Source: Bacteroidota bacterium (GTDB lineage: Bacteria; Bacteroidota; Rhodothermia; Rhodothermales; Bin80). From it: a stretch of DNA of 39,815 nucleotides. Position 1 is the first letter of the stretch, and each line of letters starts with the position of its first letter. Location: contig JAPPGC010000083.1 of assembly GCA_028875125.1 (NCBI GenBank), positions 1-39,815 of the forward strand, in the 5' to 3' direction. Position numbers and translations under genes: made by a program. Shown here in pieces: positions 1 through 39,815 of this stretch. Under the pieces are notes generated by a model. The model was not told the DNA's origin. It searched no databases and was given only the letters and a program-made list of their open reading frames with translations.

Positions 1-182
1 AATAGGGGATAGGGAATCTCAGTAAAAAATCCACTACAATGTCGAACTTGCGGTGGGGGTGCTCACTTTGCGCATCAGCCCGGGAGAAATCCCTTCCTGC
101 ATTTGCGATAAATACCCACATCTAACAGGCGCCTCCAGATTAGCTGTGGAGCCTACGTCGTCACGCTCGCTCCTCCCAACAC

Positions 183-1202
183 CTATACCAACAGAAACTC
201 CTCCTGTTTTGCTGAACGTGTCATCAGTTCCCGCACCGCATCTGCCGGTTGTTTACGCCCAAAAAGAATGGCATAAACGGCTTCGGTGATCGGCATTTCT
301 ATACCGAGGCGCTTAGCCATATGGTATACCGCTTTCGTTGTTCGCACTCCTTCAGCAACCATACTCGTTGAGGTCGTGATCTCATCAAGTGTCGCTCCAC
401 GCCCAATTGCTTCTCCCAAACGACGGTTACGGCTGTGCCGACTCGTACAAGTCACCACAAGGTCCCCTAGTCCGGTCAGTCCGGTCAGTGTCTGTGGCTT
501 GGCCCCAAGTACACTACCCAGTCGTTGGATCTCGACAATCCCCCGAGTAATCAGTGCAGCCCTGGCGTTATCTCCGTAGCCCACGCCGTCGCTAATGCCG
601 GAGGCAATAGCCATAATATTCTTCACGCTTCCACCAATCTCTACTCCCCGCACGTCGTCATTGACATAAACGCGGAGGCGCTCAGTCATAAAGATTGTGC
701 GAACGGCTTCGGCCTTATCTAGGTTAGTTGCTGCAGCAACCAGGGCCGTAGGTTGTCCCGCCGCGACCTCCTCGGCATGACTGGGACCGTACAGCGCAAC
801 GAGATCACTTTTGGGAACCGGTGGTGTAAGCACGTCCGCAAGTACAGCAGTCGTGGTCAGTTCGGTCTTATTCTCAATCCCTTTGGCAACCGACACCACC
901 GTTTTCCCCTTGTCGCAATACGCCCGTAAATCTGTTGCCAACGTACGCACAGCGTGCGATGGTGTCGCTATCACCCAGAGATCGGACTCCCGCGCAGCTA
1001 CTCTCAGGTTATCAGTAATAACCACTGATTCTGGGATGACGGCTTCGGAAAGATACCCGGGATTGCGACGCTCCCGGACTATGGTATCGGCTACGTCCGG
1101 TCGCCGTGCCCAGAGCATAACCGAATGCCCATGCTCAGCCAGACTGATCGAAAGTGCAGTTCCCCAGCTGCCGGCTCCAAAAACTGATATTCTGGACGAC
1201 AT
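183..1202 (-). CDS. gpsA: glycerol-3-phosphate dehydrogenase [NAD(P)+]
   Basis: Reduces dihydroxyacetone phosphate to sn-glycerol-3-phosphate, the backbone for phospholipids, in the cytoplasm. The 339-residue length is normal for the family. A Rossmann nucleotide-binding loop GAGSWG lies at residues 9-14, the family segment GPSHAEE at 139-145, the catalytic-lysine segment GGSVKN around K194, and the C-terminal-domain signature GLTGLGDL at 241-248. The ATG start is 15 nt downstream of the plsY stop, so the two genes are very likely one transcript. The pairing makes biochemical sense, because GpsA makes the acyl acceptor that PlsY uses. The stop is TAG. Nothing in the protein looks unusual. Confidence 0.97.
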   Translation of the reverse strand: MSSRISVFGAGSWGTALSISLAEHGHSVMLWARRPDVADTIVRERRNPGYLSEAVIPESVVITDNLRVAARESDLWVIATPSHAVRTLATDLRAYCDKGKTVVSVAKGIENKTELTTTAVLADVLTPPVPKSDLVALYGPSHAEEVAAGQPTALVAAATNLDKAEAVRTIFMTERLRVYVNDDVRGVEIGGSVKNIMAIASGISDGVGYGDNARAALITRGIVEIQRLGSVLGAKPQTLTGLTGLGDLVVTCTSRHSRNRRLGEAIGRGATLDEITTSTSMVAEGVRTTKAVYHMAKRLGIEMPITEAVYAILFGRKQPADAVRELMTRSAKQEEFLLV

Positions 1203-1217
1203 GTGTCTCAGCGATGG

Positions 1218-1901
1218 CTAAAGCTCACCACGTCCACGCATACCATGCGCCAAACGAAAATTCTTAACCTTGTTTTCTGTACCGGCTATTAATCGTCGAA
1301 TATTGCTGCGGTGCGCATAAAGAATAGCCAATGCAAATATACCCCCAAAAAGCAACAGGCTCCGATCCAGCGCCTCAATATCAAAAACAAACATCCGTAT
1401 CGCAATCGTGGCCGGAAACATGATAGCTGCGATGATGCTGGCCAGCGAAACATACCGGGAGATGCACAAAACCAATGCGAAAACCCCAATAACGATCCAC
1501 ATGGTTTTTGGCGTTATCGCAAATAGAACTCCTGCTGCAGTATTAACCCCCTTTCCGCCTCGAAAACGAGCCCAGATCGGCAACATATGTCCCACGATAG
1601 CTGCAATTCCAGCCAGCAGGCGTACTACCGACTCTACCTGCCAAAAGGCGAACCCTGATGGCAATTCGTCAATACGAATCGAGGCAATAACCCCTGCAGC
1701 CAACAAGCCCTTACCTAGATCCACAATGGTTGATAACACGCCAGCTTTCCATCCCAGCACCCGGAAAACATTGGTCGCTCCCGCATTAAGACTCCCATGC
1801 TTGCGTACATCAACACCATACAATAACTGTCCCATCCACACACTTCCGGGAATGGATCCAGCCAGGTAGCTCAAAAGCAGTATTACAACGATGGAAGCCA
1901 T
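1218..1901 (-). CDS. plsY: glycerol-3-phosphate acyltransferase PlsY
   Basis: Integral inner-membrane enzyme that moves an acyl group from acyl-phosphate to the sn-1 position of glycerol-3-phosphate, the first committed step of phospholipid synthesis in PlsX/PlsY organisms. The 227 residues form about five hydrophobic helices. The first PlsY motif is visible at residues 36-47 (GSLNAGATNVFR) and the second at 104-118 (GHMLPIW followed by RGGKG). It lies 66 nt downstream of purM and 15 nt upstream of gpsA, both on the same strand. The partner plsX is not in this window. The identification is firm from the motifs and from the neighbouring gpsA. Confidence 0.96.
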   Translation of the reverse strand: MASIVVILLLSYLAGSIPGSVWMGQLLYGVDVRKHGSLNAGATNVFRVLGWKAGVLSTIVDLGKGLLAAGVIASIRIDELPSGFAFWQVESVVRLLAGIAAIVGHMLPIWARFRGGKGVNTAAGVLFAITPKTMWIVIGVFALVLCISRYVSLASIIAAIMFPATIAIRMFVFDIEALDRSLLLFGGIFALAILYAHRSNIRRLIAGTENKVKNFRLAHGMRGRGEL

Positions 1902-1967
1902 AGAGCAATTGTTTGCTGGTGTTGAGTATTTCCGCCGTAACTATGGCCTACTGGAAGGGTCTCCAGA

Positions 1968-2966
1968 CTAGTAAACCGAACCAATAGCAATGGGACTTTC
2001 ATTGTGCTTTGCAGCAATTCGAAGTATGTCCTGTTCTGCCGAAGGTGGTGCGATAACCACCAGCCCGATACCCAGATTAAAAGTAGCTCGCATATCCTCT
2101 TCCGGCACGACGCCATGTTGCTGGATAAGATTGAAAATCGGCGGACGATCCCAATGATTATAGTTCACCTGCATGCGAAGTCCTTTAGGGATTACACGCT
2201 GCGTATTCCCTTCAATCCCCCCTCCGGTAACATGAGCAAAGGCATGCACATGCTCTTTGAGGTCGCGAATCAGCGGTAGATAACACTTGTGTATGTGCAA
2301 TAATGCCTCTTCAATCGTGTCGCCTCCCAATAGTTCGAATTTCTGCTCTGGAACGAATCCCGAAAGGCTGCCCAATAGAACTCTGCGAGCAAGCGAATAA
2401 CCATTTGTATGCAGTCCCGAAGAGGCAATCCCCCAGAGTATGTCCCCTCTTTGCACGCTGCTTCCATCAATGATCCCCTTCCGCTCAACAACCCCGATAA
2501 TAGTCCCGGCCAGATCGTAATCCCCGCGGATATAAAGATCCGGCATTTCGGCAGTTTCCCCACCAATCAGGGCGATTCCTGCATTCTTGCACGCCCGTAC
2601 CAGACCTGCCATTATATCCCCTACGACATCAAATGTCAGTTTTCCAGTTGCGAAATAGTCGAGAAAAAACAAGGGTTCAGCCCCGCACACCGCAATATCG
2701 TTAATGCAGTGGTTTACCAGATCTTCCCCAACTGTATCGTGCACCCCGGCAACCATGGCGACTTTGACCTTGGTGCCCACACCGTCTATGGAAGAAACCA
2801 GTGTGGGCTGCTCCCATCGTGAGTGATCAAGTTGGTAAAATGCACCGAATGCCCCAACGTCCCTAACTACACCAGGAGTAAAGGTAGATTGGATCAGCGG
2901 CTTCAAGCGGGCAAACGCTTTATCCGCTGCATCAATATCAACGCCTGCATCTTTATATGTTGTCAT
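1968..2966 (-). CDS. purM: phosphoribosylformylglycinamidine cyclo-ligase
   Basis: AIR synthetase: the ATP-dependent ring closure of FGAM to 5-aminoimidazole ribonucleotide in de novo purine synthesis (cytoplasmic). At 332 residues it is a full-length PurM. The DGVGTK segment is at residues 61-66, GGETAEMP at 135-142, and the SSGLHTNGYSLAR and HVTGGGIEGN family segments follow. Its ATG overlaps the stop of the upstream squalene-synthase-like gene by 4 nt, so the two are translationally linked. No other purine gene is nearby, so it sits in a mixed housekeeping operon rather than a pur cluster. Confidence 0.97.
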   Translation of the reverse strand: MTTYKDAGVDIDAADKAFARLKPLIQSTFTPGVVRDVGAFGAFYQLDHSRWEQPTLVSSIDGVGTKVKVAMVAGVHDTVGEDLVNHCINDIAVCGAEPLFFLDYFATGKLTFDVVGDIMAGLVRACKNAGIALIGGETAEMPDLYIRGDYDLAGTIIGVVERKGIIDGSSVQRGDILWGIASSGLHTNGYSLARRVLLGSLSGFVPEQKFELLGGDTIEEALLHIHKCYLPLIRDLKEHVHAFAHVTGGGIEGNTQRVIPKGLRMQVNYNHWDRPPIFNLIQQHGVVPEEDMRATFNLGIGLVVIAPPSAEQDILRIAAKHNESPIAIGSVY

Positions 2967-3667
2967 CGACCTGCCTTACCAAAATAAACTTGCCAATAAA
3001 TCTTCGTCCGACGTACAAAAGTGGGTTTTATCGGCCTGGACCAGACATTAAACTCGCGTGATTCGATATAGCCCAAGATATGCAACCCTCCAGTCCAATA
3101 AACCCGGAATCGTCGCCTGCTCCAACCCTTGAGATCGGTGTTTAGTGTTTTACATGATGCATATGCATCACGTGCACGCACCACCTGTTTCCATAGAATT
3201 GACCGGATGGCTTGACTTGAAGTGTACCGAACAAGATCTACCTTGGTCACGTTCCCTTTTGCAAGGATATCGGCGGGAATGAAACACCGCCCTGCTTCAA
3301 TATCCTCCTTGAGTAAGCAGACCGATCGTGTCAGAAAGATTGCTCGCGCAAACTGTTTGATTGGATCCTCAATCCAATTTGAAGTATAGCCTGCAAGTTT
3401 CGCCAGGAGTAATGCATGCGAACCTGCCGTGGCATCGGCATAGCTAAAAAGATCTTCTGAGGTTTCAATGGTCGGGGCTCCCTGTTCAACCAGTTGCGCA
3501 TCAACGAGATGAACCGGTAAATCAAATATCTTGCACACGTTGTACGCCTTCTCCCGGAGCACTCTCGGGGGAACCTCAATCTGTGCTGCGCGGTGCCAGT
3601 CCCAAAGCACATCTACCGCCTGTTGCAGTTCCTCTCTCGGCCAATCTGAAGGAGGAAAAGGCGTCAT
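2963..3667 (-). CDS. truncated squalene/phytoene synthase-like protein (probable pseudoenzyme)
   Basis: About 234 residues from the ATG at 3667; a longer reading begins with TTG at 3721 inside thrC. The middle resembles the squalene/phytoene synthase (trans-isoprenyl diphosphate synthase) family: EDLFSYADATAGS matches the usual DLl-Yc-xxAG segment, and KEDIEAGRCFIPADIL matches the segment around the second Asp-rich motif. The family normally has about 280-340 residues and an N-terminal DDxxD-type motif, and that whole first portion is absent here. In the second motif the first Asp position appears to be Leu (VCLLKED), leaving one acidic pair. Binding of two Mg-diphosphate groups therefore seems unlikely. 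It begins about 5 nt after the thrC stop and overlaps purM by 4 nt, so it is part of the operon. Family assignment is moderately sure; function is unknown. Confidence 0.72.
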   Translation of the reverse strand: MTPFPPSDWPREELQQAVDVLWDWHRAAQIEVPPRVLREKAYNVCKIFDLPVHLVDAQLVEQGAPTIETSEDLFSYADATAGSHALLLAKLAGYTSNWIEDPIKQFARAIFLTRSVCLLKEDIEAGRCFIPADILAKGNVTKVDLVRYTSSQAIRSILWKQVVRARDAYASCKTLNTDLKGWSRRRFRVYWTGGLHILGYIESREFNVWSRPIKPTFVRRTKIYWQVYFGKAGR

Positions 3668-3671
3668 TTGA

Positions 3672-4922
3672 TCAATCCCAGTTTTCCAGTTCTGAACGAA
3701 GAATATACGGATTTGCCTCAATTGATTGAACCCGGACGGGCATCGCGTATAGTGAAGTTAATCCCGAAGCCTCCTCTGGTGCGCTCCCAAGCGCCCGCTG
3801 GATCGTATCAGGAAATTTTGCCGGATGAGCGGTAGCCAGTACAATGACCGGGTCGGGAGCATCTCGGGCTGCAGCTAGCCCGACGGCCGTGTGCGGATCG
3901 GCAATGTAGCCCGTTTCTTCATACACTCGCCGAATTGAATTCAATGTCTGCCCGTCAGACCAAGAGCTGCCTCGAATCAATTGACGCATTCGATCATCCG
4001 AGAGCATAAACCTGAGTCGTTCAAAATTACTGGGCCGTCCAACATCCATTGCATTGGACAGCGTCCGGATTGATTCGCCAAAGGCATCCTGTTCTCCCGC
4101 GAGATACCGGGGATACCCATCATTGGCGTTGTGGGCAGCAATAAAGCCGCGAACAGGAAGGCCACAGAGATGCGCCAGCACACCGGCAGTAAGATTACCC
4201 AGATTACCACACGGAACGCACACATCTGCAGCCTTCCATCCGCCCGAAGCAAATGCCCAGTAGTAGTAGAGCATCTGCGGTAAAAGTCGGCCCACGTTTA
4301 TTGAATTTGCGGCTGAGAGGCGTAGCTGACCGGGCGAAACTAGAAGGGTTTTGACCATTGCCTGGCAATCATCAAAGGTCCCATCAACAGCGAATGCTCT
4401 CACACCCTCACGCCGTACAATAAGCTGCCGCTCCTGTATAGAGCTGACCTGGCCCTTCGGATAGAGCACAGCAACCCGAAGATTCGGCAGTCCACTGAAC
4501 CCATCGGCCACAGCACTACCCGTGTCACCAGAAGTGGCCACCAATATTGTCAGGGGCTCACCGTCGACAAAGCGATTCATGAGACGTGCCATCGAACGCG
4601 CACCAAAATCCTTGAACGATAACGTTGGGCCGTGGAATAGCTCAAGTACCCACGCATTTCCTACTCGAACTAGTGGCACAGGAAAATTAAGTGCACTCTT
4701 CAGTATGGAATTGAGTTCAGCCTCTGGGATCTCGTCCCCCAACCACGGAGTCAGTACGTTGGTCGCCATCGCACCAAAATCCGTCGATTTTTCCCACGCA
4801 CCGGGATTCACCGCGGGAAAATCTTGTGGAACATACAGTCCTCCGTCCGGTGCCAGACCGCGCAGTAATGCTGTCGCAAAAGTGACCGTCTGTGTTTGCT
4901 CGCGCGTACTCACATACCGCAT
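3672..4922 (-). CDS. thrC: threonine synthase
   Basis: PLP-dependent conversion of O-phosphohomoserine to threonine, the last step of the pathway. The protein has 416 residues. The PLP lysine is K104 in LSFKDFGARSM. The phosphate-binding segment ATSGDTGSA starts near residue 129, NSINVGRLLPQ is at 206-216 and PCGNLGNLTAG at 237-247, all standard for the family. It directly follows homoserine kinase, its substrate supplier. The first 206 nt of thrC are also read in another frame by the extended thrB. An in-frame TAG at 4928-4926, just upstream of the ATG at 4922, sets the start clearly. Confidence 0.97.
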   Translation of the reverse strand: MRYVSTREQTQTVTFATALLRGLAPDGGLYVPQDFPAVNPGAWEKSTDFGAMATNVLTPWLGDEIPEAELNSILKSALNFPVPLVRVGNAWVLELFHGPTLSFKDFGARSMARLMNRFVDGEPLTILVATSGDTGSAVADGFSGLPNLRVAVLYPKGQVSSIQERQLIVRREGVRAFAVDGTFDDCQAMVKTLLVSPGQLRLSAANSINVGRLLPQMLYYYWAFASGGWKAADVCVPCGNLGNLTAGVLAHLCGLPVRGFIAAHNANDGYPRYLAGEQDAFGESIRTLSNAMDVGRPSNFERLRFMLSDDRMRQLIRGSSWSDGQTLNSIRRVYEETGYIADPHTAVGLAAARDAPDPVIVLATAHPAKFPDTIQRALGSAPEEASGLTSLYAMPVRVQSIEANPYILRSELENWD

Positions 4923-5856
4923 AATCTAAACTGCACTGGCGAACGCCGTGTACATCTGCTTCGGTGACGATTCCGCGCGCCCCCTCTCCCGCCGCCCTGA
5001 CCATTGCGTCGCATACCTTCGAGACCGAGAAGGAATCCCTTGCGATTGCGAACATTGCCGGTCCCGAGCCCGTCAATGCTGCGCCGTAAGCACCTGCATC
5101 CATTGCTGCCTCCCGGACCGCATGATAGCAGGGAACGAGACTTGCCCGTGCAGGCTCTACGACCCGATCACGCATCATATAGGGCGATACGGCCTCCCAG
5201 TTTCCAGTCATAAATGCATGTAGCATAAACGCCAAATCGCTGGCATTGTGCACCGTGTCGATTCTGGGCACTGCTGAGGGCAGGATTGTCCTGGCATCTG
5301 CCGTCAAGATTGAGCGTTTCGGCATTACGACTGCCAAATGCAATGGATTTGTAAGCTGAATACAGCGATAGTCCGACGGTTTTGCGGGAGAAGTTAATAC
5401 CAGGCCCCCAAATAATGAGGGTAATGCATTATCTCCGTGAAGTGTACCCCCACTGGCCAATCTTTCCGCCTCGAGGACCGCGTGAGCCAATTCCTGTTTA
5501 CTGAACGGAGTGCCCAGAAGAAGATTCGCTGCCCAGGCACCCGCTGAGGCACTCGCTGCGGATCCTCCAATTCCTGAACCTAACGGGATCCCTTTTTTTA
5601 TGGATAGATGTAGACCCCGCTTATCGGCAGCCATCGTCATCACGAGATGCGCCGCCCGACCTGCTGTATTTTCGCTTGCAACCAAGGGAATGGGGGCAGA
5701 TGACGTAATCGTGATCTCCTGCCCCGATGTAAATCGCGCTTCAATAATATCTCCGATCCCTTTGAGGCATAACCCCAATGTATCAAACCCCGGTCCTAGA
5801 TTCGACAACGATGCAGGACCATAAACCTTTACGGATTGCCTATCTGTGCTGTTCAA
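4717..5856 (-). CDS. thrB: homoserine kinase, 3' end extended into thrC
   Basis: GHMP-family kinase that phosphorylates L-homoserine for threonine synthase. The ATP-binding motif PLGSGIGGSAAS lies at residues 91-102 and the C-terminal glycine-rich motif LTGSGPAMFAIA near 265. The protein starts at a TTG (5856), because the frame is closed upstream by TAA at 5871-5869 and no early ATG exists. The family ends near residue 305-312 with a D-x-x-GAR-type tail. Here that tail (TEADVHGVR) ends about residue 306, but no stop follows and the frame continues 69 more residues into thrC. One base removed after the GVR codons would give a stop at 4928-4926, immediately before the thrC ATG. A recent frameshift or a sequencing error is therefore likely. 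The kinase core looks intact. Confidence 0.93.
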   Translation of the reverse strand: MNSTDRQSVKVYGPASLSNLGPGFDTLGLCLKGIGDIIEARFTSGQEITITSSAPIPLVASENTAGRAAHLVMTMAADKRGLHLSIKKGIPLGSGIGGSAASASAGAWAANLLLGTPFSKQELAHAVLEAERLASGGTLHGDNALPSLFGGLVLTSPAKPSDYRCIQLTNPLHLAVVMPKRSILTADARTILPSAVPRIDTVHNASDLAFMLHAFMTGNWEAVSPYMMRDRVVEPARASLVPCYHAVREAAMDAGAYGAALTGSGPAMFAIARDSFSVSKVCDAMVRAAGEGARGIVTEADVHGVRQCSLDYAVCEYARANTDGHFCDSITARSGTGRRTVCSTRFSRGESRCVGKIDGFWCDGDQRTDSVVGGRDPRG

Positions 5857-5937
5857 AAGCCCAAAATTTTAGTCAGCCAGTCTTACGCCCAAAACATCTT
5901 AATTGACCAATCCAGAAGCATCCTCCGAAATTGGAGG

Positions 5938-6591
5938 TCACAGACCATATCTGGACTCTAGTATCCTCACCATCTTCATTGTAGCGGGAGGTAACACTGT
6001 TTTTTCGGAAACCAGACGCCTCAGGTCTTCTGGTGTATCTACATCGTACCAGACTGGCAACTGCGTGACTGATGCCCCCGATTCACGAGCACGTACCAGT
6101 GTCAGACTGAGCACATTGGGCTTACTGTAAACAATTCCATCGAAAAGACCGCAAATGAGCGGAGACATCCCCAAAAGGTAGTATCCCCCATCTGATGCGG
6201 GGCCAATACATACAGCCGGCACATCTGATAGCGCCTCATATGCATCCATGATAAACTCTGTCGGCAGTGTAGGATGATCTGTCCCGATAATAACCATTTG
6301 CTCATACCCCTCCACGGCCGTTTCCCTGAAAGCATGTTCCATGCGCTCCCCCAACCCATCGCCGCACTGCTTTTTTAATTGCGCACCATACAGATGAACA
6401 CCGGGATCACCCTCGTCGGCCATATAGAGGCGAACATCTACCCCTAGTGATGCATACTGAGCAAGGCTATCCATTAGAAAAGCACGATATAGATCCGCCG
6501 CTTCCTGTGACGAAAGGAGTTGAGTTAGTCTGGACTTTACTTGACCCGCCACAGGCGAGCGGGCAAATACAATCAGTGCGCGGTCCTTCAT
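5938..6591 (-). CDS. DUF2064 / TIGR04282-type GT-A transferase
   Basis: A 217-residue protein of the GT-A-fold nucleotidyl/glycosyl-transferase-like family (DUF2064, also called rSAM/selenodomain-associated transferase 1). The N-terminus ALIVFARSPVAGQVKSRL is the family signature. GTDHPTLP near residue 100 carries the metal-binding acidic position, and GPASDGGYYLLGM is the second signature. Its biochemical substrate is not established for the family. The ATG overlaps the stop of the cysteine desulfurase gene by 4 nt (ATGA), so the two are co-translated. It is followed after 81 nt by thrB. A cytoplasmic location is inferred, as no signal peptide or membrane segment is seen. Confidence 0.88.
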   Translation of the reverse strand: MKDRALIVFARSPVAGQVKSRLTQLLSSQEAADLYRAFLMDSLAQYASLGVDVRLYMADEGDPGVHLYGAQLKKQCGDGLGERMEHAFRETAVEGYEQMVIIGTDHPTLPTEFIMDAYEALSDVPAVCIGPASDGGYYLLGMSPLICGLFDGIVYSKPNVLSLTLVRARESGASVTQLPVWYDVDTPEDLRRLVSEKTVLPPATMKMVRILESRYGL

Positions 6592-7775
6592 CCAACACGC
6601 TGTTGACGCATCCTTTGAACAATTTTAGCTATACGCTCTGCCGTCAGCGCAATGTCCTCAGGTGTTGTCGAGCGGCCAAGGGAAAGTCTGAGCGAGGCGC
6701 GGGCGGTCTGCTCAGGTAACCCGAGGCCTCGCAGTACATGACTGGGCGTGATGGCCCCACTGGAGCATGCCGAACCCGCAGATGCGCTGATACCTTCAAG
6801 GTCCATGTTCAGCAGCAGCATTTCACCATCAAGCGCACTGCCTGCAACCGGTCTAAATGCCGTGCTCAGGATGTGTGGTGCAGCATTGGGTGGTGTATTG
6901 ATTACCAGTTGATCTCCGATACGATCCTTGAGTCGTCGCTCCAGTTCCTTTCGAAGTGCCTGCACGCGAGCAGCCTCCGCATCCCGGCTATTTGCCGCAC
7001 GAGCCATGGCGGCGGCCATGCCGACCGCGGCTGCTACGTTTTCTGTTCCCCCGCGCCGTCCCCTCTCCTGTGAACCACCAAGGACCTGCGGAGACAGTTC
7101 CACTCCGCTTCTGATATAAAGAATACCCACTCCCTTTGGGCCGTACATCTTGTGTGCGGAAAGCGACATCATATCTACACCAAGGTCCTCAACGTCCAAC
7201 GGCATCCATGCAGCCGCCTGGACTGCATCTGTGTGCAGAACCACACCACGCTTACGACAAATTGATGCGATTTCTTTAATGGGAGCTACTGCACCGGTTT
7301 CGTTGTTCACATACATGATCGAAACCTGGCAGGTATCTTCTTCTATCGCCTTGGCAATCTGATCTGTGTTCGGAGCCCCAAGATTGTGATCCGGTGCGAG
7401 ATATGTAACTCGTACCGCACACGACTCCAGAGCCTGTGCTGGCTCCAATACCGCCTTGTGTTCAACTGTTGAGGTTACCAGATGACTATCTGAGCTTAAT
7501 GCATTCAGCGCAAGATTATTCGCCTCTGTTGCCCCACTCGTAAAAACAATCTCTTCAGGGTTTGCGTTCAGAAAACCTGCAATTTGCTCTCGACTGCCTT
7601 CAATTGCCCCACGAGCGGCTCTGCCCAGACGATGTACAGAGGACGCGTTCCCAAAATCGCCCCTCATGTACGGCAGCATGGCTTCCAGAACAGCAGGATC
7701 CAACGGCGTCGTGGACGCATGATCCATGTAAACTGATCGAGAATAGGATTGCTTGTTGTCGCGCTCAACGATCAT
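6588..7775 (-). CDS. cysteine desulfurase (NifS/IscS family)
   Basis: PLP enzyme that takes sulfur from L-cysteine as an enzyme persulfide for Fe-S clusters and other sulfur carriers. Its 395 residues start MDHASTTPLDP near residue 17, typical of the family. The conserved His is H106 (VEHKAV), the PLP lysine is K209 (SAHKMYGPKG), and the catalytic loop cysteine is C337 (SAGSACSSG). The short SxCSSG loop with GxIxPSHVL downstream is the NifS/IscS (group I) pattern rather than SufS. No iscU, iscA or regulator is nearby, so the precise role (Fe-S assembly, tRNA thiolation) cannot be chosen. It appears to be the first gene of the minus-strand operon running to gpsA. Confidence 0.95.
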   Translation of the reverse strand: MIVERDNKQSYSRSVYMDHASTTPLDPAVLEAMLPYMRGDFGNASSVHRLGRAARGAIEGSREQIAGFLNANPEEIVFTSGATEANNLALNALSSDSHLVTSTVEHKAVLEPAQALESCAVRVTYLAPDHNLGAPNTDQIAKAIEEDTCQVSIMYVNNETGAVAPIKEIASICRKRGVVLHTDAVQAAAWMPLDVEDLGVDMMSLSAHKMYGPKGVGILYIRSGVELSPQVLGGSQERGRRGGTENVAAAVGMAAAMARAANSRDAEAARVQALRKELERRLKDRIGDQLVINTPPNAAPHILSTAFRPVAGSALDGEMLLLNMDLEGISASAGSACSSGAITPSHVLRGLGLPEQTARASLRLSLGRSTTPEDIALTAERIAKIVQRMRQQRVG

Positions 7776-8074
7776 AGTGCTTCGTCCCTCCGTTCGATGG
7801 GAGGATATACCTTGGTCAAACCTGAGTTACGACCGCATAACTTTGAAGGACTATTTCACCACTGCAGTACCGTTTTGGTTCAAGTGGCTGGTTAAATGTT
7901 AGCGTTTGGCATTAATCAGTTTCGGTCTTGGCATTTGGGTTAACCCGCCCAATAGATCAGGCGCAAGATATGATAGCGTGGTCAGTTCTGCAGCCGGGGC
8001 TTATCATCCCGGTGCTGGACATAACCTTCAATTACCATGCTGCCTCAACCCGCCCGTCTTCTCAGACGCGTTAC
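7776..8074. other. non-coding interval upstream of cysteine desulfurase and the IS110 remnant
   Basis: About 300 nt with no supportable gene. It must contain the promoter of the minus-strand cysteine desulfurase operon, but I could not pick out a convincing -35/-10 pair. The right part directly precedes an IS110-family transposase remnant. In intact IS110 elements this position holds the non-coding left end that is transcribed as the bridge RNA, so part of 7860-8074 may be a decayed left end. That is inference from family knowledge only. Confidence 0.4.
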
Positions 8075-8524
8075 ATGGTTGGATTTGATGTTCACCGTGA
8101 CACGATTGCTGCGTGCGTTTAAGATGAGGACCTGCGGCGTTACTTTGATGCGCACGAGTTCTCCCCATAAAAGCCGCAAAGTCTCTCCCGATTTGCGAAC
8201 ACAACGCGGTCGGAGTAAGGTGATTTCCTTTGTTGCTACGAGATGTCTTTTTGCAGCACGACCCTCTTCGAAGCGGTTACTGCACTGGGTATTGATTGCG
8301 CCATCATTGCACCAGGTTCTATTCCCGGCCTGGTGTGGATCAAATCAAAACGGACCGGCGCGATACGAGGAAGCTGGCGGACAACTTTTCGGCGGGTCTT
8401 TTGACCGAATGTTTTGTTCTTGATTCGGAGTTGCTATCTGTGTGGAGTTCGATAGTAAAGATCGACGACACGAGAACGGCTTTTCAAACGAACTGTCGTT
8501 CAGCGTCAAAGCAATTTACACCAG
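8075..8524 (+). pseudogene. IS110-family transposase remnant (N-terminal DEDD part)
   Basis: Reading from ATG 8075 gives MVGFDVHRDTIAACV, the typical IS110 opening with the first catalytic Asp in GxDVH. The same frame then has TAA at 8120-8122, TAA at 8168-8170 and one more TAA near 8216. It resumes as TTLFEAVTALGIDCAIIAPGSIP around 8258-8326, the family segment before the KTDRRD motif. A frameshift near 8330 moves to the next frame, which reads VDQIKTDRRDTRKLADNFSAG (8335 onward), the canonical KTDRRDA-RKLA signature. Similarity fades after about 8520. The second half of the transposase, including the catalytic-serine domain, is absent. With three stops, one frameshift and a missing C-terminal half, this is a dead remnant. 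It suggests past insertion next to the AbiE locus. Confidence 0.85.
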
Positions 8525-8925
8525 ACATTGAAGAGGTTTGTGTACTGGTCCAGGAAGCGGTCGATTATGATTCGTGTTCATGTAGCCCAAATGATCTTGT
8601 CCTGACAGTTACGCTTTCCTCGGCTATGACACCCACAGTGACTGTCAATTGATATTTTAAGTATTCATTGTTTCCTGTTTTTTGTGAATTTCAGTAGTCC
8701 TCTTGTACTATCCACGGTGCAGGTAAGTAGCAGAGTTGCACAGTTGCCAAGTAAGACTGGCAACTGGATTCGCATACTTGGTCTGGAGGGCTGTCGTGTA
8801 TGATTTCGGGCTAATGAGGCCCCAAATGATCTTGTTCAGGAAACCGATCTTCCCTTGGCTGCGGTACACATATGGATCAAGAACATATTCAGTTAGTATA
8901 CCGGATTACAGAAGAGTCTCATTTT
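8525..8925. other. non-coding interval between IS110 remnant and abiE
   Basis: About 400 nt with no recognisable gene. It is visibly more AT-rich than its surroundings in the last 100 nt. The only clear structure is the 9-bp perfect inverted repeat at 8741-8766. No terminal inverted repeats that would define a complete mobile element were seen. Confidence 0.5.
8741..8766. promoter_or_regulatory. perfect 9-bp inverted repeat upstream of abiEi
   Basis: CAGTTGCCA (8741-8749) is repeated in exact inverse as TGGCAACTG (8758-8766), with an 8-nt spacer. No T-run follows, so it is not a standard terminator. AbiEi antitoxins of type IV systems are known to bind inverted repeats near their own promoter, which makes an operator conceivable. 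However, it lies about 160 nt upstream of the best promoter, further than expected. It could equally be an RNA hairpin or part of the decayed mobile element. Confidence 0.4.
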
Positions 8926-8953
8926 TTGAGAATTTATGCAATCATATTATACT
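8926..8953 (+). promoter_or_regulatory. sigma-70-type promoter of the abiE operon
   Basis: TTGAGA (8926-8931) and TATACT (8948-8953) are separated by 16 nt and each matches the sigma-70 consensus at five of six positions. Transcription would start around 8959-8961, almost exactly at the ATG at 8963. The upstream ATG at 8936 lies inside the promoter and would not be transcribed. The mRNA would then be leaderless. This is seen directly in sequence; use of the promoter is inferred. Confidence 0.6.
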
Positions 8954-8962
8954 GATTTTGAT

Positions 8963-9775
8963 ATGAATAGACGTCAAAATTTACCCAAAGGCCGCATTAG
9001 ACTGGCCACTGTATTGCGAAGTACTGGCGAATTTGTTCGAATTAGCGATGTTGAGGAATCGCTCAACATCAGCCGTTCCGCCGCTTCCAAGCTGCTCTCT
9101 AGATGGGTAAGTCAGGGATGGATTGAGCGTGTTGGTCCAGGAATCTATACAGCGGTTAGTCTTGACTTGATTGGCGTTGGATCGGTACTGGATCATCCTG
9201 AGATGATCGTACCAGCACTATTTGACCCAGCTTATATCGGTGGTCGAACAGCTACCGAATATTGGGGGCTTACAGAACAGATTTTTCGCGACACGGTCGT
9301 GGTCACGGGACGTCCAGTGCGATCAAAGTATCAGAAAATACTTGGTTTGCCATATACCATAAAACATATCCATCCAGATAAAATTTTTGGTCTTGAAACA
9401 ATGTGGTTCCAAAGTATCAAGACCGCAATCTCGGATGTTCCTCGAACTATTTTAGACCTTCTAGACGATCCCGCATTCGGGGGTGGGATAGAGCATGTGA
9501 TCGACTGCTTTGCAGAATACATACGTCATGACCACAGGCAGGATAAAATGCTGATTTCCTATGCAGAGCGTCTTGGCAATGGGGCCGTTTTCAAACGCTT
9601 AGGCTTTCTGGCAGAGCATCAATCAGACTGCAACTATCTCATTGACACTTGTCGGCAAAGAATGACAAAAGGCAATGCAAAACTTATTCCTACCTTGCCT
9701 TGTCCCCGCCTGGTGACAAGATGGCGTCTCTGGGTTCCTGAGATAGATTTCCAAGACGGAAGAGATGGTTACTAA
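8963..9775 (+). CDS. abiEi: AbiEi-type antitoxin / wHTH regulator of a type IV toxin-antitoxin system
   Basis: About 270 residues from ATG 8963 (an alternative ATG at 8936 adds nine residues but lies within the promoter). The N-terminus is a winged helix: RLATVLRSTGEFVRISDVEESL followed by a recognition-helix segment SRSAASKLLSRWVSQGWIERVGPGIY. The rest fits the AbiEi C-terminal antitoxin domain, with GGRTATEYWGLTEQIFRDTVVVT, a common segment in this family, at about residue 90. In characterised AbiE systems this protein represses its own operon and neutralises the AbiEii nucleotidyltransferase without direct binding. The end overlaps the toxin start by 11 nt. The gene lies between an IS110 remnant and a long non-coding gap, consistent with horizontal acquisition. 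Confidence 0.85.
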   Translation: MNRRQNLPKGRIRLATVLRSTGEFVRISDVEESLNISRSAASKLLSRWVSQGWIERVGPGIYTAVSLDLIGVGSVLDHPEMIVPALFDPAYIGGRTATEYWGLTEQIFRDTVVVTGRPVRSKYQKILGLPYTIKHIHPDKIFGLETMWFQSIKTAISDVPRTILDLLDDPAFGGGIEHVIDCFAEYIRHDHRQDKMLISYAERLGNGAVFKRLGFLAEHQSDCNYLIDTCRQRMTKGNAKLIPTLPCPRLVTRWRLWVPEIDFQDGRDGY

Positions 9776-10514
9776 AAAAGAGATCAAGCATGTTGCACTC
9801 GTGCACGGATTGAGGCCTCATATTGTTGAGAAAGATTACCTACTCGGTTGGGTATTAGCTGGCATCTACCACCACGTCGCTCTTCAGAGTAATTGGATCT
9901 TCAAGGGGGGAACCTGCATCAGGAAATGCTATTTCGATACCTGTCGGTTCTCCGAAGATCTTGATTTCACGATTATAAGGCCGTCCCATCTCAACCGTGA
10001 CTTCCTTATTGAAACGTTTAACGAAATTAGTGAGTGGATTTTTGAGCAGGTTGGTCTTGAGATTCCAGAAAGACTACTAAGCTTTGAAATTTTTACAAAT
10101 CCTCGTGGTTCAGAATCTTGTCAGGCCAAAGTAGGGTATCGGGGTCCCATTAGTCCCCGCGTGGGATTCCGCTCACTTCCACGTCTCAAGATTGACCTGA
10201 CATTTAACGAGATTGTTGTGTTGCCATCGATTGAACGCACTATCTGTCATGCGTACAGTGATGACCCACAGAAGGGAATCTCTGTCCGATGCTATGCTCC
10301 CGAAGAGGCTTTTGCCGAAAAAATCTGCGCTTTAGGACATCGTGCTAAGCCACGCGACCTTTACGATGCCATCAATCTCCTCCGGAACGATGAGGAGCAG
10401 CCCAATCATTCCGTTCTAAATGATTTAATTCGAAAAAAATCCGCTCACCGTGATCGTCCCGTTCCAACACTCATTGATGTACAGGAAAAAAGGAAGAGTC
10501 TCGAACATCCCTGA
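9765..10514 (+). CDS. abiEii: AbiEii-type nucleotidyltransferase toxin, cut short by an in-frame TGA
   Basis: The 249 residues contain the DNA-polymerase-beta-like nucleotidyltransferase core of AbiEii/AbiGii toxins. EKDYLLGWVLAGI is near residue 18, the GGT motif in FKGGTCIRK near 48, and RFSEDLDF near 64 carries the catalytic Asp pair. The late family segment EKICALGHRAKPRDLYD is near 185. The frame stops at TGA 10512-10514, but the same frame resumes after two codons as MLSHQVQKLPPF. In relatives I know, that text follows directly after an xEW segment in one continuous protein. A TGG to TGA change at the Trp is the simplest explanation. The ATG start overlaps abiEi by 11 nt. Whether the shortened protein is active is unknown; the catalytic residues are all upstream of the stop. 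Confidence 0.85.
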   Translation: MVTKKEIKHVALVHGLRPHIVEKDYLLGWVLAGIYHHVALQSNWIFKGGTCIRKCYFDTCRFSEDLDFTIIRPSHLNRDFLIETFNEISEWIFEQVGLEIPERLLSFEIFTNPRGSESCQAKVGYRGPISPRVGFRSLPRLKIDLTFNEIVVLPSIERTICHAYSDDPQKGISVRCYAPEEAFAEKICALGHRAKPRDLYDAINLLRNDEEQPNHSVLNDLIRKKSAHRDRPVPTLIDVQEKRKSLEHP

Positions 10515-10520
10515 ACAGCG

Positions 10521-10961
10521 ATGCTAAGCCATCAAGTTCAAAAACTCCCTCCATTTGAGACTTATTTCAACGCGTTGCCTGAGTTTTTTGATTGGCTTGA
10601 AACCGGCACCCTCCCCTCGTTGCCGGCGGTAGATCAAATGGCAGCAGGTGAAGAGGTAATCAGAGTACCTACAATGAACTTGTCGATCAATCTTGGCACG
10701 CATATATCCCTGGAGGCTATCCGTTTTGCGGGCGTGAACTATCTGTGCGTTGACATTCAATACGGACAGTCCACTGATCGTATTGAGCCATACTCACTGC
10801 GTCGTACAAAAGATGGTAATATTGTACTTCATGCCGTTGGGGTTACTGACGGGGAACCTCACAGTTATCGGATTGACCAGATCCATGGAGCGACTATCAC
10901 ACAGCAAAGTTTCGTCCCTCGTTACTTGGTTGAGCTACGGCCCAAAATCCAGCCGTCATAA
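10521..10961 (+). pseudogene. detached C-terminal part of AbiEii (WYL-like tail)
   Basis: 146 residues in the same frame as abiEii, beginning two codons after its TGA. The first part, LPPFETYFNALPEFFDWLETG, matches the linker seen in long AbiEii proteins. The end, RIEPYSLRRTKDGNIVLHAVG followed by SYRIDQIHGA and SFVPRYLVEL, resembles the WYL-type tail of those proteins. The uninterrupted gene would run 9765-10961, 398 residues. The ATG at 10521 could allow re-initiation, giving a two-polypeptide toxin, but no ribosome-binding site precedes it. No further stop or frameshift is present, so the break is young or tolerated. Confidence 0.75.
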
Positions 10962-11649
10962 ATCACCTCTGCAATTTCAGATACATGCAGCCCACTGTTC
11001 GGAACTACGAGGGCTCCGCGGTGACCGGATCTTCTGGCGACTCAAGCGCAAGTTCGACACTGTAGTGGATTTGTTTGCTGAAATTCTGTCCTCATATCCT
11101 TCGTTGAACCCCTAAAACAATCAACCCATGTCGTCACTTCCATAAATCGTTTTGGTCGCTACCAACTGAAATGACAGTTGTTGAGTGGGATTCGCACCCA
11201 CCAAGAATAATTACGTTTCCACCGCCCACGCGTAAATATTACATGGTTCTTGTACCAGATTACATGATGTATGCATTTTGGGGCCGGCCAACCTCCTGTC
11301 GCTAAAATCTGCTATGCAAGAATGGCAGCTTAACTCAAAGGCCAACGATCCGCACAAATCCCGAAACATCTCCCAAATGAATGAGCAACTCCATTGAGAA
11401 CGGTGACCAATGCCGCCGTAATCTGCAATATGGCTATCCCCGGCTATAAACCACACGTTAGTAATAAAGTAAACCTGGGATACACAGCTACCCCGAGGGA
11501 TAATCTCCTCAACCGCCCCAATTCGGGTGTTTACTACGGAGTAGTGAACAACCTGATTAGTGGCGAAAGCGTGCCGCAGCATACAAACCACATCGGTTAA
11601 CAGGAAAATATCTGCAGCTATTATCTTGGCCGGTGAACAATGATTACTC
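10962..11649. other. 688-nt interval between abiE and murA with no firm gene
   Basis: On the plus strand, about 11000-11115 reads a short peptide ending FWRLKRKFDTVVDLFAEILSS before TAA, possibly the tail of a lost gene. I do not recognise it. On the minus strand a 146-codon frame runs from an ATG at 11651 (head to head with murA, sharing CATG) to 11211. It is cysteine-rich and lacks a ribosome-binding site or any family I know. A 5-bp stem with a 7-nt loop at about 11184-11200 (GTGGG/CCCAC) is present. The murA promoter should lie at the right end, but no clear motif was found. Confidence 0.4.
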
Positions 11650-12948
11650 ATGGAGAAACTTGTAATTAAAGGAGGCCATCCACTTCGCGGTACGTTAGCC
11701 ATTAGTGCATCCAAGAATGCAGCACTATCACTGATGGCTGCCGCTGTTCTGCCCCAAGGTGTCACACACCTGGCCCGCATTCCCAAACTTCGCGATATCA
11801 CTACATTTTCGCATGTACTCCGTATTACTGGTGCAGCGGTTACACGCAAAGATACCGGGTTGCAAATCGACGCAACCCGGGTAGGATTCCCGGAAGCGCC
11901 CTATGAACTCGTAAAGAAAATGCGTGCCTCCTTCTATATGTTGGGAGCACTCCTTGGGCGTTGCGGACGGGCACGTGTCTCCCTGCCGGGCGGGTGTGCC
12001 TGGGGACCCCGGCCCGTTAATCTCCACCTTGAAGGACTCGCGGCACTGGGAGCTCAGATTGATCTGGAGGAAGGATACGTTGTGGCACAGACACCCCGCG
12101 GGGGGGTGTCTGGCGGAAGCTACAGACTTGAGCCATCAAGCGTGGGCGCCACCATCAATTTGTTACTAGCCGCCAGTTTGGGACGGGGCGGTACCCGAAT
12201 CGAAAATGCAGCTATTGAACCAGATGTGGTCGTATTCTGCGAAATGCTCTCGGCCATGGGAGCACGACTGGCAGGCATCGGAACACGCACGATTGAAATT
12301 GAGGGGGTTCAAGAACTGAAGGCAATCAACTTCAGCAACTGCCCGGATCGCATAGAACTGGGAACGTTCATGATTGCAGCTGCAATTGCGGGCGTACCCG
12401 GGCAGCCCGTACGATTAACCCACGCCCACCCAGATCACCTGGGTGAACAGTTTATAGCGGCATTCAAGGAAACTGGAGCCGGGTGTGCTATCGCTGACAA
12501 CGAAGTGATCGTAACTCCTCCTGAATCAATCAATCCGGTCTCCATTGAGACCGCCATTTATCCAGGCTTCCCCACAGATCTACAGGCCCAGTGGACTGTA
12601 CTCCTGGCCTGTGCAAATGGAAAGGCTACCGTTACCGACCAGGTTTATGGTGATCGCTTCAATCACATTCCGGAATTGGCCCGTTTGGGACTCCGGGCTA
12701 ACGTTGTCGGCAATCAGGTAACCGTCTACGGCGGCAGTCAGCTCAGCGGAGCACGAGTTATGAGTACCGATCTGCGTGCGAGCGTATCACTGGTACTTGC
12801 GGGGATGATCGCACAGGGAACCACGCACGTTGGCCGAATCTACCACCTGGACCGAGGCTATGAGCACCTGGAAAAGAAACTTAGCCAGTGCGGAATAGAT
12901 ATCCGGCGTGAACAATACGACGAATTTGCTGCTCCCCAGCAAAATTAG
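11650..12948 (+). CDS. murA: UDP-N-acetylglucosamine 1-carboxyvinyltransferase
   Basis: Transfers enolpyruvate from PEP to UDP-GlcNAc, the first committed step of peptidoglycan synthesis (cytoplasm; target of fosfomycin). The 432 residues are close to the usual 420. K22 in ISASKNAAL is the conserved substrate-contacting lysine. The MRAS segment is near residue 91, and the active-site cysteine is C116 in LPGGCAWGPRP. The Cys form predicts normal fosfomycin sensitivity at the target level. It is an isolated plus-strand gene; its TAG stop overlaps the stop of the convergent cytochrome gene (TTAG at 12945-12948). Confidence 0.97.
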   Translation: MEKLVIKGGHPLRGTLAISASKNAALSLMAAAVLPQGVTHLARIPKLRDITTFSHVLRITGAAVTRKDTGLQIDATRVGFPEAPYELVKKMRASFYMLGALLGRCGRARVSLPGGCAWGPRPVNLHLEGLAALGAQIDLEEGYVVAQTPRGGVSGGSYRLEPSSVGATINLLLAASLGRGGTRIENAAIEPDVVVFCEMLSAMGARLAGIGTRTIEIEGVQELKAINFSNCPDRIELGTFMIAAAIAGVPGQPVRLTHAHPDHLGEQFIAAFKETGAGCAIADNEVIVTPPESINPVSIETAIYPGFPTDLQAQWTVLLACANGKATVTDQVYGDRFNHIPELARLGLRANVVGNQVTVYGGSQLSGARVMSTDLRASVSLVLAGMIAQGTTHVGRIYHLDRGYEHLEKKLSQCGIDIRREQYDEFAAPQQN

Positions 12949-15608
12949 CGCTGTACTCTATGCAGCATGTGCTCGTGGATCGGCTGAGCCTCCAGATTGT
13001 CTGACGGATGACGCTGCTTATAGGGACCGGTCACCGCAAGCGCCGTTTCATCCTCTTTGTGGAATTCATACAGCCTTTGTGCCTCCTGAAGTTCTTCTGT
13101 ACGCTCCAGTGCCCCGAGCGTCAGCATGCGATTATACAAGGCCCCTAGGTCCTCGGGATCTATCTCAAGGACGCGGTCCATCCACTGCAGCGCCTCCTCG
13201 TATCGCTCCATCAGGTAATGCATCCGACCAATAGAAAGCAATAGCACACGGTCTGCTGGATAAGTCTCGTACACATACATCCACTCGGTAATCGCATCGT
13301 CGTAATATCCGTATCCATTCAATACTTCACCACGGAAATAAGCCGTCTTGGCATATCTGGGCTGTCTTTTCTCGGCCTCAATCAGCTCAGACTCTGCCTC
13401 TTCTAGACTGCCCTCGGCAAGATGTACACGGGCACGGTTGATTGGTCCTTCTGGACTGTCCGGGGCAATCGCTGAAACCTGACCGAAAGCCTCGAGCGCA
13501 CCGCGCGTATCGCCCTCCAGAAAAAGCCCGATCCCATAATCGTTCCATCGCTCCCAAAGAGCATATGTAGTATCGGGTTGATCTCTTTCAGACCGCTCTG
13601 CGGAGGCCATCAGCGTAATGGGGATTTCCGGGGGTTCACCCGGTGCTAACTCCCATCTTCGCAGATCAACCTCCTTACGTGCCAGCGAGTCCGGCTCCCC
13701 CGGAGCAACCCGTCCGCGAAACGTCCAGTTGTGGAAGTACCACTTGAACTTGCGGTGATACAGTCGAGCGCACAACTCGCTGATCTTTGTACCTTGGGGC
13801 ACTTGGAAGCGGTAATGAACTGTGTGCGCAGTCCCTGGTCCGATCATATGTGCATAGACCGTAGCTATCCAGTCCTGCGCATTGCGTCGACTGATAAGAT
13901 TGCTTGCGCGATCTACCTGAACTGCCCCCCAGAAATGAGCCGTTGAATCTACCCTGCCTGTGTCGTCCAGATGACCCGAGATCAATACCTCCGCCCCCGA
14001 TGTGTCTCTTGCGGCAAACTCCAGCCACATTTCATTGGAGTCGTTTGTCCCTCCAGGCAGCAAATGCCCCACCCTTCGATTACGAACAACCACACTTACC
14101 TCAATGTCATCCCCAGGATCAAGGGAAGGCATGATTTCGTTAGGACCGTAGGTCTGACCATTTACCGTCACAACAAAAATGTCAACGGACGCAGAAGACT
14201 GCAGAGATTCCTGTGCTTCGCGGAGCTGCTCGGAGTATCCGTTGAGTACGGGCAGCGCAGTATTGGCGGCAGCAAAGGTATGACTGCGAATGAATCCCCC
14301 CGTGCCTCCCTGATCATCGGAGGCCACACGCGGCATATGACAGTCAACACAGGACAAAGGAGTTTCTGGAAGATAGAACGAACGTACCGTATTTCCGCTT
14401 GTGCCGCTGCTCTGCCAGGCATCGTATTCATTCTGTCCGCGCTTCCATCGATAGTTATTGACCTCCGGTGGCAAACCTACTTTGTGACAGGTGCCACAGA
14501 ACTCCATCGTCCGATGAACCGGGGTTAACATGGCTTCCCTGTGGGGGTCCGGCTTGGCGCGGACAAGCGTATTATGAATCCATTGGCGGGTATTATCATC
14601 CGCGCGGGCGAATGGATACTCATCCGGCATCGAGATTACATACCGACCGTTGCCTTTTACATCCCTCAATGCGTCAATTGCATGACAGGATAGACATGTG
14701 ATTCCTGCGATGGAGGTTGGATGCTCAAAGTCCAATAACTGTTCGCCCGTGAACCGTCCGGTAAAGAGTACCAGAGGATCGTGACAGGATGCGCACCAGC
14801 GTGCAGGATCATTGCCCGCACGCTCCACCAACACCTCGACACTTTTACGGTAATAGGGGTTGTTGAACGAGGACAGACGATGGGCTGAGCCTTCCCATTG
14901 AGCCACAACATCTGGGTGACATCCTTCCTGACCACAGGATTCCGATCTGTCTAGATCATCATCGCTCAGATACCCGTCATGCGCCAGTATGGCCTGCGAT
15001 GCCGACATAGGATTTTCCTCGGATCCTTCCACATAAATTGACCCCCTCCCCTGAAGCCAGGGCACAACCGCTACTAGCAAAGTGACCGCGAGACCGGCAG
15101 CCAACGTGAGCGAAAGGGGGTGTCGCCACACGTGAAATCCCCCTGAATGGAAGGCCTTTCCCCATTCCAGGAAACGATACCGTACCCCCTCTTTCATGGA
15201 CACATGGACCACAAATCCACCCATTGAAGTGAAAACAGAGATCAGATGTACGTACAATAGCGTGCTCCCCGCCCAGGTTGAACCCAGAAATACGAGCCCG
15301 AACCCCGAGGAGAGTAGCGCTGTCAGTGATGTTCCTGTAAAGGCCCCCGCAAACGTTGCTTTCCAGTTGCTGCGAAGCGGCATTTTGTAAAGGTGCAGTG
15401 ATATAAATACCGCAGACGGCAAGACGAATAACGTGCCCAGACCTATATGAAGAAGTACATTACTCATGTAGAGGAACGCCGTGGATCCCTCCATCAGATA
15501 GAGGAGCAGGCTGTTCACCATAAGAACAGCAAAACCACCTAACAGCACCGCAACCAATCGTCTCTGGCGCTTGGGCAATCGTATGTAGCGCTTGCGAGGA
15601 CGTGCCAT
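12945..15608 (-). CDS. membrane-anchored pentahaem cytochrome c with TPR tail
   Basis: About 887 residues from ATG 15608; a longer reading from 15665 overlaps the upstream gene and adds 19 residues. Residues 18-185 contain four to five transmembrane helices. Haem-binding motifs follow: a CX4CH (CGQEGCH, 225-231) and four CXXCH (CASCH 272-276, CLSCH 305-309, CGTCH 371-375, CVDCH 420-424). The QWEGSAHR and SFNNPYYRKS context resembles cytochrome c554-like multihaem proteins. A beta-rich middle domain and several TPR repeats (from about 680) end the protein. The haem domain should be periplasmic, passing electrons between the quinone pool or an oxidoreductase and another acceptor; the partner is not shown. 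It starts about 5 nt after the stop of the FAD-oxidoreductase gene, so the two are co-transcribed. Family identity is good; the reaction is unknown. Confidence 0.85.
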   Translation of the reverse strand: MARPRKRYIRLPKRQRRLVAVLLGGFAVLMVNSLLLYLMEGSTAFLYMSNVLLHIGLGTLFVLPSAVFISLHLYKMPLRSNWKATFAGAFTGTSLTALLSSGFGLVFLGSTWAGSTLLYVHLISVFTSMGGFVVHVSMKEGVRYRFLEWGKAFHSGGFHVWRHPLSLTLAAGLAVTLLVAVVPWLQGRGSIYVEGSEENPMSASQAILAHDGYLSDDDLDRSESCGQEGCHPDVVAQWEGSAHRLSSFNNPYYRKSVEVLVERAGNDPARWCASCHDPLVLFTGRFTGEQLLDFEHPTSIAGITCLSCHAIDALRDVKGNGRYVISMPDEYPFARADDNTRQWIHNTLVRAKPDPHREAMLTPVHRTMEFCGTCHKVGLPPEVNNYRWKRGQNEYDAWQSSGTSGNTVRSFYLPETPLSCVDCHMPRVASDDQGGTGGFIRSHTFAAANTALPVLNGYSEQLREAQESLQSSASVDIFVVTVNGQTYGPNEIMPSLDPGDDIEVSVVVRNRRVGHLLPGGTNDSNEMWLEFAARDTSGAEVLISGHLDDTGRVDSTAHFWGAVQVDRASNLISRRNAQDWIATVYAHMIGPGTAHTVHYRFQVPQGTKISELCARLYHRKFKWYFHNWTFRGRVAPGEPDSLARKEVDLRRWELAPGEPPEIPITLMASAERSERDQPDTTYALWERWNDYGIGLFLEGDTRGALEAFGQVSAIAPDSPEGPINRARVHLAEGSLEEAESELIEAEKRQPRYAKTAYFRGEVLNGYGYYDDAITEWMYVYETYPADRVLLLSIGRMHYLMERYEEALQWMDRVLEIDPEDLGALYNRMLTLGALERTEELQEAQRLYEFHKEDETALAVTGPYKQRHPSDNLEAQPIHEHMLHRVQR

Positions 15609-15612
15609 AGGT

Positions 15613-17229
15613 CTAGTAGGTGGACTCGGGCCAACGTAACTGAACCCCCTGCCCTGCCAAAACATCCTGAAATTCTCCTAGATGCCTATCACGCACAGTT
15701 CGCGGTTTTTCGTTTCTGGCAATACACCATGCGGCAAGCGCACCTGCGGCTTCACCAATATTCCACTCGACAGGATGCAAGCGGTAACACCCGCCAGTAA
15801 TATGGGTGACTCCGATGTTTTTCGCTGCCGGCAAAAGGTTTTCTATCCGAATGGGGATCAGTGCACCGAGGGGAATCTCAAAAGGTAAAGACGCAACATC
15901 AATGTAGTTGTCTCCTCCGGTGGACGGATGCAGATCTATACGATAGCTGCCAACTCCAACCGAATCTTCAAAGTGCTCCGCGCGTTGGGCGCCTTTGCGC
16001 GCTTCCGTACCTAAATGGTTTTCCGTTACCGTGAACATTGAAACAATACGTCTGGACTCCCGCAAATAAGGGGCCTTTGCGAGTCCATCTTTAGTGCCCA
16101 TAATATCCCCACGCAACCTAAGTCCTGGCCAACCCTGGCCGCCATCCTCCCGAGGTACTTCAGTCTGAAGCCAGTAGAAGAGTGAAAAACTCAGCTCACG
16201 TGCTGCCTGCCGATGCAAAGCACTGTCGGAATCTGCAAACAGGTTCCCGTTCATATAGTCGTTTTGCGGCCAGTTAACAAGTGAAATTCCTCCTGCATAA
16301 GCTCCCGGTGCGAATAACCCTGGATCTATTAGCCTGCGATAGGTCCACAGATTGAAGTTCTCGGTGACTGCTCCCGGTCGAGGATCGAACGAAGCTGTTC
16401 TTGGCTCGAGGGTTATGGGGTGACTGTAAGTCAGACTCAGCAGCTTCCCGGGCCATGGCGGATCAATTGAAGGTACATAGTCTTGCCAGTACCTGTAGGA
16501 TCCAGGGGGCTCAATCGTATGATCTTCCCCTGGTTGATAGTCCATTGCAAAACACCATGTAGGGGCCTGCATGTTATGAGGCCCCGGACGAGGCGAAGCA
16601 TGTAGTTCTCCCGTGTTCGGTTCGGCCCCCATGACATGCTCCGTCTGTGATAAATCTAGAAGTACCCCATCTTCTGTTGCATCAAGGAAGTACTTTGCTC
16701 TGATTTCTATACCCGAGGGCGATAGTTGGGCGGATTGAACACGATCCCCGCTCACCTCTGCAGAGATTGGTCGTACATTAAGCATTATTCTGAGCTGTCC
16801 TGTACTCAGGTACGGAGCAAACCAGTCGGTTAACACTGCAAGTGCCGCACGCGGTTCATGGCAAAGTCTGGACACGCCACAGGTACCCGGATTCATCAGT
16901 TCCACCGTGGGATCCACCAGCGGATACAATCTTCGATAGTAATCGCGTACGCCTGCTCGAAATGCCCGGTAACGGTCTGTCGCCCCCTGAAACTCAATCC
17001 ACTGATGCTCGTCCGGGGGAACTCCCTGCTGTGTGAACTGCCCGCCAATCCACTCTGTTTCTTCCGTAAGAACTACACGTTGATTCATTCGCAGCGCAGC
17101 CAACGCAGCCGCACATCCTCCCGTACCGCCTCCAATAATCGCTATATCTGCCTCCCATTCACTTTCCGTATGGACTGCGGCCAGAAGTCCCGAACCGGAG
17201 AGTAGTAAAAATGAGCGTCTTGATAACAT
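15613..17229 (-). CDS. exported FAD-dependent oxidoreductase (PF12831-type)
   Basis: The 538 residues begin with a short signal region (MLSRRSFLLLSGSGLLAAV) that has an RR-S-F-L twin-arginine-like pattern, which fits export of a folded flavoprotein. GGGTGG at residues 33-38 is the dinucleotide-binding loop. ETEWIGGQFTQQGV just after it is characteristic of the FAD_oxidored family, and the C-terminal AAKNIGVTHITGGCYRLHPVEWNIGEAAGALAAW segment completes the FAD site. Members occur in sugar and polysaccharide-related loci, but substrates are mostly unproven. Its stop lies about 5 nt before the start of the multihaem cytochrome, suggesting that the cytochrome receives its electrons. That link is inference from gene order. 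Confidence 0.86.
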   Translation of the reverse strand: MLSRRSFLLLSGSGLLAAVHTESEWEADIAIIGGGTGGCAAALAALRMNQRVVLTEETEWIGGQFTQQGVPPDEHQWIEFQGATDRYRAFRAGVRDYYRRLYPLVDPTVELMNPGTCGVSRLCHEPRAALAVLTDWFAPYLSTGQLRIMLNVRPISAEVSGDRVQSAQLSPSGIEIRAKYFLDATEDGVLLDLSQTEHVMGAEPNTGELHASPRPGPHNMQAPTWCFAMDYQPGEDHTIEPPGSYRYWQDYVPSIDPPWPGKLLSLTYSHPITLEPRTASFDPRPGAVTENFNLWTYRRLIDPGLFAPGAYAGGISLVNWPQNDYMNGNLFADSDSALHRQAARELSFSLFYWLQTEVPREDGGQGWPGLRLRGDIMGTKDGLAKAPYLRESRRIVSMFTVTENHLGTEARKGAQRAEHFEDSVGVGSYRIDLHPSTGGDNYIDVASLPFEIPLGALIPIRIENLLPAAKNIGVTHITGGCYRLHPVEWNIGEAAGALAAWCIARNEKPRTVRDRHLGEFQDVLAGQGVQLRWPESTY

Positions 17230-17307
17230 GACTGAATGGAGAACAAGCAGAAAATGGCTTGAGTTTTATACGCAGTGGGCCGAGAGTGGTCTTGCCTACT
17301 ACTCCGT

Positions 17308-19353
17308 CTACCTACTGACGACCATACTGTGCCCTATTTGCACGGTCCCGGCACTGATTACATAGGTGTATACTCCCTGCGACAGGCTGGCAGCATCCAA
17401 CCGTACCAAATGCTCACCTGCACTGAGCATTTTTTCCGTCAAAGCCAGAACCTCGCGACCCAAGAGATCATACACGACGACACGAACAGGGCCCGGTTCA
17501 ACCAGTGAAAACGGGATCGTCGTACTGATTCCGAACGGGTTTGGATAATTTTTGCCAACTGTTATTTGTACCCTCCCTTCTGGCACCGGAGTTGAACGTG
17601 TCGGTGTAGCGTCCGTCGTCTTTATCGTACTGACCAGTGTGAGGTTGGGCAGCGCATCGTTAGTTACCTCACAATAATATCTTGCTACGGATTCACTTGC
17701 ATCAACCCGAATTGATATCGAGTCTGCGCCGCTGATCACTTCTCCGTTCCGGAACCATCTATATTCGTTCCCGTCCGCTGAATCTGTCACACTGAAAACA
17801 ACCTCGGAATCGGCACGACGGACCTGTGTAGGTAATGAATCCTGTGGTGCGTAAACAAAAAACCCGTTATCTGCCAATCCAGCACTCGGGACTAAGTCTC
17901 GAAAATCCAGCTGGTTTTCCGAGACATCTACGGTGTCCAGAAATGCCCACTCCGTTAGATCTGTCATTTCATCAAACTTATTCTTGGCCAAATCCAAAAT
18001 CTCGAGATAGTACATCGCTCTGCGATGCGGCATAAATGAGCCTGTCAACTTATTGTCACTCAGCCGAACTTCAACCAGCCTCTGGTGACCGTACATGTTT
18101 TCGAGTGTACCTGTAAAAGCATTCCCCCTTATATCAATCTTGCGCAACCAAGTGAGTGCTCCGATAAAAGACGCAAAATCGCCGGTAAGCTGATTCCCTC
18201 GCAGATGCAACTCATCCAATGATCTTGGCAACCGGGCAACCTCGCCCGTGAGCTGATTATTTGACAGGTTCAACAGACGCAAATGTGGGCTACTTCCCAA
18301 ATCCGGGGGCGGTGAACCCGTCAACTCATTCCCCTCCAGATCCAGCGTAGTAAGAAAGAACATACTGCCAAAACCCTCCGGGATTTCACCTGTAAGGCGG
18401 TTATTGGCCAGGTAGATTTTTGTCAAACCCGGTCCCTGGGTTAATCCAGATGGAATTGCACCAGTGTATTGGTTGCCCTCAAGAGACAGGTTTTGTAGGG
18501 TAGGCATTGAGGCCAATTCGATCGGAATCGTCCCCGTCAACTGATTAAAGCCCGCATACAACGAAATCAGCGATGGGAATGTGGTCAGTTCCAACGGGAG
18601 CTCACCCATAAAATTGTTTCCATCCACGAACAGTTCGACGAGTCCTGTGATATTCGCCAGTTCAGCGGGTATCGTGCCTTCTAGTTGATTAAAGTCCAGA
18701 TACAACTTCTTGAGTGTCGAAATATTACCCAATTCTGGTGGTATCGAACCGGTTAACTGGTTATCGAAGAGTGACAATTTTTCGAGGGCCGGCATTTGCC
18801 CCAGCTCTGGCGGAATAGCTCCAGAAAGCTTGTTACCCCACAAGATTAACTCTCTCAATACCGTCAGATTGGCAACTGACGCAGGGATAGAAAAGCTCAG
18901 GTCATTGAAAGACAGATCCAGTTCTTCAAGTTCTTCAAGCGTACCCAGAGGTGTGGGGAGCAGTCCGGACAACCCATTATCGCCAAGGTCAATAGACATC
19001 ACGCGGCCGTTGCTGTTGAGCGCAATTCCGTGCCACTGGGATACCGGCGCTTGCAGCCAACCGGTATTATCAAACCAGGAAGCACCTCCAGAAAAATTGT
19101 ATAGCGTGACCAAGACCAGAGAATCTGCTTCGGAGGCGGTCACTTGTACGCTGGAGTGCTTCATTTTTGCTGCAGCGGTGCGCTCTGCAATGCGCTGCTG
19201 CAGGAGGGTAGACCTACGCTGTTCCCGATCCTGAGACCAAGCCTGCTGGACAACCAACAGGATTAAAAATAGCAGAACTACCACCCGCCTGGCAACCGTA
19301 TTACCGCAAATGGTTAACATCCTGCGCACATTTGATCTTGATAAGCCGGGCAT
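17308..19353 (-). CDS. secreted leucine-rich-repeat protein with type IX-type sorting domain
   Basis: 681 residues. A signal peptide is evident (hydrophobic VVVLLFLILLVVQQAWSQ); the ATG at 19353 or the one at 19320 could start it. Residues about 70-480 hold some 15 LRR units of the LxLxxNxLTGxIPxE type, the plant-like or SDS22-like class common in Bacteroidota surface proteins. An Ig-like or PKD-like region with a conserved Cys follows (about 500-580). The last 80 residues start NYPNPFGISTTIPFSL and contain VVYDLLGREV, then GVYTYVISAG and MVVSR, which is the type A C-terminal domain used by the type IX secretion system. The protein is probably cell-surface or released, with a binding role. 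No T9SS machinery genes are in the window. Confidence 0.88.
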   Translation of the reverse strand: MPGLSRSNVRRMLTICGNTVARRVVVLLFLILLVVQQAWSQDREQRRSTLLQQRIAERTAAAKMKHSSVQVTASEADSLVLVTLYNFSGGASWFDNTGWLQAPVSQWHGIALNSNGRVMSIDLGDNGLSGLLPTPLGTLEELEELDLSFNDLSFSIPASVANLTVLRELILWGNKLSGAIPPELGQMPALEKLSLFDNQLTGSIPPELGNISTLKKLYLDFNQLEGTIPAELANITGLVELFVDGNNFMGELPLELTTFPSLISLYAGFNQLTGTIPIELASMPTLQNLSLEGNQYTGAIPSGLTQGPGLTKIYLANNRLTGEIPEGFGSMFFLTTLDLEGNELTGSPPPDLGSSPHLRLLNLSNNQLTGEVARLPRSLDELHLRGNQLTGDFASFIGALTWLRKIDIRGNAFTGTLENMYGHQRLVEVRLSDNKLTGSFMPHRRAMYYLEILDLAKNKFDEMTDLTEWAFLDTVDVSENQLDFRDLVPSAGLADNGFFVYAPQDSLPTQVRRADSEVVFSVTDSADGNEYRWFRNGEVISGADSISIRVDASESVARYYCEVTNDALPNLTLVSTIKTTDATPTRSTPVPEGRVQITVGKNYPNPFGISTTIPFSLVEPGPVRVVVYDLLGREVLALTEKMLSAGEHLVRLDAASLSQGVYTYVISAGTVQIGHSMVVSR

Positions 19354-19659
19354 GATATTCCTTGCCTGTCGGGGGTATCCATCTGAGAATTCCTTGGCGA
19401 CTTCGGTGCATTGTGTTTGGGAATTGTGTCAGTCTAGCAGGCATGAAGTGTTAGAGGAAGAATAGTAAGTCGAATTTACAAGGAGATCTAAGGAATGAAA
19501 TTGTTAGGGTAGGAGTGTCAGCGATGGAATCCGATTAGTTTGACCAGTTACGTTCTTGAGTACCCGAGCGATGTTTCATAAATATGGTTTCCGGCAGATA
19601 CTCGTGTTCGCTGTGCATACATCCTCAAGATATACCCTTTCAGTTAGACCAACAGAAAG
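19354..19659. other. non-coding interval between LRR gene and menE
   Basis: About 306 nt with no coding frame that I can support. It should contain the promoter of the minus-strand LRR gene at its left end and the 3' end of menE at the right. I saw no terminator hairpin with a T-run and no clear promoter motif. Confidence 0.5.
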
Positions 19660-20961
19660 TCAGGGATTCTCCTGAAGCCGGGCTGCCAGTTCAGTGAATA
19701 ATTTTCGATCGGGTTTGAGCGAGTGAAACCCGATGCGTTCCGGCCAAGGATAGTACTTGGGGATCTTAAATCTAGGAAGCTCACGATTGAGAATCAATTC
19801 CAATTCCTCAAATTTTACGTTTCCTTGAATGAATGCTACCGGACGCCGTCCAAATTCTGGATCAGGGACTGGTACCACGACGGCCTTTTGTACCCCCTGA
19901 GCGCCGCAGAGCGTGTGTTCGATTTCCTCGGGACTTATATTTTCACCGCCTGAAATAAACATGTTATCCTTACGTCCCAGAACATAGAGTTCCCCGTTAT
20001 CGTCGAGTCGTCCCAGATCCCCTGTATGCAGCCATCCATCTTCATCTGCAATATTCACGATCGTGTCCACATTCAGGTACCCCAGACAAATGGAGGGGCT
20101 TCGGACCAGTATTTCGCCATCTCCGGCAATCTTGAGTTCATTTCCCTGCAGTGCATGCCCAGATGAACCAGAGGATGGATTTTTTTTACTTAGCGTGACC
20201 ATTGACGCTGTTTCCGTCATCCCATACGTCGTGCGGATCGGCCACCCTTTGTTTATTGCCATTTTCAAGACACCTTGAGGCATTGGTCCTCCTCCTACGA
20301 TGACTGCACGCAAGTGGCTAGGAGGCTTCTGGGCTTGCTCCAGAACCCGTATCAATTGCGTTGGAACCATGGAGACATGCGTGATCTGATGGCTCGACAG
20401 CGCCTCAATGAGAGACATCCCGGGATCGGGGATGACAATCTTCGCACCGGCTACGGAACAGCGAAAGACAATACTGATCCCTGAAACATGCCAGAGTGGA
20501 AGGCTCAACAGCCAGCGGTCGCTACTCAATAAACCCAGCGCAGCGCATGCACTTTTTGCACTGGTAATGTGATTCTCCAGACTGTGCGCAACGGCTCTGG
20601 GAGTGGCTGACGAGCCTGATGTATAGACTATCGTGGCTGCGCCTTCATGGGAGCTGGCGTTGCCTGTAAGAGGCTTCTCAGCGTAGAGTTCAGCAGGATC
20701 AAGGCACTTAACCTCCAGATCTGTACGTGTGGTCAATACATACTCGATCCCTAATCTTCCGAGCACCTGATTCACTGCGGCTCCGGGCCAGCGCGTGCTC
20801 AGCATACATGCCGATACTCCGGCTTGCACACAACCCAACAGTGCCTCCACTGCCTGCCGACCGGGTTCCAAGCAAATACCCACCCTTGATATACGATTGC
20901 GGACCATGTAGCCTGCCACCTTGGCCGAGGCCTCCCACAGCGGGTTTTCAACAGAAAACAA
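19660..20961 (-). CDS. menE: o-succinylbenzoate--CoA ligase
   Basis: AMP-forming ligase that activates o-succinylbenzoate to its CoA ester in menaquinone synthesis. The phosphate-binding motif VYTSGSSATPRAVAHS is near residue 112, TYGMTETAS near 245, and GWLHTGDLGRLDDNGELYVLGRKDNMFISGGENISPEEIE spans the adenylation-to-thioester hinge. At 433 residues it is short for MenE (usually 450-490), and the N-terminus is about 20-30 residues shorter than normal. The first usable codon is TTG at 20961. The frame stays open upstream for about 28 codons without ATG, GTG or TTG. Either it starts at TTG or the original start has been lost. It is separated from the other men genes on this strand by the opposite-strand menC. 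Confidence 0.9.
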   Translation of the reverse strand: MFSVENPLWEASAKVAGYMVRNRISRVGICLEPGRQAVEALLGCVQAGVSACMLSTRWPGAAVNQVLGRLGIEYVLTTRTDLEVKCLDPAELYAEKPLTGNASSHEGAATIVYTSGSSATPRAVAHSLENHITSAKSACAALGLLSSDRWLLSLPLWHVSGISIVFRCSVAGAKIVIPDPGMSLIEALSSHQITHVSMVPTQLIRVLEQAQKPPSHLRAVIVGGGPMPQGVLKMAINKGWPIRTTYGMTETASMVTLSKKNPSSGSSGHALQGNELKIAGDGEILVRSPSICLGYLNVDTIVNIADEDGWLHTGDLGRLDDNGELYVLGRKDNMFISGGENISPEEIEHTLCGAQGVQKAVVVPVPDPEFGRRPVAFIQGNVKFEELELILNRELPRFKIPKYYPWPERIGFHSLKPDRKLFTELAARLQENP

Positions 20962-21590
20962 CGGCGCGGGAGCGCGCAGTTTAGCCTTGACTGGCTTTGG
21001 ATCTACACTATATTCGGGCTGATTTTTTAGACTTGGTGAGATGATATATCAATTGTTTTTTCGACAAGCCTTAAATCAGGCAAGTCCGAGAAAGGTGATC
21101 CAGCGAGTTGGCCATAGGCTGTACTACGCCTAGTTAGTGCGATTATTCTACATAAGGAAGGCAGATTATTTCCCTCCGTAAACAGTATGCAGTTCCCCAG
21201 GTTTTCTTCTCGATTACTGCAGTCGGTAACGCGCCCCCACTCACCATGCAGTTGGCCGGGATACTCAGAAATACTAACTGGTTTGCAATCTGTCTTTACT
21301 GCAGTTCCTCAGCATGGAGGTAATTCAAGGCTCAGTGCCAAAAGTATCTATTCCCAGACAATCACACCAATCGATGTGGATTGTGCGTGCTTACGGATTC
21401 TGATACATGCCTGTCAGACATTCTCAGAGTGGAGCGTAAATTGGGGCAGAACATGATTGGAGAAGTACGTGGAATTTTCAGGTGAACACAAAATCGGCTA
21501 GTCCAATGAATCCGTTGACGACTTCCTCACAACAGTGGTACGTTTCAGTTCGTCTATTTACTGTACCATGCGACCCCATAGATCGGGAGC
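20962..21590. other. 629-nt divergent interval between menE and menC
   Basis: Must hold the divergent promoters of menE and menC. The first 90 nt still read in the menE frame, so the 5' end of menE may extend into it. Short open frames (for example 21187-21456 on the plus strand) have no recognisable protein features. A TGGTAC...GTACCA pair lies at about 21537-21568, just before menC; it could be a weak regulatory hairpin. Confidence 0.4.
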
Positions 21591-22631
21591 ATGACGGTTA
21601 TTGATTCAGTCACTATCTATACGTACAAACTGCGTCTGACCTCTCCCATTGCCTGGGACGGGCAAGCCCGTACACATCGAAGGGGTCTGCTGGTGTGTCT
21701 GGGTTATGGCGATGACTCAGGCTGGGGAGATATTGCACCCTTACCTGGGTTCAGCGCCGAATCATTAACAGAGACACAAGTATGGGCCGAAGAATTCGCC
21801 AGAGAAATCCTGAAGTCGCCACCACGCACTTTGGATCTGAGTGCAATCAAGATTCCCCCTTCGGTTCGATTTGGGTTTGAACTTGCCCTCTGCAATCTGG
21901 ACATAGCAACGAGAAAACCATCCCCGCAAGAAGCATCAGCCGTTGCATGCTGTGGCTTGATCGGACATCAGACAGATCAACAATTCCATCTCGCGCACAC
22001 TCTTGTCACCTCAGATTATCGGGCTGTGAAGCTCAAACTTGGCCGACAATCCCTCGAGGAAGATTTGAACACAGTGCACACAATTTGCGGAAAATACCCG
22101 CACCTTGCAGTTCGTGTTGATGCGAACCGCTCGTGGTCAATAGATACGGCGAAAAATTTCGTCCGAGCCACTCAAAATTTGAGACTGGACTACCTTGAAG
22201 AGCCCTTGAAAGATAAGACCAATCTTGTGGAGTTGGCCCGAAACTGCACTATTCCGATAGCCCTGGATGAAACTCTTCGAGGACAGGATGCAGAAAAATA
22301 CCACAAGGTTGCCGATGTTCGGGTGCTAAAGCCGACACTGGCCGGGGGGACCTACACGACCCTCGCACATATAGAACAAGCCATACAAGACAACGCACGG
22401 TGTATCATCAGTTCCTCCTATGAATCTGGTGTGGGAATGCTTGGCCTGATTGAAATGGCCAGAAACCTCCCGGAGGAAATACATGGTCTGGATACGCACA
22501 AAGTATTTGAACGGGATGTCTTTAGGGTCCCTTTACAATTGAGTGGTCCCATGCTGCAACCAGAGGGATCCATAGAAACCCACGATCTAGATCAATCAAT
22601 ATTGCATCGCGTCTGGCATGCGAAAGCATAA
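21591..22631 (+). CDS. menC: o-succinylbenzoate synthase
   Basis: Enolase-superfamily enzyme that dehydrates SHCHC to o-succinylbenzoate in menaquinone synthesis. 346 residues. The catalytic set is complete: K147 and K149 in AVKLKLGR, metal ligands D177 (VRVDANRSW), E203 (YLEEPL) and D226 (ALDETL), and the second base K247 in VLKPTLAGG. The opening matches the MenC N-terminal capping domain (LTSPIAWDG). It is the only men gene here on the plus strand and is convergent with the small methyltransferase gene. Some enolase-superfamily relatives racemise N-acyl amino acids, but the men context settles the call. Confidence 0.94.
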   Translation: MTVIDSVTIYTYKLRLTSPIAWDGQARTHRRGLLVCLGYGDDSGWGDIAPLPGFSAESLTETQVWAEEFAREILKSPPRTLDLSAIKIPPSVRFGFELALCNLDIATRKPSPQEASAVACCGLIGHQTDQQFHLAHTLVTSDYRAVKLKLGRQSLEEDLNTVHTICGKYPHLAVRVDANRSWSIDTAKNFVRATQNLRLDYLEEPLKDKTNLVELARNCTIPIALDETLRGQDAEKYHKVADVRVLKPTLAGGTYTTLAHIEQAIQDNARCIISSSYESGVGMLGLIEMARNLPEEIHGLDTHKVFERDVFRVPLQLSGPMLQPEGSIETHDLDQSILHRVWHAKA

Positions 22632-22733
22632 CGCGACCTCCCCGCGGCAAACAGAGGTTGCTCTTGCCAGAGTAGCTACGGTTCCCGTACCCGTAATAGC
22701 GACCCGCCTTGGGATACGCCCACACGGACACTT

Positions 22734-23252
22734 CTATAGACGAACCGCCTCAACGGCATAGTAGCGGGGCGTAAAGCGACGCAGTAGCGGACGAATACCT
22801 GTCAGTGCGCCGTAACTGACCCATTGTTCAGTGCGCACGATCTGCCATCCGGCATGCTCCAGCAACCAGTCAAACTGCCAGGCTTCAAACTCATGAAAAT
22901 GTCGATCCCATGGATCGTCCGGATTGCAGTATGCTGGGGCAAACCATAAACGCAGCGGGACCGTCGCAACGAGGCGAGGAGCTTGAATAACGCTAAGTAC
23001 ATTGTATGGCGTCACCAGATGCTCCAAGATCTCAAAAGCAGTAACAATATCCACGTCAGCTCCAATCTCACCCGTGGCCTCCTCTAGGTCGCCCTCTGTA
23101 TTACTTACCTCGTAACCTGCACCCGCCATCCTCCGCCCAAGTTCATTTGGAGTACCGAGATCAAGAATACGGGCTGGTGGTGGAGAAACACCCTGAAGAA
23201 ACCTTAATGTATTATTGAATCTCCTCTCTAGCGTTCCAGATGCCTGCGACAT
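22734..23252 (-). CDS. small class I SAM-dependent methyltransferase
   Basis: 172 residues. ARILDLGTPNELGRRMAGAGYEV is a Rossmann SAM-binding motif I region, with TEGDLE as the acidic follow-up. DIVTAFEILEHL is motif II/post-II, and the C-terminal half has the FHEFEAWQFDWLLEHAGW pattern common in Methyltransf_11/23-like enzymes. It lies 32 nt downstream of menA on the same strand. It is too short and too unlike UbiE/MenG (about 230-250 residues) to be called the demethylmenaquinone methyltransferase, although it occupies the position where one might expect such a gene. Substrate unknown. Confidence 0.8.
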   Translation of the reverse strand: MSQASGTLERRFNNTLRFLQGVSPPPARILDLGTPNELGRRMAGAGYEVSNTEGDLEEATGEIGADVDIVTAFEILEHLVTPYNVLSVIQAPRLVATVPLRLWFAPAYCNPDDPWDRHFHEFEAWQFDWLLEHAGWQIVRTEQWVSYGALTGIRPLLRRFTPRYYAVEAVRL

Positions 23253-23284
23253 AGTTCAAAGAGTTTGTTTCCCTGATATGTTCG

Positions 23285-24169
23285 TCAAACAACCCACGTC
23301 AGCGCAAAAATCACGCTGTGTGCGAGCAGTAGTAACGCCGTTTGGCCAAGGAGCGGGTTCAAACGGGTAGCATCTTTTATTGTGACCAAGCCGTGCAGTA
23401 TACCTATGGCCGGAATCAAGATCAGTACTGTGAGCCCAGACCATATATGTTCACCGGTGAAGCGAACAAACTCCAGAGGTAGGAGCGCTGCGATAACCAC
23501 ACAGGCAATCCACATACCAATACCGAACTTGCGACCGAACCGGACCACCGTCGTCATCTTGCCCGCCCTGCGATCTTCCTCTATATCCCGGATATTGTTA
23601 ACCAGCAAGACCGTGGTTGCGAGCAAACCGGGAGCGACGCCTACGATAATCACATGTGGTGTAATCTCAAGCGCCTGGACGTAGTAGGTCCCGCCAACGG
23701 CCACCGGCCCAAAAAACACCAGCACAAACAGATCACCCAGTCCCTTGTATCCAAACGGCCATGGCCCGGCTGTATAGAGTATCCCCGCTGCGATCGAAAC
23801 CAAGCCAATGAGGAGTATAATCCATCCGGCGCGGTAAACGAGGTACATTCCAAGGATCGTAGCAAGTGTAAAGACCACAAAAGTGGCCATCCTGATTTGC
23901 TCGGGAGAAATCAGCCCGGCTTGCGTGACTCTCGTAGGTCCTTTGCGATTAGCCGTGTCAGCACCCCGTGCAAAATCTGCATAATCATTGCAAAAATTTG
24001 TCCCAATCGTAATCAGTAACGCACAAGCCATTGCAACCAGCGTTGCGCTTAGGCTAAACCCATCGTTCGCCCATGCCATCGCTGAGCCTACCAGGATTGG
24101 CGCGATTGCAACAGGTAACGTCTTGGGTCGGGCAGCTAAGAGCCAAACACCAATTGAGTTCTTGCTCAT
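23285..24169 (-). CDS. menA: 1,4-dihydroxy-2-naphthoate polyprenyltransferase
   Basis: UbiA-superfamily integral membrane enzyme that attaches the prenyl tail to DHNA, giving demethylmenaquinone. 294 residues and eight or nine hydrophobic helices. The first Asp-rich motif is [11 protein letters not shown] (near residue 61), with [13 protein letters not shown] following. The second is [22 protein letters not shown] (near 186). These two prenyl-diphosphate/Mg sites and the membrane pattern are diagnostic. The ATG overlaps the menB stop by 4 nt, so it belongs to the menF-menD-menB-menA operon. Confidence 0.95.
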
Positions 24170-25050
24170 GGCTTGTAGCCTTCTCTGTCAAAGTCTGGTG
24201 GACGCTTGGCCAAGTATGCATTCCTACCCTCCTGCCCCTCCTCAGTCATATAGAACAGCATCGTTGCATGTCCGGCCAACTCCTGCAAACCCGCCTGACC
24301 ATCACAGTCTGCATTGAATCCGGCCTTAAGCATCCGTATTGCAATATTTGAATTTTGGAGAATTTCCCTGCACCACTGCACTGTAGTGCGTTCTAGGTCG
24401 TCCAGTTCAACAACAGTGTTTACGAGTCCCATCTGTAAAGCCTCGGAGGCATCATAAGGTCTGCACAAGAACCATATTTCCCGGGCTTTTTTCTGACCCA
24501 CATGACGGGCAAGATAACTCGCTCCATAGCCTCCGTCGAAAGAACCGACCTTTGGGCCGGTTTGCATGAATTTAGCATTGTCGGCAGCAATCGTGAGATC
24601 ACAGATAACATGCAGCACATGTCCACCTCCGACGGCCCAGCCCGCAACCATGGCAATTACCGGCTTGGGGCAGGTTCTAATCTGTCTTTGCAAGTCAAGG
24701 ACATTCAGGCGCTGGGTACCTGTGCCTTTCTCGGTATATCCATGATCTCCACGAATGCGCTGATCCCCCCCAGAACAAAAAGCATCTGGCCCAGCCCCGG
24801 TCAGCACAATCACTCCAATAGTAGCATCATCACGCGCCCTGGCGAATGCATCCTGCATTTCGGTTACCGTTAATGGACGGAAAGCATTGCGAACCTGTGG
24901 ACGATTGATCGTTACCTTGGCAATGCCTGCCGTATCGGTCTCAGGAACACCCGTCTGATACAGGACGTCCGTGTAATTGCCTGCATCCTGCCATACAATT
25001 GGCCCCTTAACAGTAGGTCGATATGTAAAGTGATGCTTCTTTTTGGACAT
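24166..25050 (-). CDS. menB: 1,4-dihydroxy-2-naphthoyl-CoA synthase
   Basis: Crotonase-fold enzyme that cyclises o-succinylbenzoyl-CoA to DHNA-CoA. 294 residues, slightly longer than the usual 270-285. The segment [15 protein letters not shown] (near residue 90) is the MenB oxyanion-hole region. [22 protein letters not shown] and [32 protein letters not shown] are strongly typical of MenB rather than other enoyl-CoA hydratases. Gly in the VGSFDGG segment and Asp near its end match MenB active-site positions. It lies between menD (13-nt gap) and menA (4-nt overlap). Confidence 0.97.
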
Positions 25051-25063
25051 TGTAATGGTTCAA

Positions 25064-26779
25064 TTATGTGAGAAGTTCGGCTTCAATAGCCTCGTTTACG
25101 CTCGTGTAAATGGTTTCGTGGAGATCTGCGTTTTCCCTGCGGTCTGTTCTGACCTCAATCAGGTTTGGGCCTGCTGAAGCAGCCGCAGCGCGCCAGGTTT
25201 CCTTAAATCGGGCGCATGAGTCAGCCAATGTGTACGGTATCTGAAATTGCTCTGCAGCAAACCGGAAGTCCATGCCGTGGGGAGTTCCGAGTACCGTTTC
25301 GAACGGTTCCTGCTCAAGAGCAATTGGAAGCATATTAAATATGCCGCCGCCGTTGTTATTGACGACTACAATGGTAATGTCGCGATCTTTTAGAAGTGCC
25401 AGTGAATTCAGGTCGTGTAACATGGCTAAATCTCCCAACAATACGGTCCCTGTCCCAGATTGCCCCCGAGCAATACCTGCTGCCGTGGCAAGCGTGCCGT
25501 CAATTCCACTTGCACCACGATTTGCAAAAACGCGCGGAGTTGCGTCTCTTTCCAGGAAAGCCTGCAAGTCCCGAATCGGCATGCTGCTGGCACCTAGGAT
25601 CCAATTTGTATGGTCAGATAGCCTAGACAGCATCCACGCCACAGACGGTTCAGAGAGCTTATGGTCAAGCAGTGAGACTAGTGTACGCCGCGCTAAGGTG
25701 TTTGCACGCATCCATGCCTCAGTCCAGGCGGCATGAGATTTATCCCGGGGTACCTCACCCAGCAAATAATTACAGAACCCGGAAATTTTCGACTGAATTC
25801 GATCCGTTAATACGTGGTATGGATCAATCCTGTCTGAAGATGGTGCGATCAATGCATAAGTCTCGGCCCGCGCATGTGACAAAAACTGCTGTAATTTCTT
25901 AGATACCAAGGGCCCTCCAAAATGCAATACTACATCCGGGGAATACTGACGGGTAAACCTTTCACTGCGTACAATTAAGTCAAAGAAGGTTACCATGTTC
26001 TCTACCGGGGGCACTGGTGCGCTAATATCTGCCATTAACGGCCACCCTAGATGCTTAGCCAGGGCATGAACGGCTTTGCCCCCCTCGGGGCTCTGTAAGC
26101 TCCCGACAATAATAAGTCCTCGGTGAGCTTCACAAATTTTCCGCACTAATCTTTGACTCGGCGCAAAAGCACTCCCTACCGCAGTCATGTACTGTGTTTG
26201 CTCACGTTCCTCTGTGGACCAGGACATCTTCGGGATTGATTTTTCTTCCTGATCTTCCTCCAAAAGAGGTTCTCTGAACATGCAGTTCAGATGCACAGGC
26301 CCATCACAGGCCCGATGCACTGCCTGATCAATGGTAGACCTTATGTATGCCCCATCCCGCTCTGAGACCGGTACTGGCAAATCCACAAACCACCTCGGAT
26401 AACGACCAAATAAATGCACTTGATCAATGGTCTGGTTGGCACCGGTATCGCGAAGTTCGGGAGGACGGTCAGCCGTAAGGCAGATCATTGGCACGCTGTC
26501 CATACTGGCTTCGACTATGGCCGGTAGACCATTTGCCGCTGCTGTACCTGAAGTAGTGATCCAAACACACGGCTTCCGGGTTGCCCGGCCGTATCCAAGT
26601 GCAAAAAATGCACTGCCGCGTTCATCAAAATGAACCGTGCAATGCGTGCCTGGATGACTGATCGCTGCTAGCGCGAGAGGTGCACTTCTGAAACCAGGAG
26701 CAATTATAAACTCATCAACTCCGCAGCGTACCAGTTCTGCGACGATAAGATGTGCACGATGCGCATTGCTTTCGATCAT
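25064..26779 (-). CDS. menD: SEPHCHC synthase
   Basis: ThDP-dependent 2-succinyl-5-enolpyruvyl-6-hydroxy-3-cyclohexene-1-carboxylate synthase, which condenses isochorismate with 2-oxoglutarate. 571 residues, full length. E53 in HFDERGSAFFALG is the cofactor-activating glutamate, and TTSGTAAANGLPAIVEA follows. The Mg/ThDP site is LLGDLAMLHDLNSL then VVNNNGGGIFNML near residue 440-480. In most MenD proteins the N-terminal loop reads PGSRS; here it reads PGFRSAPL (28-35), so the Ser is replaced by Phe. The ATG overlaps the menF stop by 4 nt. Confidence 0.96.
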   Translation of the reverse strand: MIESNAHRAHLIVAELVRCGVDEFIIAPGFRSAPLALAAISHPGTHCTVHFDERGSAFFALGYGRATRKPCVWITTSGTAAANGLPAIVEASMDSVPMICLTADRPPELRDTGANQTIDQVHLFGRYPRWFVDLPVPVSERDGAYIRSTIDQAVHRACDGPVHLNCMFREPLLEEDQEEKSIPKMSWSTEEREQTQYMTAVGSAFAPSQRLVRKICEAHRGLIIVGSLQSPEGGKAVHALAKHLGWPLMADISAPVPPVENMVTFFDLIVRSERFTRQYSPDVVLHFGGPLVSKKLQQFLSHARAETYALIAPSSDRIDPYHVLTDRIQSKISGFCNYLLGEVPRDKSHAAWTEAWMRANTLARRTLVSLLDHKLSEPSVAWMLSRLSDHTNWILGASSMPIRDLQAFLERDATPRVFANRGASGIDGTLATAAGIARGQSGTGTVLLGDLAMLHDLNSLALLKDRDITIVVVNNNGGGIFNMLPIALEQEPFETVLGTPHGMDFRFAAEQFQIPYTLADSCARFKETWRAAAASAGPNLIEVRTDRRENADLHETIYTSVNEAIEAELLT

Positions 26780-28173
26780 GCGTACTGGAAGTCCGCTTGG
26801 ACCGAAGAAGCATAAAGATCCAGCACGTTTGCCAATCCGCTGATCTTGTGTCCAATCTCATCCCATTCATCTGAAGGAGTTGATCCTCGAACGATCCCTG
26901 CACCTGAATAAAGGCGCATTATCGACCCCGACACAAGTCCGGATCGTATTCCAGCGGCAAATTCAGCTTCATTTACACCTATCCAGCCTACCGGACCTGC
27001 ATACCAGCCACGATCAAATGGCTCCCGCTCCCTGATGACCTCCAGGGCCAAGTCAGAGGGGTAACCCCCGACTGCAGGGGATGGATGCAGTGCTTCCAGC
27101 ACATCCAGGCTCGTGTATTCCTGACGCAGAATCGCACGCAGCCGCGAAACTAGGTGTATCTCGGAGGCTAACCGCATGATTGAGGGCTGGACATCCATAG
27201 TCACATAGGCGGCCAATCGTGCAATCTCCTCCTGTAGGCTGATGCGGACAAACTCATGCTCCCGCTGCTCTTTTGCGCTCCCAAAGAGCTCATCAATCAT
27301 TCGCTCATCTTCCAAATCGGAGTCCCCACGCGGGCGCGTACCTGCCACCGCCTCACTCTCCACCGAGCGCCCCTCCCGCCTGAATAGCCGCTCGGGAGAT
27401 GCACCCAAAAATGCCATTCCTGATATCGGTTCAAAGAGAAAATGGAAACAACTGGGAGATTTACTCTGAAGCTGATGCAGAATCGTAATCGGCTCCGGGG
27501 GAGCTGGAAAATCAATCGTAGTTTCTCTTGCTAGAACTACTTTGTCCAGAGGAGAGGATTGAACCGCTCGAAGCACCCAGTTAACAATGGACTCCCATTT
27601 TTGGCCATCTGGACAGAATCGGTGACTGATGGGCTTCGGGAGTTGTTTGAACCCTTGAGCAGGTACCCGGAGTGCCTCTATCTGGTCAAGAATCAGGTTC
27701 ATCCGCACACGGTCATCAGGAAGCACGACGTTACAGCGAAGCATCGTGCCCTTTGAATCTTTGCGAACTTCAAATCTTGGCAAAACAAACCGCCATGCAC
27801 CAAACGAATCCCACTGCAATTCATACGGTGGGCAAAGGTCAAAGCGAATGCCTCCATAGTACCTGACCCCATGCTCACAACCCGAGAGCATCGATCCAAG
27901 TCCACTGCGTAACCCCTTCAAGTCAGCAGCGGAGGGGGAATACTGGCAATCTGCCTCTCCAATAGCGGCAACCTCCATACCATAATCCCGTCCTGACCAG
28001 TAGAGACGTGCCTCTCTTGGATAGTTCGCCAACCATCTGAGCAGAGATACTCCCTCAAATTCCACGGAAGCCGTAGCTATTCTTGCTTTGAAAGAGGTGT
28101 TGGGTTGTTCCAGAAGGCTCCGGACCTTAGCCTGCAGCTCACTTGTCACATCAATACTAACACCATTTATCAT
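26776..28173 (-). CDS. menF: isochorismate synthase
   Basis: Chorismate-utilising enzyme (465 residues) that makes isochorismate, the entry step to menaquinone. The C-terminal chorismate-binding domain is clear. PLDKVVLARET supplies the general-base Lys, FHFLFEPISGMAFLGASPERLFRREGR and AVAGTRPRG follow, then HPSPAVGGYP and the terminal YSGAGIVRGSTPSDEWDEI. MenF is favoured over EntC or salicylate synthase because menD directly follows with a 4-nt overlap. It also overlaps the upstream membrane-protein gene by 4 nt, so it is not necessarily first in the transcript. Confidence 0.95.
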   Translation of the reverse strand: MINGVSIDVTSELQAKVRSLLEQPNTSFKARIATASVEFEGVSLLRWLANYPREARLYWSGRDYGMEVAAIGEADCQYSPSAADLKGLRSGLGSMLSGCEHGVRYYGGIRFDLCPPYELQWDSFGAWRFVLPRFEVRKDSKGTMLRCNVVLPDDRVRMNLILDQIEALRVPAQGFKQLPKPISHRFCPDGQKWESIVNWVLRAVQSSPLDKVVLARETTIDFPAPPEPITILHQLQSKSPSCFHFLFEPISGMAFLGASPERLFRREGRSVESEAVAGTRPRGDSDLEDERMIDELFGSAKEQREHEFVRISLQEEIARLAAYVTMDVQPSIMRLASEIHLVSRLRAILRQEYTSLDVLEALHPSPAVGGYPSDLALEVIREREPFDRGWYAGPVGWIGVNEAEFAAGIRSGLVSGSIMRLYSGAGIVRGSTPSDEWDEIGHKISGLANVLDLYASSVQADFQYA

Positions 28174-28829
28174 AAATTCTTCCTCCCTCGAGGCGCCTTC
28201 TCCTTGAATACATGTTGGACGATTTTCTGCTCAATGTCCGCGAAATTGGCAAGATTAACACCGTAACGCAATGCACTGCGAACAATAAAAGCCCTCAATA
28301 TATGGTCGGGTACTGGAAGTTGATACATCGTTTTCCAGCACCTAACTATAAGCGGTCGCGTCAAAAAAGACAATACGCCCCACCGTAAACATACAAACCC
28401 GATCAGCCCCACAGCCACAGCCTGGTATTGACCGTCCATGGCTAGTATGGACATTGTTGCAGCATAAAGTATCGCCTGCATCAACACCGCATCCAACACC
28501 CTCAAAAAAGGCGATATCCCACGATTCACAAGTGCCGGCGCGAATATCTGCCACACTGAAAAAAAAATCAGTACAACGACAGCGACCTGCAACGGAGTAT
28601 AGTAGACTAAACCCAATGCAAGCAGCCATGCGGACAATGTGTGCGGGGATCGAATCCACGTATCGGACCGCGCCAGATGTACTTCAATAGGCTCGCGTTC
28701 AAAAACTTCAGCCGCGTACTCGTTGAGGAGGGCGACAGTGGTTCTGTACCAAACACCGGACTCAGTGAGGATACCCTGCGGGGTATCCCGGTAAATAACC
28801 GTGTTTTTCGGCCACAGTGGCCACGCCAT
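28170..28829 (-). CDS. uncharacterised membrane protein before menF
   Basis: 219 residues from the ATG at 28829; an in-frame TTG at 28868 would add 13. I do not recognise a family. The first 85 residues look soluble (MAWPLWPKNTVIYRDTPQG, then HLARSDTWIRSPHT). Three to four transmembrane helices follow (LVYYTPLQVAVVVLIFFSVW, LDAVLMQAILYAATMSIL, AVAVGLIGFVCLRWGVL), and the protein ends in a basic cytoplasmic tail (KEKAPRGRKNL). The stop overlaps the menF start (ATGA), so it is co-translated with the menaquinone genes. It also lies 33-72 nt downstream of the YbbR-domain gene. A link to quinone metabolism is possible only by position. Confidence 0.7.
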   Translation of the reverse strand: MAWPLWPKNTVIYRDTPQGILTESGVWYRTTVALLNEYAAEVFEREPIEVHLARSDTWIRSPHTLSAWLLALGLVYYTPLQVAVVVLIFFSVWQIFAPALVNRGISPFLRVLDAVLMQAILYAATMSILAMDGQYQAVAVGLIGFVCLRWGVLSFLTRPLIVRCWKTMYQLPVPDHILRAFIVRSALRYGVNLANFADIEQKIVQHVFKEKAPRGRKNL

Positions 28830-28901
28830 GTACGCAGTTGCTCGAGAACCTGCGAACTTCAACCCCAACAGTAGACCGTTGTTGCCCTACAAAAGCGAAA
28901 A

Positions 28902-29942
28902 TCACTGCGATCCAATGTTAATGAAATATTGAAGTCGCTCGGGAGAGATCGTCACCTGGCGCAACATCAAATCAGGTGGATATTGGGCAATTGGTTTGAC
29001 ATGCCCGGTTGTATCAGCAAATATCTGATCGTACGATACTGTGGCCTGAATGAACTGGGATTGCTCTGCCTCGGAGAATTTCGACAGCGGTACCTGATAA
29101 GTGATCGTCACAAACTCTGGATCAAGCTGGACCGTATTGTTCCCGTCAAGGAGGCCTTCAATCCTAACTCTTATATGCTCCTTTTGACCCTCAGTATACT
29201 GTGATGCAAGTTGTGTGACTGTCGTATTCCTGATGGACAGGTCTACCAGACCAGCCAATGAATCAAGCAGGTTTACCGAATAATGTACCGTATCGCTGAC
29301 GCCCTCAACTATGTCTGAGTCTGTTGGCCATGCTATAAGTTGACTTACAACAGATGCTGGGCCAAGAACACGGACAGTGTCGGGATCAATTTTTACTCCC
29401 CCCGTCAGGAAGTACGGTGACTCGGGTACAAACATAACGCGTGACTCAATGGGGAGTACGCGATCCATTTTTGCCTCCTTTTGCAGGGGTATGCGCTCTG
29501 GTACAATGCTTTCTATTGTTATCTCTTCCGGTAGCCGAAGCAGTAATTGTGTTTCCAGTTCAGGTACCGTCGCATCAAAGGTAATTGGGTTGCTCCAGTA
29601 ACGCGCCTGGAAACGCTCTACCAACAGACTCCTGCCTGGACCGTGCAGGGTCGTGCGAATGATCTTGGGTAAAGGTTGCGCCAATGCCGAATCTGCATCG
29701 AGCCCCTCAACACACGAAGAAGAGTATGCCTGTTGCTGTGAAGCACAGGTTGCATATTCAACAGATATGTAATAGTTCTCTGACAGACTGAGCAGAAGCC
29801 ATATGATAATGGAAGCTATCAGGCTGAAAAAAAGCGCCCGCCGCCGAACTCCTGACGGCCTCGTGGACTCGTCAAGAGTTGATGGATCCTCGAAAATTGC
29901 TCCTCGGACCCTGAGCCATAACCGTTGTAATACACCCGGCAT
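28902..29942 (-). CDS. YbbR-domain membrane-anchored protein
   Basis: 346 residues: a basic cytoplasmic N-terminus, one transmembrane helix (ALFFSLIASIIIWLLLSLS, about 34-52), then an extracytoplasmic part. That part contains YbbR-like repeats, seen in KIDPDTVRVLGPASVVSQLIAWPT with VHYSVNL (about 180-225) and IRVRIEGLLDG...LDPEFVTITYQVP near 260. YbbR/CdaR proteins in Firmicutes regulate the diadenylate cyclase CdaA. In Bacteroidota single-TM YbbR proteins are common but their role is less clear. No cdaA is adjacent here. It precedes the membrane protein and men genes on the same strand. Confidence 0.8.
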   Translation of the reverse strand: MPGVLQRLWLRVRGAIFEDPSTLDESTRPSGVRRRALFFSLIASIIIWLLLSLSENYYISVEYATCASQQQAYSSSCVEGLDADSALAQPLPKIIRTTLHGPGRSLLVERFQARYWSNPITFDATVPELETQLLLRLPEEITIESIVPERIPLQKEAKMDRVLPIESRVMFVPESPYFLTGGVKIDPDTVRVLGPASVVSQLIAWPTDSDIVEGVSDTVHYSVNLLDSLAGLVDLSIRNTTVTQLASQYTEGQKEHIRVRIEGLLDGNNTVQLDPEFVTITYQVPLSKFSEAEQSQFIQATVSYDQIFADTTGHVKPIAQYPPDLMLRQVTISPERLQYFINIGSQ

Positions 29943-30005
29943 CTAACGGTCACTGCTGAACTGATTGGATGTGCGTTACCCCAAAAAACATGTCACTGGA
30001 TCATA

Positions 30006-31256
30006 TTAGCGATTTGAATCGATTTTATCCGCCATATTACAATACATCTCTACCAAAGAACGCACAGAGTGGTCCCAATTATAACGTTCCAGTACAGCCT
30101 TGTGACCACTAGAGGCCATCTGCTTGCGGCGAGTAGGATTCTTGTAAAGTTCAATCAGACACGAAGCAAATGCCTCGTGATCCCCATAAGGTACCACTGC
30201 TCCGCAATCCGTGGCTTCTACCATTTGTTGCATATGAGTGCAGTTGGTCGCAATGAGTGGACGTTGCAGGTACATGTAATGAAATAGCTTATGTGCCGCC
30301 GCCATGTCTGTATGCTCGCATTTGACCAAGGGGATCAGACAAACATCACTGGCCAGAATGTAGCTCTTGATTTCCTCCTGAGGCCGCCAACCCTCAAACA
30401 CCACATGATCAGCAATTCCAAGTAATTCTGCTTGCAGTTCCAATTCCGGTCGAATGCGACCGTCCCCAACAATGACTAGTCGTGCCGGACAATGTTTTAG
30501 GACCAGCGGCATGGTATCCAGAAGAAAACCTAGACCACGATGCAAATTAATGGTGCCGGTATAAACCAGCGTGTACGCAGACTTATGTGTTTCAATAATA
30601 TCTTCTTTTACAGGGTACCGATCAAAGGCCTCAGTATTGATCGTATTGGGTAACAGGGTTACTTTCTTTTCGGGGCAGCCTAATCCAACGTAGCGGTTCC
30701 GCATCGTCTCGGTGATTACAATAACATGCTTGGCGTTATTGGTCCATTTTTTCTCCAGTGCTTTCCATCTACGAAGACTGATGAACAGCTTCTCTGGAAA
30801 CCGGGTACTCCATGCATACCGTGTCAGAACTGAAACCCATACTTCGTGTAGGTCCGCCACCACCGGGATGCCCATGCGTTTGCCCGCCCTCAGTGCGCCA
30901 CCGCACATGTACAGGTCGTGTGCATGAATGACATCAAAGCTGTATTGCTTTCGCAGTTGTTGGATTTGCCGCGCGATGTACCAGGACAGGAATGGAATCG
31001 TACCGGCAAGCCCTCGCATCCAGTTGCTGATTTTTGGAGGTACATGCCTACGAACGATGGTGAATCCCTGATAGTCTTCAATTGGAGCTCTGGCATCAGG
31101 AGCAAGGACCAGTAGTATGACTTCAAACCCCGCCTTCGCCAAGGCACTTGCTTCATTCTCAACACGGATATCCGGGGGAAACGGCTGATCCAGAATCATG
31201 AGAATCCGATATGCCTTCTTTGATTCAGGCTTGCTGTGTTCAGGTACTGCTCTCAT
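30006..31256 (-). CDS. GT4-family glycosyltransferase
   Basis: About 416 residues from ATG 31256 (a TTG at 31265 adds three). The N-terminal acceptor half has ILMILDQPFPPDIRVENEASALAKAGFEV and HAHDLYMCGGALRAGK. The C-terminal Rossmann half has LVYTGTINLHRGLGFLLDTM (near residue 230), VIVGDG, and an SDVCLIPLVKCEHTDMAAAHKLFHYMYLQRPLIAT segment that carries the sugar-nucleotide contact region. These features assign it to GT4 (retaining, GT-B fold). Donor and acceptor cannot be read from sequence. It lies alone between a YbbR-domain gene and the YfhO-like gene; exopolysaccharide or lipid glycosylation is likely. Confidence 0.9.
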   Translation of the reverse strand: MRAVPEHSKPESKKAYRILMILDQPFPPDIRVENEASALAKAGFEVILLVLAPDARAPIEDYQGFTIVRRHVPPKISNWMRGLAGTIPFLSWYIARQIQQLRKQYSFDVIHAHDLYMCGGALRAGKRMGIPVVADLHEVWVSVLTRYAWSTRFPEKLFISLRRWKALEKKWTNNAKHVIVITETMRNRYVGLGCPEKKVTLLPNTINTEAFDRYPVKEDIIETHKSAYTLVYTGTINLHRGLGFLLDTMPLVLKHCPARLVIVGDGRIRPELELQAELLGIADHVVFEGWRPQEEIKSYILASDVCLIPLVKCEHTDMAAAHKLFHYMYLQRPLIATNCTHMQQMVEATDCGAVVPYGDHEAFASCLIELYKNPTRRKQMASSGHKAVLERYNWDHSVRSLVEMYCNMADKIDSNR

Positions 31257-31449
31257 ATGAACCAACCAATGCTTCTCTTAGGGTTCGATCACGGATGCTG
31301 TGGGAGAGAGGTCAAGGCGGCCGCCTTGGAACCGATAATGCATACCATCTGCTATCCCTATTTAGTAGTTAATCAACAGCATCCGCCCTAGCACGGCTCC
31401 CAGGGAAGCAACCCAAGACAGAGGCGCCTACTCAGATTATGGCCGCCAA

Positions 31450-33936
31450 TTACCCTCTAGCCCTCCGAAAATACCCATAACCACCAAACCCGAGAAGGAT
31501 TAATGTAAATCCGTAAACGAAAATCGTGGAAATCGCGCTGATTCTTTTACCCCAGATTTGGCTCGCGGGATCAAAGTTCATTTCGAGGGTATGTCTTCCG
31601 GCAGGAATGGCGACCGCACGCAATAGGTAGTTCGCTCTATGTATAGGTACACTTTCTCCGTTAAGCATAGCTGTCCAGCCTGCCGGGTAATAGACTTCAC
31701 TGATAACCAGCAGGCGCGGCGCGTCTGTTTCCACTTCATAGGTGATTCGTCGAGGACTATGATTGAGTGTATTAACGATTGCGGTACTGGACGAATCAAT
31801 GGGAGTCACTGCTACTTCAATCGGTGCGGGCAGTATAGCGGTCAGCGCGGGATCGAAATCAAGCTCCTGAATGCGATACATCGCTTCGCTTGGATCTTCA
31901 ATGATCTCTGTTTGCCCGACAAGGTAGGCCCGTGGAAGCACATCTAGATTTTCGTAGACGCTGAAACCGGATTCTGAACCATAATACACACTTGAGGTCC
32001 CACTGACGGGCGCCTGTGATAGGATGTATCGAACATTCATCATGTCGAGGGCATTCTCGTTCGGCGTAGAGGTATTAGGATCCATAAGAATATTATCCAG
32101 GAAATCCTGATATAAACGCAATTTCACTGCGCTATAGCCTCCCAGAGACTCGTGATGGAATGATGGACGCCCCAACCCAGTCTGATCCAGACTTTCGAGT
32201 GACAATACACGGAACTTCCCCTCCTGTTCAAGTACGTACTCATCTACATCGTACGTTGTTATGCGTTGAACAGGATTCTTTGAGATACTGAGATGCTCGG
32301 TATCTAGGTATCTGCGTGCTACACCCCCTAAATCAAGAACTACTAAAAGCACCAGGAGCCCCTGAAATACCCAATTTGACAATTTTCCGCGACGGACAGC
32401 TACTAATGCTATGCTTGTCAGGACTACGAAAAGCAATGAGCGCCTCACATCTGCCATAAAAGCATCTTCACGTGGAACTACAAGTTGTTCGGACAGAAGC
32501 TGCTCGGCAGCCGCAACCACCTGAGGATCCGTTGGACTTCGCTGCGCGGATTGAGCCACATATGTTATCACCTGCTGACGCTCTCCCTCACGCTGGAAAT
32601 CAAATAGCGACCCCCCGGTTGTAAGCAGGAGAATTAGTATGCCACCCGTCACACCAAATACGATATAAATGGCTTGCCATTTTGTGCGTTCGGCTGCGAC
32701 AGATACTTCACGCCGTACGATGTAGGAGAGCCCAAGAGCTGAAAGAACCGCCAGCACCAAAACAACTGCAATCAGCCAAGTTTCGGGGACTCGGAAAGCG
32801 TCGTACAGAGGGAAGTAATTGAACATTGCACGATTTAACACTCCGAAGTGGTGCCCGAGAGAGAATAGTATCATCAGACCACCGGCAATACCCAGCGATA
32901 TTGCAAGGCGTGAACGGATCCGCCATGCGGCCAGGATACCAAGGAGCAAGGCTATACTGCCTGCATAATGGGGGCCACCCGTAAACGGTTTGGTCCCCCA
33001 ATAATATGTGGCTGAGCCTCCTCCATAAGCATCGGCCACTAGTAACGTTAAGAGTTCCCCCGGACTTTGACTCCATCGCATAGCATAGTCCCAAGTCAAT
33101 CCGCCTGCTTCCCCACCAGAGGACATGCCCCTTATGCTGTATTCCTTATACTCGATCGTGGGCCAGTAATGCTCAGCCACCATGAAGAGCGCAAGCACTG
33201 ACCCCATAGCCAGTAATCCTGTCGACTTCAGAAACGCAGGCAGTTTCTTTTGCCGCCATGCCTCTATGGCGAGCACAATCCACCAGACAACAGCTATGAA
33301 GGTGACGTAGTACGTAATCTGTACGTGCCCCGCACGCAGGTTCGCCGCCAATGCAGCAGCAAACAACAAGCCGGCCATCAGGTTTGGTTTTCGCATTCCA
33401 TAGATAAACGCCAGAAGTAGCCAGGGAGCAAAGGCCAGCGCGACGAACTTGGTATTATGTCCGGCCACGAGAATGATGGGTAAATAGGTCGTCATTCCGT
33501 ACACACAGGCTGCTAACAGTGAACTTAGCGTATCACGGATCAGGTACCAGACAAGCATGTACGTCCCCAACAGCATGAAAATCACATGCGAGAATGGCCA
33601 AGATATTCGCCGGATCGCACGGGGGATTTCGTCGATTTGGGGGACTAGTGCGGGCGGAGAAACATTATACCCCGGCATACCTGCAAACAGGTTGGCGGCC
33701 CACAGCGGTTCTTCGCCGGTTTCCTGACGGTACTCAATCATGCTTTGGGCGGCGGCCCTCCACTGAATAATATCGCCTCCAACCAGGCTCTTGCCACTGA
33801 AAAGGGTTGGCCAGCAGAAATACAAGGCAACTATCAGCAACGCGACCGCACAGATGGAGTGCTGGAAAAGAGGGGGCTGCATCGCCCACCATGACCGTGG
33901 GCCCTGGGGATAAGGCGTCGCTTTTAATCTGGCCAT
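31450..33936 (-). CDS. YfhO-like large membrane protein
   Basis: 828 residues. About twelve hydrophobic helices occupy residues 20-510, followed by a soluble beta-rich domain and a final TM helix (STIFVYGFTLILLGFGGYGYF). The opening loop (SGKSLVGGDIIQWRAAAQSMIEYR) and NLFAGMPGYNVSPP fit the GT-C-like YfhO family, whose GD near residue 54 would correspond to the catalytic loop acid. YfhO proteins help glycosylate envelope polymers in Firmicutes; in Bacteroidota the substrate is unknown. YYPAGWTAMLNGESVPIHRANYLLRAV near 760 is typical of the family's C-terminus. It starts 9 nt after the gatC stop, so the two share a transcript. Confidence 0.85.
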   Translation of the reverse strand: MARLKATPYPQGPRSWWAMQPPLFQHSICAVALLIVALYFCWPTLFSGKSLVGGDIIQWRAAAQSMIEYRQETGEEPLWAANLFAGMPGYNVSPPALVPQIDEIPRAIRRISWPFSHVIFMLLGTYMLVWYLIRDTLSSLLAACVYGMTTYLPIILVAGHNTKFVALAFAPWLLLAFIYGMRKPNLMAGLLFAAALAANLRAGHVQITYYVTFIAVVWWIVLAIEAWRQKKLPAFLKSTGLLAMGSVLALFMVAEHYWPTIEYKEYSIRGMSSGGEAGGLTWDYAMRWSQSPGELLTLLVADAYGGGSATYYWGTKPFTGGPHYAGSIALLLGILAAWRIRSRLAISLGIAGGLMILFSLGHHFGVLNRAMFNYFPLYDAFRVPETWLIAVVLVLAVLSALGLSYIVRREVSVAAERTKWQAIYIVFGVTGGILILLLTTGGSLFDFQREGERQQVITYVAQSAQRSPTDPQVVAAAEQLLSEQLVVPREDAFMADVRRSLLFVVLTSIALVAVRRGKLSNWVFQGLLVLLVVLDLGGVARRYLDTEHLSISKNPVQRITTYDVDEYVLEQEGKFRVLSLESLDQTGLGRPSFHHESLGGYSAVKLRLYQDFLDNILMDPNTSTPNENALDMMNVRYILSQAPVSGTSSVYYGSESGFSVYENLDVLPRAYLVGQTEIIEDPSEAMYRIQELDFDPALTAILPAPIEVAVTPIDSSSTAIVNTLNHSPRRITYEVETDAPRLLVISEVYYPAGWTAMLNGESVPIHRANYLLRAVAIPAGRHTLEMNFDPASQIWGKRISAISTIFVYGFTLILLGFGGYGYFRRARG

Positions 33937-33945
33937 AGACGGACG

Positions 33946-34233
33946 CTATCCAATGACCTTTGGTACTTTGAAATAGTCTCCATCCGTATCCGGCGCATTC
34001 CTGAGGGCGTCTTCTTGACTGATACGCTTTTTGACGGAGTCCGTGCGCACGACATGCGCAAGATCCAGCACATGCGTCATGGGTTCAACTTCCGAAGTAT
34101 CCAACTCGTTGAGCATATCCATATAGTCGAGTATGCGACTCATGTCCTCAGCCAGAGTCTCCTCTTCGGCCTCCGTGAACTCCAGCCGAGCCAACTTGGC
34201 AATATGACGAACCTCCTCCCTTGATATAGCCAT
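33946..34233 (-). CDS. gatC: Asp-tRNA(Asn)/Glu-tRNA(Gln) amidotransferase subunit C
   Basis: 95-residue small subunit of the GatCAB complex, which converts misacylated Glu-tRNA(Gln) and/or Asp-tRNA(Asn) to the correct form. ISREEVRHIAKLARLEFTEAE at the start and VEPMTHVLDLAHVVRTDSV then APDTDGDYFKVPKVIG at the end are family signatures. The open frame continues 42 codons upstream, but the ATG at 34233 gives the standard N-terminus (MAISREEV). No strong Shine-Dalgarno sequence precedes it. gatA and gatB are not in the window. Confidence 0.95.
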   Translation of the reverse strand: MAISREEVRHIAKLARLEFTEAEEETLAEDMSRILDYMDMLNELDTSEVEPMTHVLDLAHVVRTDSVKKRISQEDALRNAPDTDGDYFKVPKVIG

Positions 34234-34728
34234 CGACCGTGCGTTAAGAACCACAAGCGTACGGTAGCCCCCGCTCCCTGTTCCAAAATACACCATAAGC
34301 CGTAGGGTAAGCACCGCACAAGGAGACAAGGAGGAACAGGAGAAACTTTCTCTGCACATCCGCTCTTTATTGGCAACCGATAAGAACTACCGGGAGCGCT
34401 GAAATGGCTCTAACTAGTCGCAGGGCAAGACCTTGAACATTGCTGTATGTACTCAACCAATGCTATGAATACGGGCCAAAATCATGTATCATTTTCGATG
34501 CGCGCTCAACGCGGTTACGAAATCGCGCTGTGCAACACGGTCCTTATGCTTTGGTGATGTGGGAATGCCCCAGGACTACATACGTGTGCAGCACGCGCTC
34601 GTATCACCATCCTTGGCCTCCTTCGTATTCGTCCGTCTAAGACCACGAACCCATTACGCTGCGCAGCAATTCCCGTGTTATCTTTGTGAATACTGATTCG
34701 GCCCCTCCTATTGAGATATTTCGTTTCT
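34234..34728. other. 495-nt divergent interval between gatC and the beta-barrel gene
   Basis: Contains no protein-coding frame that I can support; the frames present give improbable proteins. It should carry the gatC-yfhO promoter on the minus strand and the barrel-gene promoter on the plus strand. The only suggestive motif is TATCTTTG at 34679-34686. Confidence 0.45.
34679..34686 (+). promoter_or_regulatory. possible Bacteroidota-type -7 element
   Basis: TATCTTTG matches the TAnnTTTG -7 consensus described for the primary sigma factor of Bacteroidota. It lies about 43 nt before the ATG at 34729. No matching -33 TTG element at the right distance was found, so this could be chance. Confidence 0.25.
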
Positions 34729-35373
34729 ATGCAGAATCTCAAATTGCTGCTGTTACTGTCCGTGGCGCTGTTGCTAGCTGTGCCCTCAAATGCACAACGC
34801 ATTACGGGAGTGATGAAGCTTGGCATGACACAAACCACATTTTCCGGTGACCTCGCCTCCGGCCCGACCACATGGGAGAATGTTGCGGGTCTCGTAGGAG
34901 GTGGCGCTGCTGAACTAAGAATTGTTAGAGGGCTCAGTGCAGTAGGTGAGGTGCTCTACTATCGGATGGGCGCAAAAACCCGCGTGCAGTACAATGACTT
35001 CCCGGGGATACTCACCAGCAGATCATCTTATCTCACATTTCCGATCCTGGGACAATTCCGATTTGAATCTTCGGGAACTGTCAGACCGCGGATTTTCCTC
35101 GGAGGAGCGGCATTGTATGCCTTGGAATCGGTAATCATTGCGGAGTCTACCACAGATGGGCAAATCTTTGTTGAAGAAGACGATTCAATTGAGACATTTG
35201 ATTATGGCCTCATGTTCGGGGCAGGCCTGGATCTATATCTGGCTAGTCAGCGCTTCACGATTGAGGCCCGATCTTTTCGAGGCCGTAACGATGTGACTAA
35301 GCCACATTCCGAAACGGGCGACTCCGTACTAACTAACCAGGGCTGGGCAATCATGCTTGGCGTGCTTTTCTAG
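34729..35373 (+). CDS. small outer-membrane beta-barrel protein
   Basis: 214 residues from ATG 34729; the frame is open from a TTG at 34711, but the signal peptide is better with the later start (MQNLKLLLLLSVALLLAVPSNAQ, cleavage after Ala). The mature part alternates hydrophobic and polar residues: ITGVMKLGMTQTTFSGD, SYLTFPILGQFRFES, RIFLGGAALYAL, FGAGLDLYLASQRFTIEARS. It ends GWAIMLGVLF with a terminal aromatic Phe, as outer-membrane barrels do. It resembles the PorT-like or outer-membrane-beta-barrel (OmpA-N-like) families of Bacteroidota. A specific ligand cannot be named. Confidence 0.82.
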   Translation: MQNLKLLLLLSVALLLAVPSNAQRITGVMKLGMTQTTFSGDLASGPTTWENVAGLVGGGAAELRIVRGLSAVGEVLYYRMGAKTRVQYNDFPGILTSRSSYLTFPILGQFRFESSGTVRPRIFLGGAALYALESVIIAESTTDGQIFVEEDDSIETFDYGLMFGAGLDLYLASQRFTIEARSFRGRNDVTKPHSETGDSVLTNQGWAIMLGVLF

Positions 35374-35655
35374 CCGGAACCTTCTTTCGCTCGGTCTACT
35401 GTGCATCCTGACTGAATTCTGGACTTCAAGCCGTTGCAGGCATTGAGGCTTTGCAGAACTGAAGCAGAACCCGAACTAATTCCCCCCGGCAGCAGTTCAT
35501 TTAACCCCCCAAAGCCCCACATCTTGGGAAACATCGTATCCTAGGGAGGCTATAAGGGAGGCAGTCAAATTGGTTGCCATTCTCGTAGGCAATAACCAAA
35601 CGGTGAAACCCGTTGGCTGAAGCATCTCCTGCCCCACTCACTCACTACATCCAAC
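35374..35655. other. interval between barrel gene and propeller lipoprotein
   Basis: 282 nt, no gene seen. A short imperfect stem (CCAAACGG with CCGTTGG, loop TGAAAC) lies at about 35597-35620; it has no T-run. The two plus-strand genes could share a promoter upstream or have separate ones. Confidence 0.35.
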
Positions 35656-36873
35656 ATGCCTCGTACTACTGTACCCTCCGCACTCTGCGCTCTTGCATTG
35701 ACCATCGCGCTGCTTAGCACTGGCTGCGGATCAACAGACTCTGATTCTGTCGATGCCTGGTCCGGCACCATTGATACGCTTGCTTCCGGCGAAATCATAG
35801 TCCGAAATACCGGCGGGCCAGTTTGGTCGACAGAAGAAGCTTGGCAGATCGTAGAAGAAGTCAGGATCGGAAGGGACACGGGCGATGATGCGCTTCTGTT
35901 AGGAAGCATTCGGTCTTTTGATGTAGATGCGCAGGGATGGATCTATGCACTCGATGGCCAAACTCAAGCGATCCATGTCTTTGGCGCAGACGGCATTTTG
36001 GTCCACACGGTCGGGGGCGAAGGCACTGGACCGGGAGAATTTGAACTAGCACACGCGCTTGATCTGAGCGCAAACGGCCAGATCTGGGTCATGGAAATGC
36101 AGAGGGGGCGGCTCACTTTCCTGGACGCAACCGGAAACTACCTGAACGGGACACGTATCGGTAGCACGGGCTGGAGTTACTTTCCCTATCCGGGCGGTAT
36201 GGATCCCCTTGGCCGTTACAACGCCGCGGTGGTAGTTGAAGTAATGGACGATTACGATCTTGCACTGGCCCGCTTTGATCAAGATTTCGTTCCGCTTGAT
36301 ACGATACCGATTCCCGAGAGCACTGAGCCCTATGAGCAATTCGAATTGATTACTGATGGTGGTCGCATGATGGCGACGAGCATTCCGTTTCGGGGATCTT
36401 TGGAATGGCGATTTTCCCCAAACGGCCATTTCTGGACGCTTCTTACCGACAAGTATGAACTGGCCGAAATTACAGCCACTGGGACCACGCTTCGAAGGGT
36501 CACACTTGACCATGATCCGATTCCCGTGACACCCGCGGACTTGGAGGAAGTCCGTGAGAACCTAAGTTGGTTTACTCGTCGGGGAGGGAAGATAGACTGG
36601 TCAAAGATCCCGGATACGAAGCCTGTCACGTCTTCCTTTTTTTGTGACGACGAAGGCAATCTTTGGGTAATGCGACTAACCGGGTCCGCCGAAGATGAGG
36701 GACATCTCTTTGATCTGTTTGATGTCGATGGGCGGTTTCTGGGAGCAATTCGGTTTCCGTTCTCATTAGAATCAAATCCTGAACCGATCGTGCGGAACGG
36801 ATTGCTCTACGGCATCACCACGGATGAACTTGGTGCCGAAAACATTGTCAGTGCACAAATCTTGAAACCGTAG
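35656..36873 (+). CDS. six-bladed beta-propeller lipoprotein
   Basis: 405 residues. The N-terminus is a lipoprotein signal (ALTIALLSTGC), with the lipobox Cys at about residue 24. From about residue 75, NHL/6-bladed-propeller blades are visible: SFDVDAQGWIYALDGQTQAIHVF, GPGEFELAHALDLSANGQIWVMEM, and EGNLWVMRL later on, each with the GxxxV-D-x-x-G pattern. The family (6-bladed beta-propeller, Bacteroidota and relatives) is usually anchored in the cell envelope. Its ligand is unknown. It follows the barrel gene on the same strand after 282 nt. Confidence 0.82.
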   Translation: MPRTTVPSALCALALTIALLSTGCGSTDSDSVDAWSGTIDTLASGEIIVRNTGGPVWSTEEAWQIVEEVRIGRDTGDDALLLGSIRSFDVDAQGWIYALDGQTQAIHVFGADGILVHTVGGEGTGPGEFELAHALDLSANGQIWVMEMQRGRLTFLDATGNYLNGTRIGSTGWSYFPYPGGMDPLGRYNAAVVVEVMDDYDLALARFDQDFVPLDTIPIPESTEPYEQFELITDGGRMMATSIPFRGSLEWRFSPNGHFWTLLTDKYELAEITATGTTLRRVTLDHDPIPVTPADLEEVRENLSWFTRRGGKIDWSKIPDTKPVTSSFFCDDEGNLWVMRLTGSAEDEGHLFDLFDVDGRFLGAIRFPFSLESNPEPIVRNGLLYGITTDELGAENIVSAQILKP

Positions 36874-36967
36874 TGCCCTGATTCGAAGACATTGATTGGA
36901 CGTCGCGCGAACGGTAGCGGTGTGTCGCTAAATCGCAGTATATCTCCAATATGCCCACAGTTCAGGA

Positions 36968-38146
36968 TTAGTTTTCGTTTCCACTGAATTCGCGATCCAA
37001 CGGCAATCCGTCAAGCTGTTGCAATACATCGTGGACTTCATCCAATACTGATGCGACGTAGACTTCCATCGCGTCTGATTCATTCATTTTAGGGAAAGAA
37101 TACCCCTTGTGAGAAATATCATCGCTCTCTACACGCAAATAACTGTCCCCCCTTTTCCCAAGCGATAGTATGGCAGAGATATTTTGCCGTAACCATATCG
37201 GGCGCGCAAATACTGCGTGCAGACTTGCTCCTGTGCCCACAGCAACCAGTATAGACCGTCTTGGGAATGAACGATGTGCACTTCCAAGAGCGTACTTGCG
37301 AGCGAGCTCCAGGAGAATTGCCGCAGGAATCCAGTGAGAGCTATTTGCCTTGGAAAACATCTCTATGGTACTGGGATCTATTACGACGACGATCAGCTCG
37401 GACGCATAATGCGGGTCTTGCCCGGCGATGAATCCTAGCGCGTTCAAGGTGGCCCCATACGTTCGCGTCCGAACCTCAACATCTACCGCTTTGGGGAGCG
37501 TATACTGCGCGTCCGATGAGAGCTCTGCAATACTGTCTGCGTCCAGTCCTGCTACGTTTGACAGGGCTTCTGTCGTCACTTGAAGAAGTAGCACACTGGT
37601 ACTATCTGCGGTTGTTAATCGTCTATGTACATCACCCACTGCTATGATGGCGTGCGCCCCACGATCCAAAAGTGTACCGATGCGGTCTGATGTTAGCCTC
37701 GCCTGCGGTACTACCACTGCCATTCCCTCACGAAGCACACGTTTTTCAGCAGAAACGAGCGTCGTTGCAGTGTAGTCGCCTGATGCAGATCGAGGCTCCG
37801 CCCAAAACAATTTGCCCGAATTCTTCACATCACCAAAAGACACTCCGTAGATCACGCGGCTAGGCTCCTGTAATGTGATCGTAAAAGAGTCCCCGAATGC
37901 AGGCTGCAACCCCGCCATTTGAGCCGTCAAATAATCTCCAACATCTTCTGGAATACCGGATTCCCCCAGCAGCGCTAACTGACGGGCATCTTCAATCACA
38001 TTTATCGGTTGCCACGATGGAGCTTCCGGTGACCCTACCGGGGGAACTTCCACATTGTTCAGCGAAAGACAACCCGCAATAAATAGAACAAATGCAATGT
38101 AGCCGCACCTTTTTTCTCGGTGACATCCTCCCGCAAGTGCGTTCAT
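36968..38146 (-). CDS. lipoprotein resembling a PA-domain M28 peptidase without its metal ligands
   Basis: 392 residues. A lipobox IAGC puts C26 as the lipidated residue. Residues about 130-220 resemble a protease-associated insert, and NALGFIAGQDPHYASELIVVVID (about 265) aligns with the NVIGYIPG...EYVVIGAHYDH segment of M28 peptidases. AILLELARKYA and PRRSILVAVGTGAS match the V-LLELAR and RSILFVAFSGEE segments. At the places where M28 enzymes have H-D, D-D and the E-E pair, this protein has VID/PST, SHWIPA and GTGAS, so zinc binding and catalysis look lost. It overlaps the upstream glycosyltransferase by 4 nt (ATGA). Family assignment moderate; function unknown. Confidence 0.7.
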   Translation of the reverse strand: MNALAGGCHREKRCGYIAFVLFIAGCLSLNNVEVPPVGSPEAPSWQPINVIEDARQLALLGESGIPEDVGDYLTAQMAGLQPAFGDSFTITLQEPSRVIYGVSFGDVKNSGKLFWAEPRSASGDYTATTLVSAEKRVLREGMAVVVPQARLTSDRIGTLLDRGAHAIIAVGDVHRRLTTADSTSVLLLQVTTEALSNVAGLDADSIAELSSDAQYTLPKAVDVEVRTRTYGATLNALGFIAGQDPHYASELIVVVIDPSTIEMFSKANSSHWIPAAILLELARKYALGSAHRSFPRRSILVAVGTGASLHAVFARPIWLRQNISAILSLGKRGDSYLRVESDDISHKGYSFPKMNESDAMEVYVASVLDEVHDVLQQLDGLPLDREFSGNEN

Positions 38147-39285
38147 GGCTGCATTACCGATTCAATAGCATCCAACAGCTGGTCCCAACCCAAGGACTGT
38201 TTTTGCCGCCGAACCCCTGCTATCAGACTTGCCCGCATATCATCCACAAAATACCTCACGATGGCGCTGGCCAATGCGGCAGCATCGCCCGGAGGCACAA
38301 TGAGTCCGGCTTCCTCGTGGGGTACGATTTCGGCAAGCCCGCCAACATCCGTAGTAATAATCGGAACTTCAAACTGATATGCAACTTGCGCAACGCCACT
38401 CTGGGTTGCAGACAAGTAAGGCTGAACAACAACATCAGCAGCAGCAAAGTAATCAGCTACCTCATCTTTGGGGATATACTGGTTGAGCAGCTTTACGTGA
38501 TTCTGCAGACCAAGTGATTCCACTTTCTTTTGGTAAGGTTCTTCATCGTCATAGAATTCTCCAGCGACTAACAGGCGGACGTCCGGCAGTGCATCTCGAA
38601 CTGTCGGCATGCTCTCCAAGAGCACATGCAGGCCCTTGTACCTACGCACAAAACCAAAGAATAGGATCACGGGTAAATCCTTGGCCAGTCCCATTTTTTT
38701 GCGTGCCAGGGCACGGTCTGAGGGCTTGCCGAAGCTATCATACACCGGGTGTGGTGCGAGGGCACGTGGGCAACTAACCCCCAACTGATCAAGGTCTCTA
38801 CCCACTGCTGAGGACATTGCAACGCATCCTCGCATCGCACTGAAACAATATCGACCCAACACCACGTCACCCGGCCTCCGCTCGTGTGGTAGCGCATTAT
38901 CAACAACAACCAGTGATTGGATATTTTTTCGTGCAAGAATCCGTGCCATGGTACCGAATACGGGGGCAAAAAATGGATGCCAATAGCGAAAAATGACCAC
39001 CTCAGCCCCCAGCTCCTGGATGCGTCCAGCTGTTCTCCACCAGGAAAATGGATTGATGGTATCAATCAACCGCTCCGCCTCCACTGCGCGCTCTACTGTA
39101 GTTCCAGTTTCGTATTGCGTCCGACCTGGAAACAAAAGGGCCGGATACTGGCGCGTAAAAGTAATCGCATGAACCTTATGTCCGCGTTCCAAAAGGCATG
39201 CGGCCATGGTTTCAGACAGATGTGCTATACCTCCACGATAAGGGTACATCGGTCCAACCAGTACAATTCGACGGCTATCAGCCAT
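38143..39285 (-). CDS. GT4-family glycosyltransferase
   Basis: 380 residues, GT-B fold. MYPYRGGIAHLSETMAACLLERGHKV is the N-terminal donor-loop region with the family GG. FFGFVRRYKGLHVLLESMP (near residue 212) is the standard GT4 second-domain opening, and HEEAGLIVPPGDAAALASAI near 330 is the nucleotide-sugar E-x7-E-type region (here H-E-E-AG). It is most like the group of bacterial GT4 enzymes that build surface polysaccharides. The stop overlaps the ATG of the M28-like lipoprotein by 4 nt, so the two are co-translated; the reason for the pairing is not known. Confidence 0.9.
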   Translation of the reverse strand: MADSRRIVLVGPMYPYRGGIAHLSETMAACLLERGHKVHAITFTRQYPALLFPGRTQYETGTTVERAVEAERLIDTINPFSWWRTAGRIQELGAEVVIFRYWHPFFAPVFGTMARILARKNIQSLVVVDNALPHERRPGDVVLGRYCFSAMRGCVAMSSAVGRDLDQLGVSCPRALAPHPVYDSFGKPSDRALARKKMGLAKDLPVILFFGFVRRYKGLHVLLESMPTVRDALPDVRLLVAGEFYDDEEPYQKKVESLGLQNHVKLLNQYIPKDEVADYFAAADVVVQPYLSATQSGVAQVAYQFEVPIITTDVGGLAEIVPHEEAGLIVPPGDAAALASAIVRYFVDDMRASLIAGVRRQKQSLGWDQLLDAIESVMQP

Positions 39286-39766
39286 TACCTGCCTTTCCTG
39301 ACAGTGAAAGTTTAGAAATTATATCAAAACTGGTTCTTCGTGATCCGTGGACGAGCCCGCCTCTTACGAGGGTCCGGGTTTCGTGCAGTTCCAATACCGT
39401 CAAGGCTTCCCGTGTTGCTACTCTTTCCATCTTGTATACATACCAGGATCAATACCCCGGCTGAAATTGCCCCGTGCGCTTGTCGTTCTCTTCCCGTACA
39501 ATCAACGGTCTTCCCTACTACCCGGAGAGTCGGCGCCTACATTGACCGTTCAGGCCTGCCAACCTTCACTACGTGTTCTGGCAAGCATAGTCGCTGATTT
39601 GCCTATGCGAGCCTTTTACTAAAGTGTATGGATCCGTATCGTAATACTCCTTAATCGCGCTGCTCGTTACTATACTAGAACGGTTGTTGTTGGATGAGTT
39701 TAGTCCTTAGAAGAATACGCGTTTTTCCACGGCACACCGAGAACATCAGATCTGCTGCCGTATTCC
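39286..39766. other. non-coding interval, possibly a decayed repeat
   Basis: About 480 nt between the glycosyltransferase start and the promoter at the right edge. From 39340 to 39597 two overlapping plus-strand frames stay open for 85-91 codons each, which is uncommon in random DNA. No ATG-led protein with a recognised family is present. The composition and lack of stops in two frames fit a conserved non-coding or repeat sequence, or a mobile-element remnant. A GCATAG/CTATGC stem lies near 39583-39607. Confidence 0.35.
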
Positions 39767-39801
39767 TGGTATAGTAGGACGCTCCATCCCAAGGAAGGGA
39801 G
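39767..39801 (+). promoter_or_regulatory. extended -10 promoter and ribosome-binding site for the edge gene
   Basis: TGGTATAGT (39767-39775) is an extended -10 element (TGn followed by TATAGT, five of six matches to TATAAT). About 16 nt downstream of it lies AAGGAAGGGAG (39791-39801), a strong purine-rich ribosome-binding site, 5 nt before ATG 39807. No convincing -35 element is visible, which is acceptable for an extended -10 promoter. Confidence 0.45.
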
Positions 39802-39806
39802 AGTTC

Positions 39807-39815
39807 ATGATGCGC
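39807..39815 (+). CDS. start of a gene running off the right edge
   Basis: ATG ATG CGC after a strong ribosome-binding site (AAGGAAGGGAG) and an extended -10 promoter. Only three codons are in the window, so the product cannot be named. The second ATG at 39810 is the alternative start. Confidence 0.4.

Follow-up and report, generated by a model that had tools for sequence, protein, structure and literature searches.

Flavoproteins that are paired with multihaem cytochromes on the outward side of the membrane are represented by Cgr1/Cgr2, urocanate reductase and flavocytochrome c3. On the cytochrome side, c552, ExtKL and Gsu2801 have been grouped as one pentahaem (PHC) family, the proteins of which are described as soluble or as fused to truncated haemoglobin (PMC11976967). 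A different arrangement is found in CbcL of Geobacter, a proposed quinone oxidoreductase which combines a predicted membrane b-haem domain with periplasmic c-haems (PMC9129911, PMC6295460).

The locus described here lies in a contig of a Bacteroidota bacterium of the order Rhodothermales (the window, i.e. the whole stretch of 39,815 nucleotides that was analysed) and consists of a gene for a PF12831 flavoprotein followed by a gene for a membrane pentahaem cytochrome with a TPR tail. The fold of the haem domain and the Pfam family of the flavoprotein are already known. The cytochrome family is the more interesting part, because an undescribed membrane module in it holds two invariant histidines.

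The gene pair and its linkage

The flavoprotein stop codon and the cytochrome start are separated by 4 nt, which agrees with the near-contact of about 5 nt given in the first-pass annotation, and both genes are intact (Table 1). The start of the cytochrome at 15608 is backed by homologues; the first ATG of the open reading frame lies at 15665 and would give a protein of 906 aa. Neither gene is a chance open reading frame, since dN/dS values of ~0.1 (flavoprotein) and 0.08 (cytochrome) indicate purifying selection on both; conservation together with selection also rules out an annotation artefact. A leucine-rich-repeat gene is located 5' of the flavoprotein in most, though not all, genomes of the same family and is a candidate third member of the operon; in genomes G014 and G015 it overlaps the flavoprotein start by 4 nt. 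Elsewhere in the window, at 8936-10514, a gene pair looks by appearance only like an abortive-infection type toxin-antitoxin system, with an AbiEi-like regulator and a nucleotidyltransferase-like protein.

Table 1. Positions of the two genes, their parts and a neighbouring candidate in the window
Feature	Position	Strand	Remarks
PF12831 FAD-dependent oxidoreductase (flavoprotein)	15613..17229	minus	538 aa; RRxFL Tat-like N-terminus
Tat-like signal, MLSRRSFLLLSGSGLLAAVHT	17167..17229	minus	residues 1-21; disordered in structure model
FAD dinucleotide-binding glycine motif, GGGTGG	17116..17133	minus	residues 33-38
Membrane pentahaem cytochrome with TPR tail	12945..15608	minus	887 aa
Five-helix N-terminal membrane module	15048..15572	minus	residues 13-187; without Pfam match
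H54 in TM2, putative b-haem ligand	15447..15449	minus	invariant in 60/60 TM-bearing homologues
H121 in TM4, putative b-haem ligand	15246..15248	minus	invariant in 60/60 TM-bearing homologues
Pentahaem and β domain, fold of Thermochromatium cytochrome c552 (5ze8)	13593..14963	minus	residues 216-672
Haem motif 1, CGQEGCH (CX4CH)	14916..14936	minus	
Haem motif 2, CASCH	14781..14795	minus	
Haem motif 3, CLSCH	14682..14696	minus	
Haem motif 4, CGTCH	14484..14498	minus	
Haem motif 5, CVDCH	14337..14351	minus	
TPR tail	13011..13559	minus	residues 684-866; helices in model
Leucine-rich-repeat exported protein	17308..19353	minus	candidate; possible third operon member, upstream of flavoprotein

A survey of 99 genomes from the order found the two genes adjacent only within the window's own family, in at least four genera. 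Every one of the ten genomes of the genus has 3-7 nt between the two genes; the gap widens to ~45-55 nt in three further genera of the family and to ~1 kb in G015. The cytochrome gene of G011 is intact, whereas its flavoprotein gene has been disrupted by frameshifts, stops and an inserted piece of ~5.5 kb. Families f8, f9 and f15 have both genes on different contigs or hundreds of kb to Mb apart, the seven genomes of family f3 carry the cytochrome and lack the flavoprotein, and a flavoprotein with no close cytochrome is found in four genomes of f5 and one of f14. Of the 394 genomes surveyed in the phylum, 25 contain the flavoprotein, 20 a close cytochrome and 14 both, giving an odds ratio of 77 that ignores phylogeny; this excess of co-occurrence is real but confounded by shared ancestry. 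Adjacency in other genomes, on which the first-pass annotation had staked the pairing, therefore holds within the window's family and fails elsewhere in the order and phylum, where the genes are unlinked or one occurs alone. A conserved two-gene pathway across bacteria is ruled out by the same survey.

A pentahaem cytochrome with a membrane module

The AlphaFold model of the cytochrome (mean pLDDT 90, pTM 0.85) is laid out as five long N-terminal helices (13-187), a haem and β region (216-673) and a final set of TPR helices (684-866), and the five haem motifs are invariant across 73 homologues. The multi-helix N-terminus, the one CX4CH and four CXXCH sites, the β-rich domain and the TPR repeats that had been read from the sequence at first pass are thereby confirmed. 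Motif 1 is a CXXCH in most Acidobacteria members; since the CX4CH aligns with these and with the CXXCH of 5ze8, it is a genuine haem site into which two residues have been inserted.

With five c-haem motifs, a β domain and the c552 fold, the haem domain is a member of the pentahaem (PHC/c552/ExtKL) superfamily. The cytochrome matches Cytochrome_C554 (PF13435) at 29.9 bits against a gathering score of 20.8, and its residues 216-674 align structurally with c552 (5ze8) over 342 residues with a Z of 17.9 and an rmsd of 3.5. A profile search of the PDB retrieves 5ze8 at 8.4e-9; the haem domain was used alone for this search because a profile of the whole family was swamped by TPR matches. The cytochrome is not ExtKL itself, as it scores 22.2 bits against the NCBIfam ExtKL equivalog cut-off of 250, and the 21 of 34 family members that match this model all remain far below its cut-off.

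Membrane b-type cytochromes are recognised by paired histidines at matching depth in transmembrane helices, and such a pair is present in the N-terminal module. H54 in TM2 and H121 in TM4 each lie 9-10 residues inward from the periplasmic end of their helix; together with G58 they are the sole fully invariant positions among 175 in 60 module-bearing sequences. This invariance and placement suggest a membrane b-haem and quinone chemistry, so that the electron route to the membrane proposed in the first-pass annotation gains support. All close relatives share a second pair of histidines with the spacing H-x17-H and H-x13-H, as do a paralogue of 31% identity and a few Acidobacteria; elsewhere this pair is mostly absent. 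None of the seven membrane modules tested matched a Pfam membrane cytochrome b, and NapC/NrfH, HydC/FdnI and other Pfam membrane cytochromes were likewise rejected as the source of the N-terminus for want of a match. Nor does the module have the build of the CbcL/MtrH/MtoC class, whose HydC/FdnI-like six-helix di-haem b domain is C-terminal to the c-haems; five N-terminal helices are found here instead.

Relatives of the cytochrome are encoded in at least 573 confirmed stretches from a scan of GTDB species genomes. The neighbourhoods of the best 79 of these at least 573 loci, with lineages assigned by record title, come from Rhodothermales, Acidobacteriota, Poribacteria, KSB1, Calditrichia, Neomarinimicrobiota, Gemmatimonadota, Latescibacterota, Planctomycetota, an Acidimicrobiia MAG and a Bacteroidota isolate. 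A CRTAC1 (FG-GAP/ASPIC-UnbV) gene on the same strand follows the cytochrome at no more than 1.5 kb in 39 of the 65 loci with more than 2.5 kb of downstream flank, and a CRTAC1 gene precedes it in 8 of 67; a position just 3' of the cytochrome was seen in several phyla (loci between L098 and L172, e.g. L116, L126 and L158). At seven Poribacteria loci the upstream neighbours are SDR-like and fumarylacetoacetate-hydrolase-like genes (named by appearance) and not CRTAC1. Among the best 79 loci, the flavoprotein is the neighbour of the cytochrome only in the four that belong to the window's family, and the window's genome has five CRTAC1 genes, all of them away from the gene pair. The literature searched contained no description of the CRTAC1-cytochrome pairing, nor of a protein in which a membrane module with invariant histidines is joined to a pentahaem head and a TPR tail.

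Two further kinds of relative were observed. A TPR-less paralogue of ~31% identity stands beside CRTAC1 in G041 (C3:258752-260662; locus L083, 8690-10690), where it retains both histidine pairs with exact spacing, and the same is seen beside CRTAC1 in six other genomes (G017, G031, G050, G056, G062 and G067, spacing noted for G041). In the window's own genome (G000:C113, ~6.5-10.5 kb; locus L084), two adjoining genes encode other TPR-tailed multi-CXXCH proteins with lipoprotein-like N-termini.

It is possible, though we hold the idea with some doubt, that the five-helix module with its invariant histidines is a new membrane cytochrome b or quinone-reactive domain which, together with the pentahaem head and the TPR tail, forms a widespread adaptor between quinone and periplasm in Acidobacteriota, Poribacteria, Rhodothermales, Neomarinimicrobiota and others. 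The partner plugged into it would then differ between lineages: CRTAC1 in some, the products of SDR/FAH genes or a sugar flavoenzyme in others. If the module does bind b-haem and react with quinone, a single widespread, unnamed family would tie redox chemistry in the periplasm to the respiratory chain of several phyla that are poorly cultured, and the many bacterial CRTAC1 (ASPIC/UnbV) genes would gain a testable redox partner.

The flavoprotein and its probable substrate class

The flavoprotein is a member of PF12831 (FAD_oxidored), with 312.7 bits against a gathering score of 27 and an E-value of 6.6e-93; in its glycine motif G33 and G38 are invariant and G35 and G37 nearly so. The N-terminus, MLSRRSFLLL, fits a Tat motif of the S/T-RRxFLK type, by which export is predicted, and RRxF is present in 9 of 10 aligned flavoproteins of the same family, in line with the twin-arginine-like signal noted earlier. 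The top Foldseek matches include urocanate reductase, the fumarate reductase FrdA and flavocytochrome c3; this group aligns over ~218-237 of the 538 residues, mainly in the FAD domain, at 13-18% identity, and thioredoxin reductases and thiazole synthases score equally well. Deducing the substrate from the structure was given up, as Foldseek and VIA-align matched the FAD domain only, and no characterised PF12831 relative was found in the literature searched.

Relatives with 50-55% identity over ~90% of the length occur in Allomeiothermus, Deinococcus, Sinorhizobium, Agrobacterium and Parabacteroides. At two Deinococcota loci the gene order is sugar-binding protein, permease, permease, flavoprotein and LacI, while in Rhizobiaceae and Streptomyces it is LacI, flavoprotein, binding protein, permease and permease, so that operons of this content are found in three phyla. 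In the Bacteroidota Parabacteroides and G368, SusC/SusD adjoin the relative. Unlike the flavoprotein of the window, the Deinococcota and rhizobial relatives thus stand next to sugar ABC transporters and not next to a cytochrome. The Deinococcota and Rhizobiaceae proteins have no signal peptide and are probably cytoplasmic, because their N-terminus begins directly at the FAD fold; the Parabacteroides protein has a Tat-like N-terminus of the lipoprotein type.

This operon context points to a carbohydrate or sugar derivative as the likely substrate, by which the unknown organic compound of the first-pass annotation can be narrowed, and it gives an uncharacterised flavoprotein family a substrate class for assays. 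The presence of the enzyme in sugar-uptake operons without the cytochrome also shows that its family does not depend on the pentahaem-TPR cytochrome. A mannonate dehydratase (UxuA) gene was observed ~1-9 kb from the PF12831 flavoprotein in Sinorhizobium, Agrobacterium and G023 (L204, L205 and L082). A hexuronate substrate was considered and set aside as suggestive, since UxuA is found near the flavoproteins of relatives and not in the window.

Proposed electron flow, alternatives and comparison with known systems

Coupling of a sugar flavoenzyme to menaquinone is the likeliest reading of the pair, with co-transcription of two proteins that have separate partners close behind. We propose, with somewhat less than even confidence, that a periplasmic flavoenzyme for a sugar derivative exchanges electrons with menaquinone through the cytochrome. 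The two-gene operon would then be an envelope redox step: a sugar or sugar derivative would be oxidised in the periplasm by the Tat-exported flavoprotein, and the electrons would enter the neighbouring cytochrome at its five c-haems. H54 and H121 would hold a membrane b-haem that relays them to the menaquinone pool and finally to the terminal oxidases, with the TPR tail probably docking a partner protein. We infer the b-haem and the quinone reaction from the placement of the histidines, and likewise infer the physical partnership, the direction of flow and the substrate. The model and positive-inside loops place the haem domain on the periplasmic side, and the Tat-like motif would put the folded FAD protein there too. 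Menaquinone-pathway genes lie at 19660-28173 of the window, ~2-13 kb from the pair (MenC, UbiA-type and MenD-type by Pfam, with menE-, menB- and menF-like neighbours by appearance only), and two COX1 genes are present in the genome; these and the nearby MenC, UbiA-type and MenD-type genes make a menaquinone-fed respiratory chain plausible.

Against coupling stand the confinement of linkage to the window's family, the cytochrome without flavoprotein in f3, the flavoprotein-only genomes of f5 and f14 and the broken flavoprotein of G011, as well as the fact that the family-wide neighbour of the cytochrome is CRTAC1 and that cytoplasmic flavoprotein relatives work without an adjoining cytochrome. 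The two proteins may therefore be operon neighbours with separate jobs, a possibility that we hold to be only slightly less likely than coupling: the cytochrome would be a membrane quinone/c-haem oxidoreductase whose real partners lie elsewhere, probably CRTAC1-type propeller proteins, and the flavoprotein a sugar-modifying enzyme which is redox-neutral or uses another acceptor. The downstream bias of CRTAC1, its five copies elsewhere in the window's genome, the frequent occurrence of each gene without the other and the retention of the cytochrome in G011 all agree with such a division of labour, but the tight spacing throughout the genus, the close spacing in three more genera and a co-occurrence in the phylum that is above chance when phylogeny is ignored speak for the coupled enzyme.

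Electrons could also run in the opposite direction, with menaquinol reducing the cytochrome and the flavoprotein serving as a periplasmic reductase as in the flavoprotein respiration of urocanate and fumarate reductases. This is unlikely: the best Foldseek matches do include such enzymes, but mainly through the FAD domain and in a tie with thioredoxin reductases and thiazole synthases, a genome with two COX1 genes does not need a reductive pathway, and the profile search put no respiratory-reductase family above its cut-off. Very improbable is an extracellular electron transfer conduit, in which electrons would leave the cytochrome for cytochromes of the outer membrane and an acceptor outside the cell. 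The haem domain does have ExtKL among its relatives, together with the pentahaem family that has been connected with electron transfer in Geobacter and in cable bacteria (PMC11976967), but kinship of domains does not fix function, and genes for porin-cytochromes or outer-membrane cytochromes were recognised neither around the pair in the window nor in the same-family loci, which leaves the extracellular acceptor of the first-pass annotation without support.

Like Cgr1/Cgr2, urocanate reductase and flavocytochrome c3, the pair joins a flavoprotein with a multihaem cytochrome; this is a resemblance only, as its flavoprotein belongs to PF12831 and theirs are of the FAD_binding_2 type, and the cytochrome differs as well. 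With Thermochromatium tepidum c552 (5ze8) and the PHC family the cytochrome shares five c-haems followed by a β domain, but it differs from them by the five-helix membrane module at its N-terminus, by the TPR tail and by the CX4CH at haem 1. It is comparable to CbcL in that a predicted membrane b-haem domain and several periplasmic c-haems are combined in one polypeptide; CbcL, however, has six C-terminal helices of the HydC/FdnI type and nine c-haems, whereas five N-terminal helices, five c-haems and TPRs are found here.
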